Positions 1 through 64,000 of a stretch of DNA of 64,000 bases are shown one piece after another (position 1 is the stretch's first letter; every line of letters begins with the position of its first letter). The notes under the pieces are model-generated. The model saw nothing but the letters and a program-made list of their open reading frames with translations. It ran no database searches and had not been told where the DNA came from. The stretch is taken from assembly GCA_012862575.1 (NCBI GenBank), contig BLSF01000050.1, positions 1-64,000 of the forward strand, read 5' to 3'. This DNA comes from Parietichytrium sp. I65-24A (lineage: Eukaryota; Sar; Bigyra; Thraustochytrida; Thraustochytriidae). The position numbers and the translations under genes were made by a program.

Positions 1-1210
1 TCGGTCCTTCCAAATCATTTCCCCCAAGGTCTAGATACTCCAGATCGTCCAGCATACAGAAGAGTTCAGGTATCTTGCCCGAGATATGACTCCGCGCGAA
101 GCTCAGCAACTTTAGGCTCATCAGTCCAGCCATGCCGGTCGGTAATTCAAAATCCGCTCCATTGTCGTTCATTTCGATCCGCGTCAAAAGTGGTGCTTCC
201 AAGAGATTCCCGAGTGAGGTGAAGTTGTTCCCGCTCAAGTCGATGTGATCCAAATTTCTCATTTGAACAAGGCATTCTGGAGGAGTGCCACTTAGCCCGG
301 AGTAGTGAATGGCCACATAATCGGCATAAGAGTTACAGACCATTTCAAATGTGCCAGAGCCGAACGAGTTTCCTCCGATAAGCAGAGTTTTCATTCCTGC
401 TATATCTGCGAGGCACGACGGGAGGTCAAAGCTCATGCCGTTGTAGTTGACGTTGAGGAAGCTTAATCCACTCAAGTCGCATATATCGGTCGGAATAGAT
501 GAGATGGAGTTGTTAGCGAGATTGAGCTTCTCAAGCTGTTCCAGTTCGGAGAAACAGGGAGGAAGTTCGCCACTAAGTCTGTTTCGGGCCACATTAAACA
601 CCTTCAGCTTCGGCAGTTTGCATATTTGTAGTGGCACATTGCTTCTGAGATTATTGTTGTTGAGACGCAAGTATTCAAGGCTCTGGAGTCTTCCAAAGCA
701 GCGTGGAATCCTGCTCTCGAAGTAGTTCCCTGAGAGGTCCAGTTCTTTCAGACTTGCGAGAGAGCACAACGTCGTGGGAATGTCCCCTGTCAGATGGTTG
801 CCGGGAAGTTCAAGTACTTTTAGCGAGGCCATCGCCGACAAGTCCGGAATCACGCCTTGCAACTGGCCGACTTTCCCCCACGCAGGCAAACTGATCGACT
901 CGAGCCACGTTAGCTGGCTGATGACGCTGGGGATCTGCTTTAAACTGACCATGGAATCGCATTCCTCACGAACCTTATCATTTTCACAGGTGGACTCGGA
1001 AGGAATTGTCGCAAGAAACGCCTCGCAGATGTTATCCAGTCTGTACAAATTCTTCACGTTCGAGTAATCGGCAACGTTCGAATAATAATACCCTATCTCC
1101 TCGTCTTCGTCGTAAGCCAGCTCTGTGGAAGAATAGTACGACTTGTACGGCGAGGCATCCTGTGCCGCTGCTGCTGCCGTGGCTGCCAGCGCCAGCGCCA
1201 CGGCCCTCAT
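1..1210 (-). CDS. Secreted/extracellular leucine-rich-repeat protein (3' end beyond window)
   Basis: Reading the minus strand from the ATG at 1210 gives 403 codons open to the window edge with no stop. The first ~17 residues (MRAVALALAATAAAAAQ) form a signal peptide. A Cys-containing N-terminal cap follows (Cys near residues 63, 76 and 85), then at least ten plant-type LRRs of about 24 residues with LxxLxLxxNxLxGxIP signatures, for example LKVLELPGNHLTGDIP and LKELDLSGNYF. Such repeats form extracellular ligand- or pathogen-sensing solenoids in plants and stramenopiles. No transmembrane or kinase part is visible because the C-terminus lies outside the window, so receptor versus secreted protein cannot be decided. 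It is tandem with the next minus-strand gene, 2.2 kb away. Confidence 0.88.
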   Translation of the reverse strand, partial: MRAVALALAATAAAAAQDASPYKSYYSSTELAYDEDEEIGYYYSNVADYSNVKNLYRLDNICEAFLATIPSESTCENDKVREECDSMVSLKQIPSVISQLTWLESISLPAWGKVGQLQGVIPDLSAMASLKVLELPGNHLTGDIPTTLCSLASLKELDLSGNYFESRIPRCFGRLQSLEYLRLNNNNLRSNVPLQICKLPKLKVFNVARNRLSGELPPCFSELEQLEKLNLANNSISSIPTDICDLSGLSFLNVNYNGMSFDLPSCLADIAGMKTLLIGGNSFGSGTFEMVCNSYADYVAIHYSGLSGTPPECLVQMRNLDHIDLSGNNFTSLGNLLEAPLLTRIEMNDNGADFELPTGMAGLMSLKLLSFARSHISGKIPELFCMLDDLEYLDLGGNDLEGP

Positions 1211-3384
1211 CTGGCAGATCCACCCACACGCTTTCCTCCCAGGACTTGCTCTCCTATGAATTCCTTCCTGTCCGCGCTTTCGAAACTGTCGAAACTGTCA
1301 AGACTATTCACTCTCTCTCGCGCTCTGTGATATCGGTCTGCTCAATAGTTGTCTTTTTGTCTCTTTGTCTCTCTCTGTGTACTCAGTATTCTGTGTGTGT
1401 CTCTTTCTTTACTTTCTTTCTTATTTTAGTTATTTACTTATCTTTCTTTCGTTCTGTTTCTCTTCGTTCATTGTGCACTCACTACCGACACTACCGACGC
1501 AACTAGATAAATTCTGCGCAGGGTTAGTGAACCGTACCGGAGTACCAGAGTGTGGTCGTGGGCTCGTGGGTTGTGAACTAGGGAGACTAGTGTTTAGGCG
1601 TAGCAGTCGACTGACTTGACTGGCTTTGGAGACTCTGGAGTGGAGGAGACTGACTACTGCACTGTCGCTGTATGCTCTGTGGCGTCAATTGGTGACACAG
1701 CCAGGTATTACTCGCGTTTGCTCGCTTCCACGTACGAGTTGACGAGTTGTTGTTGATTTGTTGGCTGGTTTATTGAAATTTGGTTTATCGTTGGTGAGTT
1801 GGCGGAACAGTTATTCCACTGACCATTCAACTTGTTCTGGCACGGAATAAATTAACAACTCAGCAAGTCAAAATTTTCGTTCTGCCTCTCTTTCTTCTCC
1901 GCTTAGCTGGTTCCATAGCTGGACCATAGTTCAACTCTTCTACCATCCATTTACTAGCTAGTCAGTCAGATAGCATGCAGCTAGTACTAGCTAGCCAGAT
2001 TTAATTGTGCGAGGTTCTCTCTAGCTAGAGCTAACGCTGAATTAGGAGAGGCTATGAGAAATGTGTGCACGATACTTCGAGTGAAGGGTTAGGAAGATTA
2101 GGTCTATTGGATAGTATTCGCGAGATGCTCCAAAAGCTAGTCCGCCGTTGATCTTTCTAGCACTCTTCTACGTCACGCATAGCGAATGCGAGCGCAGGAG
2201 TAGTATATCAATTGTAAGCAAACCAGTTGAGTGAGTCTAATTGGCCCAATTACGAGTAACCAATATTCACCTAATAAGGAGCCCTACATTGTAGCCGGGG
2301 ATGGAACCGCTATCCTAAGCTTTTAAGTAATGAACGATTAAGAGGTGCATGTGGGACGAGTGCCATGGTGCTGACATGATTTACAGTTTACAGTAAGTAC
2401 GGACTGGAAGATTGTGAAGCCGTGAAAAGGTCCCAGAAAGAAAAGCAAAGTTCATAAAACGAGAAAAACTGTTCTGCTGAAAACATAATCGAAGGACGAA
2501 AAACCCGAGAGATTCTTTGAGACCGTGATCGCTGCTTTAAACTTTTATTTGCTCAGAATATCTTTTAGCTGCAGTTCTGCGGTCTTAATTACTTCAACTA
2601 ATAAAAGTCAACTCAAAAAAAGCTATCTCTGACTCTTTCGCTGTTGCTGCCAAGTGATGCCTGCCTAGCCGTATGAATTCTTACCATTCACATTCACAGG
2701 TTGAGCACTATAGGCCCATACTACTCTCGGCAATAGAGAAAAGTAGTGCACACCTTAGACTTTTGTTTGCCAAAAGTGCGGCCTCTTAGCAGATCTTTGT
2801 AGCCGCCGAGCTGCTATTCAAAGCGCTGTCACGCTACTATGTGGTTCAGCAATGGCCCACGTCATGTTGCGCTGACTCCAGACTCCCAGGATCATCTTTT
2901 TTTGCGCAGAAAAAATCGAATGGAGACCCAGATCGAGGAAATAACTTGCGATTATTTTTCTACTTAAAAAATGCGTGATTACACTGGGAAAGTGTGATTT
3001 CAGAATTTCAGAAGCTCGGATAGGCTTTCCCAGGCAGCCGTATGCAGCCGTTACCTCCGTGCATACGCCGTGGCGGATGAAAAGTCAGCGCCGATAGCTG
3101 TAATGAAGGTGGAAAATCGCCGAAGACGTCTTCTGTGTGGTGGACGCGTGGACCAGAAATCTCAGCTCCAGCAATTCTAGCGGAGGCGAACGACAGTGAG
3201 CAGCTGTAAATCCTGCCATAGTGAGGTGCAGAAATCAGTTCAGAAACATATCATGGACTGTGAGCACCGGAACACCGGCCGACTGCCTTACATTCCCTTG
3301 CACAAAACGGTCGGCAAAGGCCACATCGTGCTCTTGCTTTCCTTTCACGCCTAAATGGTTTGTTGCAAAGATTGCGGATATTTA
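1211..3384. other. Intergenic region upstream of the LRR gene; no gene seen
   Basis: No convincing coding region was found on either strand. The part next to the LRR start holds a CT/T-rich tract on the plus strand (about 1300-1470) that probably belongs to the promoter/5' UTR. A 12-bp CTCTAGCTAGAG palindrome lies at 2019-2030. A TTTACAGTAAG copy at about 2387-2397 differs by one base from the CTNACNGTNAG motif that recurs through the window. Confidence 0.6.
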
Positions 3385-6300
3385 TTAGCTGCTTCCGAGA
3401 GCTTGGTGGATTCGCTGAGACACGGATAACAGATTGCTGGTGTTTATCCTCAGCTTCTGTATACTTGCCATGGCATCACAAGCAGCTCTTCGCGCGTTTT
3501 CAATCTTCTCCTTGAAAAGGCGCTCTGTAGAATCTATGCTCGCGCTTGCTGTGAAACCTGTCTCGGTAGTACAGTTAGACGCGCCGGTCACAGCTGAGGC
3601 TGAGAAAGAAAGGCCCAATTCAATTGAAGTTTTCTCCAGTTGCGTGTTGACTGACTTTACTTTGCACAATTCAATTGCAGCACTCTCAGTACCCCGGGAC
3701 GATGCGGAGGACTTGCTTGTAGCCTCTCCTCTGTGCCCCTCTTCTATTGAACGCTCTGGCTCGATCGCGGCTCTCGTAGACTTGCTGTCTTCTGCTCGAG
3801 GTTTCTTTTTAAAAGGATCCCTTCCTCCAGAGGCCGAATCCAACGGTCTCTTTCCCCCCTTCTGACGATGCTCAGGTGGTGCTTCTCGTTGAGGTGGCGC
3901 TTCATGATCCCCTGTAAACACTGGATCTTTCGCATTAACCGATTTGCAACTTTGGTTGTCTCCTTCGGGATGATTTTGATCCGGGTCCGATTTGCAACAA
4001 AGTTTTTCCGCGTGCCTTTCCTCGGACCCGTCAGGGAGCTTTCGTGTTGCGCTTCCGCCAATTTGTTTGCTCGGCGGACGCCCTTCGGTCCCCGGACACC
4101 TTTCATCACGGACAACCTTCTTTTGCTCAGACGCTTGAGGCAAAGGAAGCGGTCTGCTGACTGCTTTCAAGGCGGATGCACCACCGCTTTCCTCTTGTTT
4201 ATTACTTAACAGAAATTCTTGTGGCCTTGACGGACCTCCGAATGCAGCAGCTATTTTTGTCCCCAGGGCAGTAGGGAGTGTATCTACTTTGCAAGTTGTC
4301 GTGCTTGAAGCTTCAAGGTTACTCACCAACGCACTTGGCGCAAAGTCTTCTGTGCTATCGAGATGTTGATGTTGCTTCTCACGTTCCACAGAGTTTCCAG
4401 GCGGTTTGGTCATGCTTGGCTTCATTTCTGTCGGGTGTGCCAACTGCGCTTCGCTTCCTCTTGGACCTGCTTGCATAAAATTCGGGGAGGAGTCGGCAGC
4501 ACCACGGCATTCCCTAGAATTTTCTTTCCCAAGTTGCTGCGAATTTTGTAAGATCCCAGCACCTTCAGATGTGGGCTCCATCAAAGACTTCTCACGTTCC
4601 TCGCTATGTTTCACGGCCATACCCAGTAGAGGCTTCGAACCAACAGGGATATCAACTTCATCCTGCTTAGAAGAATGTTGTTGAATCTCGACCTGAGTCT
4701 TTGGGCCTTTATCAATTGACGATACATTCGTCCCGCTGCGTGGCACCGAGTCTTGACTTTCCTGCAGACTAGAGCTCGTATCACCGCACTTTTGAATTTC
4801 AGCAACATTTACATCATCTTCGTCAAACCTTTTCCCTCGAGCTGGCAAAATTTGATGGTCTCTGGAGCTTCTTTTCCCGACCACCGCCATCTCTTTGTTG
4901 GACTCTTTTTCGGTTTGAAATTTACACGACTCTTCAGGCCCACTCTTGTCGTTTTCATCGGGGGCACGTTGAACACGAAGTTTTTCAGAATCACATGCAA
5001 TCTCGGTCATCCCTTCGCTGGCTGCCGGTTTATTCCTGCAGCTTAGTTCCCCTTGAGAGGTCGCCTTAGAATTGAGCGACGAGAACGAACCGGACGCCGC
5101 TGATCCTCCGCCCGAGATATAGCCTCCAGCCCCTTTCTTGAGGGACTCTAGTTCCATATATACTTCGCACGCCTCTTTAGTTTGGGACTTGTTGATTTCA
5201 CCGGGTTGTCGTGCATCGGAGGCTTGGGAATCATTTGAGATCTCGGCTTTCTCCTCGTTACTTGTTGTAGAGCTTTCGCAGTTTAATTCACAGTCAAGTC
5301 GGGGGGTTTCCTTCAAACTAGGCGATGGTGCCCCACTGTTTAAAGTTGTAGCGGCTGCTGAAGTGCTTTGTACATCCGTCGTTTTCTTGAGGGATTGTTG
5401 TTCCTGATGACTTTCGCTGGCGTCTTCAGATTCGCTCTTGTCCTTCTCGTCAGATTTCCGTTGCGCATCAGAGATTCGAGAACCACGCACGGTCTCGGCC
5501 TTTTCTTCACTGGCTGCCGATATGCTCTTGCAATTTAGATCCGTAGGAGGAGTTTCTATCGCATCTGGTGGGAATGCCGAACTGGGCTGTGCTGCCCCTC
5601 TGTCTAAGGAAATGTTGGCTGCTGACGTACTTTCTAGAGCTGTGGAATCTTCGAGAGATTGGTTTTCCTGATGAATTTCGCTAGAGTCTTCAGATCCACT
5701 CTTGTCGTTTTCATCAGGGTCTTGTTGGACACCAGATACCTGGGAGCAAATCACAGGACCTACTTTCTCTTCGCTGCCTCCTGATGCACATTCGCAATTT
5801 TCCGCCATTGATTGTGTATTAGGTGTTGATGCCGAATTCGGGGGTTTAGGCTTGGGTCCTGCATCGTCAACCCGTGCACTCTGCTGGTCGTGGCTATGGT
5901 GAGAGATCTCCGCTTCCACTGACCTTGGTAGCGTGGCTTCTTCATTTTGTAGATGCTCCGAAGGGCTCGGACTCGGTGCTGTTGGAGTATAGGGGTCGTC
6001 ATCATCGACTTCAGTTGACGCATTCGAGTCCTCTTCACCCTGCACGGATTCATCCTCCCCATTATCAGTTGCGATATCATCCTCCGAGTCTGAAAGTTTG
6101 GAGGATTTTGCAGCAACGTTTTGCAAAGGGGCTTCTACGTGCGCCTCTGCTTCAGAGGCTGAGTCCGCATCAGCCAAGTCTACGATAAAGTTCTTGCCAG
6201 ATGCTTTTGATTTCGACTTCTTAGACAAGTCGATGATCGGATTGACGTACATATCACACAAGTAAGTGTTATTCGTCTTTGGCCCCTTCGTACCGCCGCT

Positions 6301-6849
6301 CAGCTGAAACCAAATCGGTCGGCAGGAGAGACACATGGGTGAACAATTGCCTTTTCTTTCCCTATGCTCAGCAGGCGGGAGATCCGTTGTTGTGAATTTA
6401 CTGCATGGCTGAGCGGCTTTCTCCAAGTGGTCCAGCGACAGCTTTTCGAGTCGTGTGAAGAAATCATTCTTCATGCTCACGTCCTTCGCAATCTTCTGCG
6501 CCAGTCGCGGGCAAAAGTACGCCATCTCCTCTGAGAGTCCCTGGCGGTCCGGCCTTATTGGCAACTGCAGAAGATCAAGCAGCAGTAGCTTTCTCCGCTC
6601 CATGACATCCCTTAAGCTACATGCCACACGCCCTTCTTCGTACGTCAGAAACGCCGTGGTCGATGCGAAGGCCACTTTATCATCGACCGATCTTTGCAGA
6701 AACCTCTGCCCCAGCAGCATCTTGCAATAGGCCGCACTATCCGCATCGAACTTCACCACCACCATCTTCGACTCACCGCAAGGACTGCACGCATCTGAAT
6801 CTGCATCTGCATCTCCAATTGCATCTGCAGATGCATATGCGTCGCTCAT
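3385..6849 (-). CDS. Large acidic, low-complexity protein with tandem ~84-residue repeats (unknown function)
   Basis: The first ATG of the open frame is at 6849; the frame extends 36 codons further upstream only through a GTG. That gives 1154 residues. The first ~210 residues look globular, with two Cys pairs (SPC near residue 21 and CSPMCLSC near 169-176). The rest is Ser/Glu/Asp-rich and probably disordered. Residues about 352-654 hold four degenerate tandem copies of an 80-86-residue unit. Each copy starts with Cys, then a SEEKAE-like block, a DEKDKSESED-like block and a HQExQSL block. A basic cluster (FKKKPR) near the C-terminus looks like a nuclear localisation signal, and the last ~50 residues are helical/coiled-coil-like. 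I recognise no family; a chromatin or centromere scaffold is only a guess. Confidence 0.8.
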   Translation of the reverse strand: MSDAYASADAIGDADADSDACSPCGESKMVVVKFDADSAAYCKMLLGQRFLQRSVDDKVAFASTTAFLTYEEGRVACSLRDVMERRKLLLLDLLQLPIRPDRQGLSEEMAYFCPRLAQKIAKDVSMKNDFFTRLEKLSLDHLEKAAQPCSKFTTTDLPPAEHRERKGNCSPMCLSCRPIWFQLSGGTKGPKTNNTYLCDMYVNPIIDLSKKSKSKASGKNFIVDLADADSASEAEAHVEAPLQNVAAKSSKLSDSEDDIATDNGEDESVQGEEDSNASTEVDDDDPYTPTAPSPSPSEHLQNEEATLPRSVEAEISHHSHDQQSARVDDAGPKPKPPNSASTPNTQSMAENCECASGGSEEKVGPVICSQVSGVQQDPDENDKSGSEDSSEIHQENQSLEDSTALESTSAANISLDRGAAQPSSAFPPDAIETPPTDLNCKSISAASEEKAETVRGSRISDAQRKSDEKDKSESEDASESHQEQQSLKKTTDVQSTSAAATTLNSGAPSPSLKETPRLDCELNCESSTTSNEEKAEISNDSQASDARQPGEINKSQTKEACEVYMELESLKKGAGGYISGGGSAASGSFSSLNSKATSQGELSCRNKPAASEGMTEIACDSEKLRVQRAPDENDKSGPEESCKFQTEKESNKEMAVVGKRSSRDHQILPARGKRFDEDDVNVAEIQKCGDTSSSLQESQDSVPRSGTNVSSIDKGPKTQVEIQQHSSKQDEVDIPVGSKPLLGMAVKHSEEREKSLMEPTSEGAGILQNSQQLGKENSRECRGAADSSPNFMQAGPRGSEAQLAHPTEMKPSMTKPPGNSVEREKQHQHLDSTEDFAPSALVSNLEASSTTTCKVDTLPTALGTKIAAAFGGPSRPQEFLLSNKQEESGGASALKAVSRPLPLPQASEQKKVVRDERCPGTEGRPPSKQIGGSATRKLPDGSEERHAEKLCCKSDPDQNHPEGDNQSCKSVNAKDPVFTGDHEAPPQREAPPEHRQKGGKRPLDSASGGRDPFKKKPRAEDSKSTRAAIEPERSIEEGHRGEATSKSSASSRGTESAAIELCKVKSVNTQLEKTSIELGLSFSASAVTGASNCTTETGFTASASIDSTERLFKEKIENARRAACDAMASIQKLRINTSNLLSVSQRIHQALGSS
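4888..5796 (-). repeat. Four degenerate coding tandem repeats (~250 bp each)
   Basis: Within the acidic protein, four copies begin at Cys residues spaced 86, 84 and 80 residues apart. They share an order of blocks: Cys, SEEK-A-E, SDA-R, DE-DKS-SED, HQE-QSL, then a Ser/Ala/Thr spacer. Divergence between copies shows the expansion is old. Confidence 0.7.
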
Positions 6850-8786
6850 CTTGCCCGCCGACTTGTCCAGAGAACCTGCGGATGGACCAGGGCGGAACCC
6901 GACGCCTGGGTTCCTCTCGCGAGAACCGGCGCGATCGCGTACTTGCGACCCCAGCACGGCAGCTCTCTCCTCTCTCCTCGCTCTTCTCCACTCTGCTCAT
7001 CTCATTGAACATGTGATTTTGAATGACAATCTGACTTGTGAAGTCCCTGCTCCTAGCGGCATGGTTAAGCAACAGCTTCGATGGGTCTACTTTCAGAGTA
7101 GTAATGTGTTAAGGTGTATTGTGGCAAGGTTTAAATGCGTATGCCAAAGCGTAGTGGGGCGAGAGATGGTTTTTGTTTTGATTTTGAATTTTGAAAATTA
7201 CATTTTTGGTTGTTTGCGACTCGGAGCTGTTGCATACACCGTGGTGGATGGGTGGGTGGGTACTCGAGGACACTTGAGGAAGTATGAGGGAAAGCATCGA
7301 GTTTTGATCCTGATGCGTGGGCGAGAGATTCGCAATTGAACGTGAATGACGCCGTCGATGGTCCTCGATGGGTCCATGAATGGGACCGGTGCATCTGGCG
7401 AAAGAAAGCTGCAGAAGAGACAGAAGAGAGACTCGAGAGATCGGCGTTCCGACCTTGCTATTGCAGGGCGAGAGACTTCAATCTGCCAAAGTCTCGCTGC
7501 AATTGCATTTTCAATCAGAGGCCGATCTGATCTGTGGCCTCTGATTGAAAATGCAATTGCAGCGAGACTTTGGCAGCTCACAGTCAAAACTTGCACTGTT
7601 TATACCGACACTTGCGCTCTGAGGTTCAGAGAATAGAAGCACACAGCAGAGTGCACTGTCAGATGCATCTGATTTCTGAATCGTCAGGTTCAAGTTGTGC
7701 CCGTTTTCAACGTGCTTGTTTTCATCGCACTGTCGTTCCAGTCTTGGTGATGTAAATTAGTATCCAAGACAGGCTCTGAAAAGGCTCTCGAGAGGCGTAC
7801 AGTCCAATACCAGAATACGTGCACACTATTAGGTGTTAGTCTGTAACATATAACGTTATGTCGCCTATTCGCTTAATAAATGTTTTGCAGTTTTTCCAGG
7901 CGGTGCGATGGAAGGATTGACGTTACTAAGTATTTTAAGGTATCAGGTAGAGTACAGAGTCATGAGTCCATCAGTCTGCGACTAGTGCATATGGTAGTTG
8001 TATGCTAGTGAAGTACAGGAGAGGTGTGGTAAGTAGCTTACAAGTGCATCGTGAGCGATGAACGATATAATTTTTGTGGAGCAAGCGAACAAGAGCAAGT
8101 ATCTCGAAACCGTGTCATGATAATGGGTTGGATGACTTCAATGTAAACGAAAACGTAGCTTGCCAAGATGCACTTGATTGTCAAGGAATTGGTTCAAAAT
8201 TGGGCGTGATGGAAGGATGAGAATAGTCTGGCGCGAACCGCACTATGACGATCGGAAACTGCGAAGGGATGCAACCTTGCGTACAGAAAGAATGCTGGAA
8301 GCCGTCAACTCTAGATGATGGCCGATCGCGCTGAGTCTTATTAGACCAAGGGGGTCTACACAAATCGCGCGGAGTAAAAGAGCACGGTAGTGCTCTCCAG
8401 CTCCAGCAAGTAGAACAAGATCTGAATGATATTCCTTCACAAGACTGTGACGGTTTTCGGTTCACCCAGGCTGCAACTTACATTCATGTAGGCACAGGCA
8501 CAGGCCTCCTTTTTCTTGTGGTGTCTACTCACTCGTCGAATGTGCCGGCACGCTGCCAACAGAAGTACGGTGCGGCCCTGATTGGCATTATTAACCAAAT
8601 GACAACTCGAGTAGACCCAAAACACCGGCGCGGCAGACCGTACTCTCCAAATCAAACTGCATGCGTTTGAGTTAATCACCTCATCCGAACGGTGTGAAGA
8701 TTTCATACATCGTTTCAGATATTCCGCGGTTGTTGGTTTCTGCAGCGGATACCTGTGGGAGCGCAGTTGCGCTGCGTTCGCTCACC
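6850..8786. other. Divergent intergenic region between the acidic-protein gene and Trk gene 1
   Basis: The two flanking genes are transcribed away from each other, so both promoters should lie in these 1.9 kb. No coding region was recognised. The notable object is the perfect long inverted repeat at 7483-7576, listed separately. Confidence 0.6.
7483..7576. repeat. Perfect 41-bp inverted repeat with 12-nt loop (long hairpin)
   Basis: The left arm (7483-7523) starts CTGCCAAAGTCTCGCTGC and ends CAGAGGCC. The right arm (7536-7576) is its exact reverse complement, and the spacer is GATCTGATCTGT. All 41 positions pair. It lies in noncoding DNA between divergent genes and matches no recognised element end. 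A small MITE-like relic, a hairpin RNA locus or a cruciform regulatory site are all possible. Confidence 0.9.
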
Positions 8787-10646
8787 ATGACATCAAAATC
8801 AGAGCACGGCAAACGCAAGAGGCAGCGCAGTTCTTGCATATCGGAGTCGCCGCAGAGCTATGATTCCGCAAAAGGTGAAGAGGAAGCAGTCAAGAGCGGA
8901 TGCCGAGACGGAAGCGCCAAGTCGAATCAGTGGAATGACGGGAATGGACAACATGATGAGCAGACCTTGAATTTTTGGGGCGTTCTGAAAGCAGTGAAAA
9001 TGTGGACCCAAAATCAACTTCACCTGAATTACTACCGCATCCATTTGCTCTACTTTACAGTGTTGACCCTAATCACAGGCACGTGCATTTATCTGCTCGA
9101 AGGCAGATCAATCTACTGGACTGATGGGTGGTTCACCGCGGCGAGCGCCTTGACGGTGACTGGCCTAGGCGTGATAGATTTCCCCGGCTCCAGCTCCGGG
9201 ACCAAGGCCTTTGTTACCATTCTGATCTGCTTGGGAGGACAGACTGGACTAGCGCTGGTTCCTTTGCTTGTGAGGCGGTTCTACTTCTTTTGGGTGAAGC
9301 GTAAGGAGTTCAACAAGTCCCTCTTGCAGGTAATTGTAGGTTGGAACGTCTCTGATGAACTTTCTGAACAGCAAAGAACCGAGATCAAAGCCATCTCTGC
9401 ACTTATTTGGGTCGTCATTTCGTATTCATTGTTTTGGACGCTGCTGTGCTTTATTGTGCTGGTTGCGTATTGCTCCTTGGTGCAGTCCGCGGCGGAAATA
9501 TTAGGCGAAATTCATCCCGCGTGGTTCGCTGCTTTCATTTCAATCTCCGCATTCAATAATGCCGGGTTCTCTTTGTTCTCTTCTTCCCTTCAACCTTTCC
9601 AGACTGACAAGACGATCCTTCTCGTGCTCTCTTTAGTCATCACTGTCGGAAACACACTTATGCCCGTGCTGTTGCGTTTTCAGGTGCACATGCTCAAAGT
9701 GTTGACGGGTCGGGAGATATACGCAAAGATTCTAGAGAATCCCCGGCAATATACCACCACGATTTTCAGCCGCGTGGAAAGCAGATGGCTCCTGATCGTG
9801 TGGATTTTCATCACCTTTTTCCAATTCATTCTCTACACGTTCGTGCCGTACGGGAGTGGTAGCAACCCATCCCTTGGTACGAAAGCCCTGGAAATGTGGT
9901 TTACGACAATCTGCACACGGACTGCTGGATTCAACGTCGTTGACCTTTCAAATTTGAGAGTCGGGATCCTCGTACTGCAGCTCTTGCTTATGTATCTCTC
10001 TAGCTACCCCTTCATTGTTGCGATCAAATCAACATCGGAGGTTCGCCTTTCAACATCCACTTCTTCGGATAGCCAAGGGCAAGAAGATGTGGAGTCTCCT
10101 CCCCCAACAGATCCCAGCGAAGGGCAAAGCACACAAAAGGAGAACAGACAAGACGAAGACAAGAACACAGGCGACCAAGGTAGCGGAAATATATTGATCG
10201 AAAATGAAACCGCTTTTGAGCTCAAACGCGTTCTTTCAAACGACGCAGTCTGGCTTTCTATTGCCATTTGGCTGATCGCTATGGTCGACGGAAACATCAG
10301 TTTGGAAAACATGTTTCGACTCATTTGGGAGGTCACTAGTGCGTATGGGAACATAGGTTTGAGTCTGTCTTATAGCTGGCAAACTGGTAGCTTTGGGACC
10401 TCGTTTTCCCTTCTGGCAAAAGTTATCCTCATCATTTGCATGCTTGCTGGTCGACACAGGGGGATGCCAAATAGTTTGGATGCTGCGGTCACTCCCATCG
10501 ACAAACCAAACGACTCGGAAAAGTCCAAACCCAAGCGGGGTTACGCCTCTTACCGAATGCCGAGCCGCAATCGCACCATTGGTTACTCCGGAGAGCACTC
10601 GGCGAGCCAGTCTCGGTCCGAGCTCAATTCTTTATTCAACACATGA
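8787..10646 (+). CDS. Trk/HKT-superfamily K+ (or Na+) transporter, paralogue 1
   Basis: Predicted plasma-membrane cation transporter of 619 residues. The ATG at 8787 (context CACCATG) is the first in the frame. After a charged N-terminus of ~75 residues come the paired transmembrane helices and four pore loops of the Trk fold. The pore loops are TASALTVTGLGVIDF (~118-132), SAFNNAGFSLF (~254-264), TRTAGFNVVDLS (~376-387) and SAYGNIGLSL (~518-527). Gly occupies the selectivity-filter position of all four loops, which in this superfamily favours K+. The GRHRGMPNSLD motif near residue 555 resembles the GRHRGLPYALD signature of fungal TRK proteins. The hydrophilic loop between pores 3 and 4 is acidic and only ~80 residues long, much shorter than in yeast Trk1. 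A second copy lies at 32043-34136. Confidence 0.92.
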   Translation: MTSKSEHGKRKRQRSSCISESPQSYDSAKGEEEAVKSGCRDGSAKSNQWNDGNGQHDEQTLNFWGVLKAVKMWTQNQLHLNYYRIHLLYFTVLTLITGTCIYLLEGRSIYWTDGWFTAASALTVTGLGVIDFPGSSSGTKAFVTILICLGGQTGLALVPLLVRRFYFFWVKRKEFNKSLLQVIVGWNVSDELSEQQRTEIKAISALIWVVISYSLFWTLLCFIVLVAYCSLVQSAAEILGEIHPAWFAAFISISAFNNAGFSLFSSSLQPFQTDKTILLVLSLVITVGNTLMPVLLRFQVHMLKVLTGREIYAKILENPRQYTTTIFSRVESRWLLIVWIFITFFQFILYTFVPYGSGSNPSLGTKALEMWFTTICTRTAGFNVVDLSNLRVGILVLQLLLMYLSSYPFIVAIKSTSEVRLSTSTSSDSQGQEDVESPPPTDPSEGQSTQKENRQDEDKNTGDQGSGNILIENETAFELKRVLSNDAVWLSIAIWLIAMVDGNISLENMFRLIWEVTSAYGNIGLSLSYSWQTGSFGTSFSLLAKVILIICMLAGRHRGMPNSLDAAVTPIDKPNDSEKSKPKRGYASYRMPSRNRTIGYSGEHSASQSRSELNSLFNT

Positions 10647-12213
10647 TGGCAAGTCGGTTGGTACAAGGACGTTCTCGTCAACTGCGCAGCTCGTCCTCGC
10701 CCATCTCTTTTTTACCTCTATTAGTCTAAAAAAGGAACAATAGCTGATCTTCCCTTCCTCCAAAACGAGTGACCAGTTGGGAACAGCTTCTCCCTCTCCC
10801 TCCAAAACCAAAACATCACCGAGAGTACGTTGCCCCTCGCAAGAAAAACTCTCCCTCATAGACAATTTCCAATTCGCAGTTACTGCAGGGCGGTCGTTTA
10901 CGACGTGAACTACTGTCGCTGCAGGGCAAAAGCCTAACCTCGCTCCAATTATGGCCGTTGTAGCAGTTGTCGAAACTTTACGCCGCGCCAGGGCTTGCAA
11001 AGTCGGTGTCCAGAAGACCAGACGACGTGCTGCCGCATTGCGCTTGAGATTTTGGACGCATTTCATCACAGCTTGGAGTCCGGACGCATCAATGGGAGAC
11101 GGAGACGGAGGAGAAGAAGAGCTACGAAGAGAGAAGGAACTCGCAATCGATGCAGCGAACTCCTGTGCCAGCAGCAGCTTCGGCACTAGGTTTGCAATTG
11201 CGTTTCACCCTCTGACGCATTTGAAGATGCCAGCGAAGCGAGGCTTTGGGTAAGCACACTACCTTCCTAAGAGGAGAGTCGCGCAGGTAAACGCGTTGCT
11301 CACTCTGTTGTGGAGTTTCGTAGACGACAAAAGGGGAAACGTACTCCTGCCAGGAGGAAATCAGAGGCGTCAAAGTTTATCGACAATGGTTTTAGACTAA
11401 TAACGATGTCAAAAGCATTTCACCCACCCATCGACCCATCTATGCATCATGAAAGCCAGCGAACGTCTCGGTGCGGTTGCAATCATAGCCATGTGTCTCT
11501 CTTGGATTGCCGCTGTTGTACACATTCGCGTGCAAGGAGAATTTGAGCTTCGCGGGCAATAGTAATGAGCGGGTGAGAGCGATGGTTTGGGGTGCGCTGT
11601 TTTGTGGAACCCCAAGAAAAAAGCTAGTCTGTTTTTCTTGCCAGCCCCTGCGGCTGGCTGGATGGATGGTATAAACCTGAGTCTAAGAGGCCTGAAACGA
11701 TGCTAAGTCGCAAGTCCTGTTCCGATTAATTATTCGGACTTCTGAGAGCTCTGTACCGGTACTGAGTACCTTGCCCTTCCAAAGTGTCCGTTTCACAACG
11801 TTAATGTGACACTTGCAGTATGGGTATCTGAATAGCTTGCGAACACCCACTGTAAGTACGCTGTCTACCAAAGAGGTTTGCGTGCGGGGAAAGTAAGCCA
11901 TGGAACGATTCATTCGCCTCCACACAGGACTCCAACACAGGCTGGTGTACTGTGGCACTCACCACTGCAGGACGGGACGAGACATTACACAAGCGAGGCG
12001 CGGGTGACGTTCCGAAAAGGGAGACCGCTCCCAAGTCGATGAGTACAGCTCCCCGTCCGCATCTCGCAGAGCGTTTAACACGCGTTGACACTGCGTGGCC
12101 AAGCCGAGCTGTGAAGGCGGCCGCCGGGCAACGATTAATCTGAAAGGGTATTGGCCCGAAGCTGGGTGGTGGCGAGTGGCGAGCAAGCAGAATACAGAAA
12201 GGCTTGGAGCAAG
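10647..12213. other. Intergenic region; no convincing gene
   Basis: Follows Trk gene 1. A minus-strand frame (ATG 11066 to 10632) is open but matches nothing known and overlaps the Trk 3' end. A GTACTGAGTAC palindrome lies at 11759-11769, and CCCACTGTAAG, one base off CTNACNGTNAG, at about 11849-11859. Confidence 0.5.
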
Positions 12214-13056
12214 ATGAGCGTCGCAGCTCTAGAGGAGCCTTTGTACACGTTTATTGTCATCACGAGCACGATGGCAATTTACAACAGCTTGGAGGTTTGT
12301 TTTTTGGTTCTCACAACATTTCGCTCATACACAACACTTTACTCGATCTCTTTGGTCGCGTGCTCGCTTGGCATCTTATTGTGCACGATTGGGTTTCTCG
12401 ACCTCTTTATGGAGTGGTTCGAAGCCGATGGGGCGAGTAAAATTCGGCCGCTGACGATTGCGACGTTCGGGTGGTACGGCATGGTGACGGGCTTCTCCAC
12501 GGTCATGTATTCTCGGCTGGAACTGGTGAGCGCTAGCCATGGCTCGATTCAAGTCATGAAGCGCTTAATCATTTACAATGTGTTCTTCACACACATCCCG
12601 ACAACAGTATTCACATATGGTTCCATGATGTCGGACCTCAGATTCTGGACTGTTGGGTATGCAATCATGGAAAAGTTGCAGTTGATCATGTTTTGCTGCC
12701 AAGAGATGGCCCTGAGTGTGATGTATCTGAAAAACATTCGAGCTGAGGGCATCGTCGGGAACAGACGCTTGGCAAAGCTGGTGAAACACACGATTTATGT
12801 GAATGTATTTGTGCTTTTGCTTGATCTTGGCATGGTCACGCTTGAGTTTGTGAACCTCTACGCATACCAGATTATGCTCAAAGTGATGGTCTACTCCCTC
12901 AAGCTCAAGCTTGAATTCTACATCTTGAACATTTTGTCGTCCTCCATTTTGAACAAGAGGCCGACTTCTTCAACTCCGCCCCGGAAGATTGCTCCTGCTC
13001 CGCAACTCAAGAAAGGCTGGGAACATCCAAAGGAGGCGAATGGTGCTGAGAAGTGA
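12214..13056 (+). CDS. DUF7703-like multi-pass membrane protein, paralogue 1
   Basis: From the ATG at 12214 the product is 280 residues; the frame upstream opens only with TTG. About seven hydrophobic segments fill residues 10-240, followed by a short basic tail. Motifs shared with its neighbour are YNSLEVCFLVL, FGWYGMVTGFSTVMYSRL (~86-103), HIPTTVFTYGS (~129-139), EKLQLIMFCCQEM and VYSLKLKLEFYILN. This pattern (TxGWxxMVTGxxVVxYSRL, then HxPTTVLTFGS, then a KLKLEF end) is that of fungal integral membrane proteins grouped as DUF7703, whose function is unknown. Recognition is from memory of the family. The paralogue lies 1.5 kb downstream on the same strand. Confidence 0.82.
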   Translation: MSVAALEEPLYTFIVITSTMAIYNSLEVCFLVLTTFRSYTTLYSISLVACSLGILLCTIGFLDLFMEWFEADGASKIRPLTIATFGWYGMVTGFSTVMYSRLELVSASHGSIQVMKRLIIYNVFFTHIPTTVFTYGSMMSDLRFWTVGYAIMEKLQLIMFCCQEMALSVMYLKNIRAEGIVGNRRLAKLVKHTIYVNVFVLLLDLGMVTLEFVNLYAYQIMLKVMVYSLKLKLEFYILNILSSSILNKRPTSSTPPRKIAPAPQLKKGWEHPKEANGAEK

Positions 13057-14563
13057 CAAACAAATTCTTTATTTATTCTTTGACTTTCACTTTGGCACTT
13101 GCGGCCTGTGATTTAGTCTAAAACTGGCGATTCCGGGTTCATCAGAGTTGAGGAAATAGGAATTTTGGTGGCCGTTCCCTCACCGCAGCATCCTTTTCTT
13201 TCTTTCTTTTTTTTTCAGGGGAACGGGCTGTTTTGTGAGCTATAACTGTAAAGACAGAGCAAACTTTCATTCACGTTGTAAGAAGACCACCTTGGAACTG
13301 CATTTCCCATGTGCACATGATTCGTTTTGAGAGCAATTGATTGTCAATCAATCAAGATCACACATACGGTACGCACACGATTACCGATGTCATACTGAGG
13401 CTTTGGCCAAATGAACTCAGCCGCGCTGACTGTGAATGAACATATGGCCTTGTATTTTGCCAACCACTAAATCTGTTTTCATTTCCCCTCTTCGCGCTTT
13501 CTCTTCTTTCTTCTCTCGCTTCCAGGATCTATCTATTTGTATAATGAAAATCGCAATACAACCAACACGAACAGCACCTGGGTTGAGAGAAAAAAAATCC
13601 ACAACACAAATAGAAGCATTCAGCTCCACAGCCAAGACCAAATGCGTTTGAAATAAAATTTTTGTCCCGTCCTCATCTTCTCAGTCGTTACCCGTCGTGT
13701 GACTGTGAAACCAAAATCGCTAAAAGAAGAAAGTGTCCGTTTCTTAGACCTCACCACGCAGAGGCTCCAAGTCAGAGGCCAAGTATCGGTCTGAGCCTGA
13801 GCCTGAGCCGGAGGATGCCTCAAGCTTACTCCAGTGGCGGATGATGATCGCAGTGACACTGTGATTGTGAGTTACATTTGCATTTATTTGCATGTGACCG
13901 TTTGGCTTACCGTGACCCTGCTGGCATCGTGACCACGACTACCAAGCAGTAGTATTGCGAACTCTGAATCCTTCAGGTTACATTCTGTTCTTTGGTCATC
14001 CCTGTTCGTCGAAGGAGAGGAGCAGTCGCAGCCAGCTTCAGCTAGAGAAATCTTTTCTTGTTGAATTGTTACGGCATCTTGACTGGTGGGAGGATGTTGG
14101 CCCTTCAATCACCGCTAGTTTTGCGCAAAGTGGGCATTACCAGTGTCATGTCCGAGCTTGTAATTCCAGGTGCACAACGGTTAGCACTCGGCATGTGCAG
14201 AGTGCAAGTTTGGCCACCCAACAAACCCGTATTTCTGTTTTTTGGATGGGGATTGGCTTGCAGCGTTTCCCTCCCACAACAATACAAAGCTCAGCATCTC
14301 TCATGTAGGTGGCCTGAGGCTCGACGTTAAACTCGCAAGAGGTCCCGCAGAGAGCTTCATTCCAATTTGTGTCACCTGCTCTGCGCTTTAGTCGTGTAGC
14401 GTGGCGTCAGAGCAACCCATCGAGCGTCGGAGGGCGAAAGCGGCTGCGACAAGTGCGTGAAAGGGCCCCCTTGGAGAAGAGCCTGCTGCGGTGGCTTTCG
14501 CGAGCCTCGAGGCCGAATCAGGGCGGACTGGTGTCGAAATTGATTGAAGCTGGCGCTGAGAGG
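13057..14563. other. Intergenic region between the two DUF7703-like genes
   Basis: No convincing gene. It contains a poly-T stretch (13200-13216), a CTGACTGTGAA near-copy of the recurrent palindrome at about 13425, and the small palindrome CAGTGACACTG near 13851. Confidence 0.5.
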
Positions 14564-15604
14564 ATGAATACCACGGAACTTCTTTTGTCAGCAGTGCCTC
14601 CGCTCCCTCCGGGATATGATGAGATGGCTTGGATCTTCAAGCTCGCTTTTCACAACCCGCTGGAGAACCCTCTATACACATTCATTCTCTGCACAGGCGT
14701 TATTGCATTGAACAACAGCTTTGAGGTCCTCTTTTTGATTTTCTCAACCTTTCGCAGGTATCGCAGTCTGTATTTCATGTCCTTGCTGACGTGCTCTGTG
14801 GGGATCATCTTCTACACCATTGGGTTTTTCGATCTTTTCTTTTTGCTCTATGCGAGACAAGGGGTCAGCAAAGCCAGACCATTAATTCTTCTGACACTAG
14901 GTTGGTACGGAGTCGTCACCGGCTTTGCAGTGGTCATGTACTCGCGGCTGGGGATTGTAAGCGCAAGTCCGAGAGTGATCAGACTCGTCAAGTACATGAT
15001 TTTGTACAATTTTGTCTTTTCCCATCTGCCGACCACAGTATTGACGTTCGGCTCAAATCTGGTAAATACGCACTCCTGGCACGAAGGGTATAGAATTTAT
15101 GAAAAGGTTCAGATGACCTTATTTTGTGCACAGGAAGTAATTCTCAGTGGGTTGTATCTAAACTACATCAAGGCAGATCCCGTTTTGAAAGACAAAAGAA
15201 TGAGCTCGTTGGTCAGCAAGACAAGAAATGTCAATCTCTTGGTGCTGGGGATGGATCTTTTCATGCTCTTCCTTGAATACATCAATTTGTATGCATACCA
15301 GGTGATGCTGAAGGTTGCACTATATTCGATCAAGCTCAAGCTGGAGTTTTTCATCTTGAACCTCCTTACTAAAACAATTCAGGGAAAGCTCGGCTCCGTT
15401 GGCAGTTGTGGGACGAAGCAAAAGAATTCCACTCCAAGGCGTTTCTCGGGTAATAATGGAAGCGCGGAAACCCGTAAAACGATAAACGCTCATGCCCAGC
15501 GAGACGAAGATGACGACACTTCTGTTTCGGTCAGCCGACTGTCTCAAAACGCTTCACTAGTTCGTCCGGCAGAAACCATTGAAGGGGGGGTCGAGAAGTC
15601 ATGA
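14564..15604 (+). CDS. DUF7703-like multi-pass membrane protein, paralogue 2
   Basis: The first ATG in frame is at 14564 (MNTTELL); upstream the frame opens only with GTG. The product is 346 residues. It aligns through its length with the gene at 12214-13056: NNSFEVLFLIFSTFRRY, LGWYGVVTGFAVVMYSRL, HLPTTVLTFGSN, EKVQMTLFCAQEV, INLYAYQVMLKVALYSIKLK and LEFFILNLL. Seven hydrophobic segments are followed by a ~75-residue Ser/Asn/charged tail that the first paralogue lacks, presumably cytosolic. The tandem same-strand arrangement points to local duplication. The biochemical function of the family is not known. Confidence 0.84.
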   Translation: MNTTELLLSAVPPLPPGYDEMAWIFKLAFHNPLENPLYTFILCTGVIALNNSFEVLFLIFSTFRRYRSLYFMSLLTCSVGIIFYTIGFFDLFFLLYARQGVSKARPLILLTLGWYGVVTGFAVVMYSRLGIVSASPRVIRLVKYMILYNFVFSHLPTTVLTFGSNLVNTHSWHEGYRIYEKVQMTLFCAQEVILSGLYLNYIKADPVLKDKRMSSLVSKTRNVNLLVLGMDLFMLFLEYINLYAYQVMLKVALYSIKLKLEFFILNLLTKTIQGKLGSVGSCGTKQKNSTPRRFSGNNGSAETRKTINAHAQRDEDDDTSVSVSRLSQNASLVRPAETIEGGVEKS

Positions 15605-16197
15605 AGATTTGTACTTGCTCTTCTAAATCAAAAGATGGAAGTGACTAGCAAGACTAAAAAGGCAGATCCAACAAATGTAGCCTAGAACAATCAACTCCCC
15701 AGCAGAACGATGTCATAAACTTGGTGTGTAGAACCAAGTGCCCGGCTCAACCATGCCTTTGATTTCTTAATCTCCTTTCTATGTTGCTGTTATTCACTTT
15801 ACACTTGGTTCCCTTGGCAAAATTGCCTTCTCAATCACCAACAGGGCGATTCGAGAGTCCTCCGAGGGCCGATCTCTCGTGCGCGCCAGCGATGTGAGCT
15901 CGGCCCATCTTTTCTTACTTTGGAAACCACTTCCCACATCCCACATTTCCTACATCCCACATTTCCCACATTCCACATTCCACATCCGACTAGAGTCATC
16001 TTATCCATCTAATCCATCTCGTCAGTGCTTGTCTTTCTAAGAAATTACAGGTCTGTCTGGTCCATGTGACTGGCCGACTCGAAGCAGCCGGACGGGAAGC
16101 AAGTGTTCACAAGTGTTCACAAGTGTTCTGAACACAAGTCGGCACAGGGACAGGTGCAGCAGGGTCAGGCGCGAGACGTGGGAGGGTGCAGGCCACC
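15605..16197. other. Intergenic region with short repeats upstream of the ATP10-like gene
   Basis: It holds a CCCACATTTC-like repeat tract at 15931-15987 and three head-to-tail copies of the 10-mer AAGTGTTCAC at 16101-16128, about 70-100 nt before the ATP10-like start. The latter position suggests promoter or 5' UTR, but no function is shown. Confidence 0.5.
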
Positions 16198-17157
16198 ATG
16201 CAATTGACACGAGCCAGCTGCGTTCGAAGCCTCCAGGCGCGCATATGTCCAAAGGCGCAGCAGACCACGGGCCCTTGGGTCACTTGGGTCCCTGCGGCTC
16301 GGCGGCGGAACAACGTTAATGTTCGCCGTGCCATGGCTTCTTGGCCAGGAGGCAGCAAAGATGGGGCGCCAAGCGACAGTAAGGACGCGAAAGCGGGCGG
16401 CGGTGATGAGTCTGCAAAAGGCCAAGACGCTGGCAAAAGTAAGAGCGAGGTGACGGCCGAGCTGAAGCGACGGCTGTTCAAGTTGGCCGAGTCCAACTTG
16501 CTTGTGCAGTTGAAGCGGGTGAACGATGCCAAGGACATGAAACTGTTCGATACGGATGTGGCGATCCGCGAAGACGGGTTGGTGATGCCAAAGCTGCTGA
16601 CGCAATCGCTGGCAGGGAATGTGGTGGAAGTGCCACGTCCGAGGACAGTGACACTGCTGCTGGTGTCGTTCAATCAGGAGGGCTTCCAAATGACCAAAAC
16701 CTGGCGCGAGCCCGTCGAAAGGCACTTTAATTCCGTTTCGCCAGGCACAGCAAGCATTCAGCCAGGACAATCTCTAGATAACGACGAAACCGGGAATCTT
16801 GCGGTGCCCAAGGTGAGCACCAAGGCCCCCCAGAATCGGAAGCGGACGCGGCTGCAAACGGTGGAGCTCATCGTGAATGAGAACAGGCTTTACCAAATGC
16901 TCTCTAAACCTTTGCTGGCCGCTTTAAAATCTACTGTTGAGCCGCAGAGACATCAGAGTACAGCGGCTCTCTACGGGGATTTTGAGCAGTATAAGGCGGC
17001 GCTTGAGATCAACAACCGTCTCATTGGGTACGTGTTTTTAATCGACCCCAAGGGTCAGGTGCGCTGGAGGGCGTGCGCAAAGTGCAATTTTGAAGAATCC
17101 CTCTACCTCCTGGATGCGATCAAAGCGCTTCTCGAGGAGAGCGATAGCAAGACATGA
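16198..17157 (+). CDS. ATP10: ATP10-like mitochondrial ATP synthase assembly factor
   Basis: The ATG at 16198 sits in a textbook GCCACCATG context; 319 residues follow. The first ~45 residues are rich in Arg, Ser and Ala and nearly free of acids (MQLTRASCVRSLQARICPK), as in a mitochondrial presequence. A low-complexity linker reaches residue ~75. The rest shows the ATP10 pattern: PRPRTVTLLLVSFNQEGFQM, then the C-terminal block NNRLIGYVFLIDPKGQVRWR (~274-293), matching the hVYLVDxxGxIRWxG motif of ATP10 proteins. Yeast Atp10 acts in the matrix/inner membrane to help assemble the Fo subunit 6 (Atp6) ring interface. The sequence is divergent, so orthology is likely but not certain. Confidence 0.8.
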   Translation: MQLTRASCVRSLQARICPKAQQTTGPWVTWVPAARRRNNVNVRRAMASWPGGSKDGAPSDSKDAKAGGGDESAKGQDAGKSKSEVTAELKRRLFKLAESNLLVQLKRVNDAKDMKLFDTDVAIREDGLVMPKLLTQSLAGNVVEVPRPRTVTLLLVSFNQEGFQMTKTWREPVERHFNSVSPGTASIQPGQSLDNDETGNLAVPKVSTKAPQNRKRTRLQTVELIVNENRLYQMLSKPLLAALKSTVEPQRHQSTAALYGDFEQYKAALEINNRLIGYVFLIDPKGQVRWRACAKCNFEESLYLLDAIKALLEESDSKT

Positions 17158-17584
17158 ACGGAGTGACTTTCGAGAGTTGTAAATTTCAGTTCGGCGGCTT
17201 TTGAAAAAATTTTTTAGTGATGGTGCGCGTATACATTTACTGCTTCTTGCTCTTGTGTTGATTGTGAACGTAAATTTGCTTTGGCTCAAATCCGTTTTTA
17301 CTTTTATATTCTTACAATAAAAAGAGAGAAATGATGCTCCGGCTCTCACTCGCGAAATTGTGGGTGGCGTGCTGCGAACCAAGCGTTTTAGATTACTTTT
17401 TGATCCTCAGAGAATCCAAACAAACGTCGCGCGACGCTCTGCGATGTTTTTGTGTAAAGTTAGTATGTGTCATCAGCTGTGTGCATCCAAAAATGCCGCT
17501 CAGCGGCTTGCCTGCGCACAGAACTGGACAGCGAGGGCTCTTTCCCGGACCTCGCTGCAATAATAGGACCGCGTGGTACAACAA
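17158..17584. other. Convergent 3' region between the ATP10-like and deacetylase genes
   Basis: 427 bp between two stop codons. It contains an AATAAA at 17316-17321 on the plus strand, about 160 nt after the ATP10-like stop, within an AT-rich stretch. Confidence 0.55.
17316..17321 (+). terminator. Candidate polyadenylation signal AATAAA
   Basis: Canonical hexamer about 160 nt downstream of the ATP10-like stop codon in AT-rich DNA. Whether this organism uses AATAAA is unknown. Confidence 0.3.
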
Positions 17585-18316
17585 TTACTCCATGCCCAGG
17601 CACTCCTTGATCGAGACAAAAGTGAATCCCTTGTCCCTTGCGTACTGGATGTATTTCTTCAGGAGTAGGTAAGACTCTTCTGCGCCGCGGAGCTTTGGGT
17701 GATGCAGAGAAATAAAGGAGTCCTTTGTGGCGTCGGCAGTCGACAAGTAAGAGAGAATGTTGGCCCAGACATCATCGAAGGTGAGAGTCGTGTCCCAGTC
17801 CCTAGGGTTGAGGGACTCTCCTACAATGGTGAACCCTCTGTTGATGCGCAGATAATCGAACATTGTCAGGTTGTAAGCGAGGAACGGTGGGCGCAGGAAC
17901 GCCTCCATCACATCGTACCCAAGAGCCTGCTCCGCAAGCGCCGCTTCAGCCTCCAGCTGTTCTTGGTAGTACGAGTCGTAGCTCGACCATTCGCCAGTCA
18001 GCGCATTCACATGGTTGTAGGTGTGATGGCCAATGGTCATTCCAGCCTCAGCGACCGCGCGAAGTGCTTGGATGTTTTCATCCCTGAGTGAATAGCTCGT
18101 TCTGAACTGGCGTCCGTTGATGAAAAAGGCTCCAGGAGCACCCTCTTCCACAAGAGCTCTCAACGCCGTCTCCGTGTTATTTCCGGACGGCCCGTCATCG
18201 AAAGTGATCGCAATCTTGCCGGGCTTGTTGCACTTGTAGTGAATCGTCCTGTACGAAGCGGCATCCACGCTCGCCACCATTGCCACCACCGCGAAAGCCA
18301 ATCCTGCCACCTTCAT
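17585..18316 (-). CDS. Secreted NodB-type polysaccharide (chitin-like) deacetylase
   Basis: 243 residues from an ATG at 18316. The first ~19 residues are a signal peptide (MKVAGLAFAVVAMVASVDA). The NodB catalytic motifs are in order: ITFDDGPS (~38-45, catalytic base and metal Asp), HHTYNH (~95-100, metal-binding His pair), LRPPF (~139-143) and SLHH (~203-206). This carbohydrate esterase family 4 domain removes acetyl groups from N-acetylglucosamine polymers such as chitin or from related surface polysaccharides. It is a single-domain enzyme of normal length with no binding module, lipid anchor or membrane helix. The natural substrate cannot be told from sequence. A CTGACTGTGAG motif lies 24 nt upstream of the start. 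Confidence 0.92.
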   Translation of the reverse strand: MKVAGLAFAVVAMVASVDAASYRTIHYKCNKPGKIAITFDDGPSGNNTETALRALVEEGAPGAFFINGRQFRTSYSLRDENIQALRAVAEAGMTIGHHTYNHVNALTGEWSSYDSYYQEQLEAEAALAEQALGYDVMEAFLRPPFLAYNLTMFDYLRINRGFTIVGESLNPRDWDTTLTFDDVWANILSYLSTADATKDSFISLHHPKLRGAEESYLLLKKYIQYARDKGFTFVSIKECLGME

Positions 18317-18339
18317 CTTCCTCGAATCACTCCGCTGAG

Positions 18340-18350
18340 CTGACTGTGAG
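18340..18350. promoter_or_regulatory. Recurrent palindrome CTGACTGTGAG just upstream of the deacetylase gene
   Basis: An exact match to CTNACNGTNAG located 24 nt before the deacetylase ATG, so it lies in the presumed promoter or 5' UTR. Function inferred only from its position and recurrence. Confidence 0.3.
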
Positions 18351-18615
18351 TCTAACTATTGCGATTCCAAACTCCAAAGAAGTTCCGAGTTCCAACTTTT
18401 AAATCTACTGATTCGCAGCAGCCAATTGCACTTTCGCCAGCCGAGCTTCAAGTTTCGAGCTTCGAGTTTGGGGTCTGCTTGCATGCCAAACTTTCCAACA
18501 TTCGAACCACTGACCCAAACAAATCTGCGCTTGCGAGCCAGGAAACCAGTCGCTAACCTTTGCCACCGCATCGCGTAGGCCTGGCCGTTCAGGTTTTGTA
18601 CTCTCCAACATCTTT

Positions 18616-18638
18616 CTTCCTTCCTTCCTTCCTTCCTT
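18616..18638 (+). repeat. (TTCC)n microsatellite
   Basis: About six uninterrupted TTCC units in intergenic DNA. Confidence 0.85.
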
Positions 18639-18843
18639 CGCCGCACTAGTGCTTGTTAATCATAATGGTAAGGCTGAAAGCTTTTCTCCCGATTCTCCCA
18701 ACTATCAGCTAGCAAGCAGCTACCAACATGCGTAGGAGTTGGTCTCCAGAGTTTCCTCTCCACCGCAGGCGAGGAAGAGACAGAAACGCAGGAACACAGA
18801 GACACAGATGTCACAGATGACAGTGAGATTGCTGTCTCTCTAG

Positions 18844-18844
<1 letters not shown>

Positions 18845-18880
<36 letters not shown>
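18845..18880 (+). repeat. (TC)n microsatellite
   Basis: Nearly pure TC dinucleotide run broken by a single G. Confidence 0.85.
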
Positions 18881-18881
<1 letters not shown>

Positions 18882-19852
18882 CGAAAATGAATCGTTGCTT
18901 TCCTTCTCTTTACTAGGACATCATTTCACAATTGACGGTGAGATCGCGTTTCTGAGATTTTTACCTTTTGTCAATGGGCCGGTCCTGTGATGAGACAGCT
19001 GCTTGCTACTGACAGTGCGTGTTCAGTACTTCAAAAAGAACGCATGCCAACGGCCGGCTCAGCCTCGTGGCTCTCTCAAGTCTCTTTCTTTCCGTCGTTC
19101 TTTGCGCCACCTTCACTGTGAGCAAACGAACAAGAAACATCTTGAACGATCAATTCGCAGTCAAATCGGCCCACAGCACAACAGCACAACAGCAAAACAG
19201 TAGCGGACCAAATAGCCCGTTCATGGCTCTGGGTGGCTTGACATGGCTTGTCCTTTCATCATGCATCATGCATCGCCATCGGATGCCCCTCTCTGAGCGA
19301 CGTTTGAAGGTGAACTTGTCAGTTTTTGATGTGAAGAAGTGATTCAAGCCCAATGACTGCAACGTCCACACTCTAAAGTCTACGAGACACATGTTTACGA
19401 AGATTTCAAAGCGAAGTTGAGTCGATGCAGATTGCCACTGTGAATGAATGTGAAGAAAAGGAAGTGTTTTTGAACGAATGAATACTCTGAGTGAGGCTGA
19501 CGGTGTGAGGGGATGACGGGCAGCAACACCAAATAACCATCAACAACAACACAACAACATGCAATGCATTTTCCTTTTTGTCTCTCAGAGGCCCTTCCTT
19601 CTCCTGTGCCATATATCTACCAGTACTCCGTGTCCTGCCAGCACTTCCTCCTCTACCGGTCATCATACGGTGCATGGTAGTCTCCATCTTGTGTCTCTCG
19701 GCTGTGCCGTAATGCATGTATAGGAGGGCCTACTGGAGAAGGAACTTGTGGCTTGAAGAAAGACTGACGGAAGAAGACCCCGACGGGAAGAGGCAGGAGA
19801 AAGAATGGAAGGACCTTTTGTTTGTTTGTTTGTTGTTTTCTGTTGATTGACC

Positions 19853-19893
19853 AAGGCGAAGAGCGAAGAGCGAAGAGCGAAGAGCGAAGAGAG
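19853..19893 (+). repeat. GCGAAGA tandem repeat running into (GA)n
   Basis: Four to five 7-bp GCGAAGA units followed by a GA run. Confidence 0.8.
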
Positions 19894-20722
19894 AGAGAGG
19901 TCCTGATTCTGAAAACGACTTCGTTTTTCACGTTCAAATTCGACCTCACACTAATCGTTTCATCCCTTCTCGGAGGTGCTCCACGTGGCGCAATATAGTC
20001 TTGAATAGCATGATTCAAATTGCGAGCAAAGAAAGTAAACAACCATCTTGTCTTCTTTTTGTTTGGGACAGACAAAAATGCGAAGAAGACAAGGACGGCG
20101 ATGACGGCGGAGAAAGGGAGGGCTCAGGGAAGGGAAGAGAGGATGCGTTGGACGTTCTGAGATGATCAGGATGATCGTGTTGATCCGTCCTTGCGCATAC
20201 ATTACACATTGAGACATGTTCACTGAATGACTATTCTTGCCAGACAATAAGAGACTACTTATGTCATCGGCGCTGAAGTGAGAAACACTAGTCTGCAGCC
20301 AGCAGAGCGGATAGTGCGTGTAGGCGCGAGTCCCAACAAGACGAAGTTCTAACAGTTTTAAAACTTTGAAAATGAATTATTTTAACTCCTTAGCGGCCCA
20401 TCAGTCATCTGCAGTAGGAGGGGGAATCACTGCAAGTGTCTCTTCGTCTCTTCCTCACCCTTCCTTCTGCCGTCTTCTTCCTCACAGGCGTCACAGGCAG
20501 AAAGAGAAAATTCGAAAAGATGAATTCGTGATCGCTGATCATCAGGCTTGTGTGGAGGTTGCGTCGACGAACTCATAAGCTTACTGCTTGAGTGACACAA
20601 TAAACCAGTCTCATCAGTCTCATTGAAAGCAGACGACGTGAGGCACCCAGAGAATCGTTTCGTTTTGACAGCGAGTCATAAATTGTGTCCAGGCGTTTTT
20701 GCTCTCCTCGCTCCTCACTCCG

Positions 20723-20741
20723 ATGAATGAATGAATGAATG
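20723..20741 (+). repeat. (ATGA)n microsatellite
   Basis: Four to five ATGA units in intergenic DNA. Confidence 0.75.
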
Positions 20742-22842
20742 ATAGATCAACGATTGCAGAACAAATGGAAAGCGAAAAGCGTCTAGCTAGGATGTCCAAT
20801 GAGATCTTGATCTTCCCGAGTTCGCGAATCTCCCAGGTGCGGCGCAGGGAGACTTAGGGGCTGTAGGTCCTGTGAGTACTTGCATCAGGAGCCGCCAACG
20901 CGCGCGTTCTGCTCGCGGATGTAAGGCTGTAGTGGCTGGGGTTGCTGCACTGACCTGGCCTCCGTGTTGCGTTCCGGCAGTACTGTCCGACTCATTGACG
21001 TTGCAAAAGCGGGCTGGCAAGAGATGGCAAGAGCCCAAAAGGAAAGAAAGAGAAGATGCACTGAAAAGTTCATTTCCAATTTCGGTTTCATCTCAAATTT
21101 CGACAGGAGAAAGAAGTTGCTGCCTGACCTACTCGCTATTGCTATTGCTGCTGCTGCTGGGGGCCGCAAACGCTGTTCTTTTTCGAAAAAACTGTTTCAT
21201 GGTTGTGATTCTCAAGCGTCCATTATTCACAGTCAAGTCATCGACATTCTTTGCAAAGTGGCATGAGATGAGTGGCAACATGGCCAACTTGTTGTTTGTT
21301 TGTTTTCTCTTCCCGGCTTGCCATAGACTCCATTATGCAATCGACTAGTCAGGTAGAAGGTACAGCGTGCCAAAAAGCCAACCTTGAAACTCCACTTTTC
21401 CTCGGAGCCTCTCCTCGCAAGCGTCTTGCTGCCAACATCGCTTCTCTTCCGGAAGAAGGTTGGGGCCGCGAATAAAAACGTGCCGCTGCGAAGGTGTCTC
21501 GCGGCCAAAGTCTGAAATTATTTTCGACCTTGAAATTTGCAATTTGCAAGGTTGGTTTACAGTAAGTTTCTACTAAAGTCTACGGCTTTTTGAGGAGGTT
21601 TAAAAGGGGAGAAAGTATGCTGGTTGGTTTGCAGTGGCGCATCAAGATGCAGCACGAACTCCTTCCCAGTATTGAATGGAGAGGGGCAAGCTCTGCTTCG
21701 CGAGGAAAGAGGCAGGATCCGCCTCACTTCTATCAGATATCTTCTAAACTAAATCCAAAATTACTGTCAATTCAGGAAACGCCTAAGGAAAAGGATATCT
21801 TAAACAATAGTCCTCGCCGTGTCAAATGTTCGCTGTACATGTGGGATACGGCTAAGACAGAAACTAACAGTAAAGAACTAATCGCTTACGTTAAACGGAT
21901 GGATGGGATGGCCGGGATGGAATGCTAATCTTGAACAGAAAAGCAGCGCACCGACAAGATTGCTTGCTTGGTTGTTTTCGACAAGATCGATGTGTAAGTA
22001 AAAGCTGCCAACGACAGCTCAACGCGGCCAAAAGAAGCTACTAACAGAACTTGTCGCGGCCGAACGTCTTTTTCGTTCGTTCGTCAACGTCGGTCCGGTA
22101 CGCTAGTATTCCCGGTGCAACTCTATAGCTAAAGACATTCAACTGGATCTGTCTGATCCGGCAACGGTGTCTTGAAGTCGAACGTCGCGCAAGAGATCGC
22201 AGGAGCCGGAAACAACCTAACAACAACGAAGTAGTGAGGCCAGATTTGAGCAACAAAATCTCGCGACCGTTGCGGACAATGGGGGGATGTGCCATGAGCA
22301 GATCGCCTTCTGGCCAAAAAAATCTCGATCTTCAAAAAAGAGTCAGTGTCGCCAACCGATCTCCACATTTTTGACTGCAATCTTGACAGTGCTGGAACGG
22401 ACAGTGAGTCGCAACGTTGCCTTGACTGACTGTGAATCGAATGATTTCTTCGATTTGCAGCCGACCATCATGTAGAGTAGACTCTTGTCTACGATTTCAA
22501 ACTTTGGAGGCTCAACGAGGCCTGTACTATCATTCAGCTCAGGGGCGGCGTGGCGTGGGCGGCCTTGAAATAAAACGTATAAAATTTAGCTTTTTGTCCG
22601 AGTCTGGCTGATTCCGCCCGTCACTGAACCCACCGTGCAAACTTCAATAAGTAAAGTATACTTCTGGCCTCTCGCTGGTGGGACGCAATAAACTTTACAC
22701 TCCCCTCGGCTCCGACGAGGTCAAAGGTTGAATGAAGGACGGCGGTCTGTGCATCTTCATTCTATGCACGACAATGCACGACAGCTTCTTTCGGGCTCTT
22801 CTTTCTAACCCGTAAATACTGCCAGTCCTCATCCAGCACTGC

Positions 22843-22859
22843 GATCACTGTGATCGCTG
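22843..22859. promoter_or_regulatory. 17-bp perfect palindrome GCGATCACTGTGATCGC
   Basis: Eight paired positions around a central T. Its CAC-T-GTG core is shared with the palindromes at 30099 and 47772. It resembles a dimeric DNA-binding-protein site; no function is demonstrated. Confidence 0.4.
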
Positions 22860-22876
22860 GGACGTATACTAAGTAG

Positions 22877-22892
22877 TACTCTAGCTAGAGTA
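22877..22892. repeat. 16-bp perfect palindrome TACTCTAGCTAGAGTA
   Basis: Fully self-complementary 16-mer eighteen bases after the previous palindrome. The inner CTCTAGCTAGAG recurs at 2019-2030. Confidence 0.5.
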
Positions 22893-23951
22893 GTACCACT
22901 GAATTTATTGGATGAAAGAAAATGATTCATGTTCAGAGGGGTGACCCACCTCGCTGCTTTTGATTTTGATTAATTTTTTCCCTTTGCATGTTCTTGACTC
23001 AAGGGAAAGAAGGTGAGGTGAGGCTGGGCGATGACCTTTTTTGCTCGTAACTTACTGCTTCTATTCTATTACAGTATAACTCGCGCAGTTGTGGCGACAT
23101 CGCGGTCACAGCGGTCGGCTTTTCTGAGTTATCGTGCTCCTTATCGAAATGGGCTAATTGTTTGGTGATGGGGTTTGTGGGACTGCGTTGTCTTTACAGT
23201 CTTTACAGTATGGGGGTTGTCAATATAGTCTTGACGGACAGTGAGCTTCTCTTCTTGACCCTGAACACTGACTGGGGAGCGGAGCTCGAGCATCTTTGAC
23301 GAGCAACTGAGAGTAAATGAATGGCCGGCAACTTGACCAAACGACAACGCAGGTCGACAGTCACCTCTAAACTAGAAAAAGCTTTTCTTCTTCACATCGT
23401 CAGCTTTGCAAAGACTCGAAAGCAACACCAAGTCTGGTCTTTCATGAAAGATCGAGGTGTCTAACTGAACGGCTTGTGAATCAGATGAACCAGACAGACA
23501 GACGCCTTTTCCGCCATTACGTCTGGGCCTCGTGATAACTTGTGTTTTAGCGCTCCTAGAACGAATGCAAATGAGGGACCGTGTTTCAAGAACGTCTTGA
23601 ACAAGAATGGGTACAAAAGAACGCAATGAAAGAAAACTTGGACGCATCCGACATGGATATCCTACATTGCGGATCCCAGACGGAGGGAGAGGGAGAAGGT
23701 TCAGTGGTCAGTACGGCGGAGGAAAGGAAAGCGGAAGCCGTTTGCGTGATTGTTCAACTTCAAGGTGTACCGGCTGTGAGAACTGTTCTTTCCAAGTTCC
23801 CTCGATTGATTGATCGACTATAAAAAAGGTGAGTCGTGTGAACACGGAAACTGGTCGCGATCATTCTACTACTTTGGCCTACAAATGGGCCTCTCGGAGT
23901 CGTGATGCGTACACTCTGTGCGTGGTGCAGCACTCTGCCAGTCGCAGTCGC

Positions 23952-25031
23952 TCAGCGAGGACTCAGCTTTGCCCTTTTGCGTTTGCTCTTGGTCAATGTG
24001 GAAAGTTCTGATCCGTCCATGTAGCAAGAGAAAGAGTTGTCCAGAGATCTCTTCTTCCCAGGGGTCGCAGCCAATTCAAGACGCGTCGCGCCACACTCTT
24101 CCAAAGGCTCACACTCGATCAAACTGACATTGCGGCCGGCGAAAAGTTCCATGAAGCATTCTGGACTGCATTCTGATTTGCCAAGCCCAGGAAGACCAGA
24201 GTCCGACAAAAGTGTCAAGCTATGCAAGGTGGGGTCTCCTTCACACTTTTGGCTCAAGCTTGAGTATTTGCACGCTTCATCGCCACGCTTCGTTGGGTTC
24301 AGACAATTGGCATTGAAGGCTCGAGCACGTGGAGAAGGCACGAAAGAGCTTTCCTCGTTCTGCTTCAAGTGAACTGCTCTGATGTGAGTTCGAAGATGTC
24401 CAGCTGTTGTAAATGCTTTTCCACACTCCCCGCATTCAAAGTCTCTCTGCTTCAAATGAACTGCTCTGATGTGAGTTCGAAGATGTCCAGCTGTTGTAAA
24501 TGCTTTTCCACACTCCCCGCATTCAAAGTCTCTCTGCCTCAGATGTATCGTTTTGATGTGGATTCGAAGAGATCCAGCTGCTGTAAATGTTTTTCCACAC
24601 TCCCCGCATTCAAAGTCTCTCTGCTTCAGATGTATCGTTTTGATGTGCGTTCGAAGATTCCCAGCTGTTGTAAATGTTTTCCCACACTCGCCGCACTCAA
24701 AGTCTCTCTCCTTCAGGTGGGAGGACTTGCGATTTTCACAAACACTTCCAGCTATCCCAGCCGCTTCGCCACACTCTTGGCGCCGAAGCCTTCTGTCCGT
24801 GTTTCCGTGCCGCCCCATTCTTACTCTTCCCGACCGACCCTCATGCGCAGAGTGTGCCACGCTCACATTCATAGTGGCAGTGAATACCAGCACTACGGGC
24901 GCACTACTACGCGAGGGCAGTCTAGTAGTCACACTGCGAGTGAAGTTGCAAAGAGTGGATGGACCTTCATCTCTCATGCCGTCTCGTGGGGCGGGACGAG
25001 AGAAAAAGGACTTCGATGCACGAGCAACCAT
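23952..25031 (-). CDS. C2H2 zinc-finger protein with four near-identical tandem fingers
   Basis: 359 residues from an ATG at 25031. Residues 113-221 hold four fingers of the form CGECGKxFTxAGxLRxHIxxxH (C-x2-C-x12-H-x4-H), repeated every 29 residues with an HLKQRDFE linker in place of TGEKPF. Fingers 3 and 4 have identical helices (TTAGHLRTH). Residues ~86-106 (ECGE, AG, HLK at finger-like spacing) look like a decayed fifth finger. The C-terminal third is Ser/Glu-rich and ends in a basic KSKRKRAK segment, a likely nuclear signal. Predicted nuclear DNA-binding protein. It lies immediately downstream of the MULE genes on the same strand, so it could be a host gene or element cargo. Confidence 0.82.
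   Translation of the reverse strand: MVARASKSFFSRPAPRDGMRDEGPSTLCNFTRSVTTRLPSRSSAPVVLVFTATMNVSVAHSAHEGRSGRVRMGRHGNTDRRLRRQECGEAAGIAGSVCENRKSSHLKERDFECGECGKTFTTAGNLRTHIKTIHLKQRDFECGECGKTFTAAGSLRIHIKTIHLRQRDFECGECGKAFTTAGHLRTHIRAVHLKQRDFECGECGKAFTTAGHLRTHIRAVHLKQNEESSFVPSPRARAFNANCLNPTKRGDEACKYSSLSQKCEGDPTLHSLTLLSDSGLPGLGKSECSPECFMELFAGRNVSLIECEPLEECGATRLELAATPGKKRSLDNSFSCYMDGSELSTLTKSKRKRAKLSPR
24372..24720 (-). repeat. Four 87-bp coding repeats (zinc fingers)
   Basis: Copies begin at 24372 and 24459 and continue to ~24720. The first two differ at only two of 87 positions, both in the linker, so the finger-coding parts are identical. This shows very recent duplication or gene conversion. Confidence 0.85.
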
Positions 25032-25077
25032 TCTAATTTTCTGACAGGTTTATTTCGAAATGGAATGCCTCTACTTG

Positions 25078-25347
25078 TTAATGTGAATTATAATTATGTG
25101 CTTGAGAAGCTGAAGGAGGAACGGCACCGGTCCTTTGCTCAAGTCCCCAAGCGCGAACACGGCTTCGCAAGTCACCGAGTGAAGCAGAGGCTAGGACAGA
25201 TTCTCCAACATTGCGCAAAAATTCTAAAATTTCAGATTCTGTCTGCGGGATGTATGTCCCCGCTGCTTCGAGCATACTTTCTCCTACCTTCGCAAAGCCT
25301 TCCTCGCAATGGTTCTCTTCGTCGAGGACAAGTTCGCCATTTGACAT
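25078..25347 (-). CDS. Small open frame at the 3' side of the MULE (unknown)
   Basis: 89 residues from an ATG at 25347, in the same frame as the first exon of the upstream MULE gene. It is acidic in its first half (GELVLDEENHCEEG) and predicted helical. It has no recognised domain. It may be a 3' exon of the protease gene reached by splicing, a separate small protein, or a chance frame. Confidence 0.3.
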   Translation of the reverse strand: MSNGELVLDEENHCEEGFAKVGESMLEAAGTYIPQTESEILEFLRNVGESVLASASLGDLRSRVRAWGLEQRTGAVPPSASQAHNYNSH

Positions 25348-25426
25348 CGCACCTCTACCGGATCCGCTTCAAGAGCACAACGCCGAAGACGAGCCTTCAG
25401 CACCTCCAGCTGTGCCGCGCCAAATA

Positions 25427-26895
25427 TCAGCACATTCGAAATAAAAGCCGCCACCCATAAACCGAGTCCTTTTGGGGATGATGCTTTGAATCAAAGAGTA
25501 CTCGAAAACACCACTCCCCTTCGAGAGCCTGTCGAAAGACATCAAACCGCTCGTCCATCTCAAAGCCAAGCGACTCCACACCAAGGCCTTGTCTGCGAGA
25601 AAAGTCAAGAATCACCAAACTCCAATGATTCCGCTCTTCCTTCTTTCCAACCCCAGCGCAACTACTGTGCACTGTAACGAGCACCAAATCGCTGCCGTCG
25701 TGCGCCAGCGCCCGTAAACGATCATAAACAGGGGGATCATTTACTAGATCCGCCCAAACAAAGCACCCGGCATACGTTACTCGCGAGACGATTTGCGTTT
25801 CTTGGAGCAAAAAGTTGTACGCATCTAGAATATCGCCGTGCAGGTACTTTACTCCGTTGAGAAAGTGCAAAGTCCTCCCTTGCATTGACGTCAATGTTTC
25901 GGTCATACATTGGTGCCGCTCTGTGAGCGCCAGATGCCGTGAAACTTCCGAGTGCCTTGTCAATTTTGTCACGTGTGGCTGTGAGTCCTTCAGCCCATGA
26001 CAACAGACTTCACCTCGTCCATGGTATGCTGTCGCTTTTGTTTCGATTCCTCAGCATGTGCAACGGCCGAAATAAGATTCACTGTATCTGATTGTTCTGG
26101 AAGATCGACTACAGTTTGCCATTCGCACTTGCGTTTTCCAGCCCACTGCCTATGAAACGCTGTTTTGCCGCCCGTGCTGAGTTTCTCCTTGGATGGTCCG
26201 GAGCTGGCACGATAATCTCCTTCCATAAGATGCGCTACAAACAACATCGTTTCGCAGAGGTCTTCAATTTCAGCCACATTTGTGGAGGACTCTGCTTCGA
26301 CGTATAACTCTTGAGCAGCTTGCAACAACCGCTTGGAGTATTGCATTATCCTCTTCAGCGCTCGCTGCTTTTCCTCTTGCGGCACTACTATCATAGTGGC
26401 ATCTTCACTTTTGCAGCCTTTCAATACTCGGATATCACGTTGGCATGAGCCCTTTTGCTCTGTGCCTCCAGTACCTTGTTCTAAGATTTGGGAATGCACG
26501 TCTCCGATGTCATCCTCTCCCTCGCGCTCTTCCAAGAGCAAGAAGTCTTTGGAACTGGTGTCCGAGTTACTCTCACAGTCGCTCTCTTGCCACATGCCGC
26601 TGCTACCAGCTAGTTCCTCAAGCCTCGCGCCAAGCTCCTGGTTCTGCACCGCTGCCTCAAGAACTGAACCTTTAGAACTTTCGGGAGCCTCCATCAGCAA
26701 ATCACAGACTTGTTCAACCCGGGGCACACACGCGGCAAGTGAGGTGACGAACGGAGACACCTGTGCTTTGCATTGCCTGGTAGACCACCAGGTGAGGAAT
26801 TGAGCTCCTCGAGGTTTTGGCCAATAGCATTTCGGCTGATGCAAGGTTCGCCGTTCTCGAGAGACTCGCGCGCGTTTCATGCAGTTTATTTTCAT
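25427..26895 (-). CDS. MULE-associated protein with C-terminal Ulp1/C48-like cysteine protease domain (two exons predicted)
   Basis: Two open frames, 26895-26014 and 25978-25427, join in phase across a predicted 35-nt GT-AG intron, giving 477 residues (TMDE then PHVTKL at the junction). The N-terminal ~290 residues are acidic, low-complexity and helical, of unknown function. The second exon shows Ulp1-family signatures: YLHGDILDAYNFLL, NHWSLVILDF with the catalytic His, and VESLG in the place of the acidic residue. The usual Q-x(n)-DCG block with the catalytic Cys is not seen in frame; the sequence reads HHPQKDSVYG and soon stops. Another frame continues with a plausible GLWVAAFISNVL helix. 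So the protease is probably decayed, or another splice form exists. These enzymes cleave SUMO-like modifiers. Confidence 0.55.
25979..26013 (-). other. Predicted 35-nt intron in the MULE protease gene
   Basis: Begins GTGAAG after GACGAG and ends CTCACAG. Removal skips a TGA and joins the two frames in phase 0. It is much shorter than the other introns here (81-97 nt) and has no clear CTAAC, so it needs transcript support. Confidence 0.4.
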
Positions 26896-29536
26896 AATGC
26901 AACGGGATAATGTCGCGCAACTGACGTATTAGAACCCCAATCCTAGTTCTTCTCCTGAGAAAGTCTCGTTCGAGGACTCGATGGTAATATTTTACAACTC
27001 CTTTCGTTCGAATCTGAACACCACCTGCAAAATAAGATGATTTGCTATTCAGCCAGCGCACAGTCGGCCAGAGGAGCTTCGCAGCATTGTAGGGCGCATC
27101 AAGCTTATCCGAGACAAGCGCATCCACCATGAATTCTGAATTTTCTGTCCTGCTATTCCTGATCACTTGTAGCAAAATGGCAAACATCGCGGCGAATGAT
27201 GGGGTATCCTCGACATTAGACAGTGCCCACATAACTGGAAGTCCGGTTCCGGTGGTGTCGCGCACAAGCAACGTGAGTAACTTCACGTTAGACTTGACAG
27301 GGATACAATCAGCGTGGAGACAATTTCCGAACTTTCGCGCAAAGTCAATCATTTGAGGCGTTGCCATTACCAGGAAGAAGCGCTCCACATCAAATTTCGA
27401 TGGTACGTTATCAAGGCCAAATGAAGAGGAAGATTGGCAGCTCTGCATAAATGGCTTATATGCAAGAAAGAAAGGGTCCGCCTCTTCTCGTTGTACAGCA
27501 TTGCGATGCTCGAATATGACGAGCTCCATGTCATCGTCGTCTTTGTAACGCGCCCAAAGCTTGAGACCAACTGCCTCCTTGATAAGCTCAATGTCCCCGG
27601 GCGAAATTGCCGCCCCGCGATGATGAAGTCCGGCCAAGGCATGACTCTCTTGATGGATTTTGATGTAAATAGTCTTGGTCGATAGCCCTAGCCGAGCAAG
27701 TCTTTCCACCTCCTTGCGTACTGCAAGGGGAATTCTTGGAGAAAAAAGTTGCTCGCGAGCATTGCATTGATGTTCTAAAGTCTGTTTTGGCAAGCAGACG
27801 ACAATTTTTTCACTATCACTGAATCTCTCAACCTCAATGCGGAACTGGCAGCGCCCTTTCCCGTGGTCGTCGTAAAGCTTTGTCGATCGCTTGACTAGCG
27901 CGTGCAATACGGGGGATTTTGAAGCGACCAACTCGCAAATTTCAATTTGAGGGACTCCGATCGAAGCAGTTATATTCTCTGCAACATGCACCCACTTGTT
28001 GATTGCTGTGAGAGCGTCGAAGACAAACGCACCATCCTCAAATCCCACCGTTTTACCTTGATTCGCCTTTACCTCACGCACAATACTCCGTACAGCTTCG
28101 AACACGAGAGTAGCGTGTCTTTCTAAGCTTGGGTCTCTTCTGGGCTTTCCGTTGTCCAAGAGAATGCCGCCGTTCTCCTCGTCTACAACACATGTGAAGC
28201 AAGACATGCGAAGCGCACTTGCGACAGCCACTCGGCGAAGGTTGGCATCATTTCGAAACCAGAGGTCTTTCTTTCGTGCAGATAGAATGTCTAATTTGCC
28301 AGATTTCCAGTTTGTCGAGCTCAACGTCTTCGCCAAGCAATTACGCAAAGCGATCATGTAGTGCAGATGCTTTGATGCCCGTTTCGGATTTTTAATATTT
28401 GCCACCCCTTCCCTTATCTTCGAATTTTTCGAAAATGTATTGCAGACAAAAATATCCGTTTTCCTCTTTGGTCGGAGAAAAGCTGCTTGTAACGCTTTCA
28501 GGGAAGTATCTGTGATCATCTCATTTGATTGACACAGCCCCGCGAAGACATGGCAAAATCGCCCATAGTCCTCTTCCCTCGCCCCAATGGAGGCTTCCGT
28601 CGCGAGTTTTGCATCCTCTGCAAGACCACTATGAAGCGCGACTATCCCAGCCCAACGTGAATCATGCTTCACTTTCGCGAGGAAGTTCTCGGTGGTCGTA
28701 TTCGAAACCTCTTGCTCTTCCATCTTGATCTGCAGCGCATTGGCTTTGTTTTGCTCTCCAGCGGCTGTGAGCGTTGTGATCTTCGGCACGGTCCTTGTGG
28801 CGCTGACAGGCGCGCAGTGAAGCATTTTATGTTGGAGAGACATGAACTCCCGAAGTTCTTCCGCAGAGTTGGAGTGTGGTAGTGCTGCTTTTGTAATGTG
28901 CGGCATAAGGCTGACAAGAGAACTTCGTCGGACAGGATGACTACGAATTTTACGGACTCTCTTCATGTGGGCCACAACCTCTTCGCGGAGCGGATAGCGC
29001 ATCTTGAGCGCGATATCTAAGAGCCCAACCACATATTCCAATTCGGCAATTTCCCGGTCAGCAGGCGCCGTTCGTTGCCCAAAACCCGACGCGTGGATAT
29101 AATAGCCGACGGTTTTCAATTTGCGCAGGAATCGATCAAACAAGCAAGTGCTGAAAAAATCTTCCAAGTCATCCTCGTTCTCAAACTCCAACATTGTGTA
29201 AGTGCCCATGTCCATCGTGAAGAAGCTTCTCGTCTCATCGCTCCCCTGAATATGCTCATCCAAGTTGAAGGACCAATTCTCCAGTTCAACATTGGAGCTC
29301 CCCGGCTCGGGCACTGGGTCCAGGTTGATGGCAGCTGCTCGTTGAGCCATATCTGCTTCACGAATCTCACCATCTCCAGCAGCAAAGTCGCCTTCATGTT
29401 CTCGTCCAGCCTCCTCTTCGAATGAAATGTCATGATCGCCATCGTCAGCTCCAACCAATGGTATGCTTTGGAAATGCGACCGGTTCGATGCAAGAGCCGG
29501 CACTTGCGTATCTTGACCCTCCTCCGTGCGACCCAT
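26714..29536 (-). CDS. MULE-type DDE transposase
   Basis: 940 residues from the first ATG at 29536; upstream the frame opens only with TTG. The N-terminal ~550 residues are element-specific. Residues ~550-660 carry the region that precedes the catalytic core in MULEs (IPLAVRKEVERLARLGLSTK). The DDE core spans ~720-860: FGNCLHADCIPVKSN supplies the first Asp (~743), followed by LLVRDTTGTGLPVMWALSN. DALVSDKLDAPYNAAKLLWP supplies the second Asp, and HRVLERDF is a candidate for the acidic third position. The enzyme would cut and join the element's ends in the nucleus. The last 182 nt overlap the start of the next gene in another frame, so the C-terminus may differ if an intron lies there. Confidence 0.8.
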   Translation of the reverse strand: MGRTEEGQDTQVPALASNRSHFQSIPLVGADDGDHDISFEEEAGREHEGDFAAGDGEIREADMAQRAAAINLDPVPEPGSSNVELENWSFNLDEHIQGSDETRSFFTMDMGTYTMLEFENEDDLEDFFSTCLFDRFLRKLKTVGYYIHASGFGQRTAPADREIAELEYVVGLLDIALKMRYPLREEVVAHMKRVRKIRSHPVRRSSLVSLMPHITKAALPHSNSAEELREFMSLQHKMLHCAPVSATRTVPKITTLTAAGEQNKANALQIKMEEQEVSNTTTENFLAKVKHDSRWAGIVALHSGLAEDAKLATEASIGAREEDYGRFCHVFAGLCQSNEMITDTSLKALQAAFLRPKRKTDIFVCNTFSKNSKIREGVANIKNPKRASKHLHYMIALRNCLAKTLSSTNWKSGKLDILSARKKDLWFRNDANLRRVAVASALRMSCFTCVVDEENGGILLDNGKPRRDPSLERHATLVFEAVRSIVREVKANQGKTVGFEDGAFVFDALTAINKWVHVAENITASIGVPQIEICELVASKSPVLHALVKRSTKLYDDHGKGRCQFRIEVERFSDSEKIVVCLPKQTLEHQCNAREQLFSPRIPLAVRKEVERLARLGLSTKTIYIKIHQESHALAGLHHRGAAISPGDIELIKEAVGLKLWARYKDDDDMELVIFEHRNAVQREEADPFFLAYKPFMQSCQSSSSFGLDNVPSKFDVERFFLVMATPQMIDFARKFGNCLHADCIPVKSNVKLLTLLVRDTTGTGLPVMWALSNVEDTPSFAAMFAILLQVIRNSRTENSEFMVDALVSDKLDAPYNAAKLLWPTVRWLNSKSSYFAGGVQIRTKGVVKYYHRVLERDFLRRRTRIGVLIRQLRDIIPLHYENKLHETRASLSRTANLASAEMLLAKTSRSSIPHLVVYQAMQSTGVSVRHLTCRVCAPG

Positions 29537-30098
29537 TTGTACAATCGTCGTTCCACTATCTTGCAGTTCCCTGAGACTGAATGTACTGACCAAACGAAGA
29601 CGCGGTGGAGCGGCAAAAGGTCAACATAAAGAAGCTGATAAATCCCACTCCACGCCGCGTTGTATCAAACAAGCTCCGCTTTGGCGCCCAAATCCCAGCT
29701 CGGTGCAGGCATATATTCCAGCGCTTTGAGAACCGGTTTCTGCAAACAAGAATCTCCGACTGCAGGAGCGCGACCTGTACCTGCGCCTCTAACTCTACGC
29801 CGTGCTGCTAGAGATACCAGCTCTCACTCGAAGACCGCGCCAGCCCAACAGGAGAGAACGTGCTGCGCTGTCTGTGGATTCCGCCGTTCGAAAGACCTTT
29901 TCCGATCCGACGTCTTCTGCAGACAATCAGAATTCAGAATTCAGAAATTCAGAGGATGGATGTTATTGTTATGGATGTGGATGGAAATGGATGGATTTCG
30001 AGCAGAGTGCTACCAGCGCAGCTTACTGATTCTACTAGTAGTACGCAGAAGGCCTCGCGTACACTCTGAAGGTGCTGCTGGTCACCGCGGAAGTAGTA

Positions 30099-30109
30099 CT
30101 CACTGTCAG
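30099..30109. promoter_or_regulatory. Recurrent palindrome CTCACTGTCAG
   Basis: Exact CTNACNGTNAG copy in intergenic DNA between the MULE and Trk gene 2. Confidence 0.25.
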
Positions 30110-30144
30110 TTCGGACTCACCACTTTCCTTTTCGACGAAAGTCT

Positions 30145-30205
30145 CAATCAAGTCAATCAATCAAATCAAATCAAATCAAAATCAAAATCAAAATCAAATC
30201 AAAAA
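30145..30205 (+). repeat. (AATCA)n/(AAATC)n low-complexity tract
   Basis: About a dozen 5-6-bp units (TCAAA, TCAAAA) in succession. Confidence 0.85.
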
Positions 30206-30882
30206 ATTAGAAAGGTTTGGGAAATTAATTTTCTTTCTTGCTATTCAACATTTTTCTTGTTTTTCTTTTTCAAACTTTTTCAAATTGAGGAGAACTAATA
30301 GGACGTCCACGACCTGGTAGTAGCTCTGCAATAGGAGATAGTAGGAGCGTGTATGGATGGGTGTGGAAGAACAATCGAATGTTCGTGTCGGTGGGTGAGA
30401 GAACAAAACGAACAAAATCAGCACGGCAAAATGAAAAATGTAAAATAATTAAACCACAATCGCCTCGAACTGGGCTCGCGTTTGAGTATACCTTATTGGT
30501 TGTATACCATCACGAAGCGCAGTTTTGGTGCCGCTCTTTAAGAGCGACCGGCCACTTTTCTTCTTTGTGTTTGCCAAGTTTGCCAATGAAAATGGCACTT
30601 CATACATACGTCCGGACCATATTGGAAGATAGTTTTCTGTTTTGAGGGACCGATCTTGAAGGCGATCGACTCACACTACTCTTCGTGGCCTGCTCCAACG
30701 CTCCAACGCGGCAAATCATTGATGCACAGCTGGTATTTAGATTGCCTAGAAGAAAATCGAATCGATGTAAAGGATTTGCTTTGCCATGGGGACGAGCCTG
30801 GCCACGCGCTCCCCCCCTACGCCGCCCTACACGTTCTCACAGCTGCGATCTCTGCGACCTGTCTTGTTCCATATTCCTTCCT

Positions 30883-30902
30883 TCCCTCCCTCCCTCCCTC
30901 CC
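30883..30902 (+). repeat. (CTCC)n microsatellite
   Basis: Run of CTCC units flanked by CTTC units. Confidence 0.7.
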
Positions 30903-31401
30903 TTCTTCTAGCGATTGCCGCTGCTCGCACGGCAGCGTCACGGAGTCATCTTGCCTCTCGACCGATCTTCACCGGCTGTTAGCTGCTTTGCACAAAGTGC
31001 ACAAAGCCAGCTTGCGGGCCGATCCAGACAATCGACAAAGTCATACGGTGCTGTTTTGCTATGGCTTTCTTTGTTTGTCTTGATTGTTGATTCATTTTGA
31101 ACAAGAACATTGAACAAGTGAAGGCTGGGATTGTGAGCGCGAGCATTTGACGCCACTCCCAGTCAGCAGCTTGTTCGGCAACAAAAGAAAGAAAGGTCAT
31201 GCTTGGTCTTGGTCTTGGTCTTTTGCAAAGCGGCAGCGAGCTGGACTCGGAGATGCTATTGAACATCATTGAACCCATGAACGAACACACGCGAAACATC
31301 GGCAGCAACGATCGACTGATCAAATCCATCGGCGACCATGTTGCCAACCACACGACGTTCACACTGCATAACTTATCACTGCATCACACTGCCCAACTAA
31401 C

Positions 31402-31430
31402 TCTTCCTTCCTTCCTTCCTTCCTTCCTTC
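31402..31430 (+). repeat. (CTTC)n microsatellite
   Basis: About seven CTTC units. Confidence 0.85.
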
Positions 31431-31733
31431 TGTGTGCAAACAAGACTGGGTACTTTAATTAACAGTAAGCTCAGCAGCAGCGCAGCTAAATAATAGTCTC
31501 TTCCGCAGTGCGAACGTGTAGTGTCCATAGTGTCCATCACAGCCTGAGTCCAGCGCGCAATCGCGCATAACTTAGCGCGCCGTACTAGCTGGCCACAGCT
31601 TGGCTACTGCGCACGTAAGTTACTGGCAATAGAACAGAGCACACTCCGACCCAGCCCGCCACTTTCTCTCACATTTCTCACATCTCACACATTACTCACA
31701 CAACCTGCTCATCCTGCGCTGGATTCGTGCTGT

Positions 31734-31841
31734 GGTACTGAGTACTCAGTACCAGGTACTCACAGTCAGTGCAGAGCACAGACTAGTTTGTCAGACAGGA
31801 AACAGCGATTGTGCGCACGGAGTTCACGGAGTACTCAGTAC
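31734..31841. promoter_or_regulatory. Palindrome cluster upstream of Trk gene 2
   Basis: It starts with the perfect 20-bp palindrome GGTACTGAGTACTCAGTACC (31734-31753), which contains two overlapping copies of GTACTSAGTAC. CTCACAGTCAG follows (31759-31769), then another GTACTCAGTAC (31831-31841). The cluster lies about 200-310 nt before the ATG, a plausible promoter position. Regulatory function is inference. Confidence 0.4.
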
Positions 31842-32042
31842 ATGTACATGCAGTGGCACTCCGCGGACGGCCAGGTCCTGCCCCACGACACCCACGACAC
31901 CCACGTCACGTGCTCGGAAAGTCCGTTCGCCAACAGGCTCCACGGTCACCAGACTGCGCGGCACACGCTGTGAACTCGAAGCGCAGGCCGCGTCTCGTGT
32001 GAGCTGTTGCAAGTCGCAAGGCTGCAGTAGTGGCTGCCGAAG

Positions 32043-34136
32043 ATGATCGAGGAGGCTGAGGAATGTAGCTCTAATGAGCCGCCGCTGGAAGCGCACGGTG
32101 CGTCGCTGGAGCCTGTGAAGGAGCTAACAGAGATGGACCTGGCCAAGCCGGAGGAGATGAGGCCGAGCGCTGTCAAGCCAGAGCCAGTTAAAGCCGAACG
32201 GCGCACATTGCACTTTGACCTGGAGAGAGCGCAACGACCAAAAGGTGGACATGCCATCAATCAAACAGAGTCACGGCAGTCAGTGGAAATCAGTCTCCAG
32301 GGCAGCCAGTCAAAAAAGAGAGGCTGGTTCTGCCAAGTCGCTGCCCAGTCGTGGAACTCCTTTTCGAGCTGGGTCAAGAAAGAAATGTACTTGGATTATT
32401 TCAGGGGCCATGTAATATACTTTGTACTGTTCACCATCTGTATGAGTATCGTCGTCTACGAGGTGGAAGGCGAGAAAATTCGCTGGCTGGATTGCTGGTT
32501 CACCACGGCGAGCGCGCTGACGCTCACCGGTCTTGGAGTTGTAGACTTTGTGAGCTTTTCAGTCGCTACCAAAGTCCTTGTCCTCATTATGATCTTCATG
32601 GGGAGCCAGTTGGCCTTTGCGATCGTTCCGCTTTTGATCAGACAGGCAAAGTACCGCTGGGACAATCGCAAGAAGAGGGACGGTTGGACTGACCTCTTTT
32701 GCCTCCCATCGTCGTGGGAGCTGGCGCGCAATCTGCCAAAATCAGACTTGGAAGAGCTGCGCGTACTTTCCTTCCTCGTGAAAGCTTACCTCTTGTATGG
32801 CTTCGTGTTTTGGCTTCCCGGCTTTATCGCCCTCATGGTTTACTGTAACATGAATCAAGAGGTGTTGGATACGCTCAGCGCCAACGGTATAGCACCCTGG
32901 GCCTTCGTCACATTCCACAGCTTCTCGTCTCTCCACAACGCTGGTGTGTCACTTTTCTCGGATTCGCTTGTGCAGTTTCAGGAGAACCGAGTCATCATTT
33001 TGATTACCTGTGTGTGGATCAGCGCAGGCAATACCCTTCTCCCAGTTTTCATGCGCTGCTTTTTGAACTATTTCTGTTTTCGAAAGAGCGACAAGGATAG
33101 TGTTAAGGCTGTGCTACGAAATTCCAGGCAGTATACCACACACATCTTCAGCGGGAAAGAGACTATTGCACTCTTTTTCGTGTGGTTCGGGACGACAATG
33201 TTTCAGTTTATCTTTTACACCGCCACACCGTACAACGAGCGCACGGAGACGGAGCCACTCAACGAAAAGGCCCTTGATATGTTTTTCACCACTGTCAGCA
33301 CTAGAACGGCTGGTTTCAATGTCTTGGATTTTGAGAGCCTTCGTGCGAGCATTTTGATGCTCCAGGTTTTGCTCATGTATCTGTCCAGCTACCCGTTCAT
33401 CGTTACCGTTCGGTCCTCGTATAAGCTCCGTGTCGATGTCGCAGAGCAAGACATGCTCCGTTTTGAACGGACAGACTTTGACTTTTTGTCAGACAAGTCT
33501 TTTTCAAACTTGGGAAACGAGCCGGACAAAGTCGTCGCTTCGAGGCCGCGAAAGCACGTGAAGAGTGCAAGCTTCTCTGGGCCCAAGAGTTCCTTGGATG
33601 GTGTGACTGGGATTCAGCCAATACCATCGTTTCAGGCCTTCCCACCGACACGCGGGGGCGAAGAAAAGGACAGCAAGGTAAAAATTATCGCTGACAATAA
33701 CTCTTCATCGAGGGAAGAACTGAAGAAAACCTTGTCCAACGATATCCTCTGGCTTGCTCTCAGCACCTGGCTCATTGCAACTTTCAATCCTTTCATGGAC
33801 ATTGAGACCTTGTTCAGACTCCTCTGGGAGGTGGTCAGCGCTTATGGAAATGTGGGCTTGAGTTTGCCAATACCGGGCTCCTCAGGGAGCTTCACCGCGT
33901 CCCTAAACGACTTTGGCAAAGTCGTCATCATCATCCTCATGATTGCCGGAAGGCATCGTAGTGTACCGCACGGATTGGACTCTGCGGTCGCTCCAGTTGC
34001 AGAGCAAGATGCTTCAAACCAGCGCGCTCAGCTCTTCAAAAACAAAAGTGTAAATCGCAACTCCTTCGTTGGGACACGAAGAAACCACTCCTCTCCGCAC
34101 CTTCCCGAGTCGTGGTTCGCCCTTGATCAAATTTGA
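32043..34136 (+). CDS. Trk/HKT-superfamily K+ (or Na+) transporter, paralogue 2
   Basis: 697 residues from an ATG at 32043. It is colinear with the gene at 8787-10646. An acidic N-terminus (~1-115) precedes the membrane core with four pore loops: TASALTLTGLGVVDF (~155-169), SSLHNAGVSLFS (~295-306), TRTAGFNVLDFE (~420-431) and SAYGNVGLSLP (~599-609). The GRHRSVPHGLD motif lies near residue 637. As in the first copy, all four filter positions are Gly, the pattern associated with K+ permeation in Trk/HKT proteins. The loop between pores 3 and 4 is longer (~110 residues, Ser- and charge-rich). Substantial divergence between copies indicates an old duplication. Predicted role is plasma-membrane K+ or Na+ uptake. 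Confidence 0.92.
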   Translation: MIEEAEECSSNEPPLEAHGASLEPVKELTEMDLAKPEEMRPSAVKPEPVKAERRTLHFDLERAQRPKGGHAINQTESRQSVEISLQGSQSKKRGWFCQVAAQSWNSFSSWVKKEMYLDYFRGHVIYFVLFTICMSIVVYEVEGEKIRWLDCWFTTASALTLTGLGVVDFVSFSVATKVLVLIMIFMGSQLAFAIVPLLIRQAKYRWDNRKKRDGWTDLFCLPSSWELARNLPKSDLEELRVLSFLVKAYLLYGFVFWLPGFIALMVYCNMNQEVLDTLSANGIAPWAFVTFHSFSSLHNAGVSLFSDSLVQFQENRVIILITCVWISAGNTLLPVFMRCFLNYFCFRKSDKDSVKAVLRNSRQYTTHIFSGKETIALFFVWFGTTMFQFIFYTATPYNERTETEPLNEKALDMFFTTVSTRTAGFNVLDFESLRASILMLQVLLMYLSSYPFIVTVRSSYKLRVDVAEQDMLRFERTDFDFLSDKSFSNLGNEPDKVVASRPRKHVKSASFSGPKSSLDGVTGIQPIPSFQAFPPTRGGEEKDSKVKIIADNNSSSREELKKTLSNDILWLALSTWLIATFNPFMDIETLFRLLWEVVSAYGNVGLSLPIPGSSGSFTASLNDFGKVVIIILMIAGRHRSVPHGLDSAVAPVAEQDASNQRAQLFKNKSVNRNSFVGTRRNHSSPHLPESWFALDQI

Positions 34137-37100
34137 CATAATTTATGTGCAGTATAAAGTAGTAATTACCACCCATCCTGGTTGGCTTACAAAGTCATCT
34201 CAGCATTTCTCAGCTCCTCGAATCTAGTTGCTAGAACATGTGGTCCCTCGAATTATCTCATGTCCAATGAGGAGCCTTTTCTCTGCGTGAGCCTAACTTG
34301 TTCTCCGTCTGTTCCGGAGTGCCGTTGCCAGAAGTCAGTTCAAGTTGGTGGACCAATCAACCAGGACAGGCTTTTTCAAAGGTTTCGCAAACTCACCATC
34401 TTAAGAGAACAGGACCTTCTTTTTCTCCCACTTCTCATGCCTCTCCGAATTATGGGGTTTTGAGCCGGCATTTACGCGATCAAAAAGTCGAGCTTTGTCC
34501 GGCCCTCTCTGTACGACTGCCACTGCTCTATTTTGAACTTGTTAACTCGGGAATTGTGGAACTTTGGAACTGAACCGGAAAATGTGAACCGCTTTGAGAA
34601 ACTCAAAAAGCGCTCGATTTCGCGATTAGACGGCCCATGAGCCCTCCTTCCTGCGCAGATTAATCTTCGCCCCAGTTGAGAATGGTAACGGGGTTGAGCA
34701 ACCACAAAGTGCAAGTTTTGTTGATGATAGAACAGACAAGTTTCATGTCTTTTGTTCCCGCTTTTTGGAGAGTTAGAAAAATTCATCTGTTTGAGGGAAA
34801 ATTCATGATCACTTGCTTAATCTCTATCGTCAGTCCCGTCGTATCGTATCGAGCCACGGGTTGGGTTGGCCACCCATTGACGACTTTCGGTGCAGGTCCT
34901 GTGCTGTATCTGTTGCTGTGTTACCTCACAACTGGTCCACGTGACTCTTCCGCTCTCCTCTGTCGAGCTCCTTTTTATTCACATGTCAATTCGTTAGTGC
35001 TACTTTCGACTTTTTTGCGTACCAGATTCCCTTTGTAACAAGTGGCTTCGGGGGGTTGCACTTGAAACAAAAAACATGCGATGAGCTCACCGATTCAAAC
35101 GTACTTATGAGGGTAAGTCGACTGGGGTGAACTATACAATTCGTCACTTTCGAAATTTTTCTCGGCCCGATCAATTATTGTCCACGAAGGTATCAGTCGC
35201 CAAAAGCTCATCCGTTTCGACATGTCCGCTCAACTTTAACGGTAAAGAGGAACATGTGTTAATTTACAGCGGCAAGCTGGTCTCTTTTCGATGCATAATA
35301 ATGAGCACACCATGCGGCGATTGGGGTCCACTTTATTAGGCTAAGCAGCCGCAGGCTGCAGTCGACAAAGAGAATTCATTGCTCATCTCTTGAGAACTAA
35401 CACAGCTCGCTCAAAGTGTGAAGAATTACTCATCAACTGCATTTTCTGAAGAGCCGGAGGTGCACAATGAAATCACGGTATGTTATTTCCCTTTGCACTT
35501 GTCTCTCGCCATTTTCGCCTCCTTCGTCACCTGCCCATCAAGGTTTCCAAACCTGCCATACCCTGTTCCGAGAAACATGATATGAGATGCGACCGTTGTT
35601 TTGAACACCGGAATTCAGATAATTTCGCCGAAGGACAGAATCTTCGCTTGCTCGTTAGAGAACTTGTGTGACCACGAAAGAGCAACATATTTGCTTGCTG
35701 TCCATTTTAATTTTAAAGGAACAACTTTTTAAGGGAAAAGTTTTTTCTTCTTTGTTGGAAAAGTAAAGGCAACCGAGAGAGCGTCATGACGTCTATGGCC
35801 TCAAAACGACTCAAAACAGACAAAGGATGGATTGACAACAGGGGGCAAACAACGAGCGTAGCGGGTTCTCGTGGGTGCTACGCAGACCTAATCGTTGTGG
35901 CGCCACCTGCTTCTGCAACCTCCAAGTAGAATCAGGTTTTCAGCTCGAGATCTCAACCTCCACAGTTAAGCGCTCAAATTCAGAGCGGCGGTGTCCAGTC
36001 GACCAAGTCCAAACTTGCGGTCAACGCACACAAAGCATTTCGGAAATCCCTTTCCATCAACTGCCCGGGTTGGAGTTGGGTTTCTGTCCCACGGACCATT
36101 GGCTCTTGCAAAACAAAAATCCGCAGAGCACGGGACATGTACTCAATTTTGCGCCAAGCTACGAATGTGACGGGAAGTGACAAGTCGCATGCAAGCAAAC
36201 AGCTCTATTGGCCTCGCACAAAGAGAAGGCTGAGAGCACATGGCGTCGCGGCTTAGTTTCAAAGGCCATTTCGTAGATCTCAGTTATCGTTCTATAAGTT
36301 GTTGACCGTCAGAAAGACTGGCCGACCGCCTCAGACTCCGGGACGGCTTGGACTCGGAGCCACGGCGCGCAACGGTCATATTATTTCGACTCAAAGTTCG
36401 CACCCAGTAAACAATTTTTCTCGTTTTGATTTCAAGACATCCCTCTCGCAGCTGAAAGCATTTACGGTTTGGTAGTCAGGGAAGTGGCTTTCGTGTGTTG
36501 TTGGTTGAGAGGTCAAAACGCAGAGTGCTCAGAACAGGTTTCTGCCTTCTGCACTCTGCACAGACTGATGCTCTACAGTGCAAACATGAATTTCGAGTTT
36601 TACGAGTGCTCCTCTTCTCAAAATTTGACAACACGTCCAGGGAGGAAGCAGGTATTCACATGTCTAGTCGAAAAGTTGAGATGTTGCTCAGGAACAGGTC
36701 ATCGTTCTTGCACTTGTGAGGCCAAAAACAAGCAAAAGCTTCAGTTTGCGTCAACGTTTGTGTTTACGACGAGAGATTGCACCCGCACGTTTACCTTTAC
36801 TGAACGCCCATAAGATTGAGAAGTGTTGATTGAGTCTTGAGATAGACAAAATTTATCGTTTTTTTCTTCACCATTTCACCCTCTGCATCAAGTTCGACGA
36901 GACGGGAAGGAAATATTACCACCGCGCCGTTGGAAACCCGTCGTCTCACACCGCTTAGTCCAACCTGCGCTTACTGACGGGAGATTCTGCCGTGCTAGCC
37001 AACAGGCGCCTCATCGAGAGAGGGCTAAGTCACTTTTTGGTGAGGCATACATTTTAGAGCAGTAGATCGGGACGGATTGCCAGTCCAGTCCAGCGAGCGG

Positions 37101-38107
37101 CGAGGGAGGAAACAAGAAAAACACTTCCATCTGTCCGACGCCCTCTCAGACTCTCATAAATCAGTTGGACTGAGGCAGAGGCCATACCTAAAGGTGACTG
37201 GAGAAACCGTGGAAAATGGCGCTTTCTTTTCTTTACTTTTTCTTTTAAATTCTGGCAACTTGTGCAACTTGTGCGTGTAACTATTGCAACTCCGCCGTCC
37301 CTCCAAGTGCCTTTGCCGAACTGGATGGGTTGCTCACTCGTATGGCCAGACGACCTCCGACTCCCTATGTTTCGCAACGAATGCGCGAGATTCTTTCATC
37401 TCACATCTGACATCAAACACACGCACAAACGAATAAGAAAAACTTGCAAGTAAAGAAATCTATAAGCTTGAGCTCTCGAGGAGTTCGAGGAGGGGCTAAA
37501 CTTGCAGCCACGACACTTTGCTTTCGTCACAAAACAACGTAAATTTCCAATCAAGGGAACTTGAATCATTACCCTAGAAACTACGTTTGCGTTTGCGTTT
37601 TAGTTTAGCCTTGGGTTTACGAAATTCCGTGAGAATCGAGAGCCAAACGGTCGAAAAACCTGAGTCGACCGAGTCGACCGTCGAGAGAAAATGGTCAAAG
37701 AAATTTAAGATTTCGAAAAGGTAAGGCTTACAACAAAAAATACAGTCGAGCTGAAGAGGCACTTGCAGGCGACTGAACCTTCCTTCTCCTTGCTGATTGC
37801 TAATTGCTTCTGATTTTGTTCCGGACATCCTTTTTCTTTTACTTACTTTCTTTCCAAAGTCTGCGGTCAGTTTCACGGTCAGCAGCAGGCGCACGAGCGA
37901 TGATGATAACTGCGAGTCTCATATCCCGTGCTTGCCAGTGATTGCAAGCAAGACGGCTGCCTCCAAGCACTGAGACAGAGACGGACAGCTTCCGCACTTT
38001 CTAGATGTTCATTCCTTGGTTGCAGCACGGAATGCGACTGGACTGGTGGCGTACTGGCACAGCTGGCACTTGCACAATGAGTTGCGTTGGAGGAAAGAGA
38101 AGCTTCT

Positions 38108-38118
38108 CTGACTGTGAG
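38108..38118. promoter_or_regulatory. Recurrent palindrome CTGACTGTGAG
   Basis: Exact CTNACNGTNAG copy, 1.2 kb upstream of the GPCR start, in noncoding DNA. Confidence 0.25.
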
Positions 38119-38317
38119 AGTCTGTGTAGTCTATGTGCACGTCCACTCAAGAGACTCTTCCTTCTTTCATACACCTGCGTCTCTCAAATGCTCTCTATGT
38201 AGATAGAACACATACAAGCTCGCCAACCACGGGGCACAGATTTTAGGCGCATTCCTCGTCCTTGCTCCCTCCAAGAAACGCAACAACACATGCGCACTGG
38301 AGAAAGACAAAGAAAGA

Positions 38318-38339
38318 AAGAGAGAGAGAGAGAGAGAGA
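38318..38339 (+). repeat. (AG)n microsatellite
   Basis: About eleven AG units preceded by AAAG units. Confidence 0.85.
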
Positions 38340-39309
38340 TTTTGGGAGAGAACTACGCGGCCTTGACTCGAGAGATAGGCTAGCACAAAAAGGAAAAACG
38401 GAAAGAGCTCTTCAAACAGGAGCAAAAAATTTGGAATGCGATTTAGGACGGAATAAAGACCCTCCTCGTCTCCTCGTCAACTCCCACTGACCTTGACCCA
38501 GCTGCTCAGAGCAAATTAAGTTGACCCCTCGCGAAGAAGAAGTCAAGAAAGATACGCTGAAAAAACTGATTGCCCATTGGTAGCTGGAGCAACTCATCGC
38601 TGATTGCACTAGGCCAGTTGAGGTTCACAGACTGCGCCGACGAAAGGAATTACGAGTTATGAACCATTCAAAGTCGAAAAAACGAGGTAAGGTGCATGTG
38701 CAGCATGGCTTGTGAGGGAAGATCCTCTGGGGTCGGAGGCACAACTTCGAGGCATCGTTTGGGAAATCTTCAAAATGGCTAAACAATTTTTAGCGTGGAG
38801 CATTGTGACTGTGCATACCACGAAAACAGTTTTTGAGTCTGATGAGCGTGACAGATGCTCGATTTCTCTGCAACAGTAGCAGCGAAGATGGTTGGTTGCG
38901 GAACATCTATCAGAAAGGAGAGAACAATCATACAACAAAAATATCAGTCGCTTCGCCATCTCCAGATCTCAAAGAATTAAGCCGTTGCAGGCTGCACCTC
39001 TGAGTCTGCAATTTTGCGCGCTTAGCACTTGAAAGTAACAGCGAACGCCTCGAGGTGATGGAGGTCTGCATAACATACATGCACGTAGTGAATACCTCTC
39101 TCCGCCGTCTTGGTGGCGAGCTTTTCGACCTCTTTCTTGGTTAGGCCTTAGCATTTGATATGAGGAAGGCCTGTGCCAGCACTTGAATTGGCAGACACTG
39201 AACTGTAGCATCGGAATCGCGAGTTCAGGCAAGTCTGGAGCATTCGCCCGACCCATCAGAGCAGGTATTGAAACCAGCGCGCGCGGTTCGAGAACTCGGA
39301 ACCAAGGAA

Positions 39310-42300
39310 ATGCGCACTCTCCCACTTTTGTCGCTCGTTGCCGCCGCATTTGGAGTAACACAGTCATCTGCCGATTGCGGATGCAAAAATCGATCTGACA
39401 CACGCGTTGGATTCGTCACCTTCAAGCCGCAAGAGACTTACCAAATTGGTGAGTACATTAGTGGGTTTCGCGAGGCGTCCAAGCAGCTCAGAATTGCCGG
39501 CACTGTTTACGCGCCATCAAAAGATGATTTTGTCAATGTCCACAGCAGAGATATTAGCGAAGCTTTTAGGGCCATGCTCGACGATGCAGTAGCCTCTGAC
39601 CCGCACGCTCTTGTCATCAACGTTCCGGATCTCGGAGCGGAATCCGACTACCTTCGCTCACAAGTCCCTTCAGGTGTATCCGTGGTTCTCGTCGGAAACG
39701 GCATTCACGAAGCAAGTTCTAATAGCACCTTGTTTCAAGGGCTCACTCACATTGGAGTGGACGAGTACGAGGTTGGATACGAATTCGGAGTTCAGGCAGT
39801 TCGCCAGCAGGTTACATCTGCGCTTTGCATCTATTATGAGAGTTCGAAGGAAACTGCCGAAACAGAGCGTTGCGAAGGGTTTCTAGCCGGCTTCAACGAT
39901 ACATGCACTGCGAACAAGATCACTTGCACTTCAGAGGCCGTGGAAATGTCGATTGGAAACGTCTATGACTTTGAAGAAAAATTGGAAGCCAAACTCCAAG
40001 AATCCAACCACGCTTCAACGAATTTCGTCGCGGTTCAGGGTGGCATCGCCGCCAAACATGCTTCCACCGTGCTGTCCGGGCTCGGACGCTCGTCTAGTAA
40101 AATTGTCAGCTTTGTCGCAGATAGCGAAGCCTCGGAACGCTTGGACGCAGGCACACTCAATTCCGCAACTGACAGAGAGGACTATTTGGCAGGATATATG
40201 GGTGCATTCCTCTCTACATACTCGGCTACCACAGGACAGAGACCAGCCAACGAAGTTTTAAAGTCCAAACAGAAAATCATCACCAGCTCAATCAAAACAC
40301 CATCAACCACCATTGACCAGCTGCGACTTGACTTTATCGTACACGGCCGTGGTGTCGACGGCTTTTGGCTCGTCTTCAAGGAAGGTGGCCAGGAGGCTGC
40401 GCGGGACCTTGGGCTAGACTTTGAGGACTGTTCACTCCCAAATGCAGATTGTGACACAAAGCTTGGACGGATTGCATATCGCTCTCCAGAAAGCGAATTT
40501 GACCTCACTGACCAATCCTTTCAGATTCTTGAGGCCGGAAACTTGGATCCCCAGGTCAATGGTTTGATGATCAGTATCCCCAATGTCGATGCCCTCCAGA
40601 ACGCCATCGAAACCGTCGGGGAATATAACATTCCGTCTGTAAGTGTCAACGCCGGAGGTGATGTCTATAAGGACTTTGGGCTCATAGCCCATTACGGCCA
40701 AGAGGAGGTGGCGGCCGGAAAAGCCGCTGGTGGCCGCATGGCCCAGGTGGCTACAAAGACCCTCATGCTCAATCACGAGAAAGGAAACAGTGTCATGGAA
40801 AGCCGCCATGATGGGTTCAAGGCGGGCTTTGAAGAAGCGCTGGGCCAAACGGATATCACCACCGTGGACACTTACACCTTCGGGGATGCGAGTTCTTTTG
40901 GGGAGAAAGCGGTTGACTTTCTTGTCGCCAATACGGACTACGACGCCCTCATGTTCCTGGGAAACTCCTTCAACCTCACCAAGGCGAATGAGCTATTTGA
41001 AGCAGCCGGGATTACGAGGAAGATTTACATCGGGCAATTTGATATTGTTGACGAGACTGTGGACCATATTCTTGCCGACCGCCTGGAGTTTACAATCCAG
41101 CAGCAGCAGCAAATGCAAGCATATCTCCCTCCAATCGTTCTCGCCAACCGGGCCCTCACAGGGCAGATTCTCGACGAAGACTGGATTCTGACGGGCCCAG
41201 CGATAGTTGCTAAAGATAATGCCGCAGCTGTCACCTGCCAGCACGAGCTCACCTGCACTTTTGAGGAGGAGTACGCACTGGAGTGTCCGATGCCACAAGC
41301 CAAGTCCGACGGCTGGTGTGACTCCGTCAATAACATTGAAGCGTGCGACTACGACGGTGGCGACTGTTGCGAAGAGACGTGTGAGAGTACAACCGCATTC
41401 ACATGCGGAGAAGATCGATTCTCATCTGGCCTCAATCAGTTCACCTGTCGCGATCTGGACACGCTAGAGGGTCTCAAGTGGTTTTGTGGGGAAAATTCAG
41501 AAGACCCGGTGTGCACTGGGGTCAGTTTTCGCGAACCCACTCTTTTCAACTTGGGCCTGCTCCTCGACATCACTTACGCGGACGCTGAGACAGAGTCCGA
41601 CTGCGATCAAGGCGTGTGGGACGCCTCCAGCGAAACCTGCTTCGTCGATGTGCCTACCCGTCTAGCGTCCTTGTTAGCGATGCTCGCCGTGAAGCATTTT
41701 AACGAACGGATTGGCACTATCATGGAAGATTTTGCGACGTTAGGCACGACGTGCAACAAGATCCTCACAGTAACGGTTGCCGACGCTGGGGATAGTGTGG
41801 CTCAATCCATAGAAGGTGTGATGACATTGCTGAGGACCAATAGCAGCGACGTCGTGATCGGTCCATCCTCCTCTTCCGCGGCTCTCTCCACTGCTCTTCT
41901 TTCTGGCGTGTATGCTGTTCCGCAGATTTCTCATGGTGCGACCTCTGTTCGGTTGAACGATAGAGAGAGTTTTCCCCATTTTTCCCGCACAGTCCCATCA
42001 GAGGATGAGAACGCGGCGGCAATATGTTCTTTCTGGAAATCGCTAGGGTTTCGCTTTGCAGCGGTTTTATTCCCAGAGACACAGGATGGAGAGTCTAGGC
42101 GCCAGAGTGTCACAAAAAACTGTGCCAGTGTCGACATTGATATCTATACCTTTGCCTACACCGCGAACGACAATTCTACAGCACAATCTGCGATACAACA
42201 ACTGGCGGCCTCAGAGATCAATGCCGTCATGCTTGTCGCGTCCGCAAGAGACTCTACGACAATCTTGACCAGTGCTTTCGAAAGTGGAGTCCTCGGCCAA

Positions 42301-44015
42301 GGCACTTTGTGGGTCCTCGACTCCAACTTGCTCGCCGTCGACACTGACAACGGAGAGACGTGGATCGACAAGATCGAAGCTACGTTGCCGGGCTTCCGCG
42401 CAGCACTGTCCGGTTCAGTAAGTGTCCGGCCTCAAGGAGGAGTGGCGGAAAACAAAGCTTACAAGAATCTTATCAATGCATGGTCCAACTTGAGCATTGG
42501 CGAACTCATTGACAACTTTCCGTCTGGTTTTCTTAGCTCTGACTTCTCCGTCTACGAATCCTACATAGATCGAGCTGAGCTAGGCTCAATTGCAGCGTAC
42601 ATATTTGATGCAGTGGCGTTGGTTGGCCTTCACACCTGCGCATTGCATCCATCCACGGCGCTTAACGAGTCATTCGCAGAAAACTTAGCTGCCATTGCAA
42701 CGCAAGAAGCTGTGGTGGGTATGACCGGCTCAGTGCAGCTCAACAGCAAGGGGAATCGTAATCTGGATTCCGTCGTCATGGAAATTGTGAACTACCTGTA
42801 TCAAGACAGCGCATGGAAGCAGGTGATAGTGGCTCAAATCGCGAGCGCCTCTGGAAACATCACCTCCTTGAGTGATGTCGTGTTCAATGGCGACTTGTCG
42901 GACGCTATCACCGATGTACAGATCCCGACTCCAGAGTTGGGCTACGATTCGGCAGTTACGGCGGTCTCTTTCGTGTTCTTGTTCATCAATGTTTTGGTTT
43001 GCTGCATTTGTATGGCATTTACAATCATATATCGAAAACACTCCGTCGTCCGTGCGGCGCAGATGCCTTTCTTGTTGCTCATGACATTTGGCGCTCTGAT
43101 CTCGTCCCTCACAATCATACCCATGACAATCACGGACGAAGGCGGCATTCTTGCAACCGAAGACGGTGGGAATACAAGTGCTGATATGGCTTGCATGGCG
43201 TCAGTCTGGCTGTACACTATTGGTTTTGTATTGACTTTCGCGCCCCTTTTCGCGAAATTAGCCCGTGTGAAAAAGATTTTCTTGGACTCGCTGAAGAACG
43301 CGGTGAACAAATCCCGTCGCGCAAGCTTGTCAAACATGGCGCTCGTCAAGACCATCACCAAGATTGCGCTCGGGGACACGTTGCTTATGGTTATCTGGCA
43401 GATCGTTAGTCCGCTCAAGTACAAGCGCACCGTTATCTCATATGACACCTACCAGAACCCGACCCTATCCCTGGGATCATGCGCAAGCGATCACGCAATC
43501 GTCTTCATCATCATCATCGGAGTGTCTCACCTCTCCCTGCTCATTTATGGCTCCTATATCTGCTACCAGACCAGCGGGGTCAACGTCGCCTTCAGCGAAT
43601 CGCGATATGTTTCGATTGTAAGTTTAGACTGGTGTGGATGAGGTGAAATTGAGCTCAATTCAGTTTTGAGGTTTTCTAACAACTTGTATTTCTGCTGAAT
43701 TCGCAGGCCATGGTGTCCAATTTGCAATTGCTCCTGGTGTGTATTCCTGTTCTCGTTATTGTTTCAGACAGTCCCAAGATGAGTGTTTTTCTACGCTCTG
43801 GGGCTGTCTTTCTCAATGACCTTTCGGTCCTTTTCGCAATTTTCGGTCCTAAAATGTACTATGTATATCTCGGCTCAGTGGGTTCGGATGGAGTTGGCGG
43901 AAACATTATAGGAAGCTCTGATAGCTCAACCTCCCGAAAGATTGCACCCACAGGCGCAATCACAGGCGCTGCATCCACGGGAGCAGTCTCTTCGACAACA
44001 AATCAATCAAAATAG
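39310..44015 (+). CDS. Class C GPCR with two bacterial-type sugar-binding domains, an LNR module and a third Venus-flytrap domain
   Basis: Two exons (39310-43617 and 43707-44015) joined in phase 0 give 1538 residues; the first ATG in frame is 39310. A signal peptide (~1-21) precedes a Peripla_BP_4-like domain (~32-360) that begins VGFVTFKPQETYQIGEYI. A second such domain follows (~385-625). A Notch/LNR-like Cys module comes next (~648-692, SDGWCD then CDYDGGDCC). A eukaryotic ANF-type flytrap spans ~745-1165 (AVKHFNERIG, then VVIGPSSSSAALSTALLSGV). The 7TM_3 domain runs from ~1212 and ends in FGPKMYYVYL, the PK motif after TM7 of GABA-B/glutamate-type receptors. The C-tail is short, Ser/Thr-rich and noncanonical. 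It should sense ligand outside and signal through G proteins; the ligand is unknown. The two extra sugar-binding domains are the unusual part. Confidence 0.88.
43618..43706 (+). other. GPCR intron (89 nt)
   Basis: GTAAGT at the 5' end, TTCTAAC branch-site-like motif and TTCGCAG at the 3' end. It joins SRYVSI to AMVSNLQ inside a predicted transmembrane helix, restoring the family's late-TM sequence; without removal the frame stops after 7 codons. Confidence 0.9.
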
Positions 44016-44653
44016 ATAGACTCAAGCCCAAGTCGATGTTGAATCGAGCGGAATGGGGGACGCTTCTCACAGTCTTGCCCACTGAAGATCCCTGTCGGCG
44101 TTGAGCCAACTTTGAGTACTGAAAAATAGCACTCACAGCACTCACAGCATGATTATCTTAAAAACAAATTGTGTACGTATTGCTTAGAAGTAGCCATTCC
44201 ACCTCTTTCCAAGTGTTGCAATTACTTGCCGCATGGCATTTCTGCCCCTCTCGCCCTCAATCGCTCAGAACGAAAAGAGTAACTGGAATCCAACTCGAAA
44301 TTGTCACCCTACACAGCCACGCCCCACTATCCAAGGGTTACAACTTCTCACTGTGGTTCGCTTCCGCTGCTACACAGTATGCAGACGAAGAAAGAAGGGA
44401 GTGGAGGAGAGGAGAGGAGAGGTATTCGACCTGGCCACCTCCTGACTGTAAACAAAAGAGTGCAATGGCTGTACCCCACTATGGCAGGGGCTACAGCTGC
44501 TCACCGTCGTGCGTGTCGTGCGCGTCATTTCGCCTCCGCTGGAACTGCATTGGCTGCGAAGAGAGGGACAATAGAGCAATGCGTTGACGGCGATTTCGAT
44601 CAACATTCGCACCGCATGAACCAGTCGGTCATGACCTTATCCACAGTGCAAGA

Positions 44654-44664
44654 GTACTGAGTAC
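44654..44664. promoter_or_regulatory. GTACTGAGTAC palindrome
   Basis: Exact copy of the 11-mer that also occurs at 11759, 31735, 31742 and 31831; 486 nt before the gene a start. Confidence 0.25.
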
Positions 44665-44734
44665 CGTAAAATAGTCTCCATCCATCCCTCTAAGGCAGGG
44701 GTTACCGAGTTGAACACAAAGCGGACGGCTGACA

Positions 44735-44800
44735 GACATTGACATTGACATTGACATTTTGACATTGACATTGACATTTTAACATTGACATTGAATTGAC
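44735..44800 (+). repeat. (TGACAT)n tandem repeat
   Basis: Roughly ten 6-bp units (GACATT) with small interruptions. Confidence 0.85.
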
Positions 44801-45149
44801 AGACACACAGAGGGGGCCGCCACCAGCGTTCAGAGATGTTCAGGGCAGGAATTTCATGGCACCACGCCTGATCGTAACTGGCCAACTAGGCAGCGTACCT
44901 CCCCTCCTGCTAATAGTGTCTATAAGGGTCAATAGACTTTCACATACGCAGCATAACACAAAGTAAATTCGGTGACCGATGGGATTAGTGAATTCTGTAA
45001 TTGCCAAGGTGTGCGAAACTGGACACGCAGTATCACGCGGTAACCTAGTACGAGAACTACTCGTGGTCAGATGATGATCATCAGGGTGGTCGAGGTGTTC
45101 GAGATTGAAGGACCGGCCGCGCAAAAGGGAATCGGAAAGAGTCGCAAAG

Positions 45150-46280
45150 ATGGTCAAAGTTGTTCCAGGATTCGGTGTGGTGAAGCTCGCGGGTCCAGTG
45201 CTGGACCTGTCGTGCCCTTGTGGGTTCTCCGGCGACAATTGCACCATCCAGGAGGTCGTTGACGCGGACGGGGGCTCGGAAGCTGTCCGAGAAGTTCCTG
45301 GCGGAGTTTGCGGGAACGGAGATCCTGACAAGACGTATGGATGCGTTGCCATTGACTCGAAAGCTGTTTGCTCCTGTGCATTTGGCTACGGAGGGGACCT
45401 CTGCCTCGAACGCGCCGAGGGAGACACGTTTCCTATCGTCGCATCGCAGATACTCCTTCCCGTGCTCACCATTTTGATCTGCCTCTACAGACTGCGAACA
45501 CGTCGGCCGAGCTCCTGGGATAGGCCAGAGCATGAGCCCATGCAGCTGTATGCTGGGAGGGCGTCCCCGTCAGTGGTTCTCCTCTGGCGGACGATAGCGC
45601 TGATCGTGACGCTGTCAGCGCTTATCAGCGACCTCATTCGTCTGGAGTTTGACGACTTCATGATCCAGACCCGCCAGATTTCCACCACAACGTTTTTGCT
45701 GTTCATCTTTTATCTCATCTTGTCGATCGCTCTGACAGTCAGCTACTACTGGTCCGGCGGAAGGCAGGCCTGTGAGCAAAGAGATGCCAGGGCAATGGAG
45801 AAGTTCTGCCACATCGTCCATATCGTCTGCCTCCCCATTTTGTTGAACATTACTGTTCTGTTCTGGCTCGTTATTGTCCCAGTCACCATCCAAGAGGGTA
45901 TCTCATTTCTCGTTCTTTACTACGCAAGCTACGTGAGGCATGGAGTGGCATTTGTTTGTGCATTGGTGGACTTCCTGGTATCCGGCATGCACATCTCCAT
46001 GCGGGACATCCCTTACGTTGCAATCTACGGATCTCTTTATCTTATCTGGCACGCATCCAACTTGTTGTTTGAGAAATATGTCCAGGATGCGCCGCATCGC
46101 CCTGCATACTGGTTCCTTGGCGGAGCCAATGTTTACATGTTGTGGCCAGAGCTTGTAGTCGCGCTATTCTTTGCGTTCGCATTGTTCTTATTTGACAGAA
46201 CCGATCGCTGCTGGAAGAAGGAAAAGAATCTGAATGCCAAAGCCAGCGAGCTTGCAGTCGGACCTCAAGACATATTGTAA
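45150..46280 (+). CDS. EGF-like/multi-pass membrane protein, array member a (intronless)
   Basis: 376 residues from the ATG at 45150 (MVKVVPGFG). The N-terminal ~95 residues are Cys-rich. CPCGFSGDNC (~22-31), VPGGVCGNGD and CSCAFGYGGDLC form two EGF-like knots. About seven hydrophobic segments follow. The pattern of the last five (helix beginning VRHGVAFVCALVDFLVS, then YVAIYGSLYLIWHASN, then a PxRPAYWFL loop before the final helix) loosely recalls the Rolling stone and AIG1/FAR-17a families. There is no obvious signal peptide, so the first helix probably acts as signal anchor with the EGF part outside. It is the most divergent member and lacks the intron of b-d. Its C-terminus (GPQDIL) also differs. 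Function unknown; surface adhesion or sensing is a guess. Confidence 0.83.
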   Translation: MVKVVPGFGVVKLAGPVLDLSCPCGFSGDNCTIQEVVDADGGSEAVREVPGGVCGNGDPDKTYGCVAIDSKAVCSCAFGYGGDLCLERAEGDTFPIVASQILLPVLTILICLYRLRTRRPSSWDRPEHEPMQLYAGRASPSVVLLWRTIALIVTLSALISDLIRLEFDDFMIQTRQISTTTFLLFIFYLILSIALTVSYYWSGGRQACEQRDARAMEKFCHIVHIVCLPILLNITVLFWLVIVPVTIQEGISFLVLYYASYVRHGVAFVCALVDFLVSGMHISMRDIPYVAIYGSLYLIWHASNLLFEKYVQDAPHRPAYWFLGGANVYMLWPELVVALFFAFALFLFDRTDRCWKKEKNLNAKASELAVGPQDIL

Positions 46281-46824
46281 GGTATTGGTATCGTTGCGCA
46301 GCTTTTCGTCACCTGCTCTTGGTGCGCCGTGCAAGCATTTTCATATTTCTTGCGTTCTCCTGCTTGTTCTTTTGTTTCGGATTTACTGTAGTATTTCGGC
46401 CTGTTTGTTAGAATTATTTCAAGGCATATCCGATTTGAAAACTTTCTTTCAAGCTTTACCGGCGCCCGCCGCCTCTTCTCACGCCCTTTCCAGTTGAGAC
46501 AAACCGAACTTTTGGGGTTTCGCGTGTACTCTACTTCGGGGTCACGTGCCGCGGTTAGTCTTACTCGTTGGATGCCATTTTTCTCAAATGTGAGACCATC
46601 TTAAACGGAGGCGGACATTCTGAACAAAACTCCGCACCTGTCCGGAAACAGTCGCATCTGCAAACCACTCAATTCGTCTTTATCTACATTAAAATTGCTC
46701 TGAGTGCGCTAGTAAGCATAAAGAGATGCTTCCCCTAGCTCGATTGTGTGGTAAGCCCGGCCCAGTCATGCGCATCACGCGTCACGTCATTTTGGGCATG
46801 CGAATTCACTGTCAACCAACATTC

Positions 46825-46835
46825 CTTACAGTAAG
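46825..46835. promoter_or_regulatory. Recurrent palindrome CTTACAGTAAG
   Basis: The perfectly symmetric version of CTNACNGTNAG, in the spacer between array genes a and b. Confidence 0.25.
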
Positions 46836-47771
46836 CTCTGCCCTTTTGAGACCTTTTGAGACGTTCTATGACAACGAATCGTGCATTCGACGGTATAAGC
46901 TAACTACTGGTACCCATCCGGTGTCCATTGTTGCATGAAATTGTATGCACAAATGATAAGGAACTCCAGTGAAACGCAACTAGCAATTAGCAGATCGCAA
47001 CTCCTCAAGATTCCGTGTAGGAGTTGCGCATCACTCACTGCCACAGCTTTGAAAGCTGTGTTTGTGCAAGTTGTCAAGGATTTGGGATGTACATTATTGC
47101 ACATTACTGCACATTATGCACATCGATGCACACGCCAAGCAAAGTTCCCCAACAGCATCTCTTACTATACTTACTATCATGATGTACGTACAAACATCAA
47201 GCGGCTACTAGTACAGCTACTCCAGCTATATTTTATTAGACCGTAGCTATTTTAAATGCTAACACTCGGGTGCAATTGAGAGAAGCAGGTACACGAGCTT
47301 GTCGTGAGCGTGAGCGGCGTGAGCATGAGCATGAGCATGCCTAACTGACAGTACATCAAAGTTGATTTTGTTGCGAGACAAAACTTTGACCATCTTTGAG
47401 GGACCGGGAATTTTCACGAATCACGTTATATTCCCGGCACACGCTGACTACTTCCTGGATGTCAAGTTCGGGAAGAGTGCACACCGTCAAAAAATTGTGC
47501 GGCTACTAGAATTCACGGGAACTTTACCTCGCACGGGAAGCTTCTGGTGCATTATGACTCCCTGTCATGATCAGCAGGTAGCATAAGAGTGATTCTTTTG
47601 CACCTGCACGTGTGAACCAGCGCAAGGTAGAGGGAGTCCGCACCTCCGGCCTTGCTGACGCCTCGGAGTCCCGGTAAAGACTGATGCGACAGAGCGAACC
47701 TTGGAGAAAAGTTGATACGTTGTATGAAGAAGCGCTCGCAGTGGGAACCTCTCGTGCCGCGAACTATGATC

Positions 47772-47788
47772 AAGCTCACTGTGAGCTT
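47772..47788. promoter_or_regulatory. 17-bp palindrome AAGCTCACTGTGAGCTT before array gene b
   Basis: Eight paired bases around a central T, containing the CTNACNGTNAG motif (47775-47785). It lies 204 nt before the ATG of gene b, a plausible promoter location. Confidence 0.4.
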
Positions 47789-47991
47789 TGCACTTACTGA
47801 CAGAGAGTATGCCTCGATACTCTCAGTTGTGCCATGACCAAGTCTTTCTTCCTCTGCAGAAAAGAGCACGGCGGTTTTGACTTTCACATCTGTCCTGCAA
47901 AACCCAAACGAGGTTCAGGGAGAAAAAAAGGAACCAGAACGCGTCCAAGACCAGAATTGACTTGCGAGCATCTGCTTTGGACACGAACAAA

Positions 47992-49203
47992 ATGGGGAAC
48001 TCAGCCTCGGAGCTAGCTTGCCCTTGTGGGTTCGTCGGCGAGAACTGCTCCGAAACGGGGTTTCAAGTGAACGACGTTGTCACGTTCAAGGCCGTGACGA
48101 GCTTTCCTGGCGGCGTGTGCGGCAACGGGAATGCCGAGGCAACATTTGGGTGCTATGAAACGGACCCTGGAATAGGTGAGTTTTCGTAAATTCAGAAGGC
48201 CGCTGTATGTATGACAGGTGGGATGCTAACTTGGGCTTGTTGATAAAACCTCGCAGCTCAGTGTATTTGTCAGGCGGGCTATGAAGGCGTGCTTTGTTTA
48301 GACGAAAAGACTTTAGTTTTGCCAGCACTGATTATTTCGGGCATCCTCCTCCCTATTGCAGTCCTGATTTACTCCACTTTCAGAGTAGAGAAAGACATTT
48401 CGTCAGGCTCCTTCTCCAATAGACTCTCTCCAGAAATTGCTGCAACTGGAAGAGCCAGCGATTTAATGACGTTTCTGTATAGATTTTTCTCGCTCGTTAC
48501 ATTGCTGATCATATCGGCTTTGAACAGCATTTGGTGGGGCAGCTTCGTAAAGACGTTCACAATGGTTAGATTTTTCACCAACTATACTTACCTCGTCGAG
48601 GTGATCTACTTCGCCATCGTCACAGTCCTTAGCGCAAAACAATTGTTGCATCGTGGGAAAAAACTCAACGAAGAACCTTCGCGGTGGGAGGTGGCCGCAA
48701 ACGCTCTCTTAGTCATCTGTGTGCCAAGCGAAATAATCGTAGTCACGGTTTTTTGGGGAGCGATTGTCCCTTACGCTGTGATCCACAACTTGGAATTTGT
48801 TGTACTAAATCCTGTTGGCTATTGGATGCACTCAGCCGTCTTCGTCATCATATTCATGGAGTTTCTGAATTCGCGAATGAGGATACGTTCGTCAGATTCT
48901 TACCTCGCCCTTCTGAGTGGCGCGCTGTATCTTCTCGGGCATAACTCTATTATGCTGTTTGACTACGCAATGGGAAAGCCTCACAAACCATCATACGACT
49001 TCATTTCGGGCACCTGGCAATATTTCGTATGGCCGTTAATTGTCATCATGGGCTTTGTTACGCTCGCTATTCGGATTCTCATTCGCGTGGAGGCTCACGT
49101 GAAACCGGCACTCTCGCCCATCGTTCCTGTCTCCGATAAGTCAAACCCGGACTCTAAGTTCGCCTTAGCCGAAGAGCCCCATGCGGAGCTTGCTCAGGTA
49201 TGA
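47992..49203 (+). CDS. EGF-like/multi-pass membrane protein, array member b
   Basis: Two exons, 47992-48175 (184 nt) and 48257-49203, joined in phase 1, give 376 residues. The start MGNSASEL is the first ATG. The EGF-like part has CPCGFVGENC (~10-19), FPGGVCGNGN and, across the splice, CICQAGYEGVLC. Seven hydrophobic segments follow: first LPALIISGILLPIAVLIYS, then a pair around FTNYTYLVEVIYF, later MHSAVFVIIFMEFLNSRM and YLLGHNSIMLFDYA, and last YFVWPLIVIMGFVTLAI. It ends ELAQV, as does gene c. It is the closest relative of gene c through the whole length. Family resemblance is to Rolling stone/AIG1-like multi-pass proteins, weakly. MGNS could be N-myristoylated, which would put the N-terminus inside; see findings. 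Confidence 0.86.
48176..48256 (+). other. Intron of array gene b (81 nt)
   Basis: GTGAGT donor, GCTAAC branch-like motif, CTCGCAG acceptor; phase 1, splitting an Ala codon before QCICQ. Confidence 0.9.
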
Positions 49204-50570
49204 ATTGCACCGATGTGATGATATGTCCCACTTTGTACGTGAAGATGTTAGATAAGCCAACAATTGAAAACTAGTAGTCCACTTCGACCTAACGGGTCAC
49301 TTGAAATCGCAGAGAATGATTCATTTGTAATTTTTTACATGCATGCATGATCAGATCCTGGAAAAAGTCGCGCAAGCTCAAGTTGCAAGGTCAATAAGTC
49401 TCTGCAATTGCATGCGAGAGCGCAAAATATTTCTTCGGTACTTCTTTGTTCATGAACGAAGGCCCTGAAAAAATTCTCACATTCAAAACCACAAACTGTT
49501 CTCCTCAACAGTGGGGAACACCGATAATTTGCAAGCTCACTTCCCCGCCAAGAGTTGCCACTCTTCCAGGTTGTGCGAATTTTACTCAGTAGTGGCAGCC
49601 GAATTTATGGATTCCTCGCACCAAGCCACCTCCGGCCTCGCTGCTCACTGTCTTTTACTTCCGCTAGGTGTGTGAAGTTCCTTTTCTTGTGCACCCTCAC
49701 TGATAGTCGGCAAGCCTAATTTCAGTATGATGGTTACACCCGCGAGATGGATGTTTTCACTGACGTCCACACTTTGCCTACGGGCTTGCACATGTCGGCT
49801 GCGCCACTTGTGCTTGTCTAAAGGGCTCGTAGATTCGTTCTCTATAGATTAATTTTTAAGCAAATTTTCATTTCAGAATTGCGAATGCACTTAATGCACT
49901 CGCTGTTCGGTTCCGTTTCGTAATGGGGTACGGTGTCGAAAGTGTTGAACTAGCCTATGGGTCGCCTTACGAGATTTCTGCAGTCAACTCTAAGTCCATT
50001 TAAATCCAGTTGCAGAGCAGTCAGTTCCGAGGTGCAAATTTCGAAGGACAAAACTTTGCAAGTTGGGTTGTACCGGTAAGATTATCAAACCTCACTATCA
50101 AAACCTATACAAGCCTTCTTTCTCGCCGCGAAATTCGGCCCGCTTTCTTTTGAAACTGTTTCGTTCTCGCCACGAGATTGCCAGCTGTTTGTTACCTTCT
50201 CAAAATTGCTGCCTGTGACTAGTGCTCAGTACTACACCCACCGTAGATGAGCGGATTCCCCGCCTCCGTTAAGGGTGGGATGGACTACCTCAAAGTACTA
50301 TGTTTCGAGTTATGAATCGCGGTGCACACCTTTGCCCGTGAAGTAGCACAGACATAGACGGCGTACTAGACCCGAAGTGAACGTATGAAAAAAAAAAAGC
50401 GAAAGTTATGGCAGCTGTGGATGATGGTATTGATTATCCTCTAAAATCAACGCCGGAAGTTATAGACTTCGGCAGACCTGCAACTTGAACTCGCAAACCA
50501 AAACTAGCAAGGAGAAGATCTCGAGCGACGCGCAAGATTTGGGCGTGCATGGGAGGTTCTGCTTTGCCGA
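49204..50570. other. Intergenic region between array genes b and c
   Basis: No gene seen. AT-rich stretches and an A-run (50389-50397) are the only notable sequence features. Confidence 0.5.
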
Positions 50571-51804
50571 ATGAGCTTCCCAGACTCTGAGCTGACGTGC
50601 CCATGCGGGTACGTCGGCGAGAATTGCTCTCGAACGGGGTTTCGAGTTGACGATCTTGTCACGTTTAAGAACGTGACGAGCTTTCCCGGGGGTGTATGTG
50701 GCAACGGCGACGCGGAGATGGTTTACGGCTGCTATGAAACGGGCGATGGAATAGGTGAGTTTGATGGGGCGAGGCCTTGGCACGGCGGCATAACTTTGAA
50801 AGAAGGATGACCGGCGGCATGCTGACTGGTGTTTGTTCTTTGATCTCGCAGCTGAGTGCGTGTGTCAGACGGGCTACGGAGGTGCACTTTGTCTAGATAA
50901 GCGGATGCTGGTTCTGCCGGCCTTTATTATTTCGTGCATCGTGCTGCCTCTTGCAATGCTGATTTATTCTACCTACAGGGTTCAGAAGGACATCTCAGCA
51001 GGGTCCTTCTCTCAAAGACTCTCTCCAGAGATTGCTTCAAGTGGCCGAGCGGGACTTTTCTTGACATTTCTTTACAGAGCCTTGGCATTCATTGGGTTGG
51101 TGGCTATTTCAATTGGGAATAGCATATGGTGGGGAAGCGTTGTGAAAGTGTTTCTGATGCTGAAATTTTTCACCCATTACGTTTATTTTATCGAAATTTT
51201 CTACTTTGGCGTGGTCACGGTCTTGAGCGCTAAGCGTTTATTGCGTCATGGAGAGAAAAACAATGCAGAACCATCAGGGTGGGATGTGCTGGCAAATTCT
51301 CTGTTAGCCATCTGCGCGTCTAGCGAAGTAGTCGTGGTCATCATGACTTGGGGAGCGATCCTTCCTTACTCTGCCGCGCACAACACAGCGTTTTCGGTGC
51401 TACACCCTGTTAGCTACCGGATGCACATAGTTGTCTTCTTCATCATATTCCTGGAGCTTATGAACTCTCGCATGAGGCTACGCTCGTCGGACTGTTATAT
51501 CGTCTTCCTGAGTGGCTCGTTATATCTTCTCGGACATAACTCTATAATGCTTTTCGATTACGCAAGTGGAGAACCTCACAAACCGTCATACGCATTCATT
51601 TCGGGTACATGGATGTATTTCATATGGCCACTGTTCGTCATCATGGGCTTAGCAAAGCTCGCTATTTGGGGACTCTCGCGTCTGGAAGCTTGCGTGAAGC
51701 CACCGTTATCACCCGTTGAGCCTGATTTAACTGACAGTGAGGCAGAGCCAGACGCCAAGTCGACTTTGCCCAAAGCATCCCCTGCGGAACTTGCTCAGGT
51801 ATGA
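50571..51804 (+). CDS. EGF-like/multi-pass membrane protein, array member c
   Basis: Exons 50571-50754 (184 nt) and 50852-51804 join in phase 1 to give 378 residues, starting MSFPDSELTCPCGYVGENC. The EGF-like Cys pattern (CPCGYVGENC, GGVCGNGD, CVCQTGYGGALC) and seven hydrophobic segments match gene b almost block for block: SPEIASSGRAG, SIWWGSVVK, FTHYVYFIEIFYFGVVTVLS, YLLGHNSIMLFDYAS and FISGTWMYFIWPL. The C-terminus is ELAQV. Similarity to b is high enough for a fairly recent duplication; the exon 1 length and intron position are identical. Predicted membrane protein with a small extracellular EGF-like head; the function is not known. Confidence 0.86.
50755..50851 (+). other. Intron of array gene c (97 nt)
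   Basis: GTGAGT donor, GCTGAC branch-like motif, CTCGCAG acceptor; same position and phase as in genes b and d. Confidence 0.9.
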
Positions 51805-52250
51805 CGTAGTCTACTTTTGTGAGAAGGCAGCAGTCGAAAGATCATTGCTCCATTTTGATCAAGCAGTAGGCGGGTCACTGCGCTGTCAGAGAGGGGCACT
51901 TCTGTGTCTTTTACTTGCGTGCATGAACGGAGCTTGCGAGGAGTCTTGCTGGCTCATAGCGGCAAGGTCGATCAAAGCTTGACAACTGCTTTAAAGAGGG
52001 CATTGAACTTTTTGTTCTCCTCTCTAACACTTTGAATTTTTGTGACATGTGACATGCGAGATTCGCAGCTATCTCCACTCTGTGGATGCAACGCATGGAT
52101 ACTTTCTAGTTTTAGTAGCATTTTAATTTACAAAAAGTCGAGTTCGTGTCTTACAAACGGCTCCTCGGCTCCTCGGCTTGGCTTGGGAGCGGCATTTACA
52201 GTTAATGCGATCACACCATTTCGCAGAGGCTTATCCGGCGTTCTTCAGAA

Positions 52251-52261
52251 CTGACAGTGAG
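52251..52261. promoter_or_regulatory. Recurrent palindrome CTGACAGTGAG
   Basis: Exact CTNACNGTNAG copy about 450 nt after the stop of array gene c. Confidence 0.25.
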
Positions 52262-53083
52262 TAGAGGCAATTTCGGTGGACACGAAGTCGTGCTTTCCCC
52301 TCCCTCCCTCCAACCCCCCAGGACTGCTTCACAAAACGAAGCGACAATGAAATGCTTTTCACCAAATTCTGATTCGGATTCTTGCCATGCGTCCAAGTAA
52401 TAAGTCATGCCTTACAGGACAACGCTTGAGGACCGCTTTCACAGATTAGCTGTAGGTAGGTGCTAATACATTCTCTCCGCGCCTAACGCGCTTTGGGCAA
52501 CTCTTCTCGCTGTTGCTCAAAGTACTGTGCCCTAGATCAGATCACAATTTCCAGACATATGCAAGTCGCCGATAAGTTACTGCTTATTAATTTTTGAGTT
52601 TACAGCTGAACCAAGTGCACTGCGAGAGTGGCGCACGTGTGAAGAGGACCATGAGCCACTCAGTGTATGTGCCGCACAAGTCTCAGGCACTATTACCAAG
52701 TAACAGTCGCTAAGCGATTGGTTGATTGGTTGATTGGTTGCAGTGACCGGCAGAATTTGGGAGACTATGGAAACAAACAAACTGCCCCTCTGACGCAAGA
52801 AGAGCAGCAGCCAATAGCGTCTACAATCACTACAATCTCTTCGCTGCCTTCCTAACAGCATCAGCATCAGCATCTGCAACTGCAATCGCTTCTCTCAGGC
52901 TTCCTGCCGATTCGATCAGCCCCATCCGCCTCCACGTGCATCACTCAGAATGTACTAATTGTATGCTACCGGGAGATAGCCCTTCCTCTACTGTCCACTG
53001 AAAAGTTTAGCTCTTGTCCCATCTTCTACTAATGCAGAGGTTACCGTCTCCCACTAAGTCTGTCTATTCATTTTGTTCGTTTG

Positions 53084-53094
53084 CTCACTGTCAG
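53084..53094. promoter_or_regulatory. Recurrent palindrome CTCACTGTCAG
   Basis: Exact CTNACNGTNAG copy about 1 kb before array gene d, immediately followed by AGTACTGTCAG, a one-mismatch second copy. Confidence 0.25.
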
Positions 53095-54135
53095 TACTGT
53101 CAGTAACTCAACGATGATTTCCTTTAGCAGCTACTAGCTAGGTGCTTGCGTCAGATTTGAGTCAGAGGCACGCGCTACGGCTACGGCTAACTCATTTTAA
53201 GTTTAGATACTGTGATCAACACAGGCATACAGTAATCCTACACTTAGCAGCCTCGAGTAGCCCCCAACCTTACTCGCTACTCTTGCTTCTCCTGGAAAAG
53301 CTAGCGGCCAGAATGAGCGTACAGTCAGCCTGAGTAGCCTGAGTACAGACAAAGTGAAGACTCAGGTGGCACTGATTAGAGTGAGCACGCGAGCAAAGCG
53401 CAATGCTTGTCCGAAAACTTCGCCTAAACATCATCATGTACGCACTCACGACTAGCACATCATGATGTCAATTTCAACATGAAGAGGCATTCACAGCCGG
53501 AAAAGTTGGACTCCACCCAAGTTTTCAACTCATTCAATCCAAACAGTTCACTACTATACCCCTAGTCCTCGGTAGCAATCCCTCTTCCCGTCCTCCCTCT
53601 CGTAACGATCAGCTAAGGTAGATAAGGATGCGAACTTTTACATCAAGGCACGTGTAGCACTCTTAAAATATTAATTAGCCGGCAGTACGCTCCGGAAGAG
53701 AGCGAAAGAGGTGATGAGTACTAGGTGTGCACGGGTGAGATTAGAGTGTGCAATTTCCGCATCGACGTCCAAGTTGGCGTTGGCAACACATTGCGTGTTC
53801 CGATAAGTTTTATACGCAATTCCTTCGTTTCTCCACCAGATTATTTTCCATTTTCCATTTTCCCGCGGCGAGGTGCCGGTGGTAGTACTCAAAACTCACT
53901 GCTCACAGCCAGTGTCGCAGTATCAGATCAAAAACATTCGAAACCCTGTGGAAAAAAAAGCATAATCGGTTTCTCGCAGATTCTAATTGCCTGTCTGTGT
54001 CTACTTGAGGCAGGTCTACTAGCAGCACGAGCCACGTACCGATATCACCCGCAAAGTAGCCGGGAGTTCTGGCCGAGCAAGCCGACAGTCCCTATTTCCG
54101 AGAGCGGAAGGGATCGCGCTCGGCCACCAGCCGAC

Positions 54136-55347
54136 ATGGACTATCCAGAAACAGAGCTAGACTGCCCTTGCGGGTACATTGGAGAGGACTGCTCGAGCAC
54201 GGGCTTCCTGCTGGAAGGCGAGCTCACCTACAAAAATGTGACGAGCATGCCTGGTGGGGTTTGTGGTGACGGAGAGCTGTCAAGAGTGTACGGGTGCTTC
54301 GAAACCCAAGATGGCGTCGGTGAGTTTTGGAGGCACTTGATATACGAATGAAAGAAAACGTCGACACGACAAACTAACCCCTTGATATCAATCTCTGCAG
54401 CGGAATGTCTTTGTCAGTATGGCTGGAGAGGCACGCTATGCAACGAGAGGATCGAGCTTGACATGCCTGTTTTCATCATCACTGCGATTCTGCTGCCCAT
54501 CGCGATTCTCCTATACTCGACCTACAAGGTGCACCAGATCCTGTCGTCTGGTGAATTCGTCGGACGGCTCTCGTCAAAAATTGTTGTGACTGGCAGAGTC
54601 GGCCCTGAGTACATCTGCCTGTATAGAGTCGTGGCATTTCTCGCATTGGTGACGATCCTGGTCCTAAATTTCTTGGAGTTTGGTGTTGTCCCAACAATTT
54701 GGTCGGTGAGGTATTTCACCTACTTTACATTCTTCCTCGAAATTGTGTACTTTGGTCTCGTAACCATTTTGAGCGCTCGACACCTAACCCGTCCAGAGCG
54801 GACTTCCGACTCTGAGTTCACCTCATGGGACATTCTTGCAAACGCACTCCTCATCGTTTGTGTTCCAAGCGAGGTGGTCGTTGTGGTTATCACGTGGGCC
54901 GGAATATTTCCATTCACTCTCATGAACAATCAGGAATTCCTGGTGTTGAACGTGTTCAGCTACCTTTTGCACATTGTGGTTTTCGTGATCATTTGCGTGG
55001 AGTTTTTGTGCACCCACATGAGAATCAAGCGCTCGGACTGCTTCTTTGTGTTTTTGACAAGCGCATTGTATCTCCTCGGGCACACATCTATGATGGTTGC
55101 CGACTATGCCAACGGGATCCCGCATCGGCCATCTTATGACTTTCTCAGCAGCACCTGGCCGTTCCTTCTGTGGCCCCCGCTCTTCATTCTACTTTTGATC
55201 AAATTTACTCTGTGGGTTCTCTCGCGCTTAGAGGCTTGCTTGAATCCGTCTCGCGACCAGGCGAATGTGGATCCGTGCGTGGAAGATCCTGACTGCGACA
55301 ACAAGGCTGAGGTCCAGGAGAAGCCCTCGGATCTCACACAGGTTTAA
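54136..55347 (+). CDS. EGF-like/multi-pass membrane protein, array member d
   Basis: Exons 54136-54319 (184 nt) and 54401-55347 join in phase 1 to give 376 residues starting MDYPETELDCPCGYIGEDC. The EGF-like part (CPCGYIGEDC, GGVCGDGE, CLCQYGWRGTLC) and seven hydrophobic segments follow the b/c pattern, including FTYFTFFLEIVYFGLVTILS, LHIVVFVIICVEFLCTHMR, YLLGHTSMMVADYANG and FLSSTWPFLLWPP. The C-terminus is DLTQV, which fits a class I PDZ-ligand pattern. It is more diverged from b and c than they are from each other. The last 19 codons and stop are included in a perfect 104-bp tandem duplication that continues past the gene. Confidence 0.86.
54320..54400 (+). other. Intron of array gene d (81 nt)
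   Basis: GTGAGT donor, ACTAAC branch-like motif, CTCTGCAG acceptor; phase 1, splitting an Ala codon before ECLCQ. Confidence 0.9.
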
Positions 55348-55498
55348 ATAGTTCCAAAACAAACCACGTACCAGTACACGTACGGACACTGCACGACTGC
55401 GACAACAAGGCTGAGGTCCAGGAGAAGCCCTCGGATCTCACACAGGTTTAAATAGTTCCAAAACAAACCACGTACCAGTACACGTACGGACACTGCAC
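55291..55498 (+). repeat. Perfect 104-bp tandem duplication across the end of array gene d
   Basis: Copy 1 (55291-55394) holds the last 18-19 codons and stop of gene d plus 47 bp of 3' UTR. Copy 2 (55395-55498) is identical at every base I compared. Lack of divergence means a very recent event or a repeat created in assembly. Confidence 0.92.
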
Positions 55499-55630
55499 TT
55501 GCGCGCGACAAATCTTCCCTGAAACCCAAACCTAGTCCCCTTACCCCGAATAGTCAACGAGTAACATCACAAAACGAAACTCTTCCACTCTTCACCTTGC
55601 CAACCCTCTCCGAAACACTGATCCCTTTCA

Positions 55631-55686
55631 CCTGTGAACCATCCTGTGAACCATCCTGTGAACCATCCTGTGAAATCCTGTGAAAT
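55631..55686 (+). repeat. 12-bp tandem repeat (CCTGTGAACCAT)n
   Basis: Three full 12-bp units plus two shortened CCTGTGAAAT units. Confidence 0.85.
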
Positions 55687-55898
55687 TAGGTCAACCTCTT
55701 GTCAAACTGTGCAAATTTCGGTGAGAAATGCGTTCCGCACACACTTCCCCATCGAACCCACTAAGACCTGCTACCCTGCGGTCCCACGTCGTGGTTCAGC
55801 GGATAGCCTAACTGGCCCTACGGTTGGCCTAGAGCACCCGCTGTTCATGTCTCCTTCCTTCTTCTTTCTTCTTTCTTCTTTCCTCCAAACCGGCTCTA

Positions 55899-55909
55899 CT
55901 GACAGTGAG
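55899..55909. promoter_or_regulatory. Recurrent palindrome CTGACAGTGAG upstream of the protease gene
   Basis: Exact CTNACNGTNAG copy about 310 nt before the protease ATG, followed by T so that it also reads as a GTGAGT splice donor. Confidence 0.25.
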
Positions 55910-56218
55910 TACCCTTCGCGTACTCTTTGCGTACCCCACACGAGCGGGAATACGCGTGCGTAAGCCTACATAGGCGTAATCACCTAACCAAAAGCGAAGT
56001 AGGGGCGGGCTGGGTGGAAGAAACAGGAAACCTGCGAGTGGCAGTGAGGGGATTGGGCACAATAGAAAATAGGAAAGGTTTCAGAAAAGACAAGGTTTGG
56101 AGAGGTTTTCTTTAATTAACTTGAGAGATAGTTTTGCAATTGAGATCTCAAACATTGCCAAACATTCTCAACTGAAAACAGAGAAAGACAGAAAAGATTG
56201 AAGATAGTGAAGAGAGAG

Positions 56219-57358
56219 ATGGGAGGCGGCCTGCGCATTGTCGGAGGCGAGCAAGTTTCTGCCGCACTTGCATGGATGGTCTCCCTTCAAAGCAGCAGCA
56301 GCGGCCATTTCTGCGGCGGTTCTCTCATCCACCCTTCCTGGGTGCTCACTGCAGCCCACTGCGTCGACCCCAGCCACCAGCCCGCCTGGGCCGTCGTCGG
56401 CGAGATCGACACGGACTTCAGCAGTGCCAATCTCAAGTCGCAAGTGCAGGAGTTCGTGCGCCATCCGGACTACTACGTGCACCTCCCCACCGCCGCAGAC
56501 CCGTCCTTCTTGGTGCTCAACGACATCGCGTTGCTCCGACTGGCGGAACCGCTGACGGTGTCGGCGTACCCGTCGCTGAATGAAGATGCTGCGGTCCCAT
56601 GGACGGGGCAGAACATGACCTTGGCGGGATGGGGCCGCATCGCCGAGACAGCAGCGCAGGAAACGGTGCGGTACCTGCGGCAGGTGGTGGTCCCCACGGT
56701 TTCGTTCGCGGAGTGCAATGAGACGTTTCCGAACATGGTGCAAGAGGAGAACTTTTGCACTGGGCTCGAGCAAGGCGGCAAGGACGCGTGCTCCGGCGAT
56801 AGTGGCGGACCGGTTTACTTCTTGGAGGACTCGGATGACAGTCCTGACAATACGAACGGCAAGGCGGTTCAGACGGGAATTATCTCATGGGGAGACGGGT
56901 GTGCGCGCCCGGACACCCCTGCCGTGCAAACAGATGTCAAGTTTTACACTGATTGGATTCGGGAAACCACTGGGTTGTCACAGCCAACAGGGACGCCACA
57001 GCCCAGCAGCAGCAGCAGCAGCTCCGCGGCGCCATCGCGCGCTCCTACTTTTGTTCAGACGAAACCCGCCCCTCCTACGAGCTCGCCCGCAAGTCTGGCG
57101 GGTACGCAAACTCCGACGGTTCAATCCAGCAACACGAAAAGTGTTGCTCCAACCGAATCTCCACTTGGCAGTGAGGGAGCGACCCCTGCCCAGATTGGTG
57201 GCATCGTTGGAGGGGTGCTAGGGTTTGTTGCTCTCACTGCTCTCCTGTTCGCACTGCTCATGTTGCGAAATAGAAAGAGGAAAGGCTCCCGGGAGGAAGC
57301 CGCACGAGCCCAATCAGAGGAAAATGACAAACAGGACGAATCACTTCAGATTAACTAA
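56219..57358 (+). CDS. Trypsin-like serine protease (S1A) with mucin-like stalk and C-terminal membrane anchor
   Basis: 379 residues from the ATG at 56219. The S1 domain begins almost at once with an activation-type R-IVGG junction (~6-10). The triad is complete: His in TAAHC (~48), Asp in NDIALLRL and Ser in CSGDSGGP. Asp six residues before that Ser (KDACSGDSGGP) predicts cleavage after Lys/Arg. A Ser/Thr/Pro stalk (~255-325), a transmembrane helix (~333-355, GGIVGGVLGFVALTALLFAL) and a basic then acidic cytosolic tail follow. No signal peptide is visible and the pro-segment is only a few residues. The true start is therefore probably in an unrecognised upstream exon; the frame is open back to 56144. 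The stop overlaps the end of the convergent gene. Confidence 0.87.
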   Translation: MGGGLRIVGGEQVSAALAWMVSLQSSSSGHFCGGSLIHPSWVLTAAHCVDPSHQPAWAVVGEIDTDFSSANLKSQVQEFVRHPDYYVHLPTAADPSFLVLNDIALLRLAEPLTVSAYPSLNEDAAVPWTGQNMTLAGWGRIAETAAQETVRYLRQVVVPTVSFAECNETFPNMVQEENFCTGLEQGGKDACSGDSGGPVYFLEDSDDSPDNTNGKAVQTGIISWGDGCARPDTPAVQTDVKFYTDWIRETTGLSQPTGTPQPSSSSSSSAAPSRAPTFVQTKPAPPTSSPASLAGTQTPTVQSSNTKSVAPTESPLGSEGATPAQIGGIVGGVLGFVALTALLFALLMLRNRKRKGSREEAARAQSEENDKQDESLQIN

Positions 57359-60300
57359 TAGGTGAAAATAGTCTCGCGAGGGGAGCTCCTGGGCTGCTTT
57401 CCGCCCCGACTTCCTGATCCCGCCTCCGCATTGTCTTACTGACATTGTAAAATTGCCGAAGTGCCTCTGGTTGCATGCGACCAGATATACCCTCGAGAAT
57501 TAGCTCGATTTGAGCGTCAGAGAACTCTGCAGATACATTAAATAGTCTCGCCATTTGTAGGACGCCGGACAGGTCTTGTGTTAATAAGTTTGAAGACCGG
57601 GGCTCCAACGGGTTGCCTGCAATATTAATCATGGCCTCAGTTAGGTAGACGTCGCATTTCGGCGCGTCCGGAAACTGAGAGGACCAGCGTATGGTTCCAG
57701 CCTCAATCAAGTTGACGACGAGCAACTTTTTCTTCGCTGTCAAAACCACTACCTCTAAGTTTTTTAGTCGGGAAGAAGGTGCTGGAAGTTTTTCCGTATG
57801 ATTCGGGGAAAACCAGACCGGCCCATGACTGTGCGAAAGACGCAACACGCCTCCCCCAACGTTGAGGCTAATTTCTCTGAGCTCAGAAAAGTCATAATCT
57901 TCACAATTCATGCCGTCGTTTAAAAGCTCTGCGAGTGGCCAACGAACTTGTTCTTTTCGGACTGAGGCCCAAGACCTCTCCTGCTCGTTCGCCCTCTCCT
58001 CCATATTATGAGCCTGCTGCTCTTGTTCACGTTCCTGCTGCTGCTCGCTCTCCAGGGAATGACGAGCCAACGGCACGAGCCACCTTTTCCTCTGTGGCTT
58101 CAATAGCGTTTTTAACTCAGATTTTTGCTCCGCAGTGCAGATCGATTGGGGATACTGCCGCAGAAGGCTCTCAACGGTCTCCCCCTCTTCTCTGGCACCG
58201 TCTTCGCCGATATCGCTACAAAATGCGCCAAACGCCTCTTTACGAATCAATTCGTCTTGCTGTTCCAGCGTAGCGATGGCGTGCAGCGCTTTCTCTCGCC
58301 ATATCGTGCGGATTTGCAAATGACGTACCGCGCTTTTCATAAGTTCCAGATCCTTCAAGTTTCTCAAGTACAGGTAAGACACCAGCTGTTTCTGGCGACT
58401 AAGCCCGCTCTGCCCAGCAGCACTTAGTCGTTCTTGTAAAAGTACTCCGAGGCCAGGAGATACAAAGACGGACAAAGTTTGGCCCTTCCCGAGCCTACGC
58501 ATCCGAAACGCCGCTTGTGCGTAGTCTCGAAAGTTCATGTCTTTCCCCACGGTGATCGCAGCCACAGCCCATGACGGCTGCGGAATATCCATGCCGGTGG
58601 TGTGCATATGGTCGTAGTAGGTGAATCGCTCGTGCACTGGAACGGAAGACAACGCCAGTGGAATATCTCGGAATACTTGGGGGTTTGTTGTTCGAAGGTA
58701 AATCCGTTTCTCCCCTGTCTCTGATATGTACACCACGCCTTTACAATTCGTTAGGCCATTTGGGACACGAAGGAGAATGTGAGCCACTTGCGCGTTCGAA
58801 TGACCGGTAATCAGCGCTCCAGCGTCAATGAGAGCAGAAAATTTATCTCCGTCCGTCGCAACGCGGTACAATAGCTCACTTGGGTTCCAGTCTTTCTCGA
58901 GAACGGTAACTCGCGGCACAATCTCAGTGCTTGTCAACGATCGTATAAAGTGCCCTTCCGTTCTTGGCTCCCACAAACATCTCCCAAGTGCACGCGGAAG
59001 AGCTGAGTTTGGCGTCCCCGAAAAACCATGGGCAATTTTCACAGAGTAGACCAGCTCCTCCCCTGTCGCAGTGAGCTTCTTCAACCGATGGCGAAGGCAC
59101 TTGGGAAAGACAACAAGATCGCACAGCATTTCGATGGCCACAGGGCTAAATCGGATCTGCCCCCACAAGTTCTGCAATTGCTCTTCATCATCCTTGTCAA
59201 ATAGATGCAAGGACAGTATCGTGTCGCCCACACCCGTGCCGGAACGCAAAATGGACTCGAACGCATTCCAGGATGGTCGAGAGCTCAGTGACCCAACCTC
59301 GCTCAAGAAGGATATCTTGAGCGTCTGCACCAAAAGCGACACGTCATCTAGTCGCATGCCACCGTGTCGAAACGCTAACAGAGTCAGCAGGATGGAGATG
59401 TCAGGGTGCGAGAATTCCGCTGCTTGTGACGGTGTGTCTTTGCCCACAAAAGGTACAGACATGAAGCGTCGAACCGAACTTTCGGACTCCGAAGGGCGAG
59501 CTAGGCGTCCATGGGAGACCGTGTGCACTTTCTGGAGGCAGTGCGGCAGATATATGTTGAGATAGTCGCATGCCATCAGAACAAACGCTGAGCAACCAGA
59601 GTGCAACCCACTGCGTCTCAAGAGCTTGCCAACTTGCCTTTTGGAAGGCTGGTGCAAAAGCAGGTCTGCAAGACGCTCTTTCGGCTTCTCTGCGTGTATG
59701 GACTTGCGCACCACGGAGCGAACGTTGGAAACAAATTTTGACCATCCTTTATTCTCCGTCTGTCCTTCCTCCCCAACCTTGAATAATTCGACAAAATTGA
59801 TGGCGAACCACCGTGCACCACCCTCCAGAACGATACGCAATCTACTTGCCTTCACACGGCCTTTATCGTTCCCATGGAGAAAAAGGCGACGCCGCACGAA
59901 TTCGTTACTTTGAGCGACTGTTTCCCAACTGCCGAGCAAGCTTGACCGCACCTGCACCTCGATTTTGGAAGGTATCATCGACTTTCCAGACCGCCCAACA
60001 AAGCTGGAATATGGCCTGAAACTTATTTCGATTGCGCGCAACTCCAAAACACGCTCCAGTTCAAGTGTGACAGTGGCTCGCTTCGGATTCTCTTCAGAGC
60101 ACCAGTATTGTTCGGACCGTTCCAATACGTTCTTGGCCGTGAAATCGGACCCCAACTCCGAATCGGAATGAGCGCGAAGTTTTGCAGGAGCAACACTTTC
60201 AAGGGAAAACTCGGGAGATGCGACCCGATCGAGTATGTGCTCAGCTAAAACCTCGGCGAGAATGGGCCGCAGATGTTGCATGAAGAACGACTCATCAACT

Positions 60301-63300
60301 AGTGTAAGGTGAGGGACTTGTTCCAGCTTTCCTTGCTCAAATCCAGCTTTTCATGGCATCCTGCAGCTCCTCTCCGGGATTGTAACAAGCCTCCAAGAGG
60401 CATCGAGCAATTCCAACCCTCCAATCTCTCTTCTCCAAATCCTGGAGAGGACCAAACGGGAAATTTAGCTCAGAGCGCAGGGGATGCAAAAGAATATCGC
60501 ACTCGTCCAACAAGACCCTAGCCCCTTCAAGAATATTCAGAATTCGAACGAGGCGGTCTCGAATACCGGAAGAGCATTGCTCACCGCCGACAATCTCCAC
60601 AGCCTTGAGCAGGAAAGCCTTGACCGATGCTCCAGTGGAGAGAATCACCGACCCAGCCTCTCTCTCGTACAGTAGTTTCTGAAGAATGTCCTCGCACTCC
60701 TCCTCGGCCTTTTCACCGAACAATGTGTACCGTGAAAAATGAAAATGTGCCACTCGAGTCCGAAACACTCCACAGAGCACATTTGACATCATATTGCCAC
60801 TCATCTCAAGTAAACTTTCCGGCACCAATAGTAGCGTGAGGTGCTCGCCTTTGCTTGCTGTTGACCAATAGAGAGAGAGCAACGGAAGAATCGTCGACGA
60901 CTTGCCTCCGCCCATTCTCATTTGTCTACACGAGCTCGTTGGGCTGCCTCTCAGTTCGCTGAGCAAACGTACCTGTTCTTCCTTCAGAAGGTAGCCCGCC
61001 TCGTTCTCAAAAGCTAGGTAACACGGGTCTCCAACATGACATTGGTCCTTGGTGAGGATCTCCAAGAGCACTTCATGGGTAGCTTGAACATCGTGGTCGT
61101 CTTTGCTGTTGTCAGAAAGGACTTCACTTAACATACGATAAACAGCGCTTCGCAATCGGAAGCGAACAGATACTTGCAAGATCTTCAGAACTGACGCAAT
61201 AGAGACCCCATACTTATGTGCCTCAGATTGTCCTTCGCGAGAAACCGCAAGGTAATATAAGTCACGAATTGTAAATGCTGGCTTTTCAAGCGCCACCACC
61301 TCCAGAAAGTCAGAATTACTGCGCAAGTCTTCCAAGATCCTTCTCACTAAAGCATCGAGCAGCTGCCTATCTTGCTCGATCTCCTGCTCAAGATGCGTCG
61401 TGGCCTCTTTCCATTTCAAGCTATCCTGGACAAGAGCGTAAGATCGGTCACTAAACACAACTTGGTCATATTCTTCAACGTCTTGTGTAAGCCTTTGAAC
61501 AACCCTTTTACGCTCTTTTGACGCCTGTCGCACAACCTCGATGTTTGTGCGAATTTCCTTGAAAAACAGTTCGTCTTGCTTACTAAGCGAGGGCTCGGGC
61601 TTGACTCCAGCGCTAGACTTTGCTGATGCTAGATCATGGACCAGTGTCTCAAAACTTGGGAATTCCGCGAGCAGGTTGCTGCCAGGGAGAACCGGCGAAG
61701 TTAGCGTACAGTCTGGCCTAGAGAACATAAAGTCTTGAGTGTTCTGCGGCATTTTCTCCGCGCACTTGTACGAGTGCCCCGAGACAAACGAGATTACAGC
61801 AGGTGCTGCGCACGGAGAAAGAGACCCCAAGAGTACACCCATCAATTTGATGCAATAATGGATCACCTGCTGATGCCTGCATGGTGCTTTTGGCGGCAAA
61901 GGTAGATTAGGAAGATGCTTTTGGCGAATCATCATTGCTAGCAGTTTGAAAGTAGTGGCCTCAAACATCGGCGTGCCCTGCAAATTTTGCCGGTGGAGGT
62001 AAAGCCTCATTGAGAGCAACTCGACAGCAGCAAGTCCCAACCCGGAAGAATTCCTGCTAGAAATAATAGCAACAAAATTGCGAAATAGAAAATCCGCGCT
62101 CTCCGCGCCCAAAGCCTCGTCGATAAAGTTGCAAACCTTCCCAATGTTTGAAAGCTCCTCCCGCTCGATTGAGACAGCCTTGGTAAGATGTATCATCGGC
62201 ACCCTCGAATCCCGTATCCATTGATCAACGTCATCCATGCTTGCTGCTGCCCACTCGAAGGATGTAGCCTGCAGGCGATGCCAGCCCCCTCCACCGTGAA
62301 ATGGAATCAAAGTCGGTAACTGAGTATCGGCAGTCTGGCGATCATCAGTATACGAAAGCGCAAAAGCTTTGATTGCCTCCAATTCGGCGTCAGTGCTGAA
62401 TTGCCGAGTTTCGTCACCCACTCCTTTTAACATCCGCGAAGCCTTCAATTTTGGGCGACCCGCTCTTGAAGCGTACCGTGCGATAAGCTTCACCTTGTTC
62501 CGAGGGAGGCGCAGACGCGGCTCAACAAACCGGTGCATGGCGACATAGTGGGACATGTCACGAAATAAGCTCGCATGCTTTGGGAGCTGCTCGCCGCTTC
62601 GAAGATAAGTTGCCTCGTAAAAATGCAAACGGGAAGCAACTGCGTTGGGTTTGGAGGTTTGTAGAGAGGAGTTCGACAGCCTTGCAACCAAGGCGTGCTC
62701 CATAGGAGAGAATGGAAGGTCGGTGCTCGCATAATTAAGTATATCCAGAGCAGAAGAATACGCGCTGTACTCAAGCTTGAGCAGGTACAGAGCCATCGCG
62801 GCTGGGCGGCTCATAGGGAGGAAGAACTGCCGCGTGGGGTCAATTTGCGCCACGAAGTATCTCTGGTGCCGGAACTCATCCTTTGTTGTATTTTTCATTG
62901 AAGCACCTTCCCCTCCTGGAGCAACAGCAAACAGAATATACTCCTCTTTCCAGGCGTTGGTAAGGGTCACGAATTGAGCGAGCCCTTCCGTAACCGGGAG
63001 CTCAAGTCGAGCAAACTCGCGATCAAGCGCAAAATCGATTCCAAGGTGCGGATTGTCAGCGAGGACTGTAAACCCGTCTTCTTGGACCAAGAGACGAAGT
63101 TCAAGGCTTGTTACCTCAATTTCTCTCAGTCTGGTTTCGCCAAGCGTCCTCCAAAACAATACAAAGCGAGCTTCTGCAAGCCTGCAGACCGATTTGATGA
63201 CGTTCTTTGGCGGACTTCGGTCCAGCTCAACATTCGCAATTGGTTTCCATATACATCCTGTTGGCACGTCAATGACAATATCATAAAATTGCAAAGGTGC

Positions 63301-64000
63301 TGTTCTTCCGCCTTTAAAGAACGGGGTACTTGCAACTATCGCATTTTCCTCCAGATCCAACCAAAATAATTCGTACTGATTGAGCAGCCCGGTCGGAAGA
63401 TAAGCACACAGCGCGTCACGCGGAATAAGATAGTACTGTTTGCCAGTAGATCTTGACTCAAATACGCCGGTCACAACGTTGGGCTGCTCCACCAGACTGC
63501 TGTGGTCTAAGGAGAAGTGCGAACAAGACTGGCGAGTAGTTGACTCGGGACGCACAATCTTATGCCCTTCGGGCGTGATTTGTAGGGCGTATATTTCGTC
63601 AACTTCCCCCACCGCGAATTTAACTCGCTCGCAATCCTTTGTGACCGGTTCAAACAGAGGGGAGGAATGCAAGCTGACCTGCAACCTATCTCGGTTCTCA
63701 TTGAGAAATTCCACAGAGCACACCACAGAGGGAGCAGACGTTACCAAAGTCTCGCTTGTACTAACATAGCATACCCCACCGTCCAAAGGACGTGAAGTGT
63801 CGATCCCGAGGCATTCGCCCACAATGCTGTAGCCGCGAAGCTGCGTTGGAACTGAGGACTGCGGCACTCGGCCAACTAAGGCCACGTTTCCAGTAAAAGA
63901 GTTGACTCGCATATCCTGGAAAGAGTAGTCAAAGCGGTCCAATTTCCATTCGCAAGACGATGGTAGTGGCCGGGCGATGCAGCGCTGCACAAGCTCATTT
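57351..64000 (-). CDS. Giant DUF3638/DUF3645-type protein (5' end beyond window; apparent frameshift)
   Basis: About 2,200 residues are visible; the frame is still open at 64000, and fungal relatives exceed 3,000 residues. A Walker-A-like QMRMGGGKSSTILPLL (~60924-60877) and Walker-B-like LLDECDILL (~60511) identify DUF3638, a SecA/helicase-like NTP-binding fold. VPFVGKDTPSQAAEFSHPDI (~59480) is the DUF3645 block. DYAQAAFRMRRLGKGQT (~58510) resembles a helicase motif VI. Databases often label such proteins ubiquitin hydrolases, which the motifs here do not support. At 60348-60351 the coding strand has AAAA where AAA would keep the frame. As read, the upstream half stops at 60337 while the next frame is open from just beside it. 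This is a one-base insertion, a sequence error or a recoding site. Confidence 0.82.

Follow-up and report, generated by a model that had tools for sequence, protein, structure and literature searches.

Gene structure and domain organization

The gene described here lies in the window (the whole stretch of 64,000 nucleotides that was analysed) and has two exons, 39310-43617 and 43707-44015 on the forward strand, which give a protein of 1538 amino acids after exon joining. The features are collected in Table 1. The protein is composed of two Peripla_BP_4 Venus flytraps, a cysteine-rich segment whose LNR motif is marginal, then an ANF flytrap and finally a seven-transmembrane (7TM) domain resembling that of GABA-B. 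No match was obtained in an Rfam scan of the window.

Table 1. Features of the receptor gene (window coordinates)
Feature	Position	Strand	Remarks
Exon 1	39310..43617	+	within 1479-codon stop-free frame
Signal peptide, residues 1-22	39310..39375	+	judged by eye: hydrophobic MRTL.. start; paralogue C20 has MRAL..
Flytrap 1 (VFT1), residues 30-318	39397..40263	+	rhizopine/inositol-type substrate-binding fold, pocket residues largely lost
Flytrap 2 (VFT2), residues 334-646	40309..41247	+	rhizopine/inositol-type substrate-binding domain, pocket-type residues retained
Cys-rich connector, residues 643-735	41236..41514	+	12 cysteines, 12/12 invariant across three paralogues
LNR-like motif inside connector, residues 659-691	41284..41382	+	16.2 bits against Notch/LNR, under the cut-off
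Flytrap 3, ANF_receptor domain, residues 742-1194	41533..42891	+	
Class C 7TM domain, TM1-TM5, up to exon 1 end	42937..43617	+	7tm_3 match; hydropathy; GABA-B subunits are nearest PDB sequences
Intron, 89 nt, GT..AG	43618..43706	+	starts GTAAGT, ends CAG
Exon 2: TM6, TM7 with FGPK motif, C-terminal tail, stop	43707..44015	+	sequence; aligned to paralogues' last two TM segments

With exon 1, whose stop-free frame runs from 39202 to 43641, Pfam returns Peripla_BP_4 (5.9e-33, in two stretches), ANF_receptor (1.2e-28, residues 819-1158) and 7tm_3 (4.3e-26, residues 1212-1435; 92.5 bits against a cut-off of 33.5). Overlapping pieces of the exon, scanned separately, gave Peripla_BP_4 at 2e-14 and 1.5e-17, and flytraps 1 and 2 both exceed the cut-off for this family (54.2 and 64.4 versus 35.1 bits). 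Exon 2 scanned alone matched no Pfam family. The flytrap boundaries (approximately 30-318, 334-646 and 742-1194) are derived from structure models and are somewhat unlike those of the first-pass annotation. In these models the best match of flytraps 1 and 2 is 4RU1, a substrate-binding protein (SBP) of type I fold. Flytrap 1 did not appear among the 50 matches listed in the whole-model structure comparison and was therefore modelled as an isolated domain. The whole-protein model has a pTM of 0.54, with a pLDDT below 50 for the LNR segment, and its inter-domain arrangement is not reliable.

The first-pass annotation had proposed, from the letters and reading frames alone, a chain carrying three flytraps, of which two are of bacterial sugar-binding type, followed by a 7TM_3 domain. 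Profile searches and structure models agree on the flytraps: the first two regions were recovered as periplasmic-binding folds, the ANF flytrap and the 7TM were both matched by Pfam and the 7TM is nearest to GABA-B. It had also proposed a clean intron that restores the terminal PK motif. The sequence has GT..AG ends there, and paralogues C20 and C54, which have the same domain order and are intronless at the junction, support the splice, since their alignment runs straight across it. The reading as one gene rather than two holds, with exon 1 an unbroken frame and the domain order kept in both paralogues.

Relationship of flytraps 1 and 2 to bacterial binding proteins

In a scan at E 0.01 the sole NCBIfam match for flytraps 1 and 2 was NF052284, a rhizopine SBP, although, NCBIfam being composed of bacterial and archaeal proteins, a sole match cannot exclude a eukaryotic family that is not modelled there. 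The modules score 86.4 and 130.1 bits and the whole exon 210, short of the equivalog cut-off of 420; three bacterial relatives score 264.7, 363 and 379 bits, and none of the three attains 420 either. Since the modules lie far under the cut-off, their specificity may have shifted. In a tree they group with rhizopine/inositol-type SBPs, and their identity to the bacterial relatives is 29-37%. Judged by sequence, the flytrap modules are related to the rhizopine transporter SBP family but are not members of it. Rhizopine is itself derived from inositol.

The genomic neighbourhood of the bacterial relatives was also inspected. Of the 80 loci, 55 have an inositol-catabolism homologue at a distance of no more than 2 kb, compared with 2 of 27 control loci; the short flanks of the other 25 contain no such homologue. 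A profile search placed iolD above cut-off in one bacterial locus (L042). A first bacterial scan, using two patterns built solely from the receptors, had found no relative. The bacterial part of the original description of a 'sugar-type' tandem is retained, but the generic sugar type is replaced by a rhizopine/inositol type, given the NF052284 match, the tree grouping and the inositol-catabolism neighbours.

An SBP of S. meliloti, annotated as rhizopine-binding through homology to MocB, is described as required for growth on myo-inositol (PMC2597717), which it is reported to bind with a Kd of 0.47 uM (PMC3454389). It is also reported to have Arg90 in common with ribose-binding proteins (PMC3454389). 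The equivalent position is S or A in the modules and the 80 bacterial relatives, with N in flytrap 1 of the window receptor. This difference suggests that the S. meliloti protein, known here by its description, may be from another subgroup.

One tree joins flytraps 1 and 2 (87/37), on long branches. In a second, also with long branches, a six-row flytrap grouping lies outside the best tree, yet is not rejected (p-AU 0.383). A tandem produced by duplication following one capture is plausible from these sequences.

Pocket-type residues

Flytrap 2 retains W353, N447, R499, D578, Q598 and Q599 in all three receptors. The N, R, D, Q and Q occur in all 80 bacterial relatives and the W in 79. We take these to be pocket positions from the alignment and from known ribose contacts. 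Of 80 columns that are strongly conserved among the bacterial proteins, flytrap 2 also keeps 46-53. At the pocket-type positions flytrap 1 has retained the arginine in all three receptors and, in C54 alone, the second Q. An invariant Asp (D271) lies two residues past one of its lost positions, so a shifted pocket is possible. On this alignment the two flytraps appear unequal, with the pocket-type residues kept by flytrap 2 only.

The cysteine-rich connector

The LNR pattern consists of six cysteines with DGGDC. In the connector five of the six can be placed and the fourth is substituted; DGGDCC is kept in the three receptors, and a CDYDGGDCC-type motif is retained in all three genes. Region 641-692 is the most similar of six segments compared (51-58% identity among the three receptors). 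The window protein scores 16.2 bits with Pfam Notch (PF00066; E 0.015), under the gathering cut-off of 21.2. A genome-wide Notch search (E 0.1, 9 matches) lists the C20 and C54 copies at 24.0 and 22.3 bits and not that of the window receptor; in whole-protein scans C54 scores 13.4 bits and C20 is absent at E 0.5. The Notch-type LNR initially proposed is weakened by the score of the window protein, although the motif and the 12 cysteines are kept in all three genes. Scans of viral contigs yielded no relatives of the flytrap tandem; one (L039) has only an LNR-like stretch in common.

The ANF flytrap, the 7TM domain and genome context

The PDB sequences nearest to the 7TM are GABA-B subunits. The ANF flytrap is nearer in sequence to mGlu5 and T1R3, and its serine-rich GPSSSS and GATS stretches align with mGlu5; in fold, GABA-B is among the closest, within 1 Z of LivK and mGlu8. 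No NCD3G match was found at E 1 between flytrap 3 and the 7TM, which does not place the protein in the mGlu/T1R/CaSR subgroup, and between residues 1110 and 1295 there is no cysteine common to the three paralogues. C1295 and C1391 are invariant in the three and, by position, are presumably the class C TM3/ECL2 cysteine pair. The last TM segment carries GPK, IPK or VPK in the three receptors; a PK motif in TM7 is described as a class C feature (PMC3727952).

Paralogues C20 and C54 retain the domain order and are 29-43% identical to the window receptor by domain (LNR-like segment excluded). Five Peripla_BP_4 matches were found in the 42.5-Mb genome, in three frames, all three being class C GPCR (7tm_3) frames. 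In a 7TM tree, which places the three receptors only in part, the window receptor and C54 pair (98/87); C20 belongs to a group of 18 rows, at an open fork. The genome also suggests ectodomain exchange between class C 7TM lineages. Other class C GPCRs in the genome have LamG-cadherin-type or triple-ANF ectodomains. G-alpha genes are present, and GPCR and G-protein domains are reported to be enriched in thraustochytrids (PMC6050695). Searches for rRNA found none. No chlorophyll a/b-binding protein was found in the genome of this non-photosynthetic eukaryote, and no PfaA-type PUFA synthase scored above cut-off, a result that gives no support to a thraustochytrid that makes DHA.

Proposed function

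The reading that we favour, with a probability of about 0.45, is an extended class C receptor in which flytrap 2 would sense an inositol-like cyclitol, flytrap 1 would be a degenerate partner and the ANF flytrap would drive the 7TM. The ectodomain of a GABA-B-like class C GPCR would have been extended by a tandem of SBPs akin to the ones that serve inositol/rhizopine ABC transporters in bacteria. Flytrap 2 would close on its ligand (myo- or scyllo-inositol, an inosamine or a relative), while flytrap 1, having lost the usual ligand binding, might play a structural role, promote dimerisation or be ancillary. The Cys-rich LNR-like segment, perhaps with calcium holding it in place, could relay this closure to the ANF flytrap. 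The ANF flytrap would then act on the 7TM in the manner of GABA-B receptors, and the receptor would signal through one of the G-alpha proteins of the genome. The ANF flytrap may have a ligand of its own, which would make this a two-input detector.

Flytraps 1 and 2 might instead form a spacer, a dimerisation module or an adhesion stalk, with ligand binding confined to the ANF flytrap (an amino acid, for instance, or a GABA-like compound). Most pocket-type residues are gone from flytrap 1, the ANF module aligns with mGlu5 in its serine-rich stretches, and long varied ectodomains are usual in this genome, as the other class C GPCRs illustrate. We nevertheless consider this rather unlikely: a spacer has no need of the W, N, R, D and QQ that flytrap 2 keeps in three diverged paralogues, nor of its conserved bacterial columns.

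It is improbable, to a similar order, that flytrap 2 binds some small ligand other than an inositol, for instance a monosaccharide, or a sugar that is aminated or methylated. The low identity to the bacterial relatives, the NF052284 scores under the equivalog cut-off and the 25 loci lacking an inositol-catabolism homologue would allow it, as would the report that the S. meliloti inositol transporter was not readily identified by pairwise similarity (PMC2597717); it is opposed by the near-complete agreement of the flytrap 2 residues with those of the relatives and by the 55 loci where such a homologue is present. Finally, a gene-model artefact (two neighbouring genes, or a bacterial contaminant joined in assembly) is hardly credible and was rejected, given one 1479-codon frame across exon 1 and the same domain order in diverged frames on two other contigs.

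The origin of the cyclitol receptor that we favour can be proposed only tentatively: a captured bacterial inositol-uptake SBP may have been duplicated and mounted on a GABA-B-like receptor, giving a three-flytrap, two-input GPCR that is dedicated to extracellular cyclitols and reads a second ligand through its ANF flytrap. This would be a later repeat of the founding event of class C, described as a fusion in which a 7TM receptor acquired a nutrient-binding protein of bacteria (PMC5168858). In the window receptor the old flytrap is preceded, on one polypeptide, by a second, still recognisable bacterial-type pair, whose bacterial relatives are identified and whose probable ligand class can be named, so that the fusion scenario becomes testable. 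The sequence makes this GPCR a candidate receptor for inositol-like compounds outside the cell.

Comparison with known systems

The architecture had been thought undescribed. Within the literature covered, a search combining Peripla_BP_4 with GPCR found no publication, but sugar-transporter-like modules on class C GPCRs have already been published for a diatom and gut fungi. As in GABA-B receptors, the ANF flytrap joins the 7TM, the nearest in sequence, without an NCD3G match; unlike them, the window receptor adds two bacterial-type flytraps and the LNR-like Cys-rich segment in front. With the bacterial rhizopine/inositol-type SBPs (CUT2 family; 4RU1) it shares the fold and the pocket-type residues of flytrap 2, whereas its modules form a tandem fusion with a eukaryotic receptor and most of those residues are lost from flytrap 1.

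Diatom class C GPCRs (PMC3727952) also combine, in a protist, a bacterial sugar-SBP-like module with a class C 7TM; they are set apart by their description, in which the N-termini are short and, in the part consulted, no tandem, ANF flytrap or LNR is named. Those of anaerobic gut fungi (PMC5168858) likewise have a sugar-uptake SBP domain as ectodomain, but of type II fold, and their authors report an ANF domain in none. Tandem flytraps on one membrane receptor are described for the receptor adenylate cyclases of Trypanosoma brucei (PMC6027212), which differ in having two flytraps, a single TM and a cyclase domain and in not being GPCRs.

Domain composition of the receptor and its paralogues

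The receptor gene has two exons (see table) and a product of 1538 residues. As the first-pass annotation proposed, exon 1 carries two periplasmic-binding-type regions, an ANF flytrap and a class C 7TM (Pfam Peripla_BP_4 twice, ANF_receptor and 7tm_3). Exon 2 has no Pfam match when scanned alone; it codes for the final two hydrophobic segments and for the FGPK motif, the terminal PK of the first-pass annotation. The gene model is supported because two paralogues on other contigs of the same genome, C20 and C54, are intronless at the splice and align continuously through the junction. The proposed LNR is present as a motif, but it scores 16.2 bits against a Pfam cut-off of 21.2 and is not among the matches listed in a genome-wide LNR search. 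Pfam NCD3G has no match in the receptor.

Coordinates of features in the window and at other loci
Feature	Position	Strand	Sequence	Remarks
Receptor, exon 1	39310-43617	+	window
Receptor, intron	between exon 1 and exon 2	+	window	89 nt
Receptor, exon 2	43707-44015	+	window
TrkH-type cation transporter	8676-10643	+	window
TrkH-type cation transporter	32031-34133	+	window
1203-residue open frame	3388-6996	-	window	no Pfam match at E 0.001
EGF-like-motif frame	45078-46277	+	window
EGF-like-motif frame	48247-49200	+	window
EGF-like-motif frame	50800-51801	+	window
EGF-like-motif frame	54352-55344	+	window
Class C GPCR (L009)	535000-544000		contig C8	first ANF-like stretch cut at locus end
Class C GPCR (L010)	550000-559500		contig C8
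Two adjacent receptors (L025)	466000-475500		contig C19	TIG-Bmp-7tm_3
Weak 7tm_3 protein	1672-6183		locus L024
5583-residue frame	8562-22499		contig C66 of the genome (G000)
LNR-like stretch of a Cys-rich protein	527-616		viral contig L039 (IMG/VR)

The genome surveyed (42.5 Mb, 172 contigs) contains 82 7tm_3 matches, some being fragments of a single gene. Peripla_BP_4 gives five matches in three frames at E 0.1, and all three are also 7tm_3 frames: the window receptor, C20 (L016) and C54 (L021). The architecture is not unique within this genome. Pairwise comparison of the three receptors gives the highest identity, 51-58%, for the LNR-like segment; the range is 34-43% for the 7TM, 31-37% for the ANF flytrap, 33-37% for the remainder of the Cys-rich linker and 26-41% for flytraps 1 and 2. 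The LNR-like matches of both paralogues occupy the equivalent position, and 12 cysteines within 643-735 are invariant in all three.

Kinship of the first two flytraps

Among PDB sequences both flytraps best match the CUT2 substrate-binding protein (SBP) 4RU1, and their sole NCBIfam match at E 0.01 is the rhizopine SBP model NF052284 (1.8e-24 and 8.7e-38; neither reaches the equivalog cut-off of 420 bits). In bacterial genomes 363 relatives were confirmed by a scan, and the best 80 of them are 29-37% identical. A midpoint-rooted tree of 62 rows was built from 41 of these 80, 15 comparison rows and the six receptor modules. The modules fall with rhizopine-type SBPs inside a 50-row group (93/98) that leaves out 12 of the 15 comparison rows; of the three inside, two (L127 and L129) are themselves rhizopine-type SBPs from the set, and the placement of L128, on a very long branch, is not trustworthy. 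The flytrap-1 rows cluster together (100/100), as do the flytrap-2 rows (100/98). Sisterhood of flytraps 1 and 2 is weakly supported (87/37), and a single clade of both is not rejected (p-AU 0.383).

A homologue of IolG (44), IolE (7) or IolD (4) lies within flanks of at most 2 kb at 55 of the 80 relatives' loci, which are not all independent (many are from Halomonas and close kin); the queries were drawn from ORFs chosen by eye. Among 27 control loci of other Peripla_BP_4 proteins, taken from three genomes with shorter, 1.5-kb flanks, two have an inositol-catabolism homologue, and each of these is near a rhizopine-type SBP of its own genome, at a distance of about 1.5 kb (L144) and 5.4 kb (L149). 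Profiles were applied to seven picked neighbour ORFs at six loci: iolD passes its cut-off in L042, iolG is marginally below in L043 and truncated by the locus end in L054 and L074, iolE is below in L097, and the L104 oxidoreductase is not iolG; the remaining ORF, in L054, is an RpiR-type regulator. The model match, tree and neighbourhoods narrow the generic 'sugar-binding' of the first-pass annotation to an inositol/rhizopine-type pair.

An SBP of S. meliloti annotated by MocB homology is described as required for growth on myo-inositol (PMC2597717) and as binding it with a Kd of 0.47 uM (PMC3454389). It may belong to another subgroup, since it is reported to share Arg90 with ribose-binding proteins (PMC3454389), a position occupied by S or A in the group studied here.

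Unequal flytraps and a proposed mode of action

Conservation was scored at 80 alignment positions where at least 85% of the 80 bacterial SBPs agree; a few of these positions lie past the ends of the receptor modules. Flytrap 2 retains 53, 46 and 52 of them (window, C20 and C54) and flytrap 1 retains 27, 32 and 34. At positions that we take to be equivalent to ribose-binding-protein contacts, W, N, R, D and QQ are all present in flytrap 2 of every receptor; of this set flytrap 1 has just the R, common to the three receptors, and, in C54 only, the second Q. The strongly conserved E152/E466 is present in all six modules. D271, near a lost pocket position, is invariant in flytrap 1, whose pocket may therefore be shifted.

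To the observed parts, their order, kinship and folds, and their retained and lost residues, we would add a putative mode of action in which flytrap 2 binds a cyclitol, flytrap 1 has given up that role, the Cys-rich segment transmits the signal to the ANF flytrap and then the 7TM, and output is via a G protein. The genome has at least 10 G-alpha loci, and the signalling machinery therefore exists. The strongest rival makes the ANF flytrap the sole sensor and the remaining ectodomain a stalk. The sequences nearest this flytrap are mGlu5 and T1R3, and it retains two stretches, GPSSSS and GATS, that line up with mGlu5; GABA-B subunits are nearest to the 7TM.

Comparison with other class C receptors

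Sugar-transporter-like modules are already in print for class C receptors of Phaeodactylum (PMC3727952) and, with a type II fold, of gut fungi (PMC5168858); other SBP families are reported for fungi and Dictyostelium (PMC3251606), and two flytraps for trypanosome cyclases (PMC6027212). We found no report of Peripla_BP_4 together with a GPCR in the literature searched, and the words Peripla, Venus and tandem are absent from the main text of a choanoflagellate GPCR survey (PMC12716839). As far as the literature searched reaches, the architecture is undescribed, as first proposed. Stacked flytraps recur in the genome, since L009 and L010 each carry three tandem ANF-like stretches before the 7TM. 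The distinctive feature is the bacterial inositol-type flytrap pair, not stacking per se, and the receptor is a new variant within class C GPCRs.

Seven other class C GPCRs have Laminin_G_3 ectodomains, with Cadherin_4 at or above cut-off in four (L012, L015, L018 and L023). Their 7TM domains fall on two distinct branches, one with L015/L018/L023 and the other with L011/L012/L014/L020, which suggests ectodomain swapping. BMP ectodomains, as in L025, are published for amoebozoan Grl receptors (PMC10445921). The L024 protein has a SAM_2 match close to its C-terminus; its 7tm_3 scores 30.5 bits by hmmscan (below cut-off) and 35.5 in the genome search.

Four neighbouring frames downstream of the window receptor share an EGF-like cysteine motif with hydrophobic segments after it; the three scanned have no Pfam match. 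A chlorophyll a/b-binding protein was looked for and not found. The C66 frame gives repeated partial matches to the PfaA polyketide-synthase-type model, none over cut-off. Over 30 residues, the LNR-like stretch of the viral Cys-rich protein shares 67% identity with that of the receptor.
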